DNA of 64,000 nt, from the NCBI RefSeq assembly GCF_007748035.1, contig NZ_CP036278.1, forward strand, positions 1,612,001 through 1,676,000, given 5' to 3'. Source of the stretch: Aeoliella mucimassa (GTDB taxonomy: Bacteria > Planctomycetota > Planctomycetia > Pirellulales > Lacipirellulaceae). A program made the translations under genes and the position numbers. Position 1 is the stretch's first letter, and each line of letters starts with the position of its first letter. The notes below the pieces were generated by a model. It ran no database searches. It saw only the letters and a program-made list of their open reading frames with translations, and was not told the DNA's origin. Below, piece after piece: positions 1-64,000 of this stretch.

Positions 1-2
1 CG

Positions 3-1481
3 ACTCTGATGCGTGGCGGAGGGCAACCTGCCGATCCGCTGGCGGAGCAGGCCACCGGCCAGGCTCCTGCGAACCGTTCGCCCAACGAGTCGCGTGCGAC
101 CAGCGAGCCCGATCACGTCGAACCCGCCGAACCAGCGCTGGTGGAGGACGATGGCAAGACCATGTGGGTTTCGCCGACCGCAGGGCCACCCATCGATTTG
201 GCGGGGCTGCCGATGGGGTGCGAGATGTTTCTCGCCATGCGCCCTGCCGACTTGATGGCGACCCCCGAAGGGGAGAAGTGGCTGGCCGCGCTCGGACCAC
301 GCGGCGGGCAGGCTGAGCATTATCTGGAACACCAAACCGGTTTGACCTTTCGAGAGATCGACCAACTACTGATCGGCGTTCGCCCAACCGGCGAGTTCGC
401 CACCGAGCTGACCCTAGTAGTGACACCTCGCGAGGGGGCGTCGCAGCGGCTGAGCAGTCAGCATTACTTGCTGGTGGGCCGCGAGCCAACGTTCGTGATC
501 GCCTCGCCGAATGCATTGGCCGAGATCAAAGAGCTAAAGGGGGCGGCTCCACCGCTGCGTCGCGAAGTGGAATTGGTGGTCGGCTCGACCGACTCCAGTC
601 GGCATGTTACGCTGGTGGCCGCTCCAGCGTTTCTGTTCGGCGAAGGACGCAGCATGTGGCAAGGTGCCTTGGCGGGCCTTCGCGATCCCCTGTTCAACCT
701 ACTGCCCGACAGCACCCGATGTGCGGCGGTGAGTTTGCATGCCGGCGACGACTTCTTTGCCGAGGTGCGTCTCGCTGCGACCATCGACCAAAAGCCGTGG
801 ACGTTTGCCAATCAGTTTGCCGACAAAATCGCCAGCTGGCCGGCCGAAGCCGAACGGGCAATCGCTGGCATTACCGCGACTTCTTACAGCGCTGCAGTGG
901 TGGCTCGCTTGCCAGCCATGCTACGGACGCTTAGCCGATACCAGCGAGTGGGGGCCGACAACGATCAAGCCTTGCTGCGGGTGTATCTGCCGGCTCCCGC
1001 GGGGCATAACCTGCTGATGGCTGGCGAACTGTTGCTGTCGGAAACCATGGCTGCCGGCGGGGCGAGCACTCCCCAGGTAGCGGGCAACCAGCCGCCAGCG
1101 CAGAGCATCGAGGAGCGACTCGCCCAGCGCACCTCGTTGAGCTTCGCCCGCGATACGTTAGAGACCGCCGTGCAGTTGCTAGGAGACGATATCGGAGTCG
1201 ACATCGTGCTGATGGGGGGCGATCTGCAGCTCGACGGCATCACGAAGAATCAGTCGTTCGGGCTCGACGAGCAAGACAAGCCGGCCGCCGAAATACTGGT
1301 GAGCATCCTCCGCCTGGCCAACCCCGACAAGACTGCCAGCGGGCCTGACGATCCGAAGCAGAAGCTGGTCTATGTGTTGGGTACCCGTCCTGGTTCGATC
1401 GATCCCGCAGTACTGGTGACCACCCGCGCCCAGGCCGAGAAACGGGGGGATGAGCTGCCGGAGATCTTTGTGCCGAAGTAG
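3..1481 (+). CDS. Planctomycete protein of unknown function, 5' end cut by window
   Basis: The frame is open to the window edge, with no stop before the first ATG at 9, so the true start may lie outside. The visible part is about 490 residues. It begins with a Pro/Ala/Glu-rich linker (first ~55 residues) that looks like a spacer after a missing N-terminal anchor. A long central region matches nothing I recognise. The last ~120 residues (from about TSLSFARDTLE) have the strand/helix rhythm of secretin-N or STN-like modules: a helix for avqlLgddigv, then GITKNQSFGL, then an IL-rich helix. I infer an envelope-located protein. The next gene carries similar modules on the same strand, so the two may act together. 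Function unknown. Confidence 0.75.
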   Translation, partial: TLMRGGGQPADPLAEQATGQAPANRSPNESRATSEPDHVEPAEPALVEDDGKTMWVSPTAGPPIDLAGLPMGCEMFLAMRPADLMATPEGEKWLAALGPRGGQAEHYLEHQTGLTFREIDQLLIGVRPTGEFATELTLVVTPREGASQRLSSQHYLLVGREPTFVIASPNALAEIKELKGAAPPLRREVELVVGSTDSSRHVTLVAAPAFLFGEGRSMWQGALAGLRDPLFNLLPDSTRCAAVSLHAGDDFFAEVRLAATIDQKPWTFANQFADKIASWPAEAERAIAGITATSYSAAVVARLPAMLRTLSRYQRVGADNDQALLRVYLPAPAGHNLLMAGELLLSETMAAGGASTPQVAGNQPPAQSIEERLAQRTSLSFARDTLETAVQLLGDDIGVDIVLMGGDLQLDGITKNQSFGLDEQDKPAAEILVSILRLANPDKTASGPDDPKQKLVYVLGTRPGSIDPAVLVTTRAQAEKRGDELPEIFVPK

Positions 1482-1790
1482 CCTCGAGGCTCTACGATTT
1501 TCGGCCGCAATGGGTCGTCGCAGGCGAAGTGTCCGGTGCTGGTTTTGCTTGGAAATTGGTAACGCACGAATGCGGGCATCGGCAAAACGCCACGACAACT
1601 GTAGAGATTGAGGGAGAATCCTGTTTTTCTCGTAATCTTGCCTGTTGCCTTTGCTGATTTCTCCGATTGTGCTGCATACCGTATCGTACGAGTGTGGTAA
1701 GCTGGAATATTCATGTGATCCCCAGGCGAATGGCCTACGTAGAGATCACACCGGCTTGCCCTACTTCCTCCTCGTTATACACCGGTCGCA
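1482..1790. other. Intergenic region without a recognised gene
   Basis: About 310 bases between two plus-strand genes. It is locally AT-richer around 1610-1710. I see no strong terminator hairpin, tRNA or conserved RNA element. The promoter of the 1791 gene presumably lies here. Confidence 0.5.
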
Positions 1791-3896
1791 ATGGAACCCT
1801 TCTCGATTGTCTGCGAAACCTGCGGAGCGAAGCTCAAGGTCCGCGACCCGGGGACTATCGGGCAAATCCATGCGTGTCCGAAGTGCGAGAGTATGGTGCT
1901 GATTGCAGCCCCCGCGGCCCTGGCTGATCCGGCGACGCCGGCGTCCGCAGCTCCAAGCCCCTCCGCTCCAATCGCAACGGGCCAGCCACCCGTGGAAGGC
2001 CTGGTAGCTCCTAGCGATTTCGGTGCCGAACTCGACGACCTACTTACCACAGCCGCCCCTAAATCAACGTCGCCCGAGCCGAGTACTCCCTCCGCTCCCG
2101 AACCGGTGGCCGACTCTCCATTACCAGCCGAAGACCTCTCAAGCGAGGCCGTGGAGTCGACGCTCAATCAGACATTAGCCGACCAGCCGATGGCCAGCGA
2201 TGCCCTGGCTGAGGAAGCGGTTGCCGAACAAGCAGCCGTGGCTGCAACGGGACGCTCGACCACGTTACTGGTGAGCGTGGGTGGTTCGGTCGCCTGTTTT
2301 GCCCTGGGGCTGCTGGCCGCTGCCTGGTTCATGGGTGGCGGCGACACTGCCTCCCCGACACAGGTCGCTCAGCGCGATCCGACTGTAGAGACTCCGGCTC
2401 CCGCGACGTTTGCGGAGCCAGAAGACGACCCGGTGGAGGTCCAGAAGCCGGTTGTCGAAACCGAAACCGACACCGACATTCCCCCCGAGCCAACTCCTCC
2501 GGTGGCCGCTGAGCTGCCGGAGCTACCGGATAACGACACTCCGAACGCGCTGCCCGACTTGCCAGCGCTCGACGAGGAGCAGCCGCCGGCTATCCCAGAG
2601 GTGGAAGAACCAGCCGCTGCCGAACGGGTGCCCGACACCTTGCCGTCGATCGATCCGCTAAGGGTCGATGCCTCGAATCTCGATCTCTTGCTGTTAGGCG
2701 AGGGGGCGACCGCGACGTCTGAGGAGCAATCGCCCGCTCCCGCGGAAGAGACCCCGCTACCAGATGCCGGCGATCAGCCCGAGGATCCGCTTCGCGTCGC
2801 CCTGGTGCCAAGCGAATTACGCTTCGAGCCCGGTTCGGCCAGTCGTGGTCCTTCGTACTCCGAGGAATTCGGCGCCGGTAAGCTTGAAGCTCGTCTGGCC
2901 GATACGTTGCCGTCGGTCACCTGGCGGAACGTGCCGCTCTACACCGCAGCCAACGAACTGTCGCGGCTCGCCAGCGTGCCGATCACCATCCGCCCCTCGG
3001 CGCTGGAGATGGCCCGCATCACGGCCACGCAGCCCATTTCGGTGGAAGCCAACGACTCGACGGTATTCGAAGCCACTTCGGCAATTGCCGAGAAGGTACG
3101 GCTCACGGCCGAGGCCACCCCGACCGGCGTGGTGCTCACCAAGCGTGGACCCGCAGGCTGGTGGAATCATCACTACAAAGACGTGGCCGATCTCTGCCCA
3201 GCAACTGGCGATGCAAGTGAGCTGGCGGACGTGGTTCGCAAGTTCGTCGCCCCGGCGAGCTGGAACGAGCCAGACGCCAAGCTGGAGGTCGATGGCAAAA
3301 CTCTGCGGGTCGATCAAACCACCCCCGTGCAATACGAGATGCTGATTTTCTGCGAGCGGCTACGCAAGGCTCGCGGGCTGGCGACTCGCACCAAGTACCC
3401 CTCGCGGCTCATTTCCATCGAACCGCGCCTCGCCCAGCTCCAGGAACCACTCGCGCGAGCCACCACGTTTGCCTTTGTCGACTGGACTCCGCTGGTCGAT
3501 GTGTTTGAGTACTGGCATCAAACCAGTGGTCTGGTGGTGCTCGTCGATTGGCAGCACCTGGCCGACCAGGACCTTCGCCCTCGCGCGACGATGGCGGCCT
3601 CGATCGAGAATACCAAATGGAACGTGGCGCTCGATACCTGCTTGACTCCGCTCGATCTGGCCTGGGTGCCGATTGATGGGGAGACCATTCTGATCACGAC
3701 GGTCGACAAGGCCGAACTCGACTGCTGGGTGGAGTTCTACCCGGGAGCCGATGCCGAGGCAATTCGCGACCGCGTGGAGAGCCTGGCCGATGCGACCACC
3801 CTGGCTGGCATGGCAGTTGCCGAGGATTCGACAGGCCGCTTTGTCATCGTGCGAGGCAACCGCCAGGTGCACGAGGCTGCCAGCTCGGTGAAGTAA
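1791..3896 (+). CDS. Zinc-ribbon-like, membrane-anchored protein with STN/secretin-N-like repeats
   Basis: 701 residues. The first ~40 hold two Cys pairs (CETCGAKLKV and CPKCES), an MJ0042-type zinc-ribbon pattern common at the N-termini of planctomycete membrane proteins. A long Ala/Pro/Glu-rich linker follows, then one hydrophobic segment at about residues 158-180, then a second acidic Pro-rich linker to about 340. The C-terminal half contains two or three modules resembling STN/secretin-N0 folds, for example around NVPLYTAANELSRLASVPITIR and around PLVDVFEYWHQTSGLVVLVD. This suggests a protein whose N-terminus faces the cytoplasm and whose repeats lie across the membrane. The C-terminal modules resemble the preceding gene. 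No catalytic motif is visible and the role is unknown. Confidence 0.85.
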   Translation: MEPFSIVCETCGAKLKVRDPGTIGQIHACPKCESMVLIAAPAALADPATPASAAPSPSAPIATGQPPVEGLVAPSDFGAELDDLLTTAAPKSTSPEPSTPSAPEPVADSPLPAEDLSSEAVESTLNQTLADQPMASDALAEEAVAEQAAVAATGRSTTLLVSVGGSVACFALGLLAAAWFMGGGDTASPTQVAQRDPTVETPAPATFAEPEDDPVEVQKPVVETETDTDIPPEPTPPVAAELPELPDNDTPNALPDLPALDEEQPPAIPEVEEPAAAERVPDTLPSIDPLRVDASNLDLLLLGEGATATSEEQSPAPAEETPLPDAGDQPEDPLRVALVPSELRFEPGSASRGPSYSEEFGAGKLEARLADTLPSVTWRNVPLYTAANELSRLASVPITIRPSALEMARITATQPISVEANDSTVFEATSAIAEKVRLTAEATPTGVVLTKRGPAGWWNHHYKDVADLCPATGDASELADVVRKFVAPASWNEPDAKLEVDGKTLRVDQTTPVQYEMLIFCERLRKARGLATRTKYPSRLISIEPRLAQLQEPLARATTFAFVDWTPLVDVFEYWHQTSGLVVLVDWQHLADQDLRPRATMAASIENTKWNVALDTCLTPLDLAWVPIDGETILITTVDKAELDCWVEFYPGADAEAIRDRVESLADATTLAGMAVAEDSTGRFVIVRGNRQVHEAASSVK

Positions 3897-3916
3897 GCGA
3901 AACCAAAAACACCCTC

Positions 3917-3966
3917 AAAAAACGCACCAGCCCCGCCAAACGGTTCGCCGTTCGACGGGGCTGGTG
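3917..3966 (-). terminator. Intrinsic terminator of aroF
   Basis: Perfect 11-bp stem, 3925-3935 with 3956-3966 (CACCAGCCCCG), enclosing a second small stem AACGG-TTCG-CCGTT with a UUCG tetraloop. Read on the minus strand it is followed by a U6 tract (A-run 3917-3922). It lies between the convergent 1791 gene and aroF. The U-tract is only on the aroF side. Confidence 0.8.
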
Positions 3967-4004
3967 CTGTTCGTATACCCAACTTTTTTGCCTTCAGGCA
4001 TCGA

Positions 4005-5021
4005 CTACATCGTGCGATCCACGGCTTCGGCCACTCGGCGGCAATCGGCCATCATCTGGGCGAACGCTTCGCAGTCGAGCGTTTGGAATCCATCGCTCTT
4101 CGCGTGTTCGGGATCGGGGTGCACTTCCACGATAATGCCATCGGCCCCGGCAGCGATCGCCGCCTTGGCCATCGACGGAACCAGCGTGGTATGCCCAGTG
4201 CCATGGCTGGGATCGATCACCACTGGCAAGTGAGTGCGGGCCTGCAACCAGGCGACCGTAGCCAGCGGCAAGGTGAATCGCGTGTGGGCTTCGAAGGTGC
4301 GAATGCCACGCTCGCACAGCATGACGTTCGGGTTGCCACCGTCGAGAATGTATTCGGCCGCCAGCAGCAGTTCGTCGACGGTCGCGCTCGGACCACGCTT
4401 GAGCAGCACCGCGCGATGACTGCGACCACACGCTTCGAGCAAGCGGTAGTTCTGCATGTTGCGGGCACCAATCTGCAGCACTTCGGCGTATTCGCTTACC
4501 AGGTCGACATCCTCCGAGGCGACCACTTCGGTCACCACTGCCAGGCCGGTTTCTTCGCGAGCGGCCGCCAGCATCTTCAGCCCCTCTTCCTTCAGACCCT
4601 GGAAGCTATAGGGGCTCGTGCGGGGCTTGAAGGCTCCGCCGCGCAGGGCCGTGGCACCGGCCGCTTTCACCGCCTTGGCCGTGGCGACGATTTGCTCTTC
4701 GCTTTCCACCGAGCAGGGCCCAGCCATCATGCCGATGTGTTTGCCGCCGATGGTGAACGATCCGGCGGTGATCACCGAACGCTCGGGGTGCGACTCGATG
4801 CTCGCCAGCTTGTAGGGAGCCAGCACCGGCATCACGTTGTCGACGCCCGGCGCGCTCTCGAGCTTTCGCAGGTCGCCCGCTTTGCGTTCGTCGCCAATCG
4901 CGGCGATCACCGTGCGTTCGGTGCCCCGGAGGGTAGTAGGCTTCAGCCCGGCGTTTTCGACTTCGGCAATCATGTGCTGGATCTCCTCTTCGGTGGCATT
5001 ACGCCGCATTACGATGATCAT
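4005..5021 (-). CDS. aroF: 3-deoxy-7-phosphoheptulonate (DAHP) synthase
   Basis: 338 residues, the normal length for class I-beta DAHP synthases with an N-terminal ferredoxin-like regulatory domain (about 1-70), followed by the TIM-barrel (about 75-338). Visible motifs are AGPCSVES at about 100-107, [18 protein letters not shown] at about 125-142, and the HGTGH-type metal-site region DPSHGTGH near residue 270. The enzyme condenses phosphoenolpyruvate and erythrose 4-phosphate as the first step of the shikimate pathway. The N-terminal domain is known in this class to mediate Tyr/Phe feedback inhibition. It is transcribed alone, with an aromatic-rich leader peptide and terminator upstream and its own terminator downstream. 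The start ATG (5021) has no clear Shine-Dalgarno. The symbol is used for the family. Confidence 0.96.
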
Positions 5022-5057
5022 GGTTTAGTTGGGTACAGGAGTAAGAGGGATAAGAAC

Positions 5058-5095
5058 AAAAAAAGCCCTGAGAACCATGGGGTTCTCAGGGCTTT
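5058..5095 (-). terminator. Leader terminator (attenuator) upstream of aroF
   Basis: Perfect 15-bp inverted repeat, AAAGCCCTGAGAACC at 5062-5076 and its complement at 5081-5095, with a four-base loop. On the minus strand it is followed by seven U (A-run 5058-5064). It ends only about 37 bases before the aroF start codon, so it would block aroF unless prevented from forming. There is no U-tract in the plus direction. An upstream leader segment, GGGTTCCGGGG (5149-5139, minus-strand sense), can pair with the 5' arm (GGGUUC with GAACCC plus GGG with CCC), giving a plausible antiterminator. Confidence 0.85.
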
Positions 5096-5121
5096 GGCGT
5101 TTCGTGCTATCTGCAAGGCAA

Positions 5122-5196
5122 TTAGGCACAGCCTCCGTCCCCGGAACCCGGGCGGGTAAAGCTAAACCAGAAAAATCGCCAATAATTGCGTTGCAT
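5122..5196 (-). CDS. Aromatic-rich leader peptide of aroF
   Basis: A 24-codon ORF, too short for routine calling. Start ATG is at 5196 and stop TAA at 5122-5124. Residues 5-13 are Y-W-R-F-F-W-F-S-F, so seven of nine are aromatic and all three aromatic amino acids are represented. The tail is TRPGSGDGGCA. The peptide ends 27 bases before the terminator stem. Stalling at these codons would leave 5149-5139 free to pair with the terminator's 5' arm and let aroF be transcribed. Full translation would cover that segment. This is the logic of trpL/pheL-type leaders. No Shine-Dalgarno is visible. The ATG sits about where a promoter at 5232-5204 would start the transcript, so the leader could be leaderless. 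Confidence 0.8.
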   Translation of the reverse strand: MQRNYWRFFWFSFTRPGSGDGGCA

Positions 5197-5203
5197 GCCA
5201 ATT

Positions 5204-5232
5204 AGTATCGTCGCATTGCGAGCCGAAAGCAA
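5204..5232 (-). promoter_or_regulatory. Candidate promoter for the aroF leader
   Basis: On the minus strand, TTGCTT (5232-5227) and GATACT (5209-5204) are separated by exactly 17 bases, each matching 4 of 6 positions of the sigma-70 consensus. Transcription would start near 5197, next to the leader-peptide ATG. This is a pattern match only. Confidence 0.4.
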
Positions 5233-5319
5233 GGGGATTTTCAAAGAAGAATTCATGAAGTTACTTGCCGATGCCCGCATCAGCGAGTGAGTGATCTACC
5301 CTCGCCGAGCGAAGCAGCA

Positions 5320-5350
5320 AACGCCCAGCCGCGACTGGCGGCTGGGCGTT
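5320..5350 (-). terminator. Hairpin downstream of the S9 peptidase gene
   Basis: Perfect 12-bp stem (AACGCCCAGCCG, 5320-5331, with 5339-5350) and a 7-base loop, 26 bases past the peptidase stop codon. The following minus-strand bases (GTTTGCTGC) form only a weak U-tract. Confidence 0.55.
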
Positions 5351-5375
5351 CGTGAGTATTGCAACGGGTGGGCCG

Positions 5376-7934
5376 TTAGGCTTGCTCGCCCTCGGTCGTT
5401 TCTTCAGTGGCTTCGGGAGCTTCGGGCTTAGGCATCGCCATTTGCTCTTCGGTGAGTGCCTTTTTGAGTCCGGGCACTCCGTCGGCACCAGCCGGCACGT
5501 GGATGCTCGAGCCGACAAAGTCGTCGGTGATCGGTTGGTAGCGACCACCAAGTTGCTCGGCCAGGAACCCTTCGGTCACCGCATTGAAGCTCGTGCGATT
5601 CTCGGGTCGGGCGAAGCCATGGCCTTCGTCCGGGAACAGCACGTAAGTGACCGGGATGTTGTTTTCCTTCATCGCTTTGACGATCTGGTCCGCTTCTTGT
5701 TGCTTAACGCGAGGGTCGTTTGCACCTTGGCCGATCAGCAGGGGACGCTGAATCTTTGCCACCCGTTCGAGCGGCGACATGGCTAGCAGGTCGGCTTTGC
5801 CCTCTTCGCTATCGACGTCGCCGACGCGAATCTTCATGACCGGCATGAACGGAATCCAGTAGTCCGGAACATTTTGCAGCAACGTCACCAGACTGCTAGG
5901 GCCGACGATGTCGACACCGCAGGCAAACACTTCGGGCGTGTAAGTCAGGCCGACCAGCGTGGCGTAGCCGCCGTAGCTGCCACCCATGATGCAAACGTTG
6001 TCCTTCTCGGCAATGCCTTGATCGACCGCCCAGTTCACCGCGTCGAGCAAGTCGTCGTGCATTTTGCGCGACCATTGGGCGTTGGCTGCGTTGATGAACT
6101 CCTTGCCGAACCCGGTCGAGCCACGGTAGTTGACGTTCAGAACCGCGTAGCCACGGTTTGCGAGCCATTGGTGCGAGGGATCGTAGCCCCAGCTGTCGCG
6201 GGCCCAAGGACCGCCATGCACGTCGAGAATCATCGGCAGTGGGGCGTCTGGCACCCCATCGCCATCGGCATCCGATCCTGGCGGCAACGACAGGTAGCAC
6301 ACCAGGTCGAGGCCATCGCGGCTCTTGATCACCGGCGAGTGCATTTTGACCAATGTATACTGATCGAGATCGTCGCGGTTACTAAACAAGTACTTCATCT
6401 TGGCATCGCCTTCGGCGGTGCGATCGTATAAGTAGTACTTCACCGGACCATTATCCATGATGTAAGCAACGGTCCACAGCTTGTCGTCGAGCGTGCGACT
6501 GGTGACTTCAAACTCGCCATCGGCGAAGTCAGTCAGGAAGTCGACGTCGCCTTGAATCGTCGCGTCGAGCACCTTCCATTCCCGGCGGGCAAAGGTAAAC
6601 GACACGGCTTGAATCGTATGGGTGGTTGGGTGCACCAGCACGCCGCCGGCATCGGCCCGGGCGTCTTCGGCCAGCAGGTTGCTTTCGCCGGTTTCGAGGT
6701 TCTTGGCAAACAAGGCAGCCGTGTTGCGATCGCGACTGTCCTGGTAGTACAGAATGTTGCCCGACTTATCGAAGCCCGCAGGGCCGCTGGTCATGGCGTC
6801 TTCGGGGCCGAACTTCTCGGACATGTCGAAGTCGGCGTAACCCTTCTCGCCCGGTTCACCCTTCGGAGTGAGCCATGCCTGACCACCATCGGGAGTAAAC
6901 GTGAACCCGAGGCGAACCTTGTAGTTGTCGTCAGGAATCAGCGCGGCAAGACCCGGATTCTCTTGAATCAATTTGCGCTCGCCGGTGGTGAGGTTCACGC
7001 GATAGATGTCGTGCAGTTGAGGGTTGCGATCGTTCAGGCCGATCAGCACTTCGTTGGGAAACTGCTCGCTGGCGCCCATCAGTTGGGCGTTCACGCCATC
7101 GATGGGAGTGAGATCAATCGTCGCCCGATCGGCCACGTTGGTCGCGTAGACATGCCAGTTCTCGTCGCCCCCTTTGTCCTGGTTGTAGATGATCTGCTCG
7201 TTGTTGTACGCCCAGTCGAAACCACGGATGCCACGCAAGGTGTCGGTGGTCACCGGGTGGGCGCTGTCGAGGTCGTCGACGGGAGCCACCCATACGTTCA
7301 GCACACCTTCGCTGTCGGCTTCGCCTTCGGGCTTCACCGGCGCGATGAATGCCAGCCATTTGCCATCGGGGCTAATGCGGGCTTGTACGCGTTGGGGGTT
7401 TCCAAACAGAACATCGCGGGGGATGAGTGGTACGTCGGCTACACGTTCGGCAGCGGAGCTACTCGCCTGGGGTTCGCTCGGCATCGTTTCGTCTTTCGGC
7501 TCATCTAGGGTAGAAGGGGCAGGCTCGGCTTCGGCGACCAACGTCGTCGGCTCCTCTGCTGGTTCATCGGCTGCGTTACTCTCGTCGATTATCTCAGGTG
7601 TTTCAGGTACCTCAATCTCAGGCACGGTAATCTCGGGTACCGTCACTTCTGGCACCGAGATTTCTGGAACCGTAACTTCCGGCTCCGTAGGTGCTTCAGG
7701 TTCCATCGTCTCATGTTCCGTCGTTACTTCAGGTTCAGTAACTTCGGGTTCGGTCGTCACCTCAGGTTCGGTTACCGGCTCGGTGGTTACCTCCGGCTCG
7801 GCGGGGGGAGCCTCTTCTTCGGCGGCCGGTTTCGGAGGCGTCGAAGGCTCGGGAGTGTTGCATCCGCTGACAAAAAACAGGGCAACTGCAACCCATAATG
7901 TCAGCTCGGTTAACGTCAAAATTACAGTCTTCAT
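5376..7934 (-). CDS. Lipoprotein prolyl-oligopeptidase-family (S9) peptidase
   Basis: 852 residues. The N-terminus is a signal peptide ending in a lipobox (VSG-C at about residue 25), so the protein is predicted to be lipid-anchored outside the cytoplasmic membrane. Residues ~30-115 form a low-complexity stretch of repeated [13 protein letters not shown] units, probably an extended linker. A beta-propeller-like region follows. The alpha/beta-hydrolase domain is C-terminal, with nucleophile motif GGSYGGY (Ser near 651), Asp in GANDPR (near 739) and His in DEGHGF (near 769). Members hydrolyse short peptides, often after Pro or Ala. The gene is monocistronic and divergent from comEC. A short acidic tail ([12 protein letters not shown]) is unusual for the family. 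Confidence 0.93.
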
Positions 7935-8194
7935 CGCGGAACATCCTCCATGGTGGTGCTGAGGAAGGACCGGTGCTAGCGACCGGCACAGCGCGGGCGG
8001 GAGTCGTGGCTACAAGCATTTCGACTGCTCGCCGCCATCCGGCGAGTATATCCCTTTCGCTACGAACAAGCGACCACGGGGGGACTCTTGGCCGCATCTC
8101 CAGGTCCTACGCGGCTGCTGGCCGAGGCGTTCGCCATCAAGCAGCGGAACTGGTTAAACTAGGTAGGAATCTAACACCCTTGCTAGCACTTTGC

Positions 8195-10723
8195 ATGGCT
8201 TCCCCTGTCCGTACTACATCGAGCAAAAACCGCCCGCGCTCGCGGCGTGCGCCCCCGTTGTTGCCGGTGGTCGCGGCCATCGCAGCGGGCATCGTTATCG
8301 ATCGCTCGTGGAGTGACTCGGCTGCAAGTGGTTCGGTTTCGGTCATGCATTGGTGGCTCCTGGCAATTGGATTGTGGATCGGTTGGTGGGTCATCGCACG
8401 TCAGCAGCGGTGGCGATCGTTGTCTTGTGTGTTGCTTCTCGCCGCCTGCACCGCGCTGGCGGGTGGTTGGCATCACTGGCATTGGAACTTGTTTGCCACC
8501 GACGAAGTGGGCCGAATGGCCTCGCTCGAGCCGTACCCTTGTTGCTTGCGGGCGGTGGCAGTCGCCGCGCCGGAGCGGATGGCTGCTCCACCCCCTTCGG
8601 CCTATCGAGCCATTCCTCAAGGCGAGAAGAGTCAGTTGCGGATTCGGGTCACGCATGTCCGCCATGGCGATCACTGGCAGCCTGCTTCGGGCGAGTGCGA
8701 GTTGATCGTCGATGGCCACTTGTTGAAAGTCGCTGCTGAGGACTGCGTGCAGGTGTTCGGTCAACTCCGGCAGCCATCGCCGGCGATGAACCCTGGGGAG
8801 TTCGACTTCGCCGAGCACTCGCGGGCTGATCGCCAGTTGTGCTTTGTGCGGAGCTCGTCGCCTGAGTGCGTGACGGTCGTGCAGCAGGCGAGTGACTGGT
8901 CGCCCTGGCGGTGGGTCGATCGGCTGCGAAGCCATTGGCAATCGCGACTGTGGGACACCGTGGGAGCCGAGCACGCTCCGACCGCCGCGGCCATCCTGCT
9001 CGGTGCCCGCCATGCCATGCCGCGAGAGATGGTGGATACCTACCGAGTGACTGGTACGCTGCATGTGCTGGTGGTGTCGGGCTTGCATGCGGGGGTGCTT
9101 ATTTCGTTCGTGATGGCCTTGCTCGGCATGGGGTGGATACCACGCCGGTGGGCGCTGGTGTTGGCCATGGTGCTGGTTGCCTTGTACGCGGTGCTCACGG
9201 GAGGGCACCCGCCAGTGATGCGGGCGGCCATTCTGGCCGAGGTTGCCTGTTTGGCCCTCTGGTGCGGTCGCAATCCGTTCGCAGGCAACTCGCTCGCGCT
9301 GGCGCTGATCGTCGTATTGCTGCTGAACCCGGCCGATTTGTTTCGCACTGGTGCGCAGCTCAGTTTTCTGTGTGCGGTCGTGTTGTTGTGGTTTTCGTCG
9401 GTCCGTTGGTTCGCTCCGCTGACTCCCTTGCAGGTGTTGTTGCGTTCGGTCGAACCGTGGCACGTGCGGGCTGGTCGCCGAGTCGCCGCGTACGTCGGCT
9501 GGACGGTGGCCGCGACGCTGGCGGTGTGGATCGTGAGCTTGCCGCTGTTGTTGGAGCGTTACCATCTGGTCACTCCCGTAGCCATTCTGGCATGCGTTCC
9601 GTTGTTCTTGTGCGTCGCCAGTTCGCTGATCACAGGATTCGGCTTCTTGATTGTCGGTTGGTTGATTCCTGCGACCGAGCCACTGCTCGCTTCGCTCTGC
9701 CGCGGTTCGCTTGGCTGGCTCGACTCGCTGGTGTCGGGGAGCAGCGAACTGCCCCAGGCGTACCACTGGACCCCCGCGCCCGACTGGTGGTGGACCCTCG
9801 GCTGGTACGCGCTGCTGGCGCTGCTGTTGTGCGCGGGTGGGTTCCGTTGGAGCTGGCAGCGTACCGGACAGGTGCTCGCGCTGTGGGTAGTGGTGGGGAC
9901 GTTGCCGGTGCTCGCCAGTCGTCAGCAGCCGCGCGAGTTTCAGGTAGCCTTTCTCGATGTCGGTCATGGGGTGTGCAGCGTGGTGACCACACCCAATGGC
10001 ACCACACTGTTGTACGATGCCGGCTCGCTCGGTTCGCCGAGCCATGCGACTGAGACGATCTCGGCTTACCTGTGGTCGCGAGGTATCCGCCGCATCGATG
10101 GCCTGGTGCTCTCGCATCCCGACGTCGACCACTTTAATGCGGTGCCAGGATTGGTCGATCGCTTTAAGGTGGGGCGCGTGTTTGTGTCGCCGCACATGTT
10201 TGCAGCGAATCCGAATCGCAGCCCTCAATCGGCCCCGCAGCAGTTGGAGCAATTGCTGCTTGCTCATGACATTCCGATCCAAGTGATCGAGATGGGCCAG
10301 CGTTTGACGCTCGACCGTTCGTCCCACGCGGAGGTACTGTTTCCCGACAAGTTCGGTGGGCTGGCGAGCGACAATTCGAACAGCGTGGTGCTCTCCGTCG
10401 AGTGCGACGGGCATCGGGTGCTGCTGCCGGGCGATTTGGAGTCGCCAGGCATCGAGCAGGTGATGGCCAGCGACACGCTTCCCTGCGACGTGCTGCTCGC
10501 TCCCCATCATGGAAGCCGACGGAGCGACCCGCCGGGGTTCGCTGCCTGGAGCCAACCCCGCTGTGTGGTGGTAAGCGGCGGGCGGGGTGAGGTTGACCGC
10601 AATGTGGCGGATAGCTACCGGCAGGCTGGGGCCGACGTGCTGCATACCGGGCAAACCGGAGCGATAGAATTCACTTTCACCGACCAGGGATGCCAGATTT
10701 CTCCCTTTCTCTCCCCGCTTTGA
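8195..10723 (+). CDS. comEC: ComEC/Rec2 family DNA-uptake channel protein
   Basis: 842 residues from the ATG at 8195. The frame is open further upstream, but an upstream start would overlap the divergent peptidase gene, and MASPVRTTSSKNRPRSRR leading into the first hydrophobic segment is the natural start. Order: N-terminal membrane segments and a DUF4131-like region, the competence domain with LHVLVVSGLHAG near residue 295 and many transmembrane helices (about 290-560), then a metallo-beta-lactamase-fold domain from FLDVGHG (about 585). The latter has the metal motif SHPDVDHF near 640 and APHHGS near the end. The family transports single-stranded DNA across the inner membrane during transformation. 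No other competence genes are adjacent. Confidence 0.93.
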   Translation: MASPVRTTSSKNRPRSRRAPPLLPVVAAIAAGIVIDRSWSDSAASGSVSVMHWWLLAIGLWIGWWVIARQQRWRSLSCVLLLAACTALAGGWHHWHWNLFATDEVGRMASLEPYPCCLRAVAVAAPERMAAPPPSAYRAIPQGEKSQLRIRVTHVRHGDHWQPASGECELIVDGHLLKVAAEDCVQVFGQLRQPSPAMNPGEFDFAEHSRADRQLCFVRSSSPECVTVVQQASDWSPWRWVDRLRSHWQSRLWDTVGAEHAPTAAAILLGARHAMPREMVDTYRVTGTLHVLVVSGLHAGVLISFVMALLGMGWIPRRWALVLAMVLVALYAVLTGGHPPVMRAAILAEVACLALWCGRNPFAGNSLALALIVVLLLNPADLFRTGAQLSFLCAVVLLWFSSVRWFAPLTPLQVLLRSVEPWHVRAGRRVAAYVGWTVAATLAVWIVSLPLLLERYHLVTPVAILACVPLFLCVASSLITGFGFLIVGWLIPATEPLLASLCRGSLGWLDSLVSGSSELPQAYHWTPAPDWWWTLGWYALLALLLCAGGFRWSWQRTGQVLALWVVVGTLPVLASRQQPREFQVAFLDVGHGVCSVVTTPNGTTLLYDAGSLGSPSHATETISAYLWSRGIRRIDGLVLSHPDVDHFNAVPGLVDRFKVGRVFVSPHMFAANPNRSPQSAPQQLEQLLLAHDIPIQVIEMGQRLTLDRSSHAEVLFPDKFGGLASDNSNSVVLSVECDGHRVLLPGDLESPGIEQVMASDTLPCDVLLAPHHGSRRSDPPGFAAWSQPRCVVVSGGRGEVDRNVADSYRQAGADVLHTGQTGAIEFTFTDQGCQISPFLSPL

Positions 10724-11080
10724 GTTCTGCCAGAGCGTTGGGCCGTGCTCGAAGGGTTCGCTGTTTCTTGCCTCCGCGGGCGAACAGCACCAGAGATAGC
10801 TGCGTATGCAGTGCAGGCATTTCGCCAGACCCTGTTTTTTGGAGCCCAAGGTACAGTGGGGTAGCCCATTCAGGTGAAAAAACCTATCTTTTAGGCTGTT
10901 CGTAGCAAGGTATTTGGGCCTAGCTCTCCCATGCTGCGAAAGTAGTGCCCTCCCGTTTTTCTCACTCCAACCATTTTTGCGGCCAATCCCTGTTGAGTTT
11001 GTCCGCAGTTCATGAACACTTAGGCAACCAAGAGCGTCGAGCTCCAAACGACGCACCCACTCGCTTGCCTGGCGGAGACG
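10724..11080. other. Intergenic region without a recognised gene
   Basis: 357 bases between comEC and the desaturase gene. It contains a weak GTTCGC/GCGAAC inverted repeat near 10757-10790 and an AT-richer patch near 10880-10990 that may hold the desaturase promoter. No RNA gene was recognised. Confidence 0.45.
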
Positions 11081-12094
11081 ATGAGGTCTATGAGTTTGAA
11101 TTCTTCCAACACGAACGAGAGCGGTTCGACCCTTACCGAACCGCTGCCGCAAACCACCGCGGCACCGCAGGATGCGAACGAGCCCAAACTGATTGACGGC
11201 CGACCCCCTGCGAATTCCGAAGCCACCTGGGCGCTGGGCATCGATTGGCCCGTCGCTATCTGGATTGGTGTGATTCACATGTTGGTGCTGGCCGCGCCGT
11301 TTTTCTTCACTTGGCAGGCCTTGGCCGTGTGCATCGTGTTGAGTTACGCGACCGGTTCGCTGGGTGTTTGCATGGGGTACCACCGATTGCTCACCCACGG
11401 TAGTTTCAAGACGTACAAGCCGATTCGCTGGCTGCTGGCGTTGCTCGGCGGTTTGAGCGGCGAGGGCTCGGCCCTGATGTGGGTTGGCAACCACCGAAAG
11501 CACCATAAGTACAGTGATAAAGATGGCGATCCTCATTCGCCACGCGATGGAGCCTGGTGGTCGCACATGTTCTGGTTCCTTCCTGATTGGGGCAAGAAAC
11601 TGAGCGACGACCTCACCAAGCGATATGCGGGCGATTTGCTCAAAGACCCGATGATGTTGTTTCTGCACAAGATGTTCCTGCCGAGCCACTTTATCCTGTC
11701 GGGACTCCTGTTCCTGCTGGGCTACTACGGCCAGTTCATCGGCATGGAAGGTGGCATGTACTCGGGCCTGTCGATGCTGTTCTGGGGCACCGGCGTTCGC
11801 ATGTTCTATGTGATGCACGTGACTTGGTTTGTGAACTCGGTGACTCATATGTGGGGTTACCGGAACTACGAAACCAACGACGACAGCACCAACCTGTGGT
11901 GGGTCGGTTTGCTGGCCTTCGGCGAAGGTTGGCACAACAACCATCACGCCCACCAGCGAGTCGCTGCTCAAGGTCACAAGTGGTGGGAAATCGACCCCAC
12001 TTACTGGGCGATTTTGACACTGGAAAAGCTCGGTTTGGCTTGGGATGTCATCCGTTTGGAAGACGTGCAGCGACGCGATCAGTCGATCGCCTAG
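11081..12094 (+). CDS. Acyl-CoA/fatty-acid desaturase (delta-9 type)
   Basis: 337 residues. It carries the three histidine boxes of membrane di-iron desaturases: HRLLTH (about 101-106), NHRKHH (about 137-143) and HNNHH (about 285-289). Hydrophobic helices lie at about 58-95 and 190-260. These enzymes insert a cis double bond into acyl chains in the cytoplasmic membrane using O2 and electrons from a ferredoxin or reductase, so an aerobic lipid-desaturation role is likely. The first ATG (11081) has GGAG a few bases upstream. A second in-frame ATG lies at 11090. The first ~55 residues are a polar, probably disordered extension. A strong terminator follows directly. Confidence 0.93.
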   Translation: MRSMSLNSSNTNESGSTLTEPLPQTTAAPQDANEPKLIDGRPPANSEATWALGIDWPVAIWIGVIHMLVLAAPFFFTWQALAVCIVLSYATGSLGVCMGYHRLLTHGSFKTYKPIRWLLALLGGLSGEGSALMWVGNHRKHHKYSDKDGDPHSPRDGAWWSHMFWFLPDWGKKLSDDLTKRYAGDLLKDPMMLFLHKMFLPSHFILSGLLFLLGYYGQFIGMEGGMYSGLSMLFWGTGVRMFYVMHVTWFVNSVTHMWGYRNYETNDDSTNLWWVGLLAFGEGWHNNHHAHQRVAAQGHKWWEIDPTYWAILTLEKLGLAWDVIRLEDVQRRDQSIA

Positions 12095-12125
12095 TGATCG
12101 GATGATTACAATCTTCGTATCCCCC

Positions 12126-12164
12126 AACAGGGTGGAGTCACCAAGTGGCTCCACCCTGTTTTTT
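12126..12164 (+). terminator. Intrinsic terminator of the desaturase gene
   Basis: Stem AACAGGGTGGAG (12126-12137) pairs with CTCCACCCTGTT (12149-12160), extended by partial pairing in the apex, followed by a T-tract. It starts 32 bases after the stop codon. Confidence 0.88.
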
Positions 12165-12451
12165 GTTGGTAAATCAGAGTCACCTTCTTGTTTTTTGGAA
12201 TGACGACAATCGCTACAAAGCTGGTGGTATATCGCCCCCACCCGAATGAGGGTTTCAATTTCACATCTAGTGACAATTAATAGGAAGCTACCGTCCTTTT
12301 GCATGCGGTTTTTCCAATCTCTTAGACAAACGCAAAATCGCCAGCGGAGTTATGCACTAGTCTTCTTTCGGGAGAAAAAATCGAGAGACCAACGTTGGTT
12401 AAGAGTGCAACACAATTGGGGGGGTAACCTACCTACTACTGGGGTGAGAAA
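12165..12451. other. Intergenic region without a recognised gene
   Basis: About 290 bases of relatively AT-rich sequence ahead of the PilZ gene. No clear hairpin, repeat or RNA gene was seen. The last bases (GGGGTGAGAAA) could act as a ribosome-binding region for the TTG start at 12452. Confidence 0.45.
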
Positions 12452-13102
12452 TTGTCCGCGTCGCTGTCAAACGAAGTCATCGAATCGCTTGTTCGAAATC
12501 ACATTGGTCTCGATACCTATGGAATCATCGAATCGGATTTCTCCGAAATCGGTCATTGCGGCGGATGCTACCGAGAGCTTGCCTGGCCCAGCCCTCGAGA
12601 GGGTGCCTGGGCGTCGGCGGTGAGTTGCCCCGAATGTGGCCGCTACTACTTCACCGAAGGTCGCAACGATCGGTCGATGCGGCTTACGAAACACCAGTAT
12701 CAGGGACTCGGATTGGAGAAACTGAATCTTGCCGGAGTCGACCGCCTGCCGACTGCGAGTTTGGTGCAGCAGCTGGTCGGAGCGGGGGCTCAGGCCAATG
12801 AGCGACGCCGCCACATTCGCTACCGCATCCAGCGCGATGTGGTCTGCATCCCTCTCGACGAGCGGGCGCACCCGTTGGGGGTCGCCGAAACGGCCCGCCT
12901 GATCGACCTGTCGGCATCGGGAGCCAAGTTGATGGTCGAAGAGCCTTGGGAAGCGTCGATGATACTGATCGACTGCGCCCGACTCGGCATGCCTGAGACC
13001 CAACTGCTGGGAGAGATTCGTTGGGAGGAGAAAGAGAATAGAGGGTACTCGATGGGGTGCAAGTTCCTGCTCGGCAGCGATGGCCAATTGCCGCTCGCGT
13101 AA
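12452..13102 (+). CDS. PilZ-domain protein with N-terminal Cys-rich segment
   Basis: 216 residues from a TTG start preceded by GGGGTGAG. No in-frame ATG lies early enough to keep the Cys region. The first ~75 residues contain CGGCYREL and CPECGRYYF, a zinc-ribbon-like arrangement. Residues ~117-212 look like a PilZ domain, with the Arg motif RRRHIRYR and the downstream DLSASG motif that together bind cyclic di-GMP in this family. I infer a c-di-GMP-responsive cytoplasmic protein. Its target is not indicated by neighbours, which are a desaturase upstream and a cytochrome downstream. Confidence 0.8.
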   Translation: MSASLSNEVIESLVRNHIGLDTYGIIESDFSEIGHCGGCYRELAWPSPREGAWASAVSCPECGRYYFTEGRNDRSMRLTKHQYQGLGLEKLNLAGVDRLPTASLVQQLVGAGAQANERRRHIRYRIQRDVVCIPLDERAHPLGVAETARLIDLSASGAKLMVEEPWEASMILIDCARLGMPETQLLGEIRWEEKENRGYSMGCKFLLGSDGQLPLA

Positions 13103-13333
13103 GCGGCTTCTGATGAACATCAATTCGTGGCGAGTGCTTTCGCTCCCCCTGATAGGGTAGGGGTGGATGGTAAACCTTGACGATTGGGCGATTGCTGCCT
13201 GATCGGTGAAGCTTGGCGGCCATGCGGAAAACGCGACACTCGACCCCAAGCAGGCGACGATGAACTGCTTGAAAGATCGCGCTTCATGGATGATTGAGCG
13301 GTCACATCGATTCGAACTCAACGCAGTAACCGC

Positions 13334-16264
13334 ATGCCAAGGATGGCAAAGCTCTCGTTTGAACACGGCGGAGTCGCATTCCGCTGTTCGCTCGCTGCGC
13401 TGATGGTGTTGGTTGCTGTGTGGACCGGCTGGCAGGCGATGGTGCCAGCCCCCGAGAGCGATGCGGCATTGCCACAGGCGGCTAAAGCTCCTTTGTTGCC
13501 AGTGGCCAGTACCACTCGCCAGGCCGATGCTGCTTATCAGGCGGAAGTGCAACGTCTGGTGGCCGAGGTCGCAACGGTCTGCCCCACGTCGGCCATGCAG
13601 CTCGAGCAAGAACTCCTCTCGTCGCCCACTCCGCGACCTTTGGCTAGTAGTAGCGGAGCGGTGGCTCCCAAGGTCGACCTTACCGCCCACCATCAGGTGC
13701 ATGCTGGTGCGACCCAGTCCAGTAAGATTCAGCCGAGTGCGACGATCACCAGTATTCGAGTTGCCCAAAACAGTCGCCCGCAGCGGATCGCTCCGCAGCG
13801 AATTGCCATGGGTAGCAATCCATCGCAGGGCGGCGGTAATTGGTTGGTCGACCCGAACGCCTGGTACGCCCCCGAGGACGCGGCCGCCAACGCGGGTAGT
13901 GTGTCGTCGGAGCCAACGTTGGAACCGGCCGACAGCGATGCTACGTCGCCAGCAGTGGAAGCGGCCCCCAGCGAACCAGCAGCCGCCCCGGTTACCCCCG
14001 AAGAATCGAATTCCATCACGCCCGACCGAATCCAGCGTTCCCCCCCGCTGCCGGTCGAGGCCAGTCCCCCGCCTGGCGAGCACGGTCCCTCGCTCGTCAG
14101 GCCGGTGGAGACTGCTCCCGCCACGTCGCCGGAGCCAAGCATTCCGCCGAAGACCGATGCAACGCCTCGGCGAATCGCTCCTCCACCTGCGGAACCTGCC
14201 ATCGCACCACCTGTGGTCGAACAACCTCCGATGGAGCAAGCACCAGTCGAGCAAACACCAGTTGAGCAACCTGCCGTTCCGAAGGCGCAGATGTGGGTCG
14301 AGTCCCCAAAGACTCAAGCCACCGAGAGTCAATCGCCGAACACCCAATCGCCGAATACTCAGCCCGCTGCACCCGTGCAACGCGAGTCGTTGCCGACGCC
14401 GCCGGCCGATCGGCCGAGTGCTCCTGCCGCACCGCAGAGTGCGCCGACAACAGTGTCGCCGCCTGCGCCGACAACTGGGCCCGCTGTTTCCCCCACAGCC
14501 CCCAGTACCTTCGCCCCGCCGGCCGCCCCTAACTTGCATGCTTCGGGCAGCGAGGCGGATCGTGCGTCGGCCTGGGCGCAGGCTCGTGCTGCGGGCGTGC
14601 CCGAGGGACTCGATCCCCACTTGGAACTGGTCGCTGAAGGTTGTTTTCCCTCGGCCAAGACCTGTGCGAAGTGCCATGAGAAGATCTACAACGAGTGGAG
14701 TTGCTCGAGCCATGCGTACGCGAACATCTCGCCGATGTTCCAGAAGTTCGAGCAACGCATCACCGAAGTGAGCCAAGGCACGATCGGTTACTTCTGTCTG
14801 CGATGTCACGCCCCGGTCGGTACGACGATGGGGCTGTCGCGCGACCTTCCGCTGTGGGAACAACCGGCCGTGGCCCGCGAAGGCATTACGTGCGTCGCCT
14901 GCCATCGGGTGAATCAGCGGTACGTGAAGACCAATGGCGAACGCCGACTCGTGCCCGGCGACGAGTTTGCTGCCATCTATGGCGGCAAAAGGGGCGAAGG
15001 AGTTGCCGAGGCCATCGCCCACAAGGATCAATACAAGGTGAAGACCTCGGCCGACGACAAAGGTCCCGGCCAGAACATCCATGTCGAAGGTCGCTACTTC
15101 GACCAACTCTCGCAGGCCGAGTACTGCACTACTTGCCATCAAGTGGCGGTGCATCCGGGCATCAAGCTCGAAGTGGTGTGGGAGCAGTACCGCGCATCGC
15201 CCGCTTACCGCCAAGGCATTACTTGCCAGGACTGCCATATGGGCAAAGTGCCGGGGCTCCCCAGCGGTTACGAGTGTTGTGCGATTGCCGAGGTCGGTGG
15301 CAAGACCGTTCGCGATAACGTGAAGCACTCGAACCATGTGTTCTATGGCCCGGGCTACTCGATCGCCCACCCCGGCATCTTCCCGTTCCATGTGAAGGCC
15401 GATCGGTGGAGCATCCCCGAGTGGTTGGAATTCGACTGGCGAGCCGGATGGGGCACCGACGAGTTCGAAGACCGCGTTGCCGATGGTGAGACCCAGGTGC
15501 GATTCCCCAAAGCGTGGGTCGAGGCCGACGATCGCTACGACGCCCGCGAGATCATCGACGACAACCTGAAGCGTCTGGAGGGGAAGACCGAGATTCGCAA
15601 GCAGGTGATGGAAAACGGCTCGCACGTCGATGGCCCGTTCTTCGACTGCACGCCGAGCGTCGGTCAGGATCTCGACCTCCATTACGTGGTGACCAACACC
15701 AACACTGGGCATAACCTGCCGACTGCCAGCCTGGGGGCCCAGCCGCAGCTGTGGGCGAACATCGTGCTGATCGGCCCCAGCGGTCAGCGGTTGTGGGAGA
15801 CCGGCTACACCGACCGCTACGGCGACGTGTGCGACATCCACTCGCGCGATGTGCGGGCGGGGCTGATGCCGTTTGACTCGCAGTTGTTCAATCTGCAGAC
15901 CATGTTCCTGATCACCGGCGCAGTCGGTACCGATCGCGAGTTCTACTTGCCGGTGAACGTGGAGTTCGACCAACTGCCATTCCTTCGCCCAGGAGCGATT
16001 CCGGTATCGGTGACGAACCACCCTCCGTTTATTCGGATGGAGAGCCGCTCGCTCGCTCCGCTGGGGCGCAAGAAAGTGAACTACAAGATTCCAGGCGAGT
16101 TGCTGTGCCAGCCGGGCCGGTATCGCTTGAGCTTCCGCATGCGTAGTCGGGCCGAGCCGATTTACTTCATGGACTTCTGCCGCGCGACCACCGAAATGAA
16201 GCGCGGCATGAATGAAGGCATTGTCGACATCCATCCCTACGCGGTGGAATTCACCGTTCAATAA
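13334..16264 (+). CDS. Membrane-anchored pentahaem c-type cytochrome (c554-like)
   Basis: 976 residues. An N-terminal hydrophobic segment (about 15-38) acts as signal anchor. It is followed by ~390 residues of Pro/Ala/Thr/Glu-rich linker with repeated VEQ/SPNTQ units. The cytochrome domain starts near 430 and shows five CxxCH haem sites (CAKCH, CLRCH, CVACH, CTTCH, CQDCH), the first near 444 and the last near 632. A C-terminal ~300-residue domain has no Cys motifs. The haem layout resembles cytochrome c554-type tetrahaem domains with an extra site. It is predicted to be periplasmic, with the long linker perhaps spanning the periplasm. The next gene, 27 bases on, encodes an outer-membrane barrel candidate. 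An alternative ATG lies at 13343. Confidence 0.88.
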   Translation: MPRMAKLSFEHGGVAFRCSLAALMVLVAVWTGWQAMVPAPESDAALPQAAKAPLLPVASTTRQADAAYQAEVQRLVAEVATVCPTSAMQLEQELLSSPTPRPLASSSGAVAPKVDLTAHHQVHAGATQSSKIQPSATITSIRVAQNSRPQRIAPQRIAMGSNPSQGGGNWLVDPNAWYAPEDAAANAGSVSSEPTLEPADSDATSPAVEAAPSEPAAAPVTPEESNSITPDRIQRSPPLPVEASPPPGEHGPSLVRPVETAPATSPEPSIPPKTDATPRRIAPPPAEPAIAPPVVEQPPMEQAPVEQTPVEQPAVPKAQMWVESPKTQATESQSPNTQSPNTQPAAPVQRESLPTPPADRPSAPAAPQSAPTTVSPPAPTTGPAVSPTAPSTFAPPAAPNLHASGSEADRASAWAQARAAGVPEGLDPHLELVAEGCFPSAKTCAKCHEKIYNEWSCSSHAYANISPMFQKFEQRITEVSQGTIGYFCLRCHAPVGTTMGLSRDLPLWEQPAVAREGITCVACHRVNQRYVKTNGERRLVPGDEFAAIYGGKRGEGVAEAIAHKDQYKVKTSADDKGPGQNIHVEGRYFDQLSQAEYCTTCHQVAVHPGIKLEVVWEQYRASPAYRQGITCQDCHMGKVPGLPSGYECCAIAEVGGKTVRDNVKHSNHVFYGPGYSIAHPGIFPFHVKADRWSIPEWLEFDWRAGWGTDEFEDRVADGETQVRFPKAWVEADDRYDAREIIDDNLKRLEGKTEIRKQVMENGSHVDGPFFDCTPSVGQDLDLHYVVTNTNTGHNLPTASLGAQPQLWANIVLIGPSGQRLWETGYTDRYGDVCDIHSRDVRAGLMPFDSQLFNLQTMFLITGAVGTDREFYLPVNVEFDQLPFLRPGAIPVSVTNHPPFIRMESRSLAPLGRKKVNYKIPGELLCQPGRYRLSFRMRSRAEPIYFMDFCRATTEMKRGMNEGIVDIHPYAVEFTVQ

Positions 16265-16291
16265 ACGACCACTCACGACTGACGTGCTACG

Positions 16292-18013
16292 ATGAATTGG
16301 TATGCTTCCCCATGGTCTTTGCGACTTACTCGCCCGGTGTGGCTGAGTTTGTTGCTGTGCGCCATGAGTGGTAGCACCCTCGCCCAGCAGGCGAGTAGCA
16401 CGTTGTTCGACGCCCCCGCGGCCGTGCCCCCTTCGTCGGTCTACTGTCCCAGCGACGCACCCACTGAGGTTGGTTTTCAGCCCTCGGTGTTGCGGTTCGG
16501 GCTGTTGCCCCCTCCGCCGATGACGCCGACGTTTGGCGATGTCTGCCTGTCGGACAACGAGCCAGGTAAGCCAAGTGACGAGTCTGCCAAGCCGGGCGAG
16601 CCGCACGCGATGCATCACCCGCCCGCGAGCGATTGCCGCGCCGACCTGTCGACGTGCTACGAGAGCGACTTCAGCCACGACCCGTTCTACGACTCCTGCC
16701 CGCTCGACGTGGGGGCCGAGCTGAACGTGTACAATGGCAAGCACCTGGTGCCGGTGCAGTATCCATTGATGGAGCTTGGATTGCCGTTTTACCGCAAGGG
16801 ACCGATTCCCCCTTCGCTCGAAATCCTCGGTCCCACGAATCCAGTGCAGCAGAAGTTCTACGTGTACGGCGACTACCGCATCGGCGTCGCGCAGAACGAT
16901 CTGGTCGGCCGCGATATCACCGTGCTTGCGCATCGGCTGAATCTGGAAATTGATTACTGGCTTACCAGTACCGAGCGGTTTCATATGTTTAGTGGTCCTT
17001 TCCAGGAAGGGACGAACTTCATGCGGGTGGAGGAAGGGGAGTTTATCGAGGAGCTCGACTTCTTCGACCCCGATACCGACACCATGTTCTTCGAGGGCGA
17101 CCTCGGACAAATTGCCGGTGGGTTGAGTTCGTCGTATGCAGCGTTCGATCTGCCTTTCACGGTGGGTTTGGTTCCTTTGCTATTTCAGAATGGCATCTGG
17201 ATGCAGGATGCCATGTTGGGATTCGCCGCCACGGTGCCGGCGCAGAATCACGCGGGCCTTGACTGGTCGAATTACGATATCACCTTCTTTGCCGCTCTCG
17301 AAAAAGTAAGCTCAGGCGCTGCGCCTGGCGACGAAGACGCCATGCAGCTGTTCGGTGGAACCACCTTCATCGAAAGTCGAGGTGGCTACTTCGAGCTTGG
17401 TTACGCGTTTGCCAATCATCGCTCGAATAGCTCGCGCGATTACAGCAACATCGGCATCTCCTACACTCGGCGGTATCTGAACACCGTATCGAACTCGATG
17501 CGTGTGATCATCAACGCCGGCCAGGATGGCCCTCAGTCGGCTCGCACGGCCGACGGGGTACTGCTGATTGCCGAGAACACGTTGATTACGCCGATGCCAT
17601 ACAACTTACTGCCTTATTGCAATGTGTTTGCTGGCTTCGATCGTCCCCAGCCGGCAGCACGAGCGGCCGCGTTTGGCGGGGTTTTGTTTAACACTGGTAT
17701 TTTGTTTCAAAGCGACGCCCTGACTGGCTACCCGACGCTTGATGCTTCGGGGAACAATACGTTTGGCTTTGCGACAGGTGTCGACTTGTTGTCGCCGAAC
17801 TTTGACCAGCAACTCATTGTCGAGTTCGCCGCGCTCAAAGTGCATGGCTCCTCGGCTGGGCGGATTGCTGCTGGCGATCAGGCCGGCGTTGGCATTCGCT
17901 ACCAGGTGCCGATCACCAACGCTCACCTGCTACGGTTCGATGCCATGCATGGCTGGCTCGATAACTCCGAGGACATCAGTGGAGCCCGGGCAGAGTTTCG
18001 GTGGAAGTTCTAG
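16292..18013 (+). CDS. Predicted outer-membrane beta-barrel protein paired with the cytochrome
   Basis: 573 residues. It has a signal peptide of about 32 residues (hydrophobic WLSLLLCAMSGSTLAQ). The mature part alternates aromatic and glycine residues, as in barrel strands, and ends in an aromatic residue (FRWKF), the usual C-terminal signature of outer-membrane barrels. A Cys-containing acidic/Pro segment occupies about 35-130. No enzyme motif is seen. It directly follows the pentahaem cytochrome gene, so the two probably form an operon, and I infer a porin-cytochrome type electron conduit. Its stop codon abuts the convergent recQ stop with no spacer. Confidence 0.7.
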   Translation: MNWYASPWSLRLTRPVWLSLLLCAMSGSTLAQQASSTLFDAPAAVPPSSVYCPSDAPTEVGFQPSVLRFGLLPPPPMTPTFGDVCLSDNEPGKPSDESAKPGEPHAMHHPPASDCRADLSTCYESDFSHDPFYDSCPLDVGAELNVYNGKHLVPVQYPLMELGLPFYRKGPIPPSLEILGPTNPVQQKFYVYGDYRIGVAQNDLVGRDITVLAHRLNLEIDYWLTSTERFHMFSGPFQEGTNFMRVEEGEFIEELDFFDPDTDTMFFEGDLGQIAGGLSSSYAAFDLPFTVGLVPLLFQNGIWMQDAMLGFAATVPAQNHAGLDWSNYDITFFAALEKVSSGAAPGDEDAMQLFGGTTFIESRGGYFELGYAFANHRSNSSRDYSNIGISYTRRYLNTVSNSMRVIINAGQDGPQSARTADGVLLIAENTLITPMPYNLLPYCNVFAGFDRPQPAARAAAFGGVLFNTGILFQSDALTGYPTLDASGNNTFGFATGVDLLSPNFDQQLIVEFAALKVHGSSAGRIAAGDQAGVGIRYQVPITNAHLLRFDAMHGWLDNSEDISGARAEFRWKF

Positions 18014-19852
18014 TTACTCCATCACGTCGGTTGGCACCCCCATTTCGCTGCAGTAGTTGGTGATGGCTCCGATGAACACCTGGCCGTAGTCGCGCAGTTT
18101 GGCCGCCCCCACTCCGCGGACGCGGGCGAACGCCTCCTCGCTGGTTGGGCGTCGGCGGGCCATGTCACGAAGCGATTGATCGCCGAACACCATGTAAGCG
18201 GGCACTGTTTTCTCGGCGGCCAGCTCGCCGCGGAGTTCCTTGAGGGCGTCGAACAGCCCGCGGTCGACTCCCTCCCAATCCTCCTTGGTGCGAGCGCGGC
18301 TTTCCTTCACGCGTTTCGCAGGAGCTAGCAACTGCGGGGTGGTTTCGCCGCGGAGCACTTCGCGACCACTGGTGGTGATTTGCAGCACGCCGTATTCGCC
18401 GACCTTGGCCAGATGCCCTTGCCCCACGAGTTGCTCGATCCAGTCGCGAATCGTGGTGCCATGCTCGTGCTTCAGGATGCCATACGTGCTGAGCGTCGTG
18501 TGGTTGAACCGCGTGACGTTTTGATCCTTCGAGCCCGCAAGCACCTTCGCGGTATGGCTCGCCCCGAAGCGTTGTTCGAGTCGAGCGACGCACGAGATGA
18601 TCTTCTGCGCGTTGATCAACGGCTCGTCGGCGAACGAGAGTTCGTCGAGGCAATAATCGCAGGCGCCGCAGTTATGGCGATCGAGCGACTGCCCAAAGTG
18701 TTCGACGATGGCTTGATGCCGGCACCCAACCGAGGTGGTGTAACGCATCATTTCGCCGAGTGAGCGGAGCGCGCCTTCGAGGGCCGCGGGTTCTCCTTCC
18801 TCGATCATCCGCCGCCAGAGCACCGCGTCGCTTCCTTTGTAAAGCAGCAAGCACTCCGACTCCAAACCATCGCGCCCCGCGCGGCCGCTTTCTTGCACGT
18901 ACGCTTCGAGCGACTTCGGCATGCCAGCGTGCACCACGAAACGAACATCCGGTTTGTCGATGCCCATGCCGAACGCCACCGTGGCGACGATCACGTCGAT
19001 GCGATCCTTGAGAAATGCTTCCTGGTTGCGCGCCCGGGCGGTGTCGCCGAGTCCTGCGTGATAGGGAGCCGCGCGGACGCCGGCCGATTTGAGCGACGCG
19101 GCCACGCTCTCCACTTCGTTGCGACTGATGCAGTACACGATGCCCGACTCGCCTGGATGGCGATCAATTACTTCCTGCACCTGGTCGAGCTTGCGAGTGG
19201 CTCGTCGCACACGGAACACCAGGTTCGGCCGATCGAAGGGGCCGATCAGCATCTGCGGATCACGCAGTGCCAGGCCTTGGGTGATGTCTTGCCGCACCCG
19301 CTCGGCCGCCGTGGCGGTGTAAGCGTGCACCGCCACGCCGGGCAGTGCTTGTTTCAGCAGGCTAAGCTCCGTGTACTCAGGGCGGAAGTCGTGACCCCAG
19401 GTGCTCACGCAGTGGGCTTCGTCGATGGCAACGAACGACACGTCGACCGAACGCAGGAAGTTGAGCGTCTGCGGGCGGACCAACCGTTCCGGCGCGGCAT
19501 ACAACAGCTTGATCTCGCCGGTGCGGACCTGCTGCAGCACCTTGCGGCGTTCCTCCGACGACAGCGAACTGTTGATGAACGCCGCAGGAGCCCCACTGAG
19601 CTTCAGGGCGTCGACCTGATCTTTCATCAGCGAGATCAGCGGCGACACGATGATGGCCACCCCGGGCATCGCCAGGGCCGGCGCCTGATAGCACAACGAC
19701 TTGCCACCACCGGTCGGCAGGATCACCAGCGAATCGCGGCCTGCCAGCACCGAGTCGATCGCTTCGCGTTGTAGCGGGCGAAAGGTATCGAAGCCCCAGT
19801 ATTGTTCGAGCACCTCGGCGAGGGCGTCGTCGTGATTGGCAGGTCGATCCAT
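18014..19852 (-). CDS. recQ: ATP-dependent DNA helicase RecQ
   Basis: 612 residues from the ATG at 19852. The frame stays open upstream, but MDRPANHDDALAEVLEQYWGF is the standard N-terminus. Domains in order: superfamily-2 helicase core with Walker A TGGGKS (near 48) and DEAH box DEAHCVS (near 145); helicase C-terminal domain; RecQ zinc-binding region (CRHQAIVEHF and CGACDYC, about 370-400); winged-helix RQC; C-terminal HRDC domain (about 530-612, RRPTSEEAFARVRGVGAAKL). It unwinds recombination intermediates with 3'-5' polarity. The gene is complete. It converges with the barrel gene, and their stop codons touch. Confidence 0.96.
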   Translation of the reverse strand: MDRPANHDDALAEVLEQYWGFDTFRPLQREAIDSVLAGRDSLVILPTGGGKSLCYQAPALAMPGVAIIVSPLISLMKDQVDALKLSGAPAAFINSSLSSEERRKVLQQVRTGEIKLLYAAPERLVRPQTLNFLRSVDVSFVAIDEAHCVSTWGHDFRPEYTELSLLKQALPGVAVHAYTATAAERVRQDITQGLALRDPQMLIGPFDRPNLVFRVRRATRKLDQVQEVIDRHPGESGIVYCISRNEVESVAASLKSAGVRAAPYHAGLGDTARARNQEAFLKDRIDVIVATVAFGMGIDKPDVRFVVHAGMPKSLEAYVQESGRAGRDGLESECLLLYKGSDAVLWRRMIEEGEPAALEGALRSLGEMMRYTTSVGCRHQAIVEHFGQSLDRHNCGACDYCLDELSFADEPLINAQKIISCVARLEQRFGASHTAKVLAGSKDQNVTRFNHTTLSTYGILKHEHGTTIRDWIEQLVGQGHLAKVGEYGVLQITTSGREVLRGETTPQLLAPAKRVKESRARTKEDWEGVDRGLFDALKELRGELAAEKTVPAYMVFGDQSLRDMARRRPTSEEAFARVRGVGAAKLRDYGQVFIGAITNYCSEMGVPTDVME

Positions 19853-19973
19853 CGGTGAGCCAGGCGGGGCGAAAGTGGAGTTAGCGAGACTCGGTATTGT
19901 CGCTAATTCGGGCGATGCTGGGGAGGGGCAACACTCGGCCGTCCAGCGTCGATGCGGGAAGCGGAGCAACGAA

Positions 19974-20016
19974 ATAAAGCCCCCATTTGGCGAAAAACGA
20001 TTCGTGGGGGCTTTAT
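19974..20016 (-). terminator. Orphan terminator-like hairpin upstream of recQ
   Basis: Perfect 12-bp inverted repeat, ATAAAGCCCCCA (19974-19985) with its complement at 20005-20016 and a 19-base loop. On the minus strand it continues into a U-rich TTTATTTCGTT stretch. No gene ends here, since both neighbours point away. It may therefore end a short minus-strand transcript or lie in the recQ leader. Confidence 0.45.
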
Positions 20017-20195
20017 CGAGCCCGGGGATTCGTCGCGAGTGGTCGTAAGTCCAGCGAGAATCAGTACTTGTCGCAATCACAAAAATTAGGGGGTGAACAA
20101 TTTCGCCCCAGGGGGGAGAAGTGGGGGCAATTCGGTAAACATTAGCAGTCATCAGCGGTGGATCACCACCGCCAACCATCCCCGAAATTCTACCG

Positions 20196-20226
20196 CCACA
20201 GGTGGCCATTTCCCACTGAAAAGCGG
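20196..20226 (+). repeat. 31-bp dispersed repeat, copy 1
   Basis: It begins CCACAGGTGGCCA and continues through TTCCCA and TGAAAA. It matches 27 of 31 bases of the segment at 49784-49814. The style resembles subterminal repeats of IS21-family ends, but no transposase of that family is in the window. Confidence 0.5.
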
Positions 20227-20289
20227 CGAGAAACTTGAGGAGATTGGCGTCTGTTGGCAATGCCAACCAGCCGTGGCTAAACTGCAGGA

Positions 20290-20802
20290 GTGAACTTACT
20301 TGTCGAGCGATTGTTGCGAGCAAAGGGCGAACTGTTGGCTTTGAGAGACTACCTGATCGATCAGGAAGACTACGACTGGAGTGCGATGCTGTCGCCTTGG
20401 TATGGTCTGGTGCCGGAAGAATTCACCTTGTGGATGGTCAACCGGTTTGGCGATTTGATCGTAGTGCTCGGCGATGGCTCGATTGAAATGCTCGATGTGA
20501 GTGCGGGGACACGGACCAGGCTGGCTGAGAATCGCGATGAGTTTGGCGATCGCATCGACGAAGAAGAGAACGCCAACACGTGGTTGATGATTCCGCTGGT
20601 CGATGCATGCGTGCAGCAAGGGTTGTTGCTCGAGCCTGGGCAATGCTACAGCTTCACCACTCCGCCGATTCTGGGAGGCGATTACTCGGTGGCCAATACC
20701 GAAGTGGCCAGCATCGTCGATCACTACAAGCTGTATGGGCAACTCTACCAGCAGCTCAAAGATCTGCCCGACGGCACTCAAGTCAGCTGGCGACGAACTT
20801 AA
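20290..20802 (+). CDS. DUF1851 (T6SS immunity protein Tdi1-like) domain protein
   Basis: 170 residues from a GTG start preceded by CAGGAG. The C-terminal half (LVDACVQQGLLLEPGQCYSF ... ILGGDYSVANTEVASIVDHYKLYGQLYQQLKDLPDGTQV) matches the pattern I know for DUF1851, called the Tdi1 immunity-protein C-terminal domain. The protein is cytoplasmic, with no signal peptide or membrane segment. It starts a four-gene plus-strand run of small proteins. No toxin or type VI secretion gene is nearby, so an immunity role is not supported by context. Confidence 0.75.
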   Translation: MNLLVERLLRAKGELLALRDYLIDQEDYDWSAMLSPWYGLVPEEFTLWMVNRFGDLIVVLGDGSIEMLDVSAGTRTRLAENRDEFGDRIDEEENANTWLMIPLVDACVQQGLLLEPGQCYSFTTPPILGGDYSVANTEVASIVDHYKLYGQLYQQLKDLPDGTQVSWRRT

Positions 20803-20815
20803 GTCGAGACTCCCG

Positions 20816-21256
20816 ATGGCAACTAGCACAACGGCTCCTCGAGCAACGCTGCCGCGGCGGCGGTTCTATCGCGGGGTCTTCCTGGCTGCAGGGGTGTATA
20901 ACATCGCCTGGGGGCTGTACGCAGCGGCCGACCCGCAGTGGTTGTTCCGATTTGCAGATCTGCCGCTGGCAGTCCACCCGCAGATCTTTGCCTGCCTGGG
21001 GATGGTGATCGGGCTGTATGGGGTGTTATACCTAGAGGTGGCCCGTCGGCCCGAGCAGGGGTGGTTGATCGCCGCGGTAGGGCTGGCCGGCAAGCTGTTG
21101 GGCCCCCTTGGCCTGGCGGTGCAGATTGCTTCGGGCAACTGGCCGTTGGCAACGGTGGTACTGTGCGTGACGAACGATCTTATCTGGTGGATTCCGTTCG
21201 CGATGTACCTGGTGGATGCCTGGCCCGCGTGGCGGGAAGAGGAACAACGAGGATGA
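20816..21256 (+). CDS. Small integral membrane protein, function unknown
   Basis: 146 residues with four predicted hydrophobic helices (about 18-38, 50-72, 80-100, 105-125) and a charged tail. It begins 13 bases after the DUF1851 gene. Its TGA overlaps the next ATG as ATGA (21253-21256), which points to translational coupling. The arrangement resembles small DoxX-like or YkgB-like four-helix proteins, but I cannot assign a family. Confidence 0.78.
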   Translation: MATSTTAPRATLPRRRFYRGVFLAAGVYNIAWGLYAAADPQWLFRFADLPLAVHPQIFACLGMVIGLYGVLYLEVARRPEQGWLIAAVGLAGKLLGPLGLAVQIASGNWPLATVVLCVTNDLIWWIPFAMYLVDAWPAWREEEQRG

Positions 21257-21720
21257 GTTGTATGGTTGGGCTATTGCTGTCCGAAGCCGAGATGCACCCG
21301 CTCTTGATCGCATTGATTATGGTAGGGGGCGGATTATGGTTCGTATTTGTTTTCTATGTGCTTTACGCGGCGGGCTGGCAACGCCTGATGGTCTATCGTG
21401 CAGCTGCACCGCTGGAAGGGGAGATCTTTCCCTTTCGTGCGGGGCGTTTGGGATCGGTTCGCTATAGTGGATGTCTCACCTACACGGTAAACAGCGATGG
21501 CCTGGGGCTATCGGTGTTTTTTCTGTTTCGTCCGTTCCATCCGCCACTGTTTGTTCCTTGGCAAGACATTACCGCCCGGCAGACCAAACTGTATATGTTC
21601 TTTCCCTTCGTCGAGTTGAAGTTTGCCCAGGCCAAGGGGATAAGCTTCTATGTAATGCCCTCCCTGGCCGACAGACTGATCGCCACGGCAGGTGACCCGA
21701 TTGAAATCGCTCCCAAGTAG
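21253..21720 (+). CDS. Small membrane protein with PH-like C-terminal part
   Basis: 155 residues from the ATG that overlaps the upstream stop (ATGA). One strong hydrophobic segment lies at about 12-40, followed by a ~100-residue soluble part rich in beta-strand residues (LEGEIFPFRAGRLGSVRYSG ... FHPPLFVPWQDITARQTKLYMFFPFVELKF). This resembles bacterial PH-like (bPH) membrane-associated domains. The function is unknown. The next gene begins 4 bases downstream. Confidence 0.75.
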   Translation: MSCMVGLLLSEAEMHPLLIALIMVGGGLWFVFVFYVLYAAGWQRLMVYRAAAPLEGEIFPFRAGRLGSVRYSGCLTYTVNSDGLGLSVFFLFRPFHPPLFVPWQDITARQTKLYMFFPFVELKFAQAKGISFYVMPSLADRLIATAGDPIEIAPK

Positions 21721-21724
21721 CAGC

Positions 21725-22096
21725 ATGACTAGTCCACCCAACAACTCGACGGCAGCTGTTCACGAAGCGGAAAGTGGGGAGCCGCAGCCCAACCCCTTCG
21801 AGTCGCCTGAATCAGGAGACCCGCAGCAAGGTGTGAATTTGAACCGGGTGTTTCGCGGCCTGCTGATTGTTCTCGGGGTGGTGTTTATCGCTTCGTGTTA
21901 CTGGAACTGGCAGGAGTACACGCGGTTAACGGAACTGGCTGCCGAATACGAGCAGGCGGCCAAAGCGGCTCCCCCGGGGACCTATCCGTACCGCGTGGTG
22001 CCTACCAGGTACAGCGAGCAAGTCGGCATGGCCATCGTCAAGATTGCCTTGGGAGGCATCCTGCTAGTACGTCGTCCCGGAAGTCATTTCCTATAG
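21725..22096 (+). pseudogene. Small membrane protein gene clipped by IS630 insertion
   Basis: The ATG is at 21725, and codons 1-114 are original (ending GGILL at 22066). The frame then runs into the IS630 left end, which adds nine residues (VRRPGSHFL) and a TAG at 22094-22096. Removing the element and one TA copy restores the frame to 23229-23267, giving GGILL-VGGIQGHLGRRK-stop and 126 residues in the intact gene. The protein has a polar N-terminus with a NPFESP motif, a transmembrane helix at about 40-60 and a second near the C-terminus. Only the last 12 residues are lost, so the clipped 123-residue product may still function. Confidence 0.85.
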
Positions 22097-23226
22097 AGTT
22101 CAGGGAAGACGCGTTTGGCGTCTTTTCGATGGAAGGTCCAATTGATTTTGATTTTCTTCCGATTGCGGTCGCGTGAACAGTGGGAGAGTTCGCTTTGAAC
22201 CTTGTCGAGCGAAGCCAACCGACGTCCCAGGCATTGTCGCTGTATGGCCGAGATTTCGATCTCGGCCATGTTGAGCCAACTGGCATGCTTGGGGGTAAAA
22301 TGCCACACAATCCGCTCCAGCATTGGCCGAGCCGCCTCCTCGCCAAAGGTTTCGATCAACGACTTCTCGTTGTGCGTGTTGAGGTTGTCCATCACCAGAT
22401 GAACCCGCTCTGCGTCGGGATAGCGCTTCAAGAGGTCGCGGACGAACCGGGCGAAGTCGGCTCGCTTGCGGTGACGCTTGGCCTGAACGAATCGCTTGCC
22501 CGCCTTCGGCTCGACCGCCACGAACACGCTGCAGGTTCCGCAGCGGCGGTACTCGTAGTCCTGCTTCGCGATCTTGCCGGGTGCCGCGGGCTCGGGCGGC
22601 CGCGCGTCGTCGACCCTCTGATAGGGCTGCTCGTCGAGGCAGACGACCGGCTCGTTCGGGTCGAGCGGCTTCTCGTACTGCTCGAGGACGTCCTCCATCC
22701 GCTCACAGAACTCGTCGTTCAGCTTGGGCACGCACCAAGTTTTTTTCGCCACGGCTTCAGGTCGTGTTCCTTGAGCCACAGCGAGACCTCCGTCACGCTG
22801 AGCGAATCGACGAAGCCTTCCTTCACCGCGTGCTCGCACAACAATTCCAGCGTCCAGCGAGCCCGTCCCTCGGGCGGCTCGCTGCACGCCAGGGCGATTA
22901 CCTGTTGCTGCTGCCGCTTGGTGAACTCTGGGGGGCGGCCCGAGCGAGGCGCATCGTACACCGCCCGCTGGACGCCCTCTTCGCAGAACCGCTTTCGGAC
23001 GGCTCGGACGTTGCGCGTCGTGCAGCCCACATGCTCGGCGATCTCTTCGTCGGTGCATCCCGAGTCCGATTTCAATAATATCTGGCAGCGACGCACCACT
23101 TGCGCCGCGCGGGCGCCTGAGCGTGCTAGCTGCTCCAAACCTCCACGGGCCTGGTGGTCCAGGCAAACAATGTGCTTTTTCATTCCGCAGCATATAGCAG
23201 CGGAATGGATTTCAGGAAAGACGTAC
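22067..23226 (-). mobile_element. IS630-family insertion sequence, complete
   Basis: 1160 bp flanked by TA (22065-22066 and 23227-23228), the target duplication of the IS630/Tc1 group. The terminal inverted repeats start GTACGTC at both ends and agree at about 19 of the first 25 positions. The element carries a two-frame transposase on the minus strand. An internal CATTCCGC/GCGGAATG hairpin lies around the transposase start (near 23181-23207). Confidence 0.92.
22084..23183 (-). CDS. IS630 transposase, made by programmed -1 frameshift
   Basis: Frame A runs from ATG 23183 to a stop at 22719. It is 154 residues of helix-turn-helix/winged-helix DNA-binding region (DEEIAEHVGCTTRNVRAVRK). Frame B, in -1, runs to the stop at 22084 and carries the DDE catalytic domain: Asp in VVCLDEQP, Asp in HLVMDNLNTH, Glu in NMAEIEIS. 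They meet at a run of seven A (22746-22740, minus-strand sense) in phase A_AAA_AAA, a classic slippery heptamer. A -1 slip there reads KPWRKK-TWCVPK and yields 366 residues, the normal family length. The catalytic residues are intact, so the element may be active. Confidence 0.88.
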
Positions 23227-23228
23227 TA

Positions 23229-23267
23229 GTCGGAGGAATCCAAGGGCACCTCGGCCGCCGGAAATAG
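23229..23267 (+). pseudogene. 3' remnant of the gene interrupted by IS630
   Basis: Thirteen codons (VGGIQGHLGRRK and TAG at 23265-23267). They continue exactly in frame from 22066 once the IS630 element and one TA are removed. Confidence 0.85.
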
Positions 23268-23341
23268 CCGAAGTACTCCTTCGTGGGGGAAAGAATGGTC
23301 TGGAACGCACCCAATTGGCCCTGGTCACCGCGGGTGCCACT

Positions 23342-24727
23342 CTACGCCGTTAACCCTTTTCGTAGTACTGGTTTGATTTGCTTTGCTCGCAGGGCCTGTG
23401 TCTTGGTAGCAGTGAGCAGTTGTGGTACTCCTGGCGGTTTGGCTTGTTTTTTTCGTGGGTAGTTGCGGCTGGTTTTGTTTGCTCTCTTGTAGCTGTCGAT
23501 GATGGCTTGGCGAAGCCTCTCGCACAGGCGTTCGTTTTTCTCCGTTGGATGCAGGTAATCACGCATCGTGCGGCGAAACGCCAACAGCAGCTTGGCGAAA
23601 CTCAACTTTGCTGGTGTGATGCCTTGCTTCATCGCTTCGACCAACGCGAACAGCGACATCGCCCATAAGCCGAACAACGACCAGGTGATTTCGAGCTTGG
23701 CGTTCTCGGCTTCGCGAGAGAGGAGTTTTCGACGGTGAAAGGTCTGCTTGAGATGGCGATAGAATAGTTCGATGCCCCAGCGACGTGCATACAATGCAAT
23801 CACCTGCTTGTCGCTCAATTCACGCCGAGAAAGGATATTGGTAACCAGGTAGACCGGCTGCTTGCCATCCGTAGCGACCACCAGTCGCAACACGAGCGGT
23901 TCGTTGCCACGCTTCGATTCCCGATCGGGCCATAGATAGACCGTGCCGGTCCATTCCCGTACATAACCAAGCTGTTTCAGCAACCGCACATTGGCTCCCA
24001 CTCGCAGCAGGACGTGTCGGCCACTTTTGATAATCGCTTGCAGCCCTTCGTACCCCATGAATCCGCCATCGGCCGTTATCAAAGCCCCGGCTGGCAAGCT
24101 AGTGAGCATCTCCCGCAAGTGGACACGTTCGCTACTGTCACCAGGTCCGACCCGCCAGTCCCACGGCAATCCCGTACCGATGTGCCACATCGTTGTGAGC
24201 CAGAGTTGAGGCGAGTTGACTTTCTTCGCATCTTTGGCCTGCCGTCTCTTGTAGCGACTGTTCTTTACCCGTCGTGCGTGACGAATCGTCGAATAGGCTT
24301 GTTCGTGCGAGCGGGTGCGAGGCAATTCAAGGCGACTACCATCGACCGCGAATACGAGGTATCCCGCGGTGAGCCAGCAATCGGTCAGCGTCGCTTGCAT
24401 CCGTTGTTGCAGCACTGACTGCAACAACGCGGCGAGCGGCTTCGTCCAGCGACGAAGGATTTTTATGAAGGCTTGGTAGGAAGTGGCCAGTTGCTGTTGC
24501 TCTTTATCGAGGCAGAGTAGTATCTTACGCACAACGAAAAAACGCTCGGTGAGAGTCTGCTCGTCCGACCAGGCCCATAACAGCGCGGCTGCCATTAGTG
24601 ACCGAGGAGTCCAACTGCAGTCGTTGCGGAAGCGGATCGTTCGCCAACAGATTCCCGCCAACAACCAACGCAAACATTGCCGAAGGCACACGATATTCAG
24701 CCGCACTTGAGTGTCTCGATGTAACAT
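23342..24727 (-). CDS. IS4-family transposase (nested element)
   Basis: 461 residues with a DDE_Tnp_1 domain. First Asp is in FAVDGSRLELPR, second Asp in LITADGGF, and the C-terminal Glu is in the YREK signature YARRWGIELFYRHLK. The stop codon TAG is formed by the last three bases of the inverted repeat, so the ORF uses the element to its very end. The frame is intact, suggesting a recent and possibly active copy. Confidence 0.93.
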   Translation of the reverse strand: MLHRDTQVRLNIVCLRQCLRWLLAGICWRTIRFRNDCSWTPRSLMAAALLWAWSDEQTLTERFFVVRKILLCLDKEQQQLATSYQAFIKILRRWTKPLAALLQSVLQQRMQATLTDCWLTAGYLVFAVDGSRLELPRTRSHEQAYSTIRHARRVKNSRYKRRQAKDAKKVNSPQLWLTTMWHIGTGLPWDWRVGPGDSSERVHLREMLTSLPAGALITADGGFMGYEGLQAIIKSGRHVLLRVGANVRLLKQLGYVREWTGTVYLWPDRESKRGNEPLVLRLVVATDGKQPVYLVTNILSRRELSDKQVIALYARRWGIELFYRHLKQTFHRRKLLSREAENAKLEITWSLFGLWAMSLFALVEAMKQGITPAKLSFAKLLLAFRRTMRDYLHPTEKNERLCERLRQAIIDSYKRANKTSRNYPRKKQAKPPGVPQLLTATKTQALRAKQIKPVLRKGLTA

Positions 24728-24847
24728 GCCCGATTCCCTTCGGGTAAGTGATGGCCGCCCCTTCCTTGGTTCAACTGAAAGGATGGCCGAAATACGCTGT
24801 TACATCGAGACCTCTTTTTTAAGGCAAAGAAAGGGTTAACGGCGTAG
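23342..24847 (-). mobile_element. IS4-family insertion sequence nested in the end of another IS
   Basis: 1506 bp with perfect 18-bp terminal inverted repeats (CTACGCCGTTAACCCTTT). It is flanked by a 9-bp direct repeat GGTGCCACT (23333-23341 and 24848-24856), the target duplication. That duplicated sequence is the outer end of the neighbouring IS4-type element, which fixes the order of insertion. Confidence 0.93.
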
Positions 24848-25019
24848 GGTGCCACTGGCTCCGCCCATTACTGTCCGGAGTTCGGTTCTTTGCATTCCGG
24901 GAGTGTTGCGCGGCGTCTTATGATTGCATGGATTGGCTTACGCGATCAAGACTCGCCGCCTTTTTCCTTTCACATTGCGCAGGCGGCAGCGTGAGAATCG
25001 CGGCCGAGTGGCAGCGTCT

Positions 25020-26291
25020 CTAAGTCGATTGCTGTTTCTTTTTCTCGCTCCGCCGCGCGGCCGACTGCCGGGCCAGTTCGTTCTGACGTTCTCGCTCGCG
25101 GAGGATCGGCAGGATCTCTTCCAGGGTTGCCGCCCCGCGGCCGACCTGTCCCATTAGGGCGAACAGGTACTTGCTCGGTCGATAACCGGTGTGCAGGTAC
25201 ATCAGCAACACGGCAATGACCGCCACGTAGAAGTGCGTTTGCACCCCTTCGCTTGCGTGGCTGATCAAGTGTCCGAAGTTCGCAGAGCTCTTCAGCCACC
25301 GAAAGAACAGTTCTACTTGCCAACGATAGCGATACAGCATGGCAATCACGTGCGCCGGTACATCGAGCAGGTTGGTGATCAACCGCAGTTGCGACGGTTT
25401 TCCCTTTTCTTCGCAAGCGACGATGACTTCGCGAAGCTGCACTCGGGGAACTCGATGTCGGCTCGGATTCGAAGACTTGAAATGTCCCACTCCATCGCTG
25501 AGCACGCCGGCCGCTTTGTCTTTTTCGGTGAGTTCGCGACTTTTCACTTCCCGCAGCGTGGGCGAATTGCCCCCCGCTGGGCGATAACGAGCCACGAAGT
25601 GCGATTGCAACGCGTGTGTGTCGTCGTAGTGCGCTGCCAAGAGCGCGAAACTCATGAAGCCGCGGTCGTACAGATAGATACGACCGGGCTGCAACCGTTC
25701 GATGGCTGAATCGGCCTCGCTCTGGCCAGGGGATGGAATGACGATTGCCTCGGGAAGCCACGTGCTCACCGGCAAATGGACATCCACCCGCGCTCGATGC
25801 TTCTTCGCCCCATGATTGTTCGTATTGCACATGGCCCAGGCGACTTCGGCCACGGCCGGGAGAAACGTGCCATCGACGGCCACGGTCTGCTGGAGCAGTT
25901 CGTCGAGATCGTCGTCACCTATCGATTGCCGTTTTGACTTGCGGGCAAGTTGCCGGCGGAGGGCATCGAGAATCGGCTGCAATCGCTCGGGGTCGGCCAG
26001 TTGATTGAAGTCTGAGAGCGTACTTCTAGTGATCTTGCGAATCGAAAGGTGTTTCTGAGCCTGTACCGTTTGGCTGAAATCTTCGATGGTTCGCAAACTG
26101 CGGATGGCGGGATTGAAGAACGCCAGCAGGTAGGCTACGAACACGTCATCGAGAAATAACTTGCGATTACCGTGGGCGTCTTCCGAGCGGAGTTGTTTGA
26201 GAAACTTCTCCAAAAGCCGGACATACTTCCCCCCAATGACCTGCTCGGGCCACACTGGTAGCTCGTCTTTAGCAACTCGCTGGGAAGGCAT
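25020..26291 (-). CDS. IS4-family transposase (host element of the nested IS)
   Basis: 423 residues. It has an N-terminal domain of the DUF4372 kind, then the DDE core: Asp in TVAVDGTFLP, Asp in IYLYDRGFMSF, Glu in YRYRWQVELFFRWLK (YREK signature). The C-terminus is Lys/Arg/Gln-rich. It is only distantly similar to the neighbouring 461-residue transposase. The coding frame is complete, but the element's left terminal repeat has been disrupted by the nested IS, which probably immobilises it. Confidence 0.93.
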   Translation of the reverse strand: MPSQRVAKDELPVWPEQVIGGKYVRLLEKFLKQLRSEDAHGNRKLFLDDVFVAYLLAFFNPAIRSLRTIEDFSQTVQAQKHLSIRKITRSTLSDFNQLADPERLQPILDALRRQLARKSKRQSIGDDDLDELLQQTVAVDGTFLPAVAEVAWAMCNTNNHGAKKHRARVDVHLPVSTWLPEAIVIPSPGQSEADSAIERLQPGRIYLYDRGFMSFALLAAHYDDTHALQSHFVARYRPAGGNSPTLREVKSRELTEKDKAAGVLSDGVGHFKSSNPSRHRVPRVQLREVIVACEEKGKPSQLRLITNLLDVPAHVIAMLYRYRWQVELFFRWLKSSANFGHLISHASEGVQTHFYVAVIAVLLMYLHTGYRPSKYLFALMGQVGRGAATLEEILPILRERERQNELARQSAARRSEKKKQQST

Positions 26292-26427
26292 GGACTATGT
26301 CGTACCACACCACTCCCCACCGCGCAAGTTCAGAATCGGTTAAGATTAATTCCGGACAGTAATGGGTGGAGCCAGTGGCACGCTAAAATTAGTCCTGCAA
26401 TGCAACAGTCCGTCTCAAATCGATGTC

Positions 26428-27432
26428 TCACTTCTTAGCCGGCGGGGTGATCATCAACGATTCGATCTCGGCGGCGACTTGTTCGGGGGGCATCTTCTCG
26501 ATCAGGTAGCGATGGGTGCCGGCGGGATCTTCGCGCCAGTCGTGGCAGCCTTGCGAGTTATCAGGCACCGAGCAGACGCCCGGCGGCGAAAGCGTCCAGT
26601 AGTCGCTTGCTCCCCGCACCGCGTAGAGCACCGCAGTTTGGTCCCAACTGTTGCGGTTGGTGAGCTTGTTGTACAGTTCGTAACCGCGTCGCACGGGGCT
26701 GGCCGGGTCGATGTCCGCTAGTTTAGCTCCGGTGTGGACGACCTCGCCGATTTCGAAACCGCTGAACACCACCGGCGTCGGCCAATGGTTGATCACCTGC
26801 TGCGTGGCGTCGGGCGTGACTTTCAGGTTGTACTCACCGCTGCCATTGGCAAAGTGCCCTTCGGGGAACACTCCACCCATCACGACCCACTGCTTGACCT
26901 TGGCCTTTACCAACTCGGCCCCAGTAAGCGGGCTGAGGTCGTCGGCCGGTGTGTCGAGCAGCGCAGCCAGGTTCGTGAGAAAGCCGACCGTCACGATGGT
27001 GACGCTGCCATCTTCTTGGGCGGCGAGCACGCGTCGGTATACCTGCTCGGCGGTTGGCACCCGATAGCTGGCTGGCAGGTCGTGCGGAAACTCCTCGGCA
27101 ACCGCTCTCGCGTAACGCGAGTCGATCGGCTTGTCGGTCACAAACTCGCCGACGCGGCCGATCGGGATGTCGGGGCGGCCAAACCAGGTGTTGATCGAAT
27201 CGACGCAGGCGGGCGCCCAAGGATTGTTCGACGAGATGCCGCAGGCGAGTATCTCGGCCTCTCCACGATCGGCCAGCACATGCAGCGCGGCCAGGGCACC
27301 CACGTCGTCGACGTCGCCGGCGATGTCGGTATCGAAGATCACCTTCACCGGCGAGTCGGCCATTGCAGCCGGCGCGGCAGCAAGCAAACAGACGAACAGC
27401 AGCGTGCGAAGCGACGCGTGAGCAGCAGCCAT
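26428..27432 (-). CDS. Exported inosine-uridine nucleoside hydrolase family protein
   Basis: 334 residues from the ATG at 27432. The open frame continues upstream, but this start gives a clean signal peptide (LLFVCLLAAAPAAMA). The mature protein begins with the Asp cluster DTDIAGDVDD (about 34-43), which binds Ca2+ in nucleoside hydrolases. Further motifs include VTVGFLTNLAALL and VVMGGVFPEG. The family splits nucleosides into base and ribose. Export of this one suggests nucleoside scavenging in the periplasm. The gene stands alone next to the IS cluster. Confidence 0.9.
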   Translation of the reverse strand: MAAAHASLRTLLFVCLLAAAPAAMADSPVKVIFDTDIAGDVDDVGALAALHVLADRGEAEILACGISSNNPWAPACVDSINTWFGRPDIPIGRVGEFVTDKPIDSRYARAVAEEFPHDLPASYRVPTAEQVYRRVLAAQEDGSVTIVTVGFLTNLAALLDTPADDLSPLTGAELVKAKVKQWVVMGGVFPEGHFANGSGEYNLKVTPDATQQVINHWPTPVVFSGFEIGEVVHTGAKLADIDPASPVRRGYELYNKLTNRNSWDQTAVLYAVRGASDYWTLSPPGVCSVPDNSQGCHDWREDPAGTHRYLIEKMPPEQVAAEIESLMITPPAKK

Positions 27433-27590
27433 GATGGTATTCCCCAGCGAATCGAGGTAATGGCAGAGTAAAATCAAGGACTCGATTTTACTACTGGACG
27501 TGATCCGATTACAAATAGTGGGCCCGATTACCAATCGCGACCTGTGTAGTCGCAAGTCATCAACCAAGTCCCACGGCCGGATCTTAGCCG

Positions 27591-28121
27591 ATGAAGCAAC
27601 TTCTCTCTCAGCTCAAGACATTCGACGGCAAGCACGCGGAACCTTTGGAGCGGCTGGCGGCCGACACCCCCGCGACCAAAGCAAATATTCAAAAACTGCT
27701 AGCCCTGGCCGAGCACGAGCAGGAGTCGATTCGCGTGGGGGCCACGTGGGTGCTGAAACGTTGGGCCGACGACGGTCAGGAGTACGAGCCCGCGGTGGTC
27801 GCGATGTTAATCGAACGCCTGCGTGACGAAGACACGTGGGCCGCCAAGTTGCATTTACTGCAGATGCTTGTGGAGTGCGACCTGCCGAAGGCAAGTTGCC
27901 GATCGCTTGCGACGCGGGCGAAGAACCTGGCCGCCAGCGAGAACAAATTCCTACGGGCGTGGGCCACGAGCGTTGCGGTGCAGGTCGCCGAGCAGCATGC
28001 TGCGTATCGCCCGACTGCCTGCAAGTTGGTGGAGAAGGCGAGAAGCGACTCAGCCGCATCGGTTAAGGCCCGCGTGCGACAGCTCGAGAAAAAGCACGCC
28101 TGGCTGCGTGAGTCAGCGTAG
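27591..28121 (+). CDS. HEAT-repeat-like helical protein
   Basis: 176 residues, almost entirely helical, with repeated amphipathic pairs (SIRVGATWVLKRWAD, DEDTWAAKLHLLQMLVE, ENKFLRAWATSVAVQVAEQ) typical of HEAT/ARM-type solenoids. No signal peptide. Probably a cytoplasmic scaffold. The partner is unknown. It is divergent from the nucleoside hydrolase. Confidence 0.8.
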   Translation: MKQLLSQLKTFDGKHAEPLERLAADTPATKANIQKLLALAEHEQESIRVGATWVLKRWADDGQEYEPAVVAMLIERLRDEDTWAAKLHLLQMLVECDLPKASCRSLATRAKNLAASENKFLRAWATSVAVQVAEQHAAYRPTACKLVEKARSDSAASVKARVRQLEKKHAWLRESA

Positions 28122-28170
28122 GTCAAGCAATCGCTACACCTAAACAGGCGAAGTGGCTAAAATCTTCGGT

Positions 28171-28704
28171 ATGGACCCCGTGGAACCGACACCGTCGATG
28201 ATTGCGTTCTTTGAACAGCGCACCCGCGCGCACATCGCTCGCGTCGAGCGTTGTTTGCAAGTGATGGCGCGGGTGACTCCGTATGGCGAGCAACTGCTGG
28301 AGCGAGCCGCGCGGCACGACGCATCGAAGTTCGAGCCCGAGGAACGCGTCGCTTATATCTGGCTTACCGAGCATCATCGGCGCCGGAAGCTCGGCGAGGC
28401 TTTCACGTATCCGTCGGGCGTCGAGCCGCTCATCGAGTCGGCCATCGCGCACCACATGAGCCACAACCGGCACCATCCCGAGTTCCACGCCGATCCGAAC
28501 GACATGACCGAAGTCGACCTGATCGAAATGGTGTGCGACTGGACCGCCATGGCCCAGGAGTTCCAGCAATGCGGCGGCAGCGCCCGCGAGTGGGCGGATA
28601 GGACCGTGGGCCAGCGGGTGCAGTTCAATGCCGAGAAGAGCCGCTTCGTCTACGAGATGATCGCCCTGTTGGATCGCGAGCTAGTTGGTCCGACCAGCGA
28701 CTAA
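28171..28704 (+). CDS. DUF5662-family (HD-like) protein
   Basis: 177 residues from ATG 28171. A GTG at 28153 would add six residues, and no Shine-Dalgarno decides between them. The sequence has RAARHDASKFEPEE near residue 46, an HD-like metal pair, and AIAHHMSHNRHHPEF near 95 with further histidines, the pattern of DUF5662 proteins. A metal-dependent phosphohydrolase fold is plausible but no substrate is known. The last 24 bases overlap the convergent matrixin gene. Confidence 0.8.
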   Translation: MDPVEPTPSMIAFFEQRTRAHIARVERCLQVMARVTPYGEQLLERAARHDASKFEPEERVAYIWLTEHHRRRKLGEAFTYPSGVEPLIESAIAHHMSHNRHHPEFHADPNDMTEVDLIEMVCDWTAMAQEFQQCGGSAREWADRTVGQRVQFNAEKSRFVYEMIALLDRELVGPTSD

Positions 28705-29535
28705 ATTGCCAGCGAGCGACAGCAACACAAGCATCACGACCCAGGCTTGCGGCTCGGGCACCGCAGCGAGCAGGGGAGTGACGCTGCCGACGCCGGGACC
28801 ATACACACTTTGAATCGCGGCAATGTCGTCGGGCTCGAGCGCTCCGCTGCCGGGGCCGGTATGGCGTTTGAAGGTCCAGTACATGTTAGAGGTCGGCACA
28901 TTGCTGTGGGTGAGTCCCAGCGTATGGCCGATTTCGTGGATCGCGGCACCCAGGAAGTCGGGCTCGTGAATCGTGCCGATCAGCGCCCAGGGGTCGCTGT
29001 GGTCGAAATCGATATCGCCGCTGTAGTTGCTGGTGCCTGGGAATCGGGCGACCGCCTTGGCGATGGGGCTGCCGTTTTCGGGATCGGGGCCATTGATGTA
29101 GACATGCCGCAGGCGGATGGTGCCATGCAGGCTCGACTGGCCGTAGGGGAGTCCGTCGTCCTCGACTTCTCGGAAGTGCACCGGCACCACCTCGGCCCAC
29201 ACGAGAAAGGCCTCCTCAATCGCGGTGCGGATCTGCGACTCCGGCACTGGCTGTCCCCCAGGGTCGAGCAGCCCGCCGTCGAACATGTTTTGATAGCTGT
29301 AGGTCAAGTAAACCGAATCGCCTTTGCTGGCTTGCGGCCAGCCCGAGCGGGGCGTGCCGAAATTGGCTACCAGATCGGGATTCGACTCGTCGCCGCCGAT
29401 GGTGCACCCGCCGGCGGGGCAAATCAGAGTCTCTCCGGCCAGGCATTGATCGCAGCCATCCGCCTGGAGTGCTGGAACGAATGCCAGCACCGCGAGCAAA
29501 TAGAGATAGCCAAGGTGTCGGTTCAAACAGGGCAT
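28681..29535 (-). CDS. Matrixin-like zinc metalloprotease with PEP-CTERM sorting tail
   Basis: 284 residues. N-terminal signal peptide (about 1-25), then a short Cys-rich segment (CDQCLAGETLICPAGGC) and the protease domain. The zinc site is HEIGHTLGLTHS near residue 200, followed by SNMYW, in place of the usual Met-turn. The C-terminus has VPEPQAW, a hydrophobic stretch (VVMLVLLSLAGNLV) and a basic end (AGRTN), the tripartite PEP-CTERM signal processed by exosortase-type enzymes. It is predicted to be secreted or surface-attached. Its 3' end overlaps the convergent DUF5662 gene. Confidence 0.88.
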   Translation of the reverse strand: MPCLNRHLGYLYLLAVLAFVPALQADGCDQCLAGETLICPAGGCTIGGDESNPDLVANFGTPRSGWPQASKGDSVYLTYSYQNMFDGGLLDPGGQPVPESQIRTAIEEAFLVWAEVVPVHFREVEDDGLPYGQSSLHGTIRLRHVYINGPDPENGSPIAKAVARFPGTSNYSGDIDFDHSDPWALIGTIHEPDFLGAAIHEIGHTLGLTHSNVPTSNMYWTFKRHTGPGSGALEPDDIAAIQSVYGPGVGSVTPLLAAVPEPQAWVVMLVLLSLAGNLVAGRTN

Positions 29536-29718
29536 ACAGGCGACTCAGCAGGGGGGAACCTCGGGCAGATCGCCCGGGTCCTCCATTATGAATGCCCCCT
29601 GCAACGGGAGCAAGCAACGAAGTCTCCCTGCACGATTTGCCCCAAGTGCGTTATGATGCAGGGTTTAGGCGTTTTCGTATTTCCACTTTCCGAGCCCCGA
29701 ATCCTCCCCCTTTCCGCA

Positions 29719-32550
29719 ATGCAAACCAACGAACTTCGCGAAAAGTACCTGGCGTTCTTCGAGACCAAGGGCCACACCCGCGTTGCCAGCGACGTGCTGG
29801 TGCCGACGTGGGACCCCAGTGTGCTGTTCACGCCGGCGGGGATGAACCAGTTCAAAGACCACTTTCTCGGCAAAGTGAAACTCGAATACACCCGGGCGAC
29901 CACCTGCCAGAAGTGCATGCGGACCGGCGATATCGATAACGTGGGGCGGACGCCGCGGCATCATACGTTCTTCGAGATGTTGGGCAACTTTTCGTTTGGC
30001 GACTACTTTAAGGACGAGGCCATCCACTGGGCGTGGGAGTTCCTGACCGACAAGAAGTGGCTCGGCCTGCCCGCCGAAACGCTGAGCGTGACGGTTTATA
30101 AGGACGATCAGGAAGCGGCCGACATCTGGCACGAGAAGATCGGCCTGCCGACCAGCCGCATCAGCTTCGAAAAGGAAGACGAGAACTTCTGGCCCGCCAG
30201 CGCTCCGAGCCAAGGGCCCGACGGAGTGTGTGGCCCCTGTAGCGAAATCTACTACACCGCGCCCGGCCGCGAGGCGCTGGAGATCTGGAACCTGGTGTTC
30301 ACGCAGTTTAACCGCGTGGGCGATCCGCCAGACAACCTCCGCCCGCTCCCCTCCAAGAACATCGACACCGGTATGGGCCTCGAGCGGACCGCTGCAGCGC
30401 TGCAGAACGTCGAGACGAACTTCCACATCGACATTCTGATGCCGATCGTGAAAGCGGCCGCCGAAGTCTGCGGAGTAGAATACAAGTACGACTCCGAGAA
30501 CGGCCGTCGTATCCGCCGCATCACGGACCACGTGCGGGCATGCACGTTCGCGGTGCACGAAAACGTGTACCCGGGTGCCAATAAGGAAAAGTACGTTGTC
30601 AAGCGATTGCTCCGTCGAGCGGTGCTCGATGGTCATCAAATGGGCTTGCGCGATCCGTTCCTCTCGAAGATCGTGCCGGCCGTGGTCGACGCCATGGGGG
30701 GCCCCTATCCTGAACTCAAAGAAACGGTCGAACGCGTGGCCGGGGTGATCGAGAAGGAAGAAGCGAACTTCTTTTCTACCATCGATGGCGGTTTGAATCG
30801 CATCGACCTTGTCTTCGACGAGATGCGCAAAGACAATCGCACCACGGTCGATGGCCACGTGGCCGCTGATCTGTACCAAACTTATGGTGTGCCCCCCGAG
30901 TTGTTCGAGTCGCTCGCAGCCGAGCACAATCTGGCCTTCGATTGGAAGGGCTACCATGAGGCGATGGACGAGCATGGCGTTCGCTCCGGTACCGATCAGA
31001 AGATCGTCATGGGCTCGAAGGGGCCGATCGACTCACTAAAGAAAGTGCACCACAAGACCGAGTTCCTTGGTTACGAAATCACAGAGGCCGAAGCCACCGT
31101 GGTTGGTATCGTTGCGGGCAAGCCGGGTAGCGATCAGCTGTGCGACAAGATGGAAGAGGTTGGCCACGAAGATCCCGTGCGGGTCGTGCTCGATAAGACT
31201 CCCTTCTACGGCGAGAGCGGTGGTCAGGTAGGCGATGTCGGCAAACTGGTTGGCAAAGGCTTCGAGTTCGAAGTAATCGACACGCAGAAGGATGGAGAGC
31301 TCTTCATCCACTTAGGGCACTTGAAGAGCGGAGTGATGAGCGAAGGCGACACGGTGACCGCCACGGTCGATACCAGCCGCCGGGCTGCGATTCAGCGGGC
31401 TCACTCCGCAACGCACCTGTTGCACCACGCGTTGCACAAGCACCTCGGCGACCACGCCCAGCAACAAGGCTCGAAGGTGGATGCCGACTGGCTGCGGTTC
31501 GACTTCACGAACCTCAGTCCAGTGGAGCCGGAGAAACTGGCCGCTATTGCCGAGGACGTGGCTGCCGACGTGGCGACCGCTGCTCCCGTAAAGTGGGAAA
31601 CCTTGCCGCTGGCCGACGCCCGCAAGCAGGGAGCGATGATGCTGTTCGGCGAAAAGTACCCCGACCCGGTTCGCATGGTGTCGATGGGCCCGCTCTCGGC
31701 TGGCACCAACAGTCGCGAACTCTGCGGCGGTACCCACCTGACCAACACCAGCGAGGTCGGCGCGTTTGAAATCATTAGCGAAGAAGGCGTTTCCTCCGGA
31801 ACTCGTCGCATCGTTGCCTTGACCGGCCAGCGTGCCGAGGAGCAGGCCACGAAGACGGTTGCCGAGTTGGAGCAAGCGGCCAAGTTGCTTGAGGTCGATG
31901 GATCGCAAGTCGCCGAGGCGGTTGGGCTATTGCTCAACGAGCAGCGTTCGCTCAAAAAACTGCTCAGCTCTGGCGGACAACCCAGCGACGAAACGACCAC
32001 CTTGGCCGCTAAGTCGGCCGCGAAGCTCAGTTACCAGCAGGCGAAGCTCGTGCTGGCCGAAGCGGGACGCTTGCTGTCGGTCGCTCCGTTGGCCGTTGTG
32101 CAGCGAGTGGAATCGTTGGTGAGCGAAGTCGAGTCGATCAAGAAGCAACTCGCCGAGCGCGATGCGACTGGTCCGTTGTCGGCCGACAAGTTGTTGGAGT
32201 CGGCTAAAGATGTGACTGGCACCACGGTCGTGATCGCTGAGACTCCCGGTGCACCGCAAAACTTGATGCGACAACTCATCGATACGCTGCGTGCAAAGTG
32301 CGATAGCGTCGCGGTGATGCTGGCCGCTCGCGAAGGGGACGACAAAGTAACGCTGATTGCTGGTATCTCGAAAGACCTGCAAGACAAAGGCGTTAGTGCA
32401 GGCAAGTGGATCAGCCCCGTGGCCAAAGCCCTCGGCGGTGGCGGCGGCGGTCGCCCCGACATGGCTCAAGCGGGGGGCAAGAAACCCGAGGAGCTACCTG
32501 CTGCTTTGGAGGTTGCCGAGAAGACAATCACCGAGATGCTAGGTGCCTAA
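29719..32550 (+). CDS. alaS: Alanyl-tRNA synthetase
   Basis: 943 residues from ATG 29719, whose product starts MQTNELREKYLAFFETKGH, the standard N-terminus. The frame is open far upstream, antisense to the matrixin gene. Class II catalytic core (about 1-260), tRNA-recognition helices, editing domain with HSATHLLHHALHKHLG (near 562) and CGGTHLTNTSEVG (near 668), then the DHHA1/C-Ala domain ending with the Gly-rich GGGGGGRPDMAQAGG motif. It charges tRNA-Ala and clears mischarged Ser/Gly. No T-box or other leader element was seen. Confidence 0.97.
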   Translation: MQTNELREKYLAFFETKGHTRVASDVLVPTWDPSVLFTPAGMNQFKDHFLGKVKLEYTRATTCQKCMRTGDIDNVGRTPRHHTFFEMLGNFSFGDYFKDEAIHWAWEFLTDKKWLGLPAETLSVTVYKDDQEAADIWHEKIGLPTSRISFEKEDENFWPASAPSQGPDGVCGPCSEIYYTAPGREALEIWNLVFTQFNRVGDPPDNLRPLPSKNIDTGMGLERTAAALQNVETNFHIDILMPIVKAAAEVCGVEYKYDSENGRRIRRITDHVRACTFAVHENVYPGANKEKYVVKRLLRRAVLDGHQMGLRDPFLSKIVPAVVDAMGGPYPELKETVERVAGVIEKEEANFFSTIDGGLNRIDLVFDEMRKDNRTTVDGHVAADLYQTYGVPPELFESLAAEHNLAFDWKGYHEAMDEHGVRSGTDQKIVMGSKGPIDSLKKVHHKTEFLGYEITEAEATVVGIVAGKPGSDQLCDKMEEVGHEDPVRVVLDKTPFYGESGGQVGDVGKLVGKGFEFEVIDTQKDGELFIHLGHLKSGVMSEGDTVTATVDTSRRAAIQRAHSATHLLHHALHKHLGDHAQQQGSKVDADWLRFDFTNLSPVEPEKLAAIAEDVAADVATAAPVKWETLPLADARKQGAMMLFGEKYPDPVRMVSMGPLSAGTNSRELCGGTHLTNTSEVGAFEIISEEGVSSGTRRIVALTGQRAEEQATKTVAELEQAAKLLEVDGSQVAEAVGLLLNEQRSLKKLLSSGGQPSDETTTLAAKSAAKLSYQQAKLVLAEAGRLLSVAPLAVVQRVESLVSEVESIKKQLAERDATGPLSADKLLESAKDVTGTTVVIAETPGAPQNLMRQLIDTLRAKCDSVAVMLAAREGDDKVTLIAGISKDLQDKGVSAGKWISPVAKALGGGGGGRPDMAQAGGKKPEELPAALEVAEKTITEMLGA

Positions 32551-32583
32551 CCGCGCACATCGCAGTTAACTTGCCAAACCGCC

Positions 32584-32612
32584 AATTCAACTTACAGCTA
32601 GCAAGTTGAATT
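32584..32612 (+). terminator. Hairpin downstream of alaS
   Basis: Perfect 10-bp stem AATTCAACTT/AAGTTGAATT with a 9-base loop, 33 bases after the alaS stop. No U-tract follows, so it may stabilise the 3' end rather than terminate alone. Confidence 0.45.
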
Positions 32613-32809
32613 GTCGCTAAAATTGGAAAAGCGTTCTTGATCGACCGTAGTGTGCTGCCTTAAGATTTTTATTAGGCGGAGTTCATACGATCGGAAGTCG
32701 TTGCATCCTGATGCTCCGTTTTTGGGCGAGTGTGCTCGTCGCGTCTTGTCTTCCCGCGATCACAGACGCACACGCTCGCTAGTCTTTTTCCTAGACGGAG
32801 CGACTTGCC

Positions 32810-33274
32810 ATGATTCAATTCAAAAGTGGTTTCACTCTCGACGTGAACCGCGGACCCAACTGGCTCTTCTTGCGATTGGAACCGAGCGATCGCAAGGGCG
32901 CTAAGAATCTGGCGGCGGATTTGTGGAGCGTGGTGTCGAAACACTTCACCTATCGTGTGGTGCTGGAGTTCAGCAATGAATTCGACGAACTGACTCCCGA
33001 ACTCATCGAGCAACTCGATAAGTTTCGTGAGGACCTCGAAGCACACGATGGGGCCCTACGAGTTTGCGGTCTGAACAAGAAATGTGCCGAGCGACTGTCG
33101 AAGCAGTGCACTGAGTCGCGAATCAAATCGCATCTCTGCACCCATTCGACCGTAGCCAACGCCGTGTTTGGCGACGAGCATGCCCCAGGCGACTTGCCGC
33201 CGAAGCCACATCTCGATCCTGAGAGTGTCGAGGTTAAGCAAGATAACGCTTACGAAGCTCTGCGAGTGCATTAA
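32810..33274 (+). CDS. STAS-domain protein (anti-sigma-factor-antagonist-like)
   Basis: 154 residues. The central ~95 residues fit the STAS fold: strand YRVVLEFSNEFDELTPELIEQLDKF, then helix and strand GALRVCGLNKKCAERL. The usual phosphorylatable Ser/Thr position is not obvious, so it may be a non-phosphorylated STAS protein. The C-terminal ~35 residues are a polar tail. It is cytoplasmic, and no anti-sigma kinase is adjacent. The last 41 bases overlap the convergent GH10-like gene. Confidence 0.75.
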   Translation: MIQFKSGFTLDVNRGPNWLFLRLEPSDRKGAKNLAADLWSVVSKHFTYRVVLEFSNEFDELTPELIEQLDKFREDLEAHDGALRVCGLNKKCAERLSKQCTESRIKSHLCTHSTVANAVFGDEHAPGDLPPKPHLDPESVEVKQDNAYEALRVH

Positions 33275-34679
33275 GCACCGCCTTCGGCTGATGCGACTCA
33301 TCGAATAACCCTGCGCCGGGGAACTCGGCGTTGCGGTCGGAGAGTTGATTCCAGAGTACTACTTGCACGCTGTTCTTCGCCAGTAGCGGAGGCAGATAAT
33401 ACTCTACCCATTTCGCCCGGCTTGCCGTTTCGCTGGGCGTAGCGGGGGCGTTGCGCGACACACGGGTGTCGACCGTGAGCATCAAAAACAGCGGCAGTTC
33501 GAACATGCTCCACTGATCCATCAGCTGGCTGAAGGCAATCGCTGTGCGCGGGGCGGTGGCCAGCGGTTGCTGGCCGATATTCAGCTCGAGCCCCAAGCCT
33601 GAGAGTCCCAGGTCGGCTCGCACCAACGCGTCCGCGTAGTGCATCGGGGCTAGTTCGATCGGCTGGTTCGCCATGTACTCGGCCCACGGTTGATCGAAGC
33701 TCGCCACGACCGGGGTTCGCGGATCGAGTTCGCGAATCGTGTGAATGGCCGAAGCGACGATCTGCAGGCGGTCTTCATCGCCAAGCGAAAGCACCTGCGG
33801 GCGATTCATGCGGGCGGCAACGTGCCACAGGTGCACCTTGCCGCGGTAGCGCCGCACGGTGTGGCGAACATGCTCGAGCATGAAGGTCGACAGCGTGTCG
33901 TAGTCGCCTTCCCACAGGTAGGTCCAGTCGGGCACGCGTCGCTCGTCGAACTCAAGCAGCGGGCCGCCGACCACCTTCAGGCCATGCTTCTGAGCCCATC
34001 GCAGTTCGTTGTCGGTGGCATCCCACTCCCGCCGACCTTCGCTCATCTCGATATCGCGCCAGGCCATCGGCAGGCTTACCAGATTGAACGTATCGACGAT
34101 CGAGTGTCGCAAATCCTGCGGAGGCAATTCGCCGCTAAGGTCGACCCCCAATAGCGTTGTAAGTGGACCGTTGCGAGTCCGCAGCGCAAGCACCTGACTG
34201 GCGTACGTGCCTGCCAGGTCATGACCGGCTGACACAGCCAGCTCGATCGCCTCGTTCGCTTCGTTGCTGGCCGTAGCGGGGATTTGCTGACCCGACGCGG
34301 CTCGCGAGAAGTGCCGGGTTGCGGAAAGTACTTTCTGCTCCAGTTCCGGCGGCACCACTAATCCGAGTTGCCGCCAGGCTTCGAGTTGGTTCCGCAAGCG
34401 ATGCACGACGCCGCGGGCGAGTTCGACTTCCAGGAAGTACGGTTTGTCGCGTTCCATTAGCGTGGCCGTCGAAAGCAGCATCTCGCCCCATTCGCGAACA
34501 TGCCAGGGAACGCTAACCGTGCCCGAGTCTTTCTCGTTGCGTTGAATGACCAGCTGATTTTCGGAGATGAAAACGCTTCCGTACCATGGCAGCCCGTCGA
34601 ACCCCACCATGTGCACACGGGACGGGTCGAGCCCTTCGAGCCGGCCCTTGTCGTGTACAAACAGTCGCATCAGTCCCAT
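33234..34679 (-). CDS. GH10-like TIM-barrel protein (endo-xylanase family fold)
   Basis: 481 residues, no signal peptide. The C-terminal ~330 residues look like a glycoside hydrolase family 10 type barrel: FNLVSLPMAWRDIEMSEGRREWDATDNELRWAQKHGLKVVGGPLLEF, VHLWHVAARMNR, ELNIGQQP. The classical acid/base motif of xylanases (WDVVNE) is replaced by HLWHVAARMN, so catalytic competence is doubtful. The N-terminal ~170 residues are an unassigned beta-rich domain. Planctomycetes often carry such intracellular xylanase-like proteins. An alternative ATG lies at 34670. Confidence 0.75.
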   Translation of the reverse strand: MGLMRLFVHDKGRLEGLDPSRVHMVGFDGLPWYGSVFISENQLVIQRNEKDSGTVSVPWHVREWGEMLLSTATLMERDKPYFLEVELARGVVHRLRNQLEAWRQLGLVVPPELEQKVLSATRHFSRAASGQQIPATASNEANEAIELAVSAGHDLAGTYASQVLALRTRNGPLTTLLGVDLSGELPPQDLRHSIVDTFNLVSLPMAWRDIEMSEGRREWDATDNELRWAQKHGLKVVGGPLLEFDERRVPDWTYLWEGDYDTLSTFMLEHVRHTVRRYRGKVHLWHVAARMNRPQVLSLGDEDRLQIVASAIHTIRELDPRTPVVASFDQPWAEYMANQPIELAPMHYADALVRADLGLSGLGLELNIGQQPLATAPRTAIAFSQLMDQWSMFELPLFLMLTVDTRVSRNAPATPSETASRAKWVEYYLPPLLAKNSVQVVLWNQLSDRNAEFPGAGLFDESHQPKAVLNALAELRKRYLA

Positions 34680-34838
34680 GGGGTGCAGGGCTTTCAGGGT
34701 TAGTGCGTGCCACGCTCGCAGGGGTGGGATCGCGAGGGGGGACGTAGAGGGGCTGGATCGTCAGGAAGTGCGGAATATTTTAGTTTAATTCACCGCCCGC
34801 CGAGGGGGCAAGCACTCTGTTTTCTTAAGGCGTAACAT

Positions 34839-34879
34839 TATACTCGGCTTGCGACCCGCCGCACGACCACCAAGGAGGT
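34839..34879 (+). promoter_or_regulatory. purC promoter -10 candidate and strong Shine-Dalgarno
   Basis: TATACT at 34839-34844 lies 40 bases before purC, and AAGGAGGT at 34872-34879 is a full Shine-Dalgarno 4 bases before the ATG. Such a strong site is unusual in this window and fixes the purC start. Confidence 0.6.
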
Positions 34880-34883
34880 TCCT

Positions 34884-35771
34884 ATGGCCGCTTTTACGCA
34901 AACAAATCTGCCCAATCTGCCTGTACGGCATGGTAAAGTTCGCGACGTTTACGATTTAGGCGAACATTTACTGCTCGTGGCCACCGACCGCATTAGTGCC
35001 TTCGATTGGGTGCTGCCGACCGGAATTCCCGACAAAGGCCGGGTGCTCACCGGCGTGAGCGAGTACTGGTTTTCGCAGCTGGACACACCGCATCATCTGA
35101 TCACGACCAACGTCGACGAGATGCCGCTGCCGGCTGAGATCGACCCCGAGCCGCTCCGCGGGCGGACCATGCTCACGCGGAAGGCCGAAGTAGTGCCGAT
35201 GGAATGCGTGGTGCGCGGCTACCTGTCGGGCTCGGGATGGAAAGAGTACCAACAGTCGGGCGCGGTCTGCGGAGTGGAGCTGCCAAGCGGACTCGTGGAG
35301 AGCGACCGGCTACCCGAACCGATCTTCACCCCAGCGACCAAAGCCGAGATGGGGGAGCACGACGAGAACATCACCTTCGCCCAGATGGCGAGCACCATCG
35401 GACAGGACCTGGCCGACGAACTCCGTGCGCGGAGCATCGAACTGTTCGAGCAAGGCTCAAAGCACGCCGAATCGGTAGGGCTGTTGTTCGCGGACACGAA
35501 GTTCGAGTTCGGCATCTTCGAGGGCAAAGTCATTCTCATCGACGAAGTAATGACGCCCGACAGCTCGCGTTTCTGGCCCGCGGATCAATACCACCCTGGC
35601 GGACCGCAACCATCGTTCGACAAGCAGTTTGTTCGCGACTGGTTGCTCGCCAGCGACTGGGACCGCAACAGCGAACCTCCTCAGCTTCCTGTTGACATCG
35701 TCGACAAAACCCGCGCGAAGTACATCGAAGCATTCGAGCGAATCACTGGAAGCGAGTTCGCGTGGAAGTGA
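34884..35771 (+). CDS. purC: Phosphoribosylaminoimidazole-succinocarboxamide synthase (SAICAR synthetase)
   Basis: 295 residues, of the longer eukaryote-like/alpha type. Motifs: VRHGKVRDVYDLGEHLLLVATDRISAFD at the N-terminus (ATP-binding), VVRGYLSGSGWKEYQ near residue 110, and LIDEVMTPDSSRFWP near 218. It ligates aspartate to CAIR in purine biosynthesis. Monocistronic with a full Shine-Dalgarno. The next gene is convergent. Confidence 0.96.
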   Translation: MAAFTQTNLPNLPVRHGKVRDVYDLGEHLLLVATDRISAFDWVLPTGIPDKGRVLTGVSEYWFSQLDTPHHLITTNVDEMPLPAEIDPEPLRGRTMLTRKAEVVPMECVVRGYLSGSGWKEYQQSGAVCGVELPSGLVESDRLPEPIFTPATKAEMGEHDENITFAQMASTIGQDLADELRARSIELFEQGSKHAESVGLLFADTKFEFGIFEGKVILIDEVMTPDSSRFWPADQYHPGGPQPSFDKQFVRDWLLASDWDRNSEPPQLPVDIVDKTRAKYIEAFERITGSEFAWK

Positions 35772-35800
35772 TGGGGGCATTTGAGGGCGGCTTGCATGAG

Positions 35801-36502
35801 CTACGTCTCGTCGGAACCAGCGGGAGTCTCATCCGCATCGGGGAAGCTCTCCAGAAATTTCTTTCCGAACCCTTTGAATACGTAAGGGGAAAACTGATTG
35901 GGTTGGGCTCCCACTGCTACTCCAATTTTCCACAGCACCAACTGGACTGGAATGAAAATAAAGTAAATGCCGAGCATAAAGAATATGGAGTATTCCTCAT
36001 CGGGCCATAGTTCTCTCACCACTGGCATACTGAAAAAGATAGCTCCAATCGCCCAACTGCTGCCGAGCCAGAATCGACGGAGTCGCTTGTGAAGCGAGCA
36101 TATGTGGAACTCAAAACCAATCTGGTCTCTTGGGCGAACAAGCCTGCTAAGTATCGAAGCCATTAGGAGCCCCGATAACATCACCCCAGTGTGAAAGCAG
36201 GCGGCTGCTAGCCGACTGAAATCGAGAAGGTCTTCTATCAGTACCATGCCTAGCATGAGCATGCCGAAGACAAACGCGACGAGCAGCAAAGTGGATAGCC
36301 ATGCAGTTTTGCGACGCATCGTGCGAACGACAAACTTTTCCGCTGCGGGGCGGTTGCAGGCGACGCATCGGTGGGGCGGATGGCTATCCTCCCACAGCAT
36401 CAGCGTTTTGCCATGGCGCACGACCTCCCCGTCGCCTTCGGGCTCGTAATCCACCGAGTCCAAGTCGGCCTGCGGTGCGGCGTAGGGATTCTCTTCGTTC
36501 AT
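35801..36502 (-). CDS. Planctomycete NPYAAPQ-type membrane protein
   Basis: 233 residues. It begins MNEENPYAAPQAD, a motif common at the N-termini of planctomycete membrane proteins. A cytoplasmic stretch with CVAC at about 49-52 is followed by four predicted membrane helices (two pairs, about 70-125 and 150-200) and a charged C-terminal tail. Function unknown. It is convergent with purC and divergent from aroC. Confidence 0.8.
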   Translation of the reverse strand: MNEENPYAAPQADLDSVDYEPEGDGEVVRHGKTLMLWEDSHPPHRCVACNRPAAEKFVVRTMRRKTAWLSTLLLVAFVFGMLMLGMVLIEDLLDFSRLAAACFHTGVMLSGLLMASILSRLVRPRDQIGFEFHICSLHKRLRRFWLGSSWAIGAIFFSMPVVRELWPDEEYSIFFMLGIYFIFIPVQLVLWKIGVAVGAQPNQFSPYVFKGFGKKFLESFPDADETPAGSDET

Positions 36503-36657
36503 AGCTGTTTTTCGCGGTAGCCAAGCAGTTCTCGGCGAATCGTACTACTTTTCTCTCGCCTGGCGAATCCCCGCAAGCTACGTGTCGCCGAAGGCCAGTT
36601 CCGATTATAATACTGGATTCCTCCATCCTGTTTCCCCCGATACCCCCCATCCTTCTC

Positions 36658-37797
36658 ATGCTACGTTACTGGACTGCTGGCGAATCGCACGGACAAACCC
36701 TGGCTGCCCTGGTGGATGGTTTTCCCGCCGGAGTCGAGCTGGATACCGCGCCGATTGACGAAGAGCTACGGCGGCGGCAAGGGGGGTATGGTCGTGGCGG
36801 GCGGCAGCGGATCGAGACCGACAAGGTGCTGATCCGCACCGGCATCTGGCGGAGCACCACGCTCGGCAGCCCCATTCTGCTCGAAGTGCCGAACCGCGAT
36901 TACAAGCTCGAACGACTCGACGACCTGCCACGCCCTCGCCCGGGCCACGCCGACCTCACTGGCTCGCTGAAGTACCTTGGCTCGATTCGCGGCATCCTCG
37001 AACGCTCGAGCGCCCGCGAGACCGCAGTTCGCGTTGCCGCGGGTGCGCTGGCCAAGCAGTTGCTCGCACCGTTCGGCATCACCGCCCTCGGCTACGTGGT
37101 CGAGCTTGGTGGTGAGCGAATCGAGCCGATCGAAGGCGACTACCAAACGCTTCGCACCGCCCGCGACCAAAGCGAGATCTACTCGCTGAACCCCGACCGC
37201 GATGCCGACATCAAGCAGATGATCGACCAGGCCCGCAAAGCGGGCGACACACTCGGCGGGGTGATGGAAGTACGCGTGGACGGGCTACCATTCGGGCTCG
37301 GCACCCACGCGCAGTGGGATCGCAAGCTCGACGGCCGACTCGCCCAAGCGGTAATGGCCGTGCAAGCGATCAAAGGTGTCGAGATCGGCATGGGCTTCGA
37401 AGCCGCCCGGCTGCCTGGCTCGCAGGTGCACGATCCCATTCACTACGACGCATCGCAAGCCGACAAGCCACACCTGGGATACATCCGCCCGTCGAACAAC
37501 GCGGGTGGGCTCGAAGGGGGCATGACCAACGGCATGCCGCTGATTGTGCGGGCGGCGAAGAAACCGATCAGCACGTTGGCCAAGCCGCTAGCGTCGGTGA
37601 ATCTCGAGACCAAGGAGCCCGACGCTGCTAGCTACGAACGTAGCGACGTTTGTGCGGTGTCGGCTGCTAGCGTGATCGTGGAAAACGTGGTTGCATTCGA
37701 GATCGCCGCGGCCTTGGTCGATAAGTTTGGAGGGGACAGTCTGTCCGAAATGCAGGCTCGATACGAACTCTTCCAAAAAATGGCTCAAGAGAGGTAA
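36658..37797 (+). CDS. aroC: Chorismate synthase
   Basis: 379 residues. Signature regions: GESHGQTLAALVDGFPAG at the N-terminus, then RRRQGGYGRGGRQRIETD (about 39-56), RPGHADLTGSLKY (about 95-107) and ARETAVRVAAGA. It forms chorismate from EPSP using reduced FMN, the last common step of aromatic amino-acid synthesis. This is the second shikimate-pathway gene in the window. Unlike aroF, I saw no leader peptide or attenuator upstream. Confidence 0.97.
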   Translation: MLRYWTAGESHGQTLAALVDGFPAGVELDTAPIDEELRRRQGGYGRGGRQRIETDKVLIRTGIWRSTTLGSPILLEVPNRDYKLERLDDLPRPRPGHADLTGSLKYLGSIRGILERSSARETAVRVAAGALAKQLLAPFGITALGYVVELGGERIEPIEGDYQTLRTARDQSEIYSLNPDRDADIKQMIDQARKAGDTLGGVMEVRVDGLPFGLGTHAQWDRKLDGRLAQAVMAVQAIKGVEIGMGFEAARLPGSQVHDPIHYDASQADKPHLGYIRPSNNAGGLEGGMTNGMPLIVRAAKKPISTLAKPLASVNLETKEPDAASYERSDVCAVSAASVIVENVVAFEIAAALVDKFGGDSLSEMQARYELFQKMAQER

Positions 37798-37859
37798 GAA
37801 TCCCGGCGTTCAGGGCGAAGTCTCTGCTGCCGCGGCGGCCGACCTCCACTCGCTCTTCT

Positions 37860-39065
37860 ATGCATCAGACGCACCAACGACGATTCTGCCGCTCGATTTT
37901 TTTGCTCGGTTGTATCCTGCCAACGCTAGCAGTGCTGGCCTGGACCACCTACGAGCGATGGCCAACTACGACCTCCGCACGCCTCAGCGAGCTGGAGCAC
38001 GCTCTCGACATGCGAGTGGTCGCAGCGCGAGTGACCACGCCGATGCCCGAGGTCTATCGGGCGAGCGGCTTTGAGCTGCGGAACGTCGAAACCAACGCAG
38101 TAGTGCTGACGGCCGATGTGGCGACGCTTGATCATCGCGGTGAGGTTCCTCAGGTAGAGCTGTCCGGTGTGAAGCTGGCCGCTGAGGAGCTAGCACTCGT
38201 CTCGGCGCTGGTCGAGCGGACACTCTCCGTCGATTGGCCGAAGCAGGTTGTGATCGAGATGACCGACCTCGCCTGGCTCGGGGCGGCACCCGCTGGTGCT
38301 AGCGAGCTGCTGGGTGAGGGTTGTTTGGTCGCTAAGCTGACGACGATGCCGCACGACGAGTCGACCGCTAGCCGTAACTGGAGCTTCCAACTTGGCGACA
38401 GCGGAGTGCGGCTCGAAGTCGATCGCAACCGTCAGATCACCCCGCCGGCGACGCGGATGGTGCTCGACACCGCCGGGGCTAGTTTGCCGACGCGATGGAT
38501 CGCCGAACTCGGCGCCGTGGTCGTGGATGGAGGTCTCGAGTCGCAGTTCGCCGGCAAGGTGACCATCACGCACACCGCGGATGGAGTGACCGGCCTGATG
38601 GAAGGCTCGCTCGACCAAGTGTCGCTGGCGACCGCCATGCAGATTCCGCTGCAGGCGACCGCGTCGATCGACCAATTGAAGCTTACCTGGCGCGACCGCC
38701 GCATCGAATCGGCCGAGGGGCTCATCGAAGCCGGCAGCGGCTCGATGCCCGGCAGCCTGGCGCGGCTCATGCAGTTTCTGTACGACGACTCGCAGCTCGG
38801 CGGGCAAGTGGCCGATGACCAGACGCTTGAGTTCCAACGGCTTGGTACCTGGTTTCGCTTGAACAATCGCGCCCTCGAGTTCGCTGGCGGTATCGACCGT
38901 GGCAACTCGATGCGGGCAATCATGCTCGGCGCTGAAGAGCAAGTGCTGTTCGGCAGTCCCACGAAGTGCGCTCCGCTGGGCGATGTGGCCACCGTGTTGT
39001 CGTGGCTCGGCACCGAGCAGGCGGACGAAGTCGCAGCGGCGCTGCCGCGAGCGATGCGTCGGTAG
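37860..39065 (+). CDS. Membrane-anchored protein of unknown function (AsmA-like features)
   Basis: 401 residues. A single N-terminal hydrophobic helix (about 10-30) anchors a large extracytoplasmic region made mostly of beta-strands, with phrases such as VQLSGVKLAAEEL and GVRLEVDRNRQITPP. These recall AsmA/DUF748-type proteins, though I cannot confirm that family. It starts 62 bases after aroC, and its 3' end meets the convergent cyclase gene with 4 bases between. Confidence 0.75.
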   Translation: MHQTHQRRFCRSIFLLGCILPTLAVLAWTTYERWPTTTSARLSELEHALDMRVVAARVTTPMPEVYRASGFELRNVETNAVVLTADVATLDHRGEVPQVELSGVKLAAEELALVSALVERTLSVDWPKQVVIEMTDLAWLGAAPAGASELLGEGCLVAKLTTMPHDESTASRNWSFQLGDSGVRLEVDRNRQITPPATRMVLDTAGASLPTRWIAELGAVVVDGGLESQFAGKVTITHTADGVTGLMEGSLDQVSLATAMQIPLQATASIDQLKLTWRDRRIESAEGLIEAGSGSMPGSLARLMQFLYDDSQLGGQVADDQTLEFQRLGTWFRLNNRALEFAGGIDRGNSMRAIMLGAEEQVLFGSPTKCAPLGDVATVLSWLGTEQADEVAAALPRAMRR

Positions 39066-39069
39066 TCGT

Positions 39070-40797
39070 CTACTTCATGCTTAGCAGGATGGTCGACCGC
39101 GTTTTCGTGTCGCGATCGTCTCCAGCTCGCCGGCCGAGTCGGCGGTGGTGTTCGTTGTCGACCTGATCGATCAAGAACTGCCGAGGCAGGTTCGCCAGGT
39201 CGGGCAGGTCCTGCAAGAGTTCCTTCGCCCGATCGAGATCGCCCGCTTCGAATTGCGTCAAAGCGTCTTCATAGTGCGAGATTGCGTCGAGCACCCGCTG
39301 ATCGCTCGTCGGCGGACTGATGGCAAACACGTCGATCGACGATTCGATGCCCGGCAGCTCCGCCTGGCAGAGTCGATAGTCGAGCAATTGCCCTGCGAGC
39401 CGCTGCACCACTTCGCGAGTCGCGACCACCGGCGAGCCGAGCAGCTTGGTGGCTTGCTCCAGCCGGCTGGCTAAGTTCACCGTTGCCCCGCGCGGGCCGT
39501 ACTTCAGTCGCACCGAGCTACCGATGTTGCCCACTTGGGCAGTGCCGGTGTGCAGGCCGATGCCGAGCTGCAACGGGGCGGTTAGCACCTGTTGCCATCG
39601 CTCCGACACGGCCGGCAAAGCTTGCTGCATGTCGAGCGCCGCCTGGCAGGCCAGCAGCGGATGATGCGATTGCTCGAGCGGGGCGTTCCACATGGCCGCC
39701 AGGCCGTCGCCGTAGTAGTCGATGAGTGTCCCTCCATGCTGCATTACGGCCGTGGTCAGCGCGTCCATCACTTCGTTCAATAGCACGTACGTATCGGGAG
39801 TCGAGAGCTGCTGGCACAGCGCGGCGAATCCACGCAGGTCGGCAAATAGCACGGTCACTTCCTGCTCGCGTCCCGCCAGCGTGGCGGTATCGAGTTCCAC
39901 CTGGGCGGCAATCGCCGGGGCGAACGCATGCTCGTAGGTCACTCGGGCGCGGGCCGCTTCGGCTTCCATGGCCAGGCGTTGCAGGCCGGCTCCCACGGAT
40001 TGGGCCAGCAGCTCGACGAGTTGGGCCTCCATGTAGCGGATGCCGCGGCGGCCATTCTGGTCGTGCGTCGCGCGGTACCCGTACACCATGCCGGTGACCT
40101 GATGCTGATCGTCATGGATGGGGGCCAGCACCAGCGAAGTGCCAGCGCCATGCCCGGTGTGGAACATCGTGTGGCCAGCGCTAGCTACCTGCTCGACGAG
40201 CAGCGAGTGAAACGACACACCGAACTCAGGGTGAGGCAAATGGCTGGCAACGATGTGCCAGGTGTCGCCATCCTTGCGAAGCACCATCGCCCCATCGAGT
40301 CCCACGGGATCAACCACGAACCGAGCCGCGTCGTCGAAGAACTCCGCCCGATTCGCCGACCAGCGATGCAGGGCGCCGAGGGCCTCGAACCACCGACCAA
40401 GGGTAGCCGATGCCGGACCTCCCTGCTGCGAGTTGCGGTTCGAGCGATGCTCGCGGGCCGCCAGGGCGATCAGCGGCCGACCGTCGGTCGACTCCAATTC
40501 GCGATCGGCAATTTCAATATGGGTATCGTCGACCAGCAAGTGCAGGTGATCGACCAGTTCGAGCCGGGTGCCGCGCGGCACCGCAGCGAAGGTTTCGAGC
40601 CAATCGACTCCGTCGCACTCCACCGCCACCTCGGCCGACGGGCGGTGGGGGATCAAGGTAAACGTGTCGGCGTGTGTCGGCGCTTGGGTCGCGTTTAGCG
40701 AGTGCCAGCGGCCCGACTCGTCGCGGGCGATCGATGCCAGCTGAGCAACGGAGTACTGCTGGTGCTGGCGCGGGTTGTAAACAGTCAGGTCGATCAT
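39070..40797 (-). CDS. GAF-domain class III adenylate/guanylate cyclase
   Basis: 575 residues from ATG 40797. The frame stays open upstream only as an antisense shadow. The N-terminal ~110 residues look like a degenerate FHA-type beta-domain. A GAF domain lies at about 150-275 (LDGAMVLRKDGDTWHIVASH). The class III catalytic domain (about 310-500) has metal-binding Asp residues in VLFADLRGF (near 314) and YYGDGLAAMW (near 361), and GIGLHTGTAQVGNIGS. A C-terminal helical tail follows. The product should be cAMP or cGMP. The substrate-specifying Lys region reads IDYYGD instead of the common DKYIGD, so specificity is uncertain. It is divergent from an operon that encodes cyclic-nucleotide-binding domains. 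Confidence 0.88.
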   Translation of the reverse strand: MIDLTVYNPRQHQQYSVAQLASIARDESGRWHSLNATQAPTHADTFTLIPHRPSAEVAVECDGVDWLETFAAVPRGTRLELVDHLHLLVDDTHIEIADRELESTDGRPLIALAAREHRSNRNSQQGGPASATLGRWFEALGALHRWSANRAEFFDDAARFVVDPVGLDGAMVLRKDGDTWHIVASHLPHPEFGVSFHSLLVEQVASAGHTMFHTGHGAGTSLVLAPIHDDQHQVTGMVYGYRATHDQNGRRGIRYMEAQLVELLAQSVGAGLQRLAMEAEAARARVTYEHAFAPAIAAQVELDTATLAGREQEVTVLFADLRGFAALCQQLSTPDTYVLLNEVMDALTTAVMQHGGTLIDYYGDGLAAMWNAPLEQSHHPLLACQAALDMQQALPAVSERWQQVLTAPLQLGIGLHTGTAQVGNIGSSVRLKYGPRGATVNLASRLEQATKLLGSPVVATREVVQRLAGQLLDYRLCQAELPGIESSIDVFAISPPTSDQRVLDAISHYEDALTQFEAGDLDRAKELLQDLPDLANLPRQFLIDQVDNEHHRRLGRRAGDDRDTKTRSTILLSMK

Positions 40798-40813
40798 GGC
40801 GCAACGGGGGCTA

Positions 40814-40828
40814 GTGCAGGGGTTGCAC
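40814..40828. promoter_or_regulatory. Palindrome in the cyclase/electron-transfer divergent promoter region
   Basis: GTGCAGGGGTTGCAC is a 5-bp inverted repeat with a 5-base spacer, 17 bases upstream of the cyclase start. It could be an operator, but half-sites this short occur by chance. Confidence 0.25.
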
Positions 40829-41061
40829 AATGATAGGTCGCATCGCCCGGGTGGGCTTTGTACCGCACGAATCAAGGCGAAACGCACTCGCCGAACAACC
40901 GCTATAACCGTGCTATCACCGCCGCGGCGACTGTTCTGGACACTTGCCAGCATTTGCGGAATAATCGCCGCGTTCACGGGACCGCTGCGCGCACTGCTGG
41001 TACGCCTCGCCCGTGGTGTTTGGCCCCATGACAAGGAAGGACGAGGCCAATTAGCCCGCTT

Positions 41062-42312
41062 TTGTATATCACCGGATGCGCTCTCTGCTTGCTGGCAACT
41101 GGCCAGGTGGCAAGTCTTGCGCTGAGTGGTTGGATGCGGATGCGCCGCCGGCAGCAGCAGTTCGCCGACGACAAGCAGGCGTTTCTCGAAGCGGTGGCCA
41201 TTACCGCACGAGCGTCTCGCGCCGATAAGCAGGACTACCTTGGTTGGACCGGGCAGCGCGAGCTGCGCATCTCGGCGATTGTCGACGAGGCGTTCGGCGT
41301 TAAATCGTTTTACTTCACCGATCCCGAAGGGGCTCCGTTGCCGAGCTTCGAGCCGGGGCAGTTTCTTACGTGTCACCTTGCGACGTCGGCTGGCGAGAAG
41401 CCGCTGGTGCGGTGCTACTCGCTCTCCGACCGACCGCGTGAAGAGTACTATCGACTTACCGTGAAGCTGTGCAGCCCGCCCGCGGATCGGCCGCAGCTTC
41501 CCCCCGGCCGCGGAAGCAGTCGACTGCACGCCATGCAAGTGGGCGACCGGCTGTCGGTGAGTGCCCCGCGGGGTGGTTTCTTCCTCGACCCGCGCCGTCG
41601 GCATCCGTTGGTGCTCATCGCCGGAGGCATCGGAGTCACGCCGATTGTCAGCATGCTGGCATCGCTCGCCGAAGCAGGCGATGATCGCGAAGTCTACTTG
41701 TTCTATGGGGTTCGCAATAGCAACGAGCATCCGCTGCGCGATCAGATTGAAGAGATCGTACGGGAACACCCGAATGTTCATCAGTTCGTACTCTACTCGC
41801 AACCGTTGCCAGACGACACGCAGCCAGACGACTATCATGAGCAAGGCCGGATCACGGTCGATTTGGTTCGCCGGATCGTGCCGACTGGAACATTCGACTA
41901 CTACTTGTGTGGTCCCGGCGGCTTGATGGAGACGATGGTCGAAGGCCTGCTGGCCGCCGGAGTTCCGGCCGATCGAGTTTTGTACGAAGCATTTGGGCCG
42001 GCCAGTATCCGTAAGCCGAGCGACACTGCCGAGCCAGCGACGGTTGCCGCAGGGCCTCCGACGAGAGTGGTGTTGGCCAACAGTCATCACGAAGTCGATT
42101 GGGACAATCATTGCGAATCGTTGTTGGAGTTGATCGAGGAACTCGGCGTGGCCATCGACTCGGGGTGCCGGTCCGGCAACTGCGGGATGTGTGCCGCTCG
42201 TGTGCTCGAGGGCGACATTGCAACGGTCAAGCAACCGGGGGCCCAGGCGCCCGAGGGGTACTGCCTGGCTTGCATCAGCGTGCCGAAGTCGCCATTGGTC
42301 TTGGATTTGTAA
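41062..42312 (+). CDS. Membrane-anchored FAD/NAD(P) and 2Fe-2S oxidoreductase
   Basis: 416 residues from a TTG at 41062. The frame is closed by a stop at 41029, and no ATG precedes the membrane helix, so a rare start (TTG, or ATT at 41050 after AAGGAAGG) is needed. One N-terminal helix (about 1-28) anchors a ferredoxin-NADP-reductase-like part: FAD motif RCYSLSD near 117, NAD motif GGIGVTPIVSML near 188, YYLCGPGG near 291. A C-terminal plant-type 2Fe-2S domain has CRSGNCGMC (about 369) and CLAC (about 401). Electrons would pass from NAD(P)H through FAD to the Fe-S cluster. It is the first gene of a five-gene electron-transfer operon. The next ORF starts 10 bases on. Confidence 0.88.
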   Translation: MYITGCALCLLATGQVASLALSGWMRMRRRQQQFADDKQAFLEAVAITARASRADKQDYLGWTGQRELRISAIVDEAFGVKSFYFTDPEGAPLPSFEPGQFLTCHLATSAGEKPLVRCYSLSDRPREEYYRLTVKLCSPPADRPQLPPGRGSSRLHAMQVGDRLSVSAPRGGFFLDPRRRHPLVLIAGGIGVTPIVSMLASLAEAGDDREVYLFYGVRNSNEHPLRDQIEEIVREHPNVHQFVLYSQPLPDDTQPDDYHEQGRITVDLVRRIVPTGTFDYYLCGPGGLMETMVEGLLAAGVPADRVLYEAFGPASIRKPSDTAEPATVAAGPPTRVVLANSHHEVDWDNHCESLLELIEELGVAIDSGCRSGNCGMCAARVLEGDIATVKQPGAQAPEGYCLACISVPKSPLVLDL

Positions 42313-42322
42313 GGGGTAGTGC

Positions 42323-43354
42323 ATGATCGGTAAAAGTTCGGGAGCCTTGGTTGTCATGTTGTTGGTGCTAGTCGGCATCGGCATGAGTGCGCTCATGGCC
42401 GCCGATAACCAGCCGGTGCCTGGGTACTCGCCACAGCAGTGCGATCCGGCAACCGTGGTCGGGCACGAAACCTGCATCAAGTGTCACGAAGCGGCCATGA
42501 AGCAATGGATGCAGACGCCGCACTATCGCACGTTCGACGCATTGCACCGCACGCCCGAGGCCAAACAGATTGCTGATAAAATGGGGCTGCGATCCATCAA
42601 ACGCAACGATACCTGCGTGACCTGTCACTATACGCGTCAGGTGGTTGGCAATCGCGAACGAGTGGTTGCCGGCGTAAGTTGCGAGTCGTGCCATGGGGGA
42701 GCGAAAAACTGGCTGGATCTGCACGCGGACTATGGGGGGCCGAACGTCACCCGCGAAATGGAAACTGCCGCGCATCGCGAGCAACGCCTGGAAGCGAGTA
42801 TTGCCGCTGGCATGAACAATCCCGAGAACCTTTATCTTGTCGCCCGCCAGTGCCTGAGTTGCCATACTGTGCCCGACGAGAAGCTGGTGAACGTCGGCGG
42901 GCACAAGGCCGGCACCGATCAGTTTGAACTCGTTGCCTGGTCGCAAGGCCTGGTGCGTCACAACTTTGTGCGTTCCGGGGGAGCGACGAACGCAGTCAGT
43001 TCTCCCGAGCGATTGCGAGTGATGTATGTCGTGGGGCAGATGGCCGACCTCGAAGCTAGTTTGCGAGCCACCGCGAAAGCCACCGAGATGGCTACGTACG
43101 GGCAGGCGTCTGCCGGCCGGGCCGCGCGAGCGAAGTCGCGTCTGTGGGAAGTGCAGCGTCGCATCGACCATCCGCTGCTCGGCAAGGCGCTCGACGCGGT
43201 GGCCACGCTGCAGCTGACGCTCGACAACCAGCAGGCGATGCTCGCAGCCGCTGATCAGGTGGCCGAGGCCGCTTACGAGTTTGCCACGGTCGATGGTAGT
43301 ACGCTGCAGGCGATCGATCGCTTGTTGCCAGCGGCGAATCAGTACAAGAACTAA
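42323..43354 (+). CDS. Tetrahaem cytochrome c (c554-like)
   Basis: 343 residues with a signal peptide or anchor (about 8-26). There are four CxxCH sites: CIKCH, CVTCH, CESCH, CLSCH. The spacing and HYRTFDALHRTPEAKQIADKM fit the cytochrome c554 domain seen in nitrifier and planctomycete redox proteins. The C-terminal ~130 residues are helical without haem motifs. Predicted periplasmic, it is the likely acceptor or donor for the neighbouring membrane proteins. Confidence 0.9.
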   Translation: MIGKSSGALVVMLLVLVGIGMSALMAADNQPVPGYSPQQCDPATVVGHETCIKCHEAAMKQWMQTPHYRTFDALHRTPEAKQIADKMGLRSIKRNDTCVTCHYTRQVVGNRERVVAGVSCESCHGGAKNWLDLHADYGGPNVTREMETAAHREQRLEASIAAGMNNPENLYLVARQCLSCHTVPDEKLVNVGGHKAGTDQFELVAWSQGLVRHNFVRSGGATNAVSSPERLRVMYVVGQMADLEASLRATAKATEMATYGQASAGRAARAKSRLWEVQRRIDHPLLGKALDAVATLQLTLDNQQAMLAAADQVAEAAYEFATVDGSTLQAIDRLLPAANQYKN

Positions 43355-43408
43355 CCCAGCGCTCCCGACTTTCCGACTTGCCAACCAACCAGAGTCACTC
43401 CCTTTCGT

Positions 43409-45139
43409 ATGTCGACTGCCGAAACCACCTTTGCCCGACCTGCTCGCTGGGATGTTCCTTTCAGCGAGATGATGAGCCAACGCGATGTCGAGCGACTGCT
43501 TGGTGTCGAGCCGTTTCGCAGTATCGACGCGAGTCGATTTCCGAAGTCGCTGCCGCTCAACGGTATCCTGAAAAACGACGCCCGCATCGTCGAGTTCCAG
43601 TCGGGCGATTTGGTGATTCGCGAAGGCGACTACGGCAGCAGTGCGTTCATGTTGCTCCATGGCACGTTGCACGTGGCCCTCGAAAGTCTGGCAGCGGCCA
43701 CCACGGCTCGCGCCCCGCAACCTCGTAAGAGCTGGCTGCGGGCGATTGCTCAGGTGTTTGCTTCGCAGCAGGTGCCAGAGATTCGCGAGCGGCCGGTTGC
43801 CGTGGGCCTCGACGACGACCTCGGCCTGCGCGGCGAGGGGGAACTCGCCCACGTGTTTCTGCAGGACGTGCCGCGGGTGCTCGATGGTAATCGCACGGCC
43901 AAGCTCGAGCCGGGTGAGTTCTTCGGCGAGCTGGCCGCTTTGGCCCGTTCGCCTCGCACGGCCAGCGTGTTTGCCGAGACCACGGCCGTGGTGCTCGAGA
44001 TCCGCTGGCAAGGCTTGCGCGACATCATGCGTCGCGCACCGGCCGTGCAGCAGCATATCGATCACCTGTATCGCACCAACAGCTTGCGAGTGCATCTTCG
44101 CGAAACACCGCTGCTGGCCGATTTGCCAGCCGCAGCGCTCGACGAAGTCGCCGCGGCGACCGAGTTTGCCTCGTATGGTAGCTTCGATTGGAACATCGAC
44201 TTTGCCAAGAGCGAAGCGATGTCGCCGCTCGAACAGATCGCTCGCGAACCGTTGATAGCCGAGGAAGGCTCGGTGGTCGAAAGCCTGAGGCTGGTGCGGT
44301 CGGGCTTTGTGCGGATGAGTCGCAAGTTCGGAGCAGGGCACCGCACGCTCGCTTACCTCGGCAAAGGCCAAGTGCTCGGGGCAGGGGAGTTGCTGGTGGA
44401 TGTCGACGAACACCCCATTCGACACGAGCACTCGTTGCGGGCCGTGGGGCATGTCGACTTGCTGGAGATTCCGATCGAAGTGGTTCGCAGTGCGGTGCTG
44501 CCACACCTGAGCGACGCCCGTCGTACCGAGTTGCAGGCCGCCTCGACGCGGGCGATGCCCGAGGTGAATCTCGACCGCCTGGTGGCCGACGACGAGCAGG
44601 CCGCGCCGACTCCGTTGGTGGACTTCATGGTCGACCAACGCTTGGTTAACGGCACCCAAGCCATGGTGATCGATCTCGATCGCTGCACCCGCTGCGACGA
44701 CTGCGTACGTGCTTGTGCGACCACCCACGATGGGAATCCGCGGTTTGTTCGCGAAGGTCCTCGCTTCGGGCGCTACCAGTTCGCAAGCGCCTGCATGCAC
44801 TGCACCGACCCGGTATGCATGATCGGCTGCCCAACCGGGGCGATTCATCGCGATATCGAAACTGGCACCGTGCGGATTAACGACTCGACCTGCGTGGGAT
44901 GTGCGACCTGTGCGAACAGTTGCCCTTATACGAACATCCAGATGGTGGAAGTGCGCGATCAACTTGGGCATCTGGTGGTCGATTCGATGCAGGAACTGCC
45001 GATCGTGAAAGCGACGAAGTGCGACTTGTGCAGCGACGGACTGGGAGGCCCTGCCTGCGTGCGGGCTTGCTCGCACGACGCTTTGGTGCGTTTGGATATG
45101 GCCGACTTGAACCAGGTGGCCAAGTGGATGAACCGTTGA
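43409..45139 (+). CDS. Two cyclic-nucleotide-binding domains fused to a four-cluster ferredoxin
   Basis: 576 residues, no signal peptide, so cytoplasmic. The first CNB domain (about 60-210) has the phosphate-binding cassette FGELAALARSPRTASV (about 171-186), with the key Glu and Arg in place. The second CNB domain (about 230-370) has LGAGELL but lacks the Arg, so it may not bind nucleotide. The C-terminal ~160 residues are an NrfC/HybA/DmsB-type ferredoxin with four Cys quartets: CTRCDDCVRAC, CMHCTDPVCMIGC, CVGCATCANSC, CDLCSDGLGGPACVRAC. This couples nucleotide sensing directly to an electron carrier. The second redox gene of the operon ends 54 bases upstream. A class III cyclase gene lies at the operon's divergent edge. 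Confidence 0.92.
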   Translation: MSTAETTFARPARWDVPFSEMMSQRDVERLLGVEPFRSIDASRFPKSLPLNGILKNDARIVEFQSGDLVIREGDYGSSAFMLLHGTLHVALESLAAATTARAPQPRKSWLRAIAQVFASQQVPEIRERPVAVGLDDDLGLRGEGELAHVFLQDVPRVLDGNRTAKLEPGEFFGELAALARSPRTASVFAETTAVVLEIRWQGLRDIMRRAPAVQQHIDHLYRTNSLRVHLRETPLLADLPAAALDEVAAATEFASYGSFDWNIDFAKSEAMSPLEQIAREPLIAEEGSVVESLRLVRSGFVRMSRKFGAGHRTLAYLGKGQVLGAGELLVDVDEHPIRHEHSLRAVGHVDLLEIPIEVVRSAVLPHLSDARRTELQAASTRAMPEVNLDRLVADDEQAAPTPLVDFMVDQRLVNGTQAMVIDLDRCTRCDDCVRACATTHDGNPRFVREGPRFGRYQFASACMHCTDPVCMIGCPTGAIHRDIETGTVRINDSTCVGCATCANSCPYTNIQMVEVRDQLGHLVVDSMQELPIVKATKCDLCSDGLGGPACVRACSHDALVRLDMADLNQVAKWMNR

Positions 45140-45232
45140 GCCGGACGAATCGTTAAAGCCTCCTCCACCGACGCATTGCTGCTTGGCCGTTTGACTACCC
45201 ATTGTTTGCTGACTGTTACCTGAATCGCTCGT

Positions 45233-46057
45233 ATGAAACCATTCGCCCGTCGCCGCCTTCGTTCGCTTGCCATCGCCTTTCTGGTAGTGGTCGGGCTGGG
45301 GTATTGGTTGCAGTGGATCGACCAAGGCCTCGGCCGCCGGTCGTACATGTCGGGTTACGTGCTGTATGGTCTGGTCGCCTTCTTGGCCGCGTTCAACGTC
45401 CGCAAAAAGTTGCCGACGTTGCCGCTCGGGAATGCCTCGACCTGGTTGCAGCTGCACATCTATGTCGGTCTGGTCACTGCTGGATTGTTTGTGATGCACA
45501 TCGGCTGGCGACTGCCGAACGGGTGGTTCGAGTGCATGCTGGCCACATCGTTTTCGATGACCACAGTTAGCGGCATCCTCGGATTGATCATGACGCGCCG
45601 CACGCCGCAGATGCTCAACCGGGTCCGCGACCAGGTGGTCTACGAGCGGGTGCCGATCCTGCGCCGGGCGTTGGCGGTTCGCTCGCGAGAGATGGTCATG
45701 CAGTCGGTCGCCGACTCCGGCGCGACGACGCTGGCCGATTTCTACGCCGGGCGGCTGTTCGACTTCTTCGCCCGCCCACGCCCGTTTGGCTACTACCTAA
45801 AGCCGTCGAGCACGCGTCGCAAGCGTCTGCTGTACGACATGAAACAGCTCGACCGCTATCTCTCGGTGCCCGAACGCGATGCCTGCGAGCAGTTGTTCGC
45901 CATGGTACGCGAGAAGGACGACCTCGACTTCCAGGAGATGCAGCAGCGCTGGGTGAAGCTGTGGTTGTTCTTGCATATCGCGTTGACCTACGTGCTGATA
46001 GTGTTGGCGACGCTGCACGGCGTGCTGGCGCTGTCGCATCGGGGGGACGTGCTATGA
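45233..46057 (+). CDS. Membrane b-type cytochrome-like protein
   Basis: 274 residues. About four hydrophobic helices: about 10-28, 35-52, 73-95 (LQLHIYVGLVTAGLFVMHIGW) and, after a ~130-residue cytoplasmic loop, about 243-265 (LFLHIALTYVLIVLATLHGVL). The paired His residues in the last two helices are placed as axial haem-b ligands, as in ferric-reductase or cytochrome b561-like proteins. It probably carries electrons across the membrane between the ferredoxin and the periplasmic cytochromes. The stop overlaps the next start as ATGA (46054-46057), so it is translationally coupled to the decahaem gene. Confidence 0.82.
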   Translation: MKPFARRRLRSLAIAFLVVVGLGYWLQWIDQGLGRRSYMSGYVLYGLVAFLAAFNVRKKLPTLPLGNASTWLQLHIYVGLVTAGLFVMHIGWRLPNGWFECMLATSFSMTTVSGILGLIMTRRTPQMLNRVRDQVVYERVPILRRALAVRSREMVMQSVADSGATTLADFYAGRLFDFFARPRPFGYYLKPSSTRRKRLLYDMKQLDRYLSVPERDACEQLFAMVREKDDLDFQEMQQRWVKLWLFLHIALTYVLIVLATLHGVLALSHRGDVL

Positions 46058-47934
46058 GGGAGAAACTGCCGAAGTCGAACATGGTGGGGTACGATCGCCC
46101 GCACCAACCGTGGGTTTGCGGCCGCCTGGCCGAGGGCGATCCGTGTGCGTTTGGTCCTAGTGAAAAAGGCATCTGCCCAGCGCTCGCTGAGTGCAAGCCG
46201 GTGGAGATCGATGGCCACTGGCAGTGCGACCGCCCCGCGACCCGCGGCGGTCCGTGCGAGGAGGGTCCTGCCGACCAGGGACATTGCTGTCGTGCGAAAA
46301 AGTGCCAACCTACTCGTAGTTTGCGTGCCAAGCGGGGAGTGATTGTTCGTGCGGCCATGGTGTTTGCTACTGGTGTCGTACTGATGATGCTCGGCGGCAG
46401 CGCCCGCAACGAATGGCTCGCTCCAGGGCCGCTCTGTTCGCAACACTCGCAAGTGCTGCAAGGTCAGGCGTGGGAAACCCGTTGCACGAGTTGCCATGCC
46501 GCGGCCGAGCACCAGGTCGGTAGCTGGTTCACCGCGGTAGTCGGTGCCAAGCTCGGGCCGGTGCAACCCACCAAGTGTCTGGCGTGTCACGACAAGACGA
46601 TCGACGCCGAGCGGGCGCTCTGGCCGCACAACGTGCCGGCCGACTACCTGAGCAGCCTGGCCGATCCGGTCCGCGAAGCTCATCATGGTCACCCGCCTGC
46701 GGAGCTGGCCTGCTCGGTTTGTCACCAGGAGCACCACGGCGCCGACCACGACCTGGCTGCCATGGCCGACGATCGCTGCCAGGCGTGTCACACGCAGCAT
46801 TATCATCGCTTCGACAGCGACCATCCTGAGTTCACCCGCTGGCCTTATCAGCGACGCACTCGCATTGCTTTCAATCACTCCACGCACCAAGGCAAGCACT
46901 TCGTCGAGAAGCAGCATGAGTTCACTTGCCAGCAGTGCCATGTGGAGGATGCATCCGGCGTGGTGCAAATGACGCTTGGTTACGACGCTTCCTGTGCGGA
47001 GTGTCACAACAGCGACATCGCTACCAGCTCGGCCAGCGGCGTGACTGCGGTCGCGCTGCCGATGCTCGATACCGAGTTGCTCGCCGAGGCGGGGCACGAC
47101 CTTGCTGACTGGCCGGCCCGTGCGACTGGCGACTTCGATGGCAAGCTGCCGGCAGTGCTCAAGCTGCTGCTGGCCGACGATCCGGCCGCCCAGCAGGCGT
47201 TTGCCGTGCTGGGACCCGATGCCGACTTCTACGACGTCGACATCGACGATCCCGAGCAACTCACCGCCGCGGCCAACCTGGCGATGGCCATCCAGCGGCG
47301 AATCGATCTACTGCAATCACCCGATTCGTCCGAGTCGGCGGAAGTACAAGGGCTCACCGCCGAACTGGTTGCCGCCGCGCGACTCGCCTGGTCCGGCGAC
47401 GACTCCCCGGCCGAGGCTCCCACACCCCGCTCCGGCACCTGGTGGGTCGACAACGTCGGCCTGTCGATCCGCTACCAACCGACCGGGCACGCCGACCCGC
47501 TGCTCAAGGCCTGGCTCGAAGCGATCGTGTCGATCCGCGACCAACCGCTCCGCGAGTCGCTGCTCGCCGAGTTCACCGGCCCCGGCGCATTGGGTCGCTG
47601 CACGGTGTGTCATAGCATCGACTCCAGCGACCTCTCCACAGGGCTGCAGATTCATTGGAAATCGCACGACCGCCGCGGCGACCCGCGCGGCTTCACGCGG
47701 TTCTCGCACGCCCCGCACTTGCTGCCGAGGGAGCTCCGCGATTGCACGGCTTGCCATGCACTCGACCCGAACGCCAGCACCGAAGGAAGCTACTCCGGCT
47801 ACAACCCGCAGGCGTTCACCAGCGAGTTCGCCGCCATCAATAAGGCCACGTGCGCGGCGTGCCACCGCTCGGGCGCAGTAAGCGACCGCTGCACGGAATG
47901 CCACAATTACCACGTGGATTGGCCCAGCGAGTAG
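46054..47934 (+). CDS. Decahaem cytochrome c with duplicated N-terminal Cys module
   Basis: 626 residues from the ATG overlapping the upstream stop. Residues ~20-90 hold two tandem copies of a four-Cys pattern, C-x8-C-x2-GP-x4-x2-C-x5-C-x-P. The first runs from VCGRLAEGDPC to ECKP and the second from QCDRPATRGGPC to KCQP. They precede a transmembrane helix (about 96-116), so the module is cytoplasmic and may bind a metal or Fe-S cluster. The periplasmic part has ten CxxCH motifs (CTSCH, CLACH, CSVCH, CQACH, CQQCH, CAECH, then CTVCH, CTACH, CAACH, CTECH after a ~190-residue gap). Many extra His residues suit bis-His ligation. Last gene of the operon. Confidence 0.92.
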   Translation: MREKLPKSNMVGYDRPHQPWVCGRLAEGDPCAFGPSEKGICPALAECKPVEIDGHWQCDRPATRGGPCEEGPADQGHCCRAKKCQPTRSLRAKRGVIVRAAMVFATGVVLMMLGGSARNEWLAPGPLCSQHSQVLQGQAWETRCTSCHAAAEHQVGSWFTAVVGAKLGPVQPTKCLACHDKTIDAERALWPHNVPADYLSSLADPVREAHHGHPPAELACSVCHQEHHGADHDLAAMADDRCQACHTQHYHRFDSDHPEFTRWPYQRRTRIAFNHSTHQGKHFVEKQHEFTCQQCHVEDASGVVQMTLGYDASCAECHNSDIATSSASGVTAVALPMLDTELLAEAGHDLADWPARATGDFDGKLPAVLKLLLADDPAAQQAFAVLGPDADFYDVDIDDPEQLTAAANLAMAIQRRIDLLQSPDSSESAEVQGLTAELVAAARLAWSGDDSPAEAPTPRSGTWWVDNVGLSIRYQPTGHADPLLKAWLEAIVSIRDQPLRESLLAEFTGPGALGRCTVCHSIDSSDLSTGLQIHWKSHDRRGDPRGFTRFSHAPHLLPRELRDCTACHALDPNASTEGSYSGYNPQAFTSEFAAINKATCAACHRSGAVSDRCTECHNYHVDWPSE

Positions 47935-47967
47935 TCTGCTCCCCAGGGGCAGGATGGCGACTCCGAG

Positions 47968-48229
47968 ATAGATTCCCACCGCCCCCAAATAGATTCCCAC
48001 GACACAGAAAATAGATTCCCAATTTACCCAACGATGGGAAAATTGAATCGGCACGCACTCTATAAAACCAGTGGTTTTCACTCTCGAGTAGATTCCCATT
48101 TCCCAAAACGCATCGAGTGGGAATCTATTTTTGCAGTGGGAATCAATCGCAAGTCGTTGGCAGGTAACAAGTTGCATCAACACCTCCACGATAGTTGCCC
48201 AAAATAGATTCCCACCCATGGGAAACTAT
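47968..48229. repeat. Cluster of eight 12-bp ATAGATTCCCAC repeats
   Basis: Direct copies at 47968-47979, 47989-48000, 48011-48022, 48088-48099 and 48204-48215. Inverted copies at 48117-48128, 48136-48147 and 48219-48229. Copies differ at 0-2 positions. The last pair forms a 12-bp stem with a four-base loop and one mismatch. Spacing is irregular, unlike CRISPR. Possible meanings are multiple terminal repeats of a lost IS21-like element, a MITE, or an array of protein-binding sites. Confidence 0.75.
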
Positions 48230-48236
48230 TCTGGAG

Positions 48237-48257
48237 AGGATTCAGGATTCAGGATTC
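48237..48257 (+). repeat. Short tandem repeat AGGATTC x3
   Basis: Three exact 7-bp units followed by AGG, between the 12-bp repeat cluster and the IS110 region. Confidence 0.7.
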
Positions 48258-48439
48258 AGGGGGCAGGAAAAGTGGGATTTAGTAATGCAGAATGCGGAAT
48301 GTCATCTTGAAGGAGCTTCCATCGACTGAAAGATCTAGCCTACCGCTTACAGCCTAAAGCCCACAGCCAATAGAGCTTCCAGCGAGGCAGCCCCACCACC
48401 CGCGTTACCAAAGCGCGCAGCAGCGAACGCCCACGCAAC

Positions 48440-48620
48440 CGAAATCGGGCTCGGAGAGCCCTCCTTGTATCTTGCAGAAAGGTTGGTATCAATAACCGAG
48501 CCGTCTTCTGCGGAGTGAGCGCAGCGAACGTAGCAGAAGACGGCGGCCGCCGGTAGATCGTGCCCTCCTGGGTCCTCACGAGACCGAAATTGTAGCTGGA
48601 TCGCCGGTCGGCCGCCTGTC
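48440..48620 (+). ncRNA. Candidate IS110 bridge RNA
   Basis: The non-coding stretch before the IS110 transposase folds on inspection into three units. First, a 5' hairpin GGGCT/AGCCC (48447-48461). Second, a domain closed by a perfect 11-bp stem CCGTCTTCTGC/GCAGAAGACGG (48501-48511 with 48533-48543). Third, a domain closed by CGGCCG..CGG..GATC pairing with GATC..CCG..CGGCCG (48544-48559 with 48599-48614), which has an internal loop of 11 and 13 unpaired bases and a distal GGTC/GACC hairpin. A 5' hairpin followed by two internal-loop domains is the known architecture of IS110 bridge RNAs, which lie upstream of the transposase in the IS110 group. The guide sequences were not matched to target or donor. 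Confidence 0.4.
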
Positions 48621-48687
48621 GAAGTAGCCCGAACAGTCGCCGGAGCTGTCTCATCAACAAGCTCGTATAAGCAAGGAAGGGTAACCG

Positions 48688-49641
48688 ATGGAAAACAGTT
48701 TGCAAAGTACTTGGATTGGGGTTGATGTTGCCAAGCATCATTGGGACGTGGTCGTTGCCGGGCAAACCCAGGTGCATCACTTCCCTGCCGACCAAGAGGG
48801 ATGCCAGCAACTTCAGCAGTTTCTCGCTCAGCATCAGGTAACCCATGCCTGCCTCGAAGCGACAGGAGGCTACGAACGAATGTTAGCCGACTTCCTTCGT
48901 GAGCAAGGGATCGTGGTGAGTATCGCCAACCCACGTCAGATTCGCGATTTCGCCCGTACTCAAGGCCAGCTTGCCAAGACCGATCGTCTCGACGCGCTAG
49001 TGATCGCTCGTTATGCGGTACTGATGCAGCCCAAGAAGACCAAAAAACCCTCGGAAAACGAGCGGAAACTCGGTTCCCTCCGGACACGTCGGCAGCAAGT
49101 GAGCGATGCTCTGACGCGGGAGAAAAACCGGTTGGGTACACAGCACGATGACTTGGTGCGCCAGTCGATTGAAGAAGCCATTGACTTCTACCAACGACAG
49201 CTTGAACAGCTCGATCAACAGATCCAACAGCTATTACAAGCCGACGATCAGTTTCGAGAACGCTCGGCACTGCTGACCTCGGTGCCTGGCGTGGGGGCAA
49301 CGACGGCCGCAGCCTTGATCGCTCACTTGCCAGAGCTGGGATCGCTTAATCGTGGCGAGGCGTCACGTCTTGCAGGCCTGGCACCGATTAACCGTGATAG
49401 CGGAACCTTGCGAGGCAAGCGGATGATTGGCGGCGGCCGAGCGGTCGTACGCAAGATGCTCTACATGCCCACTCTCGTCGCGACCAAGCATAACCGAGTC
49501 ATTCGCGAGCACTACCAGCAGCTGCTGCAACGAGGCAAAGCCAAAATGATCGCCCTTACCGCCTGCATGCGAAAACTACTACTGATACTCAATGCCATGA
49601 TTAAAACAAATTCCACCTGGAATGACCCCCGGGAGACTTGA
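48688..49641 (+). CDS. IS110-family transposase (DEDD recombinase)
   Basis: 317 residues. N-terminal RuvC-like DEDD domain: WIGVDVAKHHWD (Asp 13), ACLEATGGYE, and AKTDRLDALVIARYA. A coiled-coil linker (about 125-185) follows, then the Tnp domain with SVPGVGATTAAALIAHLPELG and LAGLAPINRDSGTLRGKR, whose Ser is the presumed nucleophile. These enzymes use a bridge RNA to pair donor and target DNA. The frame is complete. GGAAGGG lies 5-10 bases before the ATG. Confidence 0.95.
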   Translation: MENSLQSTWIGVDVAKHHWDVVVAGQTQVHHFPADQEGCQQLQQFLAQHQVTHACLEATGGYERMLADFLREQGIVVSIANPRQIRDFARTQGQLAKTDRLDALVIARYAVLMQPKKTKKPSENERKLGSLRTRRQQVSDALTREKNRLGTQHDDLVRQSIEEAIDFYQRQLEQLDQQIQQLLQADDQFRERSALLTSVPGVGATTAAALIAHLPELGSLNRGEASRLAGLAPINRDSGTLRGKRMIGGGRAVVRKMLYMPTLVATKHNRVIREHYQQLLQRGKAKMIALTACMRKLLLILNAMIKTNSTWNDPRET

Positions 49642-50215
49642 TTTTCAAGACAGTCGCTACAGCACGCTTGCGTGGTAGATGGTTTCAGTGGTTTGCATGT
49701 TCACTCGCTTACATCATTCCATCCTCCAACAACGAACCACTGACGACTAACAACGGACTACAAGGTACCTATCCATTAGAACACCACAGGTGGCCAATTC
49801 CCAGTGAAAACTGGAGCATCCAGAAAAATCGTTTATCCCTCGAATTTACCCTCCGCTGGCCCAATTTCAGGAACACGGGTCGGGCTATCAGGCCCGGGGA
49901 GGGTAGCACCAGAGAAACTCGCGACAATCAAGCCAGCATGGCAGAGACGCCGAGCAACTGGGTAGCACCGACCGCTGGGCGCACAACGCATGGCCACTTC
50001 GCAAAACGCACCACGCCCAGTTCTCGGTGGCCAAAGCCCAACAGGTCGAAAGGTTACCCCATCCGTGATGAACCGTGTGCGTCCGTGGCCAGAAACACTG
50101 CTACCGGGGACTCACGTCCCATGCTACGTGCTACCTCCGCTACGCGGTTGGGATGGGAGGAGCTTTCGTGCTGTAGCGAGAATGCGTTCGTTGAACGTGT
50201 CGCTCTGCAGGTCGT
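49642..50215. other. Non-coding stretch after IS110
   Basis: 574 bases with no convincing gene. It includes a simple-sequence patch rich in AAC/GAC units near 49720-49765 and the second copy of the 31-bp repeat (49784-49814). A later segment repeats GGGTAGCACC-like words near 49903 and 49970. It probably holds the IS110 right end and older element debris. Confidence 0.5.
49784..49814 (+). repeat. 31-bp dispersed repeat, copy 2
   Basis: Matches 20196-20226 at 27 of 31 positions in the same orientation (CCACAGGTGGCCA, TTCCCA, TGAAAA). It lies about 140 bases past the IS110 transposase stop. Confidence 0.5.
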
Positions 50216-50737
50216 TCATTGAACACGACAGCGGGTACTCAAAGTGCTATCGGTGCTACACTTGAGAAGTTCTATTTCTGTGTTTTCGTCAAGGTCGAAG
50301 ACAAAGTACTCTTCTGTGTTGAGTAGCGATTCTTGAGATACTAGCTGCAAGTCAGCTGCCTTCTGGTTATCGACAAAAAGTTGACGAATCGATCCTGCAT
50401 CGCTCTGGGAGTTACCTGGTTCGGAAACGAGTCGGGTCTGCGAACTGAATCTAATTAGCTCCATGGTGAAGTGATGATCTGGGGCAACAAATGTGAGGTG
50501 CGTTGTCTCTGTGGTAGAAAGCGATTGAAGTAGGGCGACAAGAGAAGCGTTGCGGGAATCGCAATCGATGGTCAGCACTCGTTCACTCGTCGGTCGACTC
50601 CGATTCACGTGAATCTCAGATACGGCCACGTTGTATTTCACCATGCCAACCGACAATAGGTAGGAACCGTGAATTCGAATGGCTGATCTCAGAGTCCCAG
50701 TCAATCGAATGTTCTTTGCTAGATGAATGGCTTTCAT
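50216..50737 (-). CDS. Hypothetical protein in lower-GC accessory stretch
   Basis: 173 residues, ATG at 50737. The composition is balanced, with little bias toward Arg/Pro/Ala, and GC is lower than in the flanking genes, which argues for a real but foreign gene. The N-terminal part looks beta-rich (YLLSVGMVKYNVAVSEIHV), followed by FVAPDHHFTMELIRFSS and an acidic FVFDLDENTEIELLK. No signal peptide, membrane helix or known motif. No Shine-Dalgarno is evident. It could be a phage- or island-derived protein. Confidence 0.5.
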   Translation of the reverse strand: MKAIHLAKNIRLTGTLRSAIRIHGSYLLSVGMVKYNVAVSEIHVNRSRPTSERVLTIDCDSRNASLVALLQSLSTTETTHLTFVAPDHHFTMELIRFSSQTRLVSEPGNSQSDAGSIRQLFVDNQKAADLQLVSQESLLNTEEYFVFDLDENTEIELLKCSTDSTLSTRCRVQ

Positions 50738-51291
50738 CGCACGAGTATGCCTGGTGATATGGCTATCGGTAGAGGTTTAACTCTTATCGGTATCCTCAGG
50801 GAAATCGCAATGTAGAGTGCATGTAATGCACCGGCTAATGGTGATTCAGGGTCTTGCGAGTCGGCTGGGTTCTTGGCTCATGTGGCGTCGATATTGTTGG
50901 GGCGGCAATCTTCTTGTGGAGGACGGTCTATTATCAGACGAAAGTGCATCTTATAGTTGAGTAAATGGGTGCAACACACTAGTTCTTGGTGCTTGTGCAG
51001 GTAATTGCAGATTGCCTTTCACGCGATGAATCCTTATTAATTTATGGTCTTGTAGGAGATGAAGATCTGAACTTTTCAGGATCATGGGGGGCTTGCGCCG
51101 TGAACAACCAACCGCACTCTCACCGAGTACAACTGGCTGAGCGGCCCCGATGCTTAGCTCTGAAGGCTAACGTACCTCTACCAGCCATGCTGGGCTTTTT
51201 GCTGATGGGTAAATCACCACATGCTCTATGTGAGAAGCGACGATGGAAGGAGTCCAGGGTTGCTGGCAAGCAAGATTGAGTGCGTTCGTTG
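50738..51291. other. Non-coding or undecided stretch
   Basis: About 550 lower-GC bases between two minus-strand unknown genes. A 97-codon plus-strand frame (50986-51279) exists but has no support. I see no RNA gene or strong hairpin. Confidence 0.4.
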
Positions 51292-51936
51292 TCACGGAGT
51301 TGGGACGCTTTCGGTGGAGACCAGTTCGTACAGTCCCGGCACGATTGCGTATCCAAGTGAGAACGATGATTGGAAGGGAATGACGACATCGTTCTCTTGT
51401 CGTATCGGTAGGTAGCCTTCGTAGTGCCGAATAGTTCCATGGGTCGTTGTGATGGCAATGGTCAACTGTTTTGCAACGTCGTTCTTGCCGGAGTCGTGCA
51501 GGTGCGTTGACTGCAACGCCTTGTTGACCGCTAGTTGTTCCTCGGCTCTGAGAGGTTTCCAGGTCACGTCGCTGTCATCCGTATGAATACGGATCGAGGC
51601 GATTGGGGCTCGTAAGGAGGTGCGGAAATTGTTGATCCATTTCTGCTGATCATAAAGATGAATGGTTAAAAGCAAACACATGGCGACCAAGCCCCAGCGG
51701 ATCCAACGCTTCGACCGGTCGCCTGGCTTCGACTGGCCGGGCTCTCCCAAGGCGATGATTGTGGAACCGAGAACGAAGGCAAACACAAAGGAGATAAACA
51801 GTGGCAAGATCCATGGAGCGTCTGGTGCAATAATTCGTACAAGCTCGTAAGTAATGACAAAGGTTCCCCCCTTAGCAATCAGCAAGGTGCTCGGGGACTG
51901 CTTGCTTTTGTTTCGCGGTATTGTATCCCGATTCAT
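51292..51936 (-). CDS. Hypothetical membrane protein in lower-GC accessory stretch
   Basis: 214 residues from ATG 51936; another ATG at 51945 would add three. There are two or three hydrophobic helices: about 24-62 (LVRIIAPDAPWILPLFISFVF... as a pair) and about 78-95 (GLVAMCLLLTIHLY). A soluble C-terminal domain of ~115 residues follows (IRIHTDDSDVTWKPLRAEEQ ... THGTIRHYEGYLPIRQENDVV). No family recognised. Low GC and the unknown neighbour at 50216 suggest an acquired segment. Confidence 0.65.
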   Translation of the reverse strand: MNRDTIPRNKSKQSPSTLLIAKGGTFVITYELVRIIAPDAPWILPLFISFVFAFVLGSTIIALGEPGQSKPGDRSKRWIRWGLVAMCLLLTIHLYDQQKWINNFRTSLRAPIASIRIHTDDSDVTWKPLRAEEQLAVNKALQSTHLHDSGKNDVAKQLTIAITTTHGTIRHYEGYLPIRQENDVVIPFQSSFSLGYAIVPGLYELVSTESVPTP

Positions 51937-52104
51937 TGCTCGCAATCCGATGGAATGAATGCTGTGGCTAACAAGATAGTAATTTTACGCGGGCCGGCGG
52001 GCATGGAAGTTAGTTTTGATCGAATGGTGCCCATTGGCACACTGCAAAAACTCTAGTGTAGTCGCAAAGTGTCAGCCAGCGAAAGGTGTTTGCTACCGCG
52101 CACG

Positions 52105-52173
52105 AAAAAGCCACGGATCAGCACGGAATGCGCCCGGGGGTCAGTGCCCGGGGTGTCCGTGCTTCTCCGTGGC
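52105..52173 (-). terminator. Intrinsic terminator of the DUF4139 gene
   Basis: A long stem, 52110-52127 with 52156-52173 (GCCACGGA...AGCACGGA), has two mismatches and an inner GC-rich hairpin (CCCGGG type). On the minus strand it is followed by five U (A-run 52105-52109). It lies about 40 bases past the DUF4139 stop. Confidence 0.8.
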
Positions 52174-52211
52174 AGGTGGTTGCGAAAGTGGCAAACCGCC
52201 AGCGAGCGCGA

Positions 52212-54200
52212 TTAGCGTTTGGCTGGTAGGCCGACGATCGACAGCTGTTTGTCGTACTCGATTTGCATCGTGTACTTCATCACGTAGCGATCCACACCGG
52301 TGGCGTTGGCCGGCACTTCGACGTCCCAGCGAAGCATGCCATTTTCCATGTCGTTTTCGCGGAAGTCACGGTCTTCGCTCATCGACTGATCGCTGCTCAC
52401 CAGCGTGATCTTAATGTCGGCTTCGCCAGCGGTTGGCATGCGATCCATCAAACGCACCTGGGCGGGCTCGGAGCCGAAGTTCTCGATCGATAGCTCGTAG
52501 GTGAAGTCGACCACGCGGTTACCACCCTGGATACGTTCGACCTTGTCGACCAACTCGCGTGACGTGCGAAGCGACGAGTCGATGCCGAGGCCGATGCTGA
52601 ACGATTCGCCGATGCTCACGGTCGGTACTTCGCCGCGGCCGACAAACTCGTCGCCGAGGAACGTGGAAGCTGGGCCGGCGAGCAGCACCTGGTTGCTATC
52701 GTTCGTCGCACGGGCTTCTTCGTAGATGCTCGAGGTGAGCACAGGGATCGCCAGGCGGTAGAACTTGGCCGCCAGCGGGTGCGACGAGATCTGGATGAGC
52801 TGGCGATCGCTCCGGCTGGGAAGTGTCATCTTACTCGCCAGGCGGTAGCTGACGCTCACGCCTTCGCCTTCGATCTGCTTCAGGTCGTCGGACTTCTTCA
52901 GCTCGATGCGGGCGGTGTTGTAGTCGAGGATCTGCATCTTCTGGGCGACATCGTTGAGGAACCGGTCGGCCATCTCGCGATCGCGAATGTCCCAACGATT
53001 TGAGACTTGGCCGCTAGCGGGGCCACTGAATTCGCCATTCGCGGGAGCCTCGAACAAATCGCCGGCGGCTGCTTGCTGGTTGGCTTCCTCTTGGGATGGC
53101 ATAAACGCAGGGGCACGATTCACCCCCTGCGCGGCACCGCCGCCCCCCATGCCCCCCATCGACGAACTGCTACCGAAAGCGAATCCACCGAAGCTATTGC
53201 CACGGTTGTCGGCGACGACTTTCCGTTGATTCTCGAGCTCTTCGCGGGCCGCCTTGTAGTCTTTGCCGCTGGCGGCCATCTGGGCAACCAGCTCGGGCTG
53301 GGTGCGGCCGAGTTTCACGACAAGCGGATCGAGCGACGGGGCCTGGGCGACCAGCGACGGGGTCGCTGTCGACAGGGTCATCTCGACGTCGGTCCAGTCT
53401 TCGCCGCTCATTTGTTGGATCGAAGCGTTGTATTCCAGCAACACGCGATCTTGTTCGCCGGTCGCGCGCAGATTGTACGACGGCGACCACGTGGCGTTCG
53501 ATACCAGATAGCTGAGCTTGATGCCAGCCGCGTTGGCTTCGGTGACGTTCACGAACACGACCGCTTCGCGAAGCGTTTTGGCCGAGCCAGCCGCGACCAT
53601 GCCGCGCTTGCGCTGCAGGGTGTTGAGTTGTTGTTCGAGTTCGCGCATCTCGCGGGCGACTTGCAGTTCGCCTTCGGCGATTTCTTCGCGCTGGGTGAAG
53701 TTAAAGTCGGTCAGCTCCACCAGCGTTTCGGCGTTGAGCACTCCGTTCTTCAGCTCACGATCAGCAGTGACCGTGGTGAACTGCTCCATCTTGTCGAGGT
53801 ACTGCTTCCGCTCGTTGAGCAACTGTTGCTTGCGGCGGGCAGTGGCAAGCTCGTCGGTTTGTTCCTGGATCTGGGCGTCGAGGTCGCGAACTTCCTGACG
53901 AACGTCGAGTTCCATCGGGCGGACGCGATAGCGGACCGAGCGGATTTCGACCCCCTTCAACGGTTCGGCATACAAACTGGCCGGCAGCACGTTCTCGGGC
54001 AAGTTGGTGACCACCACCTCGGCCAGCCCGGAGATTTCGTTCAAACCAACCTGACGGGTGACCAACGCCTGGCCTTGGTAGACCGTGACCGCGGCCACTT
54101 CTCCTTCGATGATCATGGGTTCGGAACCAACAGGTTCCATGGCAACGGCCGAATGGGCCAGCATTAGCACAAGACTGGCAGCAAGCAGATGGTGCTTCAT
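52212..54200 (-). CDS. DUF4139/MuiA-like exported protein
   Basis: 662 residues from ATG 54200, which starts a signal peptide (HHLLAASLVLMLAHSAVA). Order: N-terminal DUF4140-like beta-domain (VAAVTVYQGQALVTRQVGL), a coiled-coil (about 95-195, repeated Glu/Gln/Arg heptads), then the DUF4139 beta-rich domain (LSYLVSNATWSPSYNLRATGEQDRVLLEYNASIQQMSGEDWTDVEMTLSTA) to the C-terminus. A low-complexity Gly/Ser insert (FGGFAFGSSSSMGGMGGGGA) interrupts the DUF4139 region. The family includes MuiA, named as a mucoidy inhibitor. Biochemical function is unknown. Predicted periplasmic or outer-surface. Single gene with its own terminator. Confidence 0.88.
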   Translation of the reverse strand: MKHHLLAASLVLMLAHSAVAMEPVGSEPMIIEGEVAAVTVYQGQALVTRQVGLNEISGLAEVVVTNLPENVLPASLYAEPLKGVEIRSVRYRVRPMELDVRQEVRDLDAQIQEQTDELATARRKQQLLNERKQYLDKMEQFTTVTADRELKNGVLNAETLVELTDFNFTQREEIAEGELQVAREMRELEQQLNTLQRKRGMVAAGSAKTLREAVVFVNVTEANAAGIKLSYLVSNATWSPSYNLRATGEQDRVLLEYNASIQQMSGEDWTDVEMTLSTATPSLVAQAPSLDPLVVKLGRTQPELVAQMAASGKDYKAAREELENQRKVVADNRGNSFGGFAFGSSSSMGGMGGGGAAQGVNRAPAFMPSQEEANQQAAAGDLFEAPANGEFSGPASGQVSNRWDIRDREMADRFLNDVAQKMQILDYNTARIELKKSDDLKQIEGEGVSVSYRLASKMTLPSRSDRQLIQISSHPLAAKFYRLAIPVLTSSIYEEARATNDSNQVLLAGPASTFLGDEFVGRGEVPTVSIGESFSIGLGIDSSLRTSRELVDKVERIQGGNRVVDFTYELSIENFGSEPAQVRLMDRMPTAGEADIKITLVSSDQSMSEDRDFRENDMENGMLRWDVEVPANATGVDRYVMKYTMQIEYDKQLSIVGLPAKR

Positions 54201-54339
54201 GGGAGACTCCAGAGAAAGAGAGAGGGAAGGGCGCAGCGCGTCTACTGGTATTAGACGAACCGTCACTGCATAGAGTTCCCGCGAAGCAGAAAGTTTATTC
54301 CTGCTTTTCCTCTTTAGAATCATGAAGCAGCGCGAAACG

Positions 54340-55287
54340 CTACTTTTTTGGAGGTCGCACGGTGAACAGCGAGCACTCGAGCATGGCCAGCATTTTGTGA
54401 GCGGTCGAGCCCACGATCATGCCAGGTACGCCTTCCCAGGCGACAGTGCCCATCAGCAGCAGGTCGATATTGAGCACCCGCGTTTGATCGGCCACCACGT
54501 TGCTCGGCACTCCATCAGCTAGGTGCACCACAAGCGGCTTGCTGAGCTGGGCCGCTTCGGCCCGCGCCGAAAGCGCGTTGAGCTTTGTGCGGGCATCGGT
54601 CATCGCATGCTCGTGGGCTTGCTGGATGCTGTCCTCGGCAATCTGACTGAATTGCAGGAACGGACGCGATGCTTCTTCCACCACGTGGGTAACGTGCAGC
54701 TCGGCGTCGAACAGCTTGGCCAAGCTCAATCCGTAGTCGAACAACTCGTTACAGACCGGGGAGAAGTCGGTGCTGACGAGAATCTTCTTGGGAGTGGTCG
54801 TGCTCGATGGCTTCACCACCCATACAGGCACTGTGCAGTGCGACAGCAGGGCGATCGACGTGCTGCCGAGCAGCATGCCGGACAGCAGGCCATGGCCGCG
54901 CGAGCCGATGAGCACCAGATCGTGCCCAGCCGAGGCCGCGCGGTCGACCAGCACGGTTCGCGGGCTGCCGAGTTCCACGGAGCTTTCCGCGGTCACGCCC
55001 TGCCTGGAGGCGTCTTGCGCTTGGAGCTTCAGGGCTTCCTCGGCCCGACTGAGCACCGTTTTTTCGTCGTCGGAGGCTTCGGAGAGCAGCCGCTTGGTGC
55101 GCTCATCAAGGTCGAGCGCCGCCAGGAAGTGGACTTTGGTGTCGGTGTCGCTGTGGGCCTTAGCCGCGGTGGCCAGGGCAATGGCCTCGTCGCACGCGTG
55201 ATGCGAGGGAGTATCGCCATCGGCCGATGCAAGCCAGTCGCCGCGCGAGAGATCCACCCCTACGAGTATATTTTTGAAGTCCGCCAC
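54340..55287 (-). CDS. Tandem-domain universal stress protein
   Basis: 315 residues made of two UspA domains. The first (about 1-160) begins KNILVGVDLSRGDW and has the nucleotide-binding motif GSRGHGLLSGMLLGSTS. The second (about 166-315) begins KKILVSTDFSPVCNELFDYGLSLA and has a degenerate GTVAWEGVPGMIVGSTAHKML. Such UspE-like proteins act in stress or starvation survival. The gene lies divergent from guaB with a 274-base shared upstream region. Confidence 0.93.
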   Translation of the reverse strand: MADFKNILVGVDLSRGDWLASADGDTPSHHACDEAIALATAAKAHSDTDTKVHFLAALDLDERTKRLLSEASDDEKTVLSRAEEALKLQAQDASRQGVTAESSVELGSPRTVLVDRAASAGHDLVLIGSRGHGLLSGMLLGSTSIALLSHCTVPVWVVKPSSTTTPKKILVSTDFSPVCNELFDYGLSLAKLFDAELHVTHVVEEASRPFLQFSQIAEDSIQQAHEHAMTDARTKLNALSARAEAAQLSKPLVVHLADGVPSNVVADQTRVLNIDLLLMGTVAWEGVPGMIVGSTAHKMLAMLECSLFTVRPPKK

Positions 55288-55561
55288 GACAGCCTCCTAC
55301 GTGCGAAATGCCGAACTCTGCAGGGCAGAGCGAAACAGATGAGTCTTACTGCATTATTCCGCACAGTAAGGCGGAAAAACAATAGGGTCGCCCGCTTTCT
55401 GGCCGGGAGTCCGAAGCTTTCCTCGAGGGAAATGTGCAGTGTGCGGGTGCAACATTTCTCGTCGCTTGCTGCTACAACCCCCAGAGCCTACTTGCCACCT
55501 GGGGGGCGAGAGTGCGAAAATACGGGATTCCTAAACACCGCTAGCAGGAGAACATCGCACG

Positions 55562-57070
55562 ATGCCCGAAGACACCAACGCCTTTGCCGACAAGTTTGCC
55601 AAAGTTGGTTTGACGTTTGACGACGTGTTGATCCAACCCCGTTTTAGCGAAGTGGTGCCCAGCCAGGTGGATGTGAGCACCAATCTCACGAAGCGCATCA
55701 AGCTGAATCTGCCGCTGCTCTCGTCGCCAATGGATACGGTGACCGAGGCCCAGATGGCCATCGGACTGGCCCAAGAGGGGGGCCTGGGGGTGATTCACAA
55801 GAATCTGTCGATCGATCTACAGACCAAAGAGGTCGACAAGGTGAAGCGCTCAGCCAACGGCATCATCATCGATCCGGTCACGTTGCCGCCGACTGCTAGC
55901 GTTGCTGCCGCACGGGCGACGATGAGCCAATCGAACGTCTCCGGCGTGCCGATCGTCGACGCCCGCGGCAAGCTCGTAGGCATTTTAACTCGGCGAGACA
56001 TGCGTTTTCTCGAAGGGGACGACTTGCCGATCGCCGACGTGATGACCAAGGAAGCGCTCGTTACGGCCACGGGGACTGTAACGCTTGAGGAAGCTGAAAA
56101 GATTTTGATGGCAAAAAAGGTCGAGAAACTTCTGCTGGTTGACGAAGATTACAGACTGACAGGCCTGATTACCATCAAAGACATCGACATGATGCGGCGC
56201 TTCCCCAATGCGGTGAAGGATCCGCAGGGGCGATTGCGGGTGGGTGCAGCCGTCGGCGTGTTCGATTTCGATCGGGTGGAGAGCCTCATTGCCAAGGAGG
56301 TCGACTTCCTGGTGGTCGACAGCGCTCACGGCCACTCGGGCAATGTGATTGAAACCGTAAAACAAATTAAGAGCCGATTTGACATCGACGTCGTCGCTGG
56401 CAACATCGCTACGTACGAGGGATGCCGCGACCTGATTGATGCGGGAGCCGATGCCGTGAAGGTGGGCATTGGACCTGGATCGATCTGCACCACGCGAATC
56501 ATCTCGGGCATTGGAGTACCTCAGATCACCGCGGTCAGCGAAGCAGCCAGGGCTGCCGAAGGGACCGACGTTACCATCATTGCCGATGGCGGGATTCGAT
56601 ACTCAGGAGACATTACAAAAGCCATTGCTGCAGGTGCCGACGTCGTGATGATCGGCGGCCTTTTGGCCGGACTCGACGAAAGCCCAGGGCAACGGGTGTT
56701 GTACCAAGGACGCACCTACAAAGCGTATCGCGGCATGGGGTCGCTCGGCGCTATGGTGCACGGATCAAAGGAACGGTATCGCCAGGCCGACATCGACGAC
56801 GATGGAGGCAACGGCAAGCTGGTTCCTGAGGGAGTAGAGGGACGCGTACCCTACAAGGGGCCGCTGGGAGCATTCATCTACCAACTGGTAGGCGGCTTGC
56901 GAGCGGGCATGGGGTACTGCGGCACCAGGACTATCGCCGAACTGCGTAAGGAAACGCATTTCGTCCGGGTCACGCCGGCAAGTGTTAGGGAGAGCCATCC
57001 GCATGACATCGCCATCACGCAAGAAGCGCCAAACTACACCACCGAATATGCCGGTGGTGAGCAAAGCTGA
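55562..57070 (+). CDS. guaB: Inosine-5'-monophosphate dehydrogenase
   Basis: 502 residues. TIM-barrel interrupted by two CBS domains (about 100-220). The catalytic Cys is in [11 protein letters not shown] (near 308). Motifs [16 protein letters not shown] at the N-terminus and [14 protein letters not shown] near 345 are clear, as is the flap region [16 protein letters not shown]. It oxidises IMP to XMP with NAD+, the committed step of guanine nucleotide synthesis. An AGGAGA site precedes the ATG. The 3' end overlaps the next ORF in another frame by 68 bases. Confidence 0.97.
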
Positions 57071-58352
57071 CGAGTCGCCAGTGCGGCGTTCGGAGTGCGG
57101 AACGCACCTCGATTGCACCGTGCCGGAAGATTCGCTCCGCCTTCCGAACGCCGCATTGCGAGATTCCACCTGGCTGCCAGCCGCGTTGCTGGCCACCCTG
57201 GTGTTGTTAGCCAGCGCCTTGCAAGCCTTCGGCGAAGAGCCCGCACCGCTCCAATGGCGGCCTGCACGGGCGATCAAGCCAAACCAATCGACCGAGGTGC
57301 AGAAACCCCGCGGCGAATCGGGCTGGGCCACGACTGCCGACGTGCAACCTGCGACCGGCGCAAAACAAACGCAATCAAACGAATCGGGCCGCGTGATTCA
57401 GGTCACTTACCGCGAGTCGAGTGGACCGCAGCTCATCACCCAAGGCGAAGCCCGGGTGTCGGGCGTCGTGGTGCACCCTCGCGATCCTCGCTTCAGGGGT
57501 ACCGGTCCTGCGTATCGTCTTTCGCAAGATCCTTTTGCCGACGATACCGATCTCGACGCAGAGCTGAATCGCCAGATCGCCGAGCCGTTTGGCGATCCCG
57601 ATCAACAGGCTCCCACCCTCGATGGTCCTGCTCCCGGTTTAGAACCTGGCGAGTTGCCCGAACCGCTGCAGCCAGGTGGTCTCAACGAAGGTGGTCTCGA
57701 GATGACTCCACCCGATGGTTTTGATATGCCAGAGGACGACTTCGACGCCCTCGATAACGGCGTTGCCCAGCCAGGCGTCGACCCCACCTTCCAGGATCCT
57801 ACGCAACAACCGAATCTCGACTCCGAAGCGGCCATCAGCAGCCCGCGGGCTCGCGAGAAGTTCGACGAAGAACGTCGCAAGGCTACCGAAGCGTACGACG
57901 AAGCCTTAACGGACCTGCGTTCCGATCGCATTGGGCGCATTCAGCTGGGCATTAGCCTGACTGGGCGAGAAGGACTCGATTACCCCTTCGAGGGGACCAT
58001 CGACGATGGCACGCTGTACGAGGGTCGTGAATGGCCGGAAGTCACCTACATGTGGAAGGCGGCCGCCAACTGCCACAAGCCGCTGTATTTCGAGCAGCCT
58101 CAGCTCGAACGTTACGGCCACTCGTGGGGACCTTATACTCAGCCTTTGATTTCGGGTGCTCACTTCTTTACCCGCATCCCGGTGCTGCCTTACTGCATGG
58201 GCATCGAGTCGCCGACCGAGTGCATCTATCCGTTGGGTCACTACCGTCCCGGCAACTGTGCTCCGTATATGATCCCCGCGGTACCGTTCACCTGGCGAGC
58301 TGCTTTGTTCGAAGCAGGGGCTGTGACTGGAGCCGCGGCTGCGATTCCTTAA
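57003..58352 (+). CDS. Exported planctomycete protein of unknown function
   Basis: 449 residues from ATG 57003; a further ATG at 57048 also lies inside guaB. An N-terminal basic/polar ~50 residues precede one hydrophobic segment ([21 protein letters not shown], about 60-80). Next is a Pro/Glu-rich linker with [17 protein letters not shown], then a C-terminal domain with conserved-looking [42 protein letters not shown] and several Cys/Trp residues. The C-terminal block is the type seen only in planctomycetes, to my knowledge. The overlap with guaB suggests co-transcription. A terminator follows. Confidence 0.8.
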
Positions 58353-58383
58353 TCGCCGCGTGGGCCTAGATTGATTTCAGGAG

Positions 58384-58422
58384 AGCCAGTGGGAACAATA
58401 GTAGTTCCCACTGGCTTTTTTT
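58384..58422 (+). terminator. Intrinsic terminator after the guaB-57003 pair
   Basis: Perfect 13-bp stem AGCCAGTGGGAAC/GTTCCCACTGGCT (58384-58396 with 58404-58416), a 7-base loop and a T-tract to 58422, 31 bases after the stop codon. Confidence 0.92.
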
Positions 58423-58452
58423 GTTTCGATCCACTTGGCCACGAGTCGTGCC

Positions 58453-59013
58453 ATGTTGTACGCTATTGTCATACTCGCGATGCTTGCCTTGTGGTTCGTC
58501 GCCGCGTACATGGCCTGGTGGGCTTTGATCTGCATTCAGATCAATCGTTACTTCCAATGCGTGAATCTGATCAAGCCTAGGTTTCAGCTGGTCGACCTGC
58601 TGGCGGTTTGTCTTACGCTGCAGGTCCCTTTGGTGCTCATCTCGCTGAACGTCCGCTACGGAAGCTTGCCGACCGAGGTCGTGTTGTTCTTCGGCGGAAT
58701 CTACTCGCTGGTCTATCTTGGCATTGCCTGGTGGGGAGCCGCCGCGCTGTCGGTCATCCAGGTGCGAGGTTCGCTTCGCAGAGGGCTCTTTATCGGTGTG
58801 CTGCAACCGTTGGGGCTCGGTTTGATTCTGGCCAGTATTCATGTGCTGCTGTTTGTCCCCTTCATCGTTTACGAAGGCGAGCCAAGCGACACGTACGTCG
58901 AACTGCTGATGCTGATTGGCTACATTTTTGGAACTTACCTCTTCTGCCAGGCTTGCAATTGGGTGCGGGCGGGGAGTGAACTGGCACACCATCCATCGAG
59001 AACCACTTTGTGA
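58453..59013 (+). CDS. Membrane protein, first of a paralogous trio
   Basis: 186 residues from ATG 58453; a TTG at 58435 would add six. Five hydrophobic helices. The pattern FQLVDLLAVCLTLQVPLVLIS, then FFGGIYSLVYLGIAWWGAAAL, then a short basic turn and another helix, recurs in the next two genes. No function known. The stop overlaps the next start as TGATG (59011-59015), indicating coupling. Confidence 0.8.
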   Translation: MLYAIVILAMLALWFVAAYMAWWALICIQINRYFQCVNLIKPRFQLVDLLAVCLTLQVPLVLISLNVRYGSLPTEVVLFFGGIYSLVYLGIAWWGAAALSVIQVRGSLRRGLFIGVLQPLGLGLILASIHVLLFVPFIVYEGEPSDTYVELLMLIGYIFGTYLFCQACNWVRAGSELAHHPSRTTL

Positions 59014-59558
59014 TGCAATTTGTTAGTTGTAGTGTAGGCTCCCTCTCCATCCTACTTGGTTGGGGGTACGCTCTGTTTAATCTGGCCAAGGTACAGAATC
59101 TGGAACCGGAACCCTCGGCTGATGCGACCGTTCGGTTGCAGCTTGGCGATCTCTTCTCGCTGTTCGTGTTCGTCATCCCTCCGCTACTGGTGATCTCGTT
59201 TTTTCGTGAGTCGACCAAGGATCTGTTGTCCGAGTTGTGCATCGGTGGAGGTATGTTGCTGCTGTTCTTTATTGTGCTCTGGTGGTTGTGCGTCGAAGCT
59301 TTGTCGCTGCAAGGCATCAGTAGTAACGCACGTCGATTCGCCTGCCTGGCCTTTTTGGTTCCAGCCTCGCTTATCGGAGGTTTGCTGGCGGTGCAACTCC
59401 TGGTCTCGGCGCCGTTCGTCATGTTTGATGCCAACCAGCCTTGGCACTGGTGGGCCATCATCTCGGTAGCGACGGGACTGCTCGGTGCGGCCATTGGTTG
59501 GGGGCAGCGACGCGTGTTTCGCTTGGGTAAGCCGCAGGTGTCGAGCGACGATCCCTAG
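59013..59558 (+). CDS. Membrane protein, second of a paralogous trio
   Basis: 181 residues from ATG 59013, overlapping the upstream TGA. Five hydrophobic helices. Shared features with its neighbours: LQLGDLFSLFVFVIPPLLVIS, GGGMLLLFFIVLWWLCVEAL, and SNARRFACLAFLVPASLIGG. The middle WW pair and the basic RRFA turn are the most conserved points. Function unknown. Confidence 0.82.
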   Translation: MQFVSCSVGSLSILLGWGYALFNLAKVQNLEPEPSADATVRLQLGDLFSLFVFVIPPLLVISFFRESTKDLLSELCIGGGMLLLFFIVLWWLCVEALSLQGISSNARRFACLAFLVPASLIGGLLAVQLLVSAPFVMFDANQPWHWWAIISVATGLLGAAIGWGQRRVFRLGKPQVSSDDP

Positions 59559-59642
59559 CGCTGCGGGTTGTGCGGAACATTCCGCAGCGACTCCGCCGAA
59601 CCCCCCCCTCGGTGGTTCTCGATCGCAAGGTAGACTTGCGCG

Positions 59643-60251
59643 ATGATCCAATTCTTCTCAGTGATGGTGGTTCTAATCTTCATGCTCGTCGGCTGGGCCT
59701 GCGCGCTCATTGCCTTGCGGGCGATGTTCGCAGCGACCAGTGATCAAACGGTCAAACCATCACGGGAGTTCAGCCTGGTCGACCTCATGGCATTGTTCGT
59801 TGCGGTGTTGCCCCCGCTGTTGCTGTTTTCGTCCACCGCATCGTTTCCGCATTTCGACTGGCAAACCAAGTTGATCTTCGGTGGACTGCTGATGCTCGTA
59901 TTCGCCCGCGCGTGGTGGCGAGCCGTGCTGTTGCTCACTCAGCTCAGGATCAACCAGAGTGTGCGTCGATTTGCCTTTCTGGCGATCATTCTGCCGGTGA
60001 TCCTCGTGGGAACCGTGGTGGTCGCTGGGGGAGTGCTGACTGTGTACCCAGCGCTTACGTACGCAAAGCTGGCCAACGATGGTTGGCTGCTGACGATGTC
60101 GCAAATCGGCGGATTGGGTTATGCGATGCAACTTGCCGTGCATTGGGTAAAGCTGGGCTCGCCAGAGTGGCAGCCAGCGAGTGAGCCGGAAGCTCGGCTT
60201 GACTCCGCCACGCCGAGCCGGGCACAATTCAACCAACGCCCTCTGCTTTAG
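59643..60251 (+). CDS. Membrane protein, third of a paralogous trio
   Basis: 202 residues, ATG 59643. It has the same helix order and signature as the previous gene: FSLVDLMALFVAVLPPLLLFS, GGLLMLVFARAWWRAVLLL, SVRRFAFLAIILPVILVG. A ~35-residue polar tail is added. Spacing to the previous gene is 84 bases. The trio looks like tandem duplication with divergence. Confidence 0.82.
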   Translation: MIQFFSVMVVLIFMLVGWACALIALRAMFAATSDQTVKPSREFSLVDLMALFVAVLPPLLLFSSTASFPHFDWQTKLIFGGLLMLVFARAWWRAVLLLTQLRINQSVRRFAFLAIILPVILVGTVVVAGGVLTVYPALTYAKLANDGWLLTMSQIGGLGYAMQLAVHWVKLGSPEWQPASEPEARLDSATPSRAQFNQRPLL

Positions 60252-60282
60252 CCGATGGACTCATGCGATAGGAGGGTACCGC

Positions 60283-60537
60283 ATGCCGCTTACCGACGAG
60301 ACACGCGACCAAATCACCGAATGTTTGTTCGCCGGTCGCAAGATTGAAGCGATCAAACTGTATCGCGATGCAACCGGTACAGGGCTGAAGGAAGCCAAGG
60401 ACTTTGTGGACACCCTGAGTGCTTCACTTCGCGAAGAGTATCCCGAGAAGATGCCTGCCGAGGGGAGCGGGTGTGGTGCCGCGGTGCTCGTATGTGCTGG
60501 CTTGGCCACCGCATCGCTCTATAGCTGGCTGGTGTAA
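60283..60537 (+). CDS. Small membrane protein with ribosomal L7/L12 C-terminal-like domain
   Basis: 84 residues from ATG 60283 with a good AGGAGG site 7 bases upstream. Residues ~8-45 (ITECLFAGRKIEAIKLYRDATGTGLKEAKDFVD) match the helical core of the L7/L12 C-terminal domain, including the KEAKDxV motif that contacts translation factors. A C-terminal transmembrane helix (about 64-84) follows. It is not ribosomal L7/L12, being too short and lacking the dimerisation domain. Membrane-tethered copies of this fold occur in many bacteria without known function. Confidence 0.82.
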   Translation: MPLTDETRDQITECLFAGRKIEAIKLYRDATGTGLKEAKDFVDTLSASLREEYPEKMPAEGSGCGAAVLVCAGLATASLYSWLV

Positions 60538-60613
60538 GGGCTGCTTGACTTCGAGCCGAGGGTCGGTCAATCTGCATGGTTTGACAACCCTTTCCCTACG
60601 ACAAGCTTGCAAC

Positions 60614-60934
60614 ATGCCCGCGACTCCTACGAAGCTCGAGAAACCATCGGACGATCGCCTGCGGATCACCTGGTCGGATGGTACGCTTCGCGAGTATACG
60701 GTTCGCGAACTGCGAGAAGCGTGCCCTTGTGCGAATTGCCGCGAGAAACATGGCGGCCCGCCGGCACCCTCGAACGAACTGCCGGTGCTGCAGCCAGGGC
60801 AGGGGGGGCCGATCACCTTGGCCGCGATGCGCCCAGCAGGAAACTACGCTTACAACATCGAGTTCAGCGACGGGCACGATAGCGGCATCTACATGTTCGA
60901 GTTGCTCTACCGCCTGGGAAAGCCAGCCGAGTAA
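60614..60934 (+). CDS. DUF971 protein (gamma-butyrobetaine hydroxylase N-terminal-like domain)
   Basis: 106 residues from ATG 60614. Pattern: LRITWSDGTLREYTVRELREACPCANC, then NYAYNIEFSDGHDSGIYMFELLYRL. This is the stand-alone form of the domain found at the N-terminus of gamma-butyrobetaine hydroxylases. The CPCANC cysteines probably bind a metal, and stand-alone members are often linked to Fe-S cluster biology. Cytoplasmic, and follows the L7/L12-like gene by 76 bases. Confidence 0.88.
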   Translation: MPATPTKLEKPSDDRLRITWSDGTLREYTVRELREACPCANCREKHGGPPAPSNELPVLQPGQGGPITLAAMRPAGNYAYNIEFSDGHDSGIYMFELLYRLGKPAE

Positions 60935-61030
60935 CGAGCGGGAGCTTTTTCAACGTTTCCACTCCGACGAATTGTTTGCGAACCCCGGGAAAAGCCGCCG
61001 TACCTGCCGAGTACGGATGTGCAACGTGCG

Positions 61031-61843
61031 CTAGCCGCTCATTTTTCGCAGCAGCCAGTCGCCGAGGTTCGGCGAAAGCTGGTTCAGCACAAACAGCAAC
61101 CGCGCCCGTCGCGGCATGATGAGCTCGGCCTTGCGTTTTTCGCAGGAGCGGAGGATCTTCTCGCACAGCTTGTGGGGATCGATCGAGCCTACCTTGGCCC
61201 CGCCGCCCGGTTTGGTCGCCGAGTCGGGCAGCCCTTGAACGGCGGCTCCGTAGCGATCGCCTGCGGTCGGTTCGATGCGTTTGATCGGTCCCGGGCAGAC
61301 TAGCAGCGTGTGCAGCCCAGCTGGCCCGCGTTCGAGTCGCAGTTGTTGCGCCATGGCGGCGAGCGGAAACTTGCTCTCGCTGTAAGCTCCCAAGAACCGC
61401 GGGGCCAGGCGACTGGCGAGCGAGCCAATCATCACGTAGTGGCCGTGACTGGTGGTCAGCGGATCGACCGCAGCCTTGGCCAGATCGAACGCCGCGCGTG
61501 TGTTAATTTTCCATAAAGCATCGAACTCCTCGCGACTGGTCGAGGTCAGCTCGCCGCGCATCGAGCGCCCTGCCGCATGGCACACGAAATCGAGCCCTCC
61601 CAAGGTCTCCACCACGGAAGCTACGAGTTCATGGGCGAAGCCTCGCTCGGTGATGTCGCCCGGAGCCCCAAGTACGTCGCTGCCATCGACTCGCAGCAAA
61701 CTGGTGGTTTCGGCCAACCGTTGTTCGTCGCGGCCGTTGATCACCACGCGTGCCCCGGCGGCGATCAAGGTTTCCGCCAAAATACGCCCCAAGCCGGCCG
61801 AACCTCCGGTAATGAGGCACGCTTTGTTCTGCCAGTAGTTCAT
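61031..61843 (-). CDS. Short-chain dehydrogenase/reductase
   Basis: 270 residues from ATG 61843. Rossmann NAD(P) motif TGGSAGLG at about 11-18, Ser in VMIGSLAS (near 141), catalytic YSESK (near 154). The C-terminal ~50 residues extend the usual SDR and end in a basic, partly hydrophobic segment (RARLLFVLNQLSPNLGDWLLRKM) that may touch a membrane, as in DHRS7-like or 3-ketosphinganine-reductase-like members. The substrate is unknown. Divergent from pyruvate kinase. Confidence 0.9.
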   Translation of the reverse strand: MNYWQNKACLITGGSAGLGRILAETLIAAGARVVINGRDEQRLAETTSLLRVDGSDVLGAPGDITERGFAHELVASVVETLGGLDFVCHAAGRSMRGELTSTSREEFDALWKINTRAAFDLAKAAVDPLTTSHGHYVMIGSLASRLAPRFLGAYSESKFPLAAMAQQLRLERGPAGLHTLLVCPGPIKRIEPTAGDRYGAAVQGLPDSATKPGGGAKVGSIDPHKLCEKILRSCEKRKAELIMPRRARLLFVLNQLSPNLGDWLLRKMSG

Positions 61844-62059
61844 AGAGAAGATGAAGATTCGATGAGCGAAACGCGGAGGCCGTAGCAAGGCTCCATAATA
61901 GTCCAGTTCGCAGTCGCTCGCCAATGCAGGCTGAGCGGGTTATAGCGGGCATGCGGTTTGTGGATCGCCAGCAGTGACCTATATTTGCGGAGCGAATATG
62001 CCCCGCGGTTACCCCCCACATTCCCAGTATGGCAGCGAGGAGTAAGAATAGTGCCTAGC

Positions 62060-63607
62060 ATGACCTTCGATTTTGCCCCTGCCTCGCGTGCCGACGATAC
62101 GGCGCTCCCCCACCCCCAATTGCCCGCCATGTCACATTCCCAGGATTTTCGCCAACGAGCTTACACCAAGATCGTTGCCACCCTCGGCCCTGCGACCGAT
62201 AGCTACGAACGGATCGCTGAATTGGTGCAGAGCGGGGTCGACGTGTTCCGCATGAACATGGCCCACGGTGGACCGGAAGAGCAGCAACCGAAGGTCGACA
62301 TTATTCGGCAGGTAAGCAAGGACCTGAACCAGCCGGTCGCCATTTTGGTCGACCTGGCGGGCCCGAAGATTCGCTTGGGCGAAGTGGCCAACGGGCTGAT
62401 TCAGTGCGAGCGGGGCGACGAGTACTATTTTGTCGACGGCGACGAGCCAGGCAACGAACGCGAACTCACCAGCACCTACGAACCGCTCACTTCCGAGTTG
62501 TCGAAGGGTGACTCGGTGATGCTGGCCGATGGGTCGGTGATCATGCAGGTGGTCGAGAAGCAGCCAGGCCGAGTGCGGGCGGTGGTGACCCAGGCGGGCG
62601 ATGTTCGCTCGCGACAAGGCATCAACCTGCCAGGCGTGAAGCTCAGCGCCCCAGCGATTAGCGTGACCGACCATATGCACGCCATCTGGGCAGCCAAGGC
62701 TCAGGTCGATTTTGTGAGCCTGAGCTTCGTCCGCGCGCCGGACGAGGTCCGCGCCCTGAAGGACATCCTGCGCTCGTCCGGCTCGAAGGCCGACGTGATT
62801 GCCAAGATCGAGAAGCGCGAAGCGCTCGATTGCCTGGAAGAAATCGTGCAGGCGAGCGATGCCATTATGGTCGCTCGCGGCGATCTAGGTGTCGAAATCA
62901 ACGTGGCCGAGATGCCGATTCAGCAGAAACGCATTATCCGAGTTTGCCACCGCTACGAACGCCCGGTGATTATCGCAACGCAAATGCTCGAAAGCATGCA
63001 CGACTCACAACGCCCCACCCGGGCCGAAGTGACCGACGTGGCCAACGCGGTGCTCGATGGTGCCGACGCCTGCATGCTGTCGGGCGAGACCGCGATCGGC
63101 AAGTTCCCCGCCAAGGCGGTGCAGATGATGAACAGCATCGCCCTGGCGACCGAGAGTGCGATCCCAAGCATGATGCGACGCGACTCGAAACGCGACGACT
63201 ACGCAACGCTGCACAGCGTCACCCGGGCGGTGGTCTGCGGTGCCGGCATCATCGCTCGTCAGCTCAAGGCAAAGACCCTGGTGGTCTCGAGCCATTCCGG
63301 CGGAACCGCACTGGCCCTGTCGCAGCAACGCAATCTGGTGCCGACCATCGGCGTTAGCGCGAAGGAATCGACCCTTCGCAAGATGTGCCTGTACTGGGGC
63401 GTCACTCCGCTGCGTGGTGCCCCCGCGTGCGATATGCAGGAGCTAATTCGCTCGGCCGACGGTTGGGCCCGCTTGCTGTTTGATGCGAAGAAGGGCGACC
63501 CCATCGTCATCGTCGGTGGGTCCCACCTGGCGGCAGGACCCGACGACGACGAAATGGCTGGCGGCGTGCACGACGTGGTCGTGGTGCACGAAGTCGAAGG
63601 AGAGTAG
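62060..63607 (+). CDS. pyk: Pyruvate kinase
   Basis: 515 residues from ATG 62060; a second ATG at 62129 gives 492, closer to the family norm, and starts [25 protein letters not shown]. Motifs: [32 protein letters not shown] near residue 280, [45 protein letters not shown] for the active site and cation site, and a C-terminal allosteric domain. It transfers phosphate from PEP to ADP. One departure is MNMAHG where most enzymes have LNFSHG. Confidence 0.95.
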
Positions 63608-63616
63608 TCGCTTCGA

Positions 63617-64000
63617 CTATTTGACATCCACAGGCTTGCGGGCGATCGAGCTTTCTTGATCGTCCACCAGGTCTTCGGTCATGAGCATCACATAATGCAT
63701 GCTGCTCGTGGGACCAGCGAAGCCGAGCACCCGTTCGTCGACTTCCATCCGCTGGCTCACGACTTGGCCTTTTTCGATGTCGAACTTCACGGTGCCCTTC
63801 ATCAATCGTTGAACCAGTTGCGATTGAATCGCAGGGTCGACCGACGACAGCACTTGATAGCTGGCTTCGATGGTAGCGATTCCGTTCGAGACCTTCGTCA
63901 GCTCGAAGTGCCGACGAGTTTTTACCTCGCGAGAAGCACCATCGGCGGTTCGCACTGCAACAGTGCGCGGCTCGTTCCAGGTATCGCCCACCGCAACAGG
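63617..64000 (-). CDS. DUF6263-like protein, C-terminal part (cut by window)
   Basis: The frame is open to the window end, so only the last ~127 residues are visible. The segment GDTWNEPRTVAVRTADGASREVKTRRHFELTKVSNGIATIEASYQVL ... GPTSSMHY has the layout I associate with planctomycete DUF6263 proteins, which are exported beta-rich proteins of unknown function. It converges with pyruvate kinase, with 9 bases between stops. Confidence 0.65.
   Translation of the reverse strand, partial: PVAVGDTWNEPRTVAVRTADGASREVKTRRHFELTKVSNGIATIEASYQVLSSVDPAIQSQLVQRLMKGTVKFDIEKGQVVSQRMEVDERVLGFAGPTSSMHYVMLMTEDLVDDQESSIARKPVDVK

Follow-up and report, generated by a model that had tools for sequence, protein, structure and literature searches.

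A putative PCC4-type electron conduit in Aeoliella mucimassa with a candidate nucleotide-binding site in its iron-sulfur subunit

According to the main text of He et al. 2017 (PMC5566968), a porin and multihaem cytochromes cross the outer membrane in MtrCAB, PioAB and MtoAB, and PCC4 subgroup II is an extracellular porin-cytochrome conduit that its authors call putative. That text gives the parts of subgroup II as cytochromes with four, five and ten haems, a porin, and an inner-membrane protein that has five transmembrane helices, SGxxG and two WX3HX13H motifs; all genes lie in one cluster, in which a PF13247 iron-sulfur gene precedes that of the inner-membrane protein and a redox gene precedes that of the tetrahaem cytochrome, and electron flow is modelled as inward (PMC5566968). 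The terms cyclic nucleotide, cAMP, cNMP, CRP and adenylate do not occur in the main text, the supplement aside (PMC5566968).

The DNA analysed here, referred to as the window, is a stretch of 64,000 nucleotides from Aeoliella mucimassa. Its gene set (Table 1) matches PCC4 subgroup II as published: it encodes cytochromes with 4, 5 and 10 CxxCH motifs, CYTB has SGILG and both WX3HX13H motifs, the PF13247 iron-sulfur gene (CNB) stands just upstream of CYTB, and RED stands upstream of TET. It differs in that the set is split into two groups 21 kb apart, and in having a divergent cyclase gene. Since the set matches a published candidate, the conduit itself is not new, and the original prediction, in which no characterised system of this composition could be named, had missed PCC4 subgroup II, itself putative (PMC5566968). 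The new element would be the proposed control of a conduit already known as a candidate; nucleotide control of a PCC4-type conduit was not found in print. Our proposal, on which we are evenly divided, is a PCC4-type trans-envelope conduit in which NAD(P)H drives electrons outward and the nucleotide of the cyclase gates the flow at the CNB iron-sulfur subunit.

Table 1. Features of the proposed conduit and cyclase (positions within the window)
Feature	Position	Strand	Description	Evidence
PENTA	13334..16264	+	five-haem cytochrome, Pro-rich N-terminal stretch	5 CxxCH; PF13435 1.3e-7
BARREL	16292..18013	+	predicted outer-membrane porin partner	51% to L081 protein; C-terminal Phe in 21 of 24 of the alignment
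CYC	39070..40797	-	class III nucleotidyl cyclase, 575 aa	PF00211 2.4e-18
Intergenic region	40798..41061	.	divergent, 264 bp	between CYC and RED
RED	41062..42312	+	FAD/NAD(P)H reductase, C-terminal [2Fe-2S] domain, probably membrane-anchored	PF00970, PF00175, PF00111
TET	42323..43354	+	c554-family tetrahaem cytochrome c with a hydrophobic N-terminus	PF13435 8.1e-15
CNB	43409..45139	+	CNB-CNB-4x[4Fe-4S] protein	PF00027 (cNMP_binding) 5.4e-24, PF13247 3.8e-9; 16 Fe-S cysteines
CNB1 cassette	43919..43969	+	phosphate-binding cassette, residues 171-187	Glu174, Arg183
CYTB	45233..46057	+	inner-membrane protein, two His pairs spaced for b haems	two WX3HX13H + SGILG
DECA	46054..47934	+	decahaem cytochrome c, 10 CxxCH	9-Cys N-terminal tail before one hydrophobic helix

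Gene content and order of the two probable halves

Our observations are of gene content, order, motifs, conservation and co-occurrence. Counts over CNB proteins refer to a set of 102, namely the window, loci L031-L050, L053 (split, but retained) and L071-L150, the last being the 80 loci of 537 that are most similar to the window; L032/L103 and L034/L113 are identical sequences, and L051, L052, L054 and L055 (split or cut CNB matches) as well as the second-tier loci L056-L070 are excluded. Gene calls and Pfam agree with the parts originally listed, a class III cyclase gene (CYC) divergent from the five tightly packed genes RED-TET-CNB-CYTB-DECA. Inside the operon the genes are separated by 10, 54 and 93 bp, except that CYTB and DECA overlap, sharing an ATGA between the CYTB stop (46057) and the DECA start (46054). 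One sigma-70-like match was found in the scanned stretch between CYC and RED, where shuffling gives an expectation of 0.5 (sd 0.7). The same-strand order of all five genes occurs at 55 of the 102 loci (the window and contig-cut loci counted in), which exceeds chance. It spans several phyla as judged by record titles, the gene set being found under Planctomycetota, Verrucomicrobia, Nitrospina relatives and Proteobacteria. At L037-L042 RED is absent beside the operon, which counts against the main reading.

RED carries the motifs RCYSL, GGIGVTP and CRSGNCGMC and a single N-terminal hydrophobic helix, which we take to resemble that of NqrF. Its closest solved sequences are a flavohaemoprotein first and NqrF second; FAD and NAD domains are common to all three, whereas the 2Fe-2S domain of RED differs in lying at the C end, and against the NqrF model RED scores 103.7 bits, below the cut-off of 295. 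Four CxxCH motifs are kept in 90 of 91 TET proteins. Among 99 called CYTB proteins SGxxG is present in 87 and the pair of WX3HX13H motifs in 93, and of 97 called DECA orthologues 83 have ten CxxCH, as does the window's protein, counts that are lowered because mechanical ORF calling in GC-rich loci put some frames wrong. By hydropathy scan CYTB has three transmembrane helices in the window and in L033, four in L071, two in L081, and five in both L109 and L142. Searches against PDB gave three matches for the CYTB profile (at 0.17-0.61) and none for either the N-terminal tail or the haem part of DECA.

The operon from RED to DECA is probably the inner half only of the conduit. The original prediction ended at periplasmic haems and overlooked, in the same window, the pentahaem and barrel genes at 13334-18013, 21 kb before the CYC gene, whose predicted products likely form the outer-membrane half. 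In the BARREL alignment the C-terminal residue is Phe in 21 of 24 proteins and aromatic in 23; BARREL had no match in Pfam, and PENTA had a single weak one in PDB (cytochrome c552, 5.4e-7). At other loci, such as L045-L050, inner and outer genes are grouped together. Of 35 genomes whose CNB match reaches at least 270 bits, 31 have a pentahaem match (1e-60), against 19 of 357 others; the 270- and 280-bit cuts of the genome co-occurrence counts were chosen after the tables had been seen, and at most three candidates per genome were scored in the genome-wide searches for CNB, cyclase and pentahaem. The pentahaem gene was also present in 15 of the 16 searched genomes that have a linked cyclase but no pentahaem near the operon.

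The CNB iron-sulfur protein and its putative nucleotide site

The iron-sulfur part of the CNB protein is like the four-cluster ferredoxin subunits DmsB, NrfC and HycB (HycB3 1.1e-23, DmsB 6.7e-18), in which we know of no CNB domains, and among the 25 NCBIfam models listed of 76 none reached its own cut-off. When the profile was compared with PDB, kinases dependent on cGMP and cAMP ranked first among its CNB matches in whole-chain score. The first domain, CNB1, appears from the alignment to keep the key residues of a putative signalling-nucleotide pocket: Glu174 is found in 102 of 102 proteins and Arg183 in 101, a constancy equal to that of the 16 Fe-S cysteines. In the second domain, by contrast, the position matching the cassette Glu is not Glu in at least 97 of the 102 proteins, so that this Glu is lost. 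We take Glu174 and Arg183 to be the cassette Glu and Arg of a cyclic-nucleotide-binding domain. Such conservation points to a binding site, not to gating. Of the original suggestion that a cyclic nucleotide acts on the ferredoxin subunit itself, what stands is the position of the cassette, which in the 102-protein alignment sits in the iron-sulfur subunit.

One may also consider a structural role for the CNB domains, or a different ligand, with the cyclase signalling elsewhere, for instance to a Crp-type regulator. We think this unlikely. It would fit the loss of the cassette Glu from the second domain, and the window's genome, where a CNB-patatin protein is encoded as well as a Crp-type regulator; the near-invariance of Glu and Arg in CNB1, however, is poorly explained by a structural role. 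A reversed logic, in which the redox state of the clusters alters nucleotide binding by CNB1 and the protein serves to sense redox state or to sequester nucleotide, as a sink, while carrying no bulk current, seems to us very improbable. Its anatomy would be identical, and gene order alone is no proof of current through the CNB protein, but the iron-sulfur part matches electron-transfer subunits of the DmsB and HycB types, and CNB directly precedes CYTB wherever both were seen in the gene-order tally.

The cyclase and its linkage to the operon

The window's CYC has all four residues that we presume to be catalytic, two metal Asp and the transition-state Asn and Arg. Across 33 aligned rows the metal Asp are kept in 32 (one row is a fragment), Arg in 33 and Asn in 29; Asn is absent from 4 of 31 linked cyclases, which speaks against the nucleotide-switch reading. 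In class III cyclases the substrate residue is Lys in adenylyl and Glu in guanylyl enzymes, whereas the window's CYC has Asp there, as have 31 of the 33 rows, and so fits neither canonical type, a further point against that reading. A guess of cGMP, made from Thr184 of CNB together with this Asp, was dropped: residue 184 varies among the 31 linked rows (13 S, 12 T, 6 V), and a solved structure that bears the name adenylate cyclase (6fht) likewise has Gly at the second substrate position. Upstream, the 575-aa call extends into a 1136-aa frame, and the N-terminal region has diverged, with FHA in the distant linked relative L037 and GAF in 2-3 of 12 members scanned.

Linkage was scored on a CNB tree of 101 rows (L125, which contains X, was excluded), 20 of them uncallable for the cyclase. 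A divergent cyclase is present at 31 of 81 callable loci, and none of the 27 callable loci titled other than Planctomycetota has an adjacent cyclase of the CYC subfamily; the divergent cyclase is a Planctomycetota trait. The original refuting condition, a cyclase that fails to co-occur with the operon in relatives, is therefore not borne out, but the co-occurrence is confined to part of the Planctomycetota. A universal tie is ruled out by the 50 of 81 callable loci without an adjacent cyclase of this kind. On the tree the trait needs 6 changes, against 24.8 with shuffled labels, and the correlation of CNB distances with CYC distances is 0.94 (0.89 without six close loci), that with CYTB distances being 0.92 (0.90).

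The cyclase thus tracks the divergence of the operon, yet it is not exclusive to it. In the phylum set 14 genomes contain a close relative of CYC, and 7 of these have no CNB-Fe-S match whatever, an observation that rules out exclusivity and would suit signalling to other targets; of the 7 genomes with both, only three have the cyclase adjacent. The mere presence of some class III cyclase is uninformative as support, since such a match is present in 21 of the 22 operon genomes that lack a linked cyclase. One operon genome, G394, has no PF00211 match at all, which speaks against the nucleotide-switch reading; on its side is the window's genome, which has three CNB proteins and two PF00211 matches, one of them weak.

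Proposed electron route and direction, and comparison with known systems

We infer the electron route and its direction, the identity of the nucleotide, and both the fact and the sign of gating. On the inner side of the inner membrane, NAD(P)H would give its electrons to RED, first to FAD and then to 2Fe-2S. The CNB protein, with its four 4Fe-4S clusters, would come next, followed by the b haems of CYTB, which would carry the electrons across the inner membrane, and by DECA and TET. PENTA/BARREL at the outer membrane would then pass them to an extracellular acceptor, for example Mn(IV), Fe(III) or humics. The adjoining cyclase would make a cyclic nucleotide that binds CNB1 and alters the coupling of the iron-sulfur subunit to its partners, so that flow would be set at the protein and not by transcription alone.

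The originally predicted order, NAD(P)H to iron-sulfur clusters, cytochrome b and haems, remains likely from domain content and from the company kept by relatives: Nqo3-like domains are found in 4 of 6 remote CNB-Fe-S relatives scanned, and a NuoE/F-like gene at 5 of 15 distant loci, a count that takes in the locus of the query itself. In the opposite direction, extracellular Fe(II) or Mn(II) would feed PENTA/BARREL, DECA and CYTB, and thence quinone or NAD(P)+, possibly still gated by the nucleotide. Mariprofundus is a genus of iron oxidisers, and the operon occurs, with gene order as in the window, in a MAG so titled (L109). Inward flow is also the published model in the main text of PMC5566968. 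Nevertheless, we consider inward flow rather unlikely: the sequences closest to RED are those of flavohaemoprotein and NqrF, which oxidise NAD(P)H, Nuo-type parts occur with distant relatives, and RuBisCO, the one carbon-fixation route searched, gave no match in the window's genome or in 11 of 13 other operon genomes. RED domains, Nqo3-like domains, NuoE/F-like genes and the lack of a RuBisCO match in the window's genome thus favour the outward direction.

A broader proposal, to which we lean slightly less than evenly, is that in many phyla extracellular electron transfer is switched allosterically by a second messenger inside the carrier, and that the wider CNB-CNB-ferredoxin family, some of it fused to complex I-type NADH-oxidising parts, shares the switch. 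Because a protein of the conduit keeps the key residues of a putative nucleotide pocket, the cell may switch its electron wire directly. If so, the carrier's own ligand site would permit control within seconds and offer a direct handle for experiments and bioelectronics, and a function would be suggested for a gene set in print as a candidate since 2017.

By description, the window's set is like MtrCAB, PioAB and MtoAB in its multihaem cytochromes, to which it would join BARREL as a predicted porin; we know of no CNB-Fe-S subunit or cyclase in those systems. Control of extracellular electron transfer acts, to our knowledge, on transcription or on the supply of parts. In Shewanella, where cAMP-CRP controls anaerobic respiration, a cyclic nucleotide likewise goes together with extracellular respiration; there the nucleotide acts by transcription, whereas in the window its putative site lies in the electron carrier itself.

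The operon and its cyclase gene

Gene calls and Pfam searches confirmed the six genes where the original prediction had placed them, including the overlap of the last two as ATGA. On the plus strand the reductase gene RED (FAD, NAD and Fer2 domains) is followed by TET (tetrahaem, Cytochrome_C554), CNB (cNMP_binding and 4Fe-4S), CYTB (inner-membrane b-type protein, with a cytochrome b561 match below threshold, 2.3e-4) and DECA (decahaem, MtrC/F-like and C7 domains), and 264 bp separate RED from the cyclase gene, CYC. The 401-aa protein adjoining CYC has no Pfam match, and its relatives lie close to the operon at six other loci, while the SAICAR synthetase-like gene keeps its operon-side position at 6 and chorismate synthase at 8 of 102 loci. 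At one locus, L043, two tetrahaem genes in tandem replace the single one.

Features of the window and of two relatives' loci
Feature	Position	Strand	Remark
Pentahaem cytochrome	13334-16264		own genome, inside window
Barrel candidate	16292-18013		own genome, inside window
Transposase-like genes	22084-26291		by eye
SAICAR synthetase-like gene and chorismate synthase	34884-37797		first by eye; upstream
401-aa protein	37860-39065		adjoins CYC
CYC	39070-40797	minus	preferred reading, 575 aa; Pfam Guanylate_cyc
DECA cysteine tail	46054-46335		N-terminal
Transposase-like genes	48688-49641		by eye; directly after operon
Distant class III cyclase	L137:6220-7077		Alphaproteobacteria
Tandem tetrahaem genes	L043:11184-13545

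DECA begins with about 90 residues that hold nine cysteines in two similar repeats of the type CG..C..GP...G.C....C.P, and the helix after this tail is the only hydrophobic one. Eight of the nine cysteines are kept in 73-87 of 97 DECA rows, and the tail is lost in some rows titled Pirellulaceae. A PDB search gave no match to it at E up to 1, and no Pfam domain was assigned there. By the positive-inside rule the tail should face the cytoplasm, where it could serve as an electron acceptor for the CNB protein or as a metal-binding site.

Nucleotide site and spread of the CNB protein

In the phosphate-binding cassette of the first cyclic-nucleotide-binding domain, Gly173, Glu174 and Arg180 are each present in all 102 proteins compared and Arg183 in 101, and each of the 16 Fe-S cysteines is kept in 101-102; the scan that yielded L071-L150 was keyed on Fe-S motifs and made no use of the cassette. 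In the second domain, position 325, placed as the cassette Glu equivalent by alignment with remote relatives and the only position counted there, is non-Glu in at least 97 of 102. The CNB matches of a profile search of the PDB were topped by cGMP- and cAMP-dependent protein kinases on whole-chain score, these being weaker as single stretches (best 8.5e-4 among the matches listed). Among the remote relatives L056-L067, read by eye, the first cassette has Glu and Arg in 12/12 and the second domain a Gly-Glu pair in 11/12; L068 and L069 lack the first-domain Arg. The first domain would very probably bind a cyclic nucleotide, and we think it slightly more likely than not that binding there would gate electron flow.

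A search of genome_contigs with profile A1 gave 537 relatives, of which the best 80 (L071-L150) were retained. By record title, which for metagenome-assembled genomes can be wrong (two bear the name Akkermansia), these 80 include Planctomycetota, Opitutaceae and other Verrucomicrobia, Alphaproteobacteria, Nitrospina relatives, Zixibacteria, Latescibacterota, SAR324, Poribacteria and Mariprofundus. A match at 1e-20 or better was found in 77 of 392 genomes of the window's phylum, many of them remote-tier only; in L138's phylum, 20 of 77 genomes match at 1e-80. L056-L067 represent a broader CNB-CNB-ferredoxin family, in part fused to Nqo3-like domains (4 of the 6 remote relatives scanned), some members of which neighbour NuoE/F-like and multihaem cytochrome genes; a NuoE/F-like gene occurs at 5 of 15 remote loci, counting the query's own.

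Linkage and inheritance of the cyclase

Cyclase and operon do occur together in relatives, but for this cyclase subfamily in only some of the Planctomycetota. Of 81 callable loci, 31 have CYC in the divergent position, 3.3-5.2 kb upstream of CNB when measured between gene centres. With the window's cyclase as query, it is linked at 23 of 34 callable loci with Planctomycetota titles (L078 counted on a shorter flank) and at 0 of 27 with other titles, the flanks at 19 of the 80 named loci being too short to call; a profile search adds cyclases at three loci. At L137 a distant class III cyclase (E 1.9e-8) occupies the same divergent slot 4.2 kb upstream; it falls outside the planctomycete subfamily and may reflect chance or separate recruitment. 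Profile searching also placed cyclases at L093 (same strand, 8.5 kb upstream) and at L053 (7.8 kb upstream), and L125 has a cyclase fragment about 10 kb downstream, close to the contig end.

A FastTree phylogeny of 101 CNB rows accounts for the linked-cyclase trait with 6 changes, where shuffled labels need 24.8; linkage is thus mostly by shared descent, with gains or losses. CNB distances correlate with those of CYC at 0.94 and of CYTB at 0.92 (0.89 and 0.90 minus the same six close loci). Within the phylum set, 14 genomes have a close cyclase (at least 280 bits), and seven of these genomes lack any CNB-Fe-S match, which argues against a strict cyclase-CNB pair; of the other seven, three have the cyclase adjacent (own, G152, G377), and in G003 it lies about 17 kb away on the CNB contig.

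Of 33 aligned cyclases, 32 have the metal Asp residues (the remaining row is a fragment), 33 the Arg and 29 the Asn; at the usual Lys/Glu substrate position 31 have Asp. The own genome has two PF00211 matches, the second weak, and three CNB-domain proteins: the operon's, a CNB-patatin and a Crp-type regulator.

The probable outer-membrane half and comparison with PCC4

Neighbour clustering of 102 operon loci found a pentahaem cytochrome family near the operon in 47, and likewise in 47 a family of ~460-700-aa proteins, without Pfam match in the window's member and three others scanned. The latter are barrel candidates: 21 of 24 members end in Phe, a usual mark of outer-membrane barrels. In the window both genes lie 21 kb before CYC, and the transposase-like genes in between may account for the separation. 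Of the 35 genomes whose CNB match reaches 270 bits, 31 carry a pentahaem match (1e-60 or better), against 19 of the remaining 357 (Fisher p 1.5e-28, kinship ignored); 12 of those 19 have a remote-tier CNB match. Other linked-cyclase loci without an operon-side pentahaem number 22; the genomes of 16 were searched, and 15 carry one elsewhere.

The domain type of RED, the Nuo-type relatives and the absence of a RuBisCO hit from the window's genome favour outward electron flow, which we regard as fairly likely. A 2026 paper (PMC13264449) cites PCC4 and suggests that its conduit-bearing genomes belong mostly to heterotrophs, possibly exporting electrons; PMC5615132 and PMC10732223 present further putative conduits in Verrucomicrobia and Planctomycetota. 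Among the papers listed in searches of open-licence main texts, no report of cyclic-nucleotide control of such conduits was identified.

As described by He et al. (2017, PMC5566968), PCC4 is a putative conduit of a porin, cytochromes with 4, 5 and 10 haems and a five-helix inner-membrane protein that carries an SGxxG motif and two of the WX3HX13H type; its tetrahaem gene is preceded by a redox gene. In subgroup II, with hosts including Zetaproteobacteria and Planctomycetes, a PF13247 Fe-S gene precedes that of the inner-membrane protein. The window's set matches this published description in its haem numbers, in the SGxxG and WX3HX13H motifs and in the placing of the Fe-S and redox genes, with a candidate barrel as its putative porin, but departs from it in not forming a single cluster. 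Judged against that description, it is probably a PCC4-type conduit.
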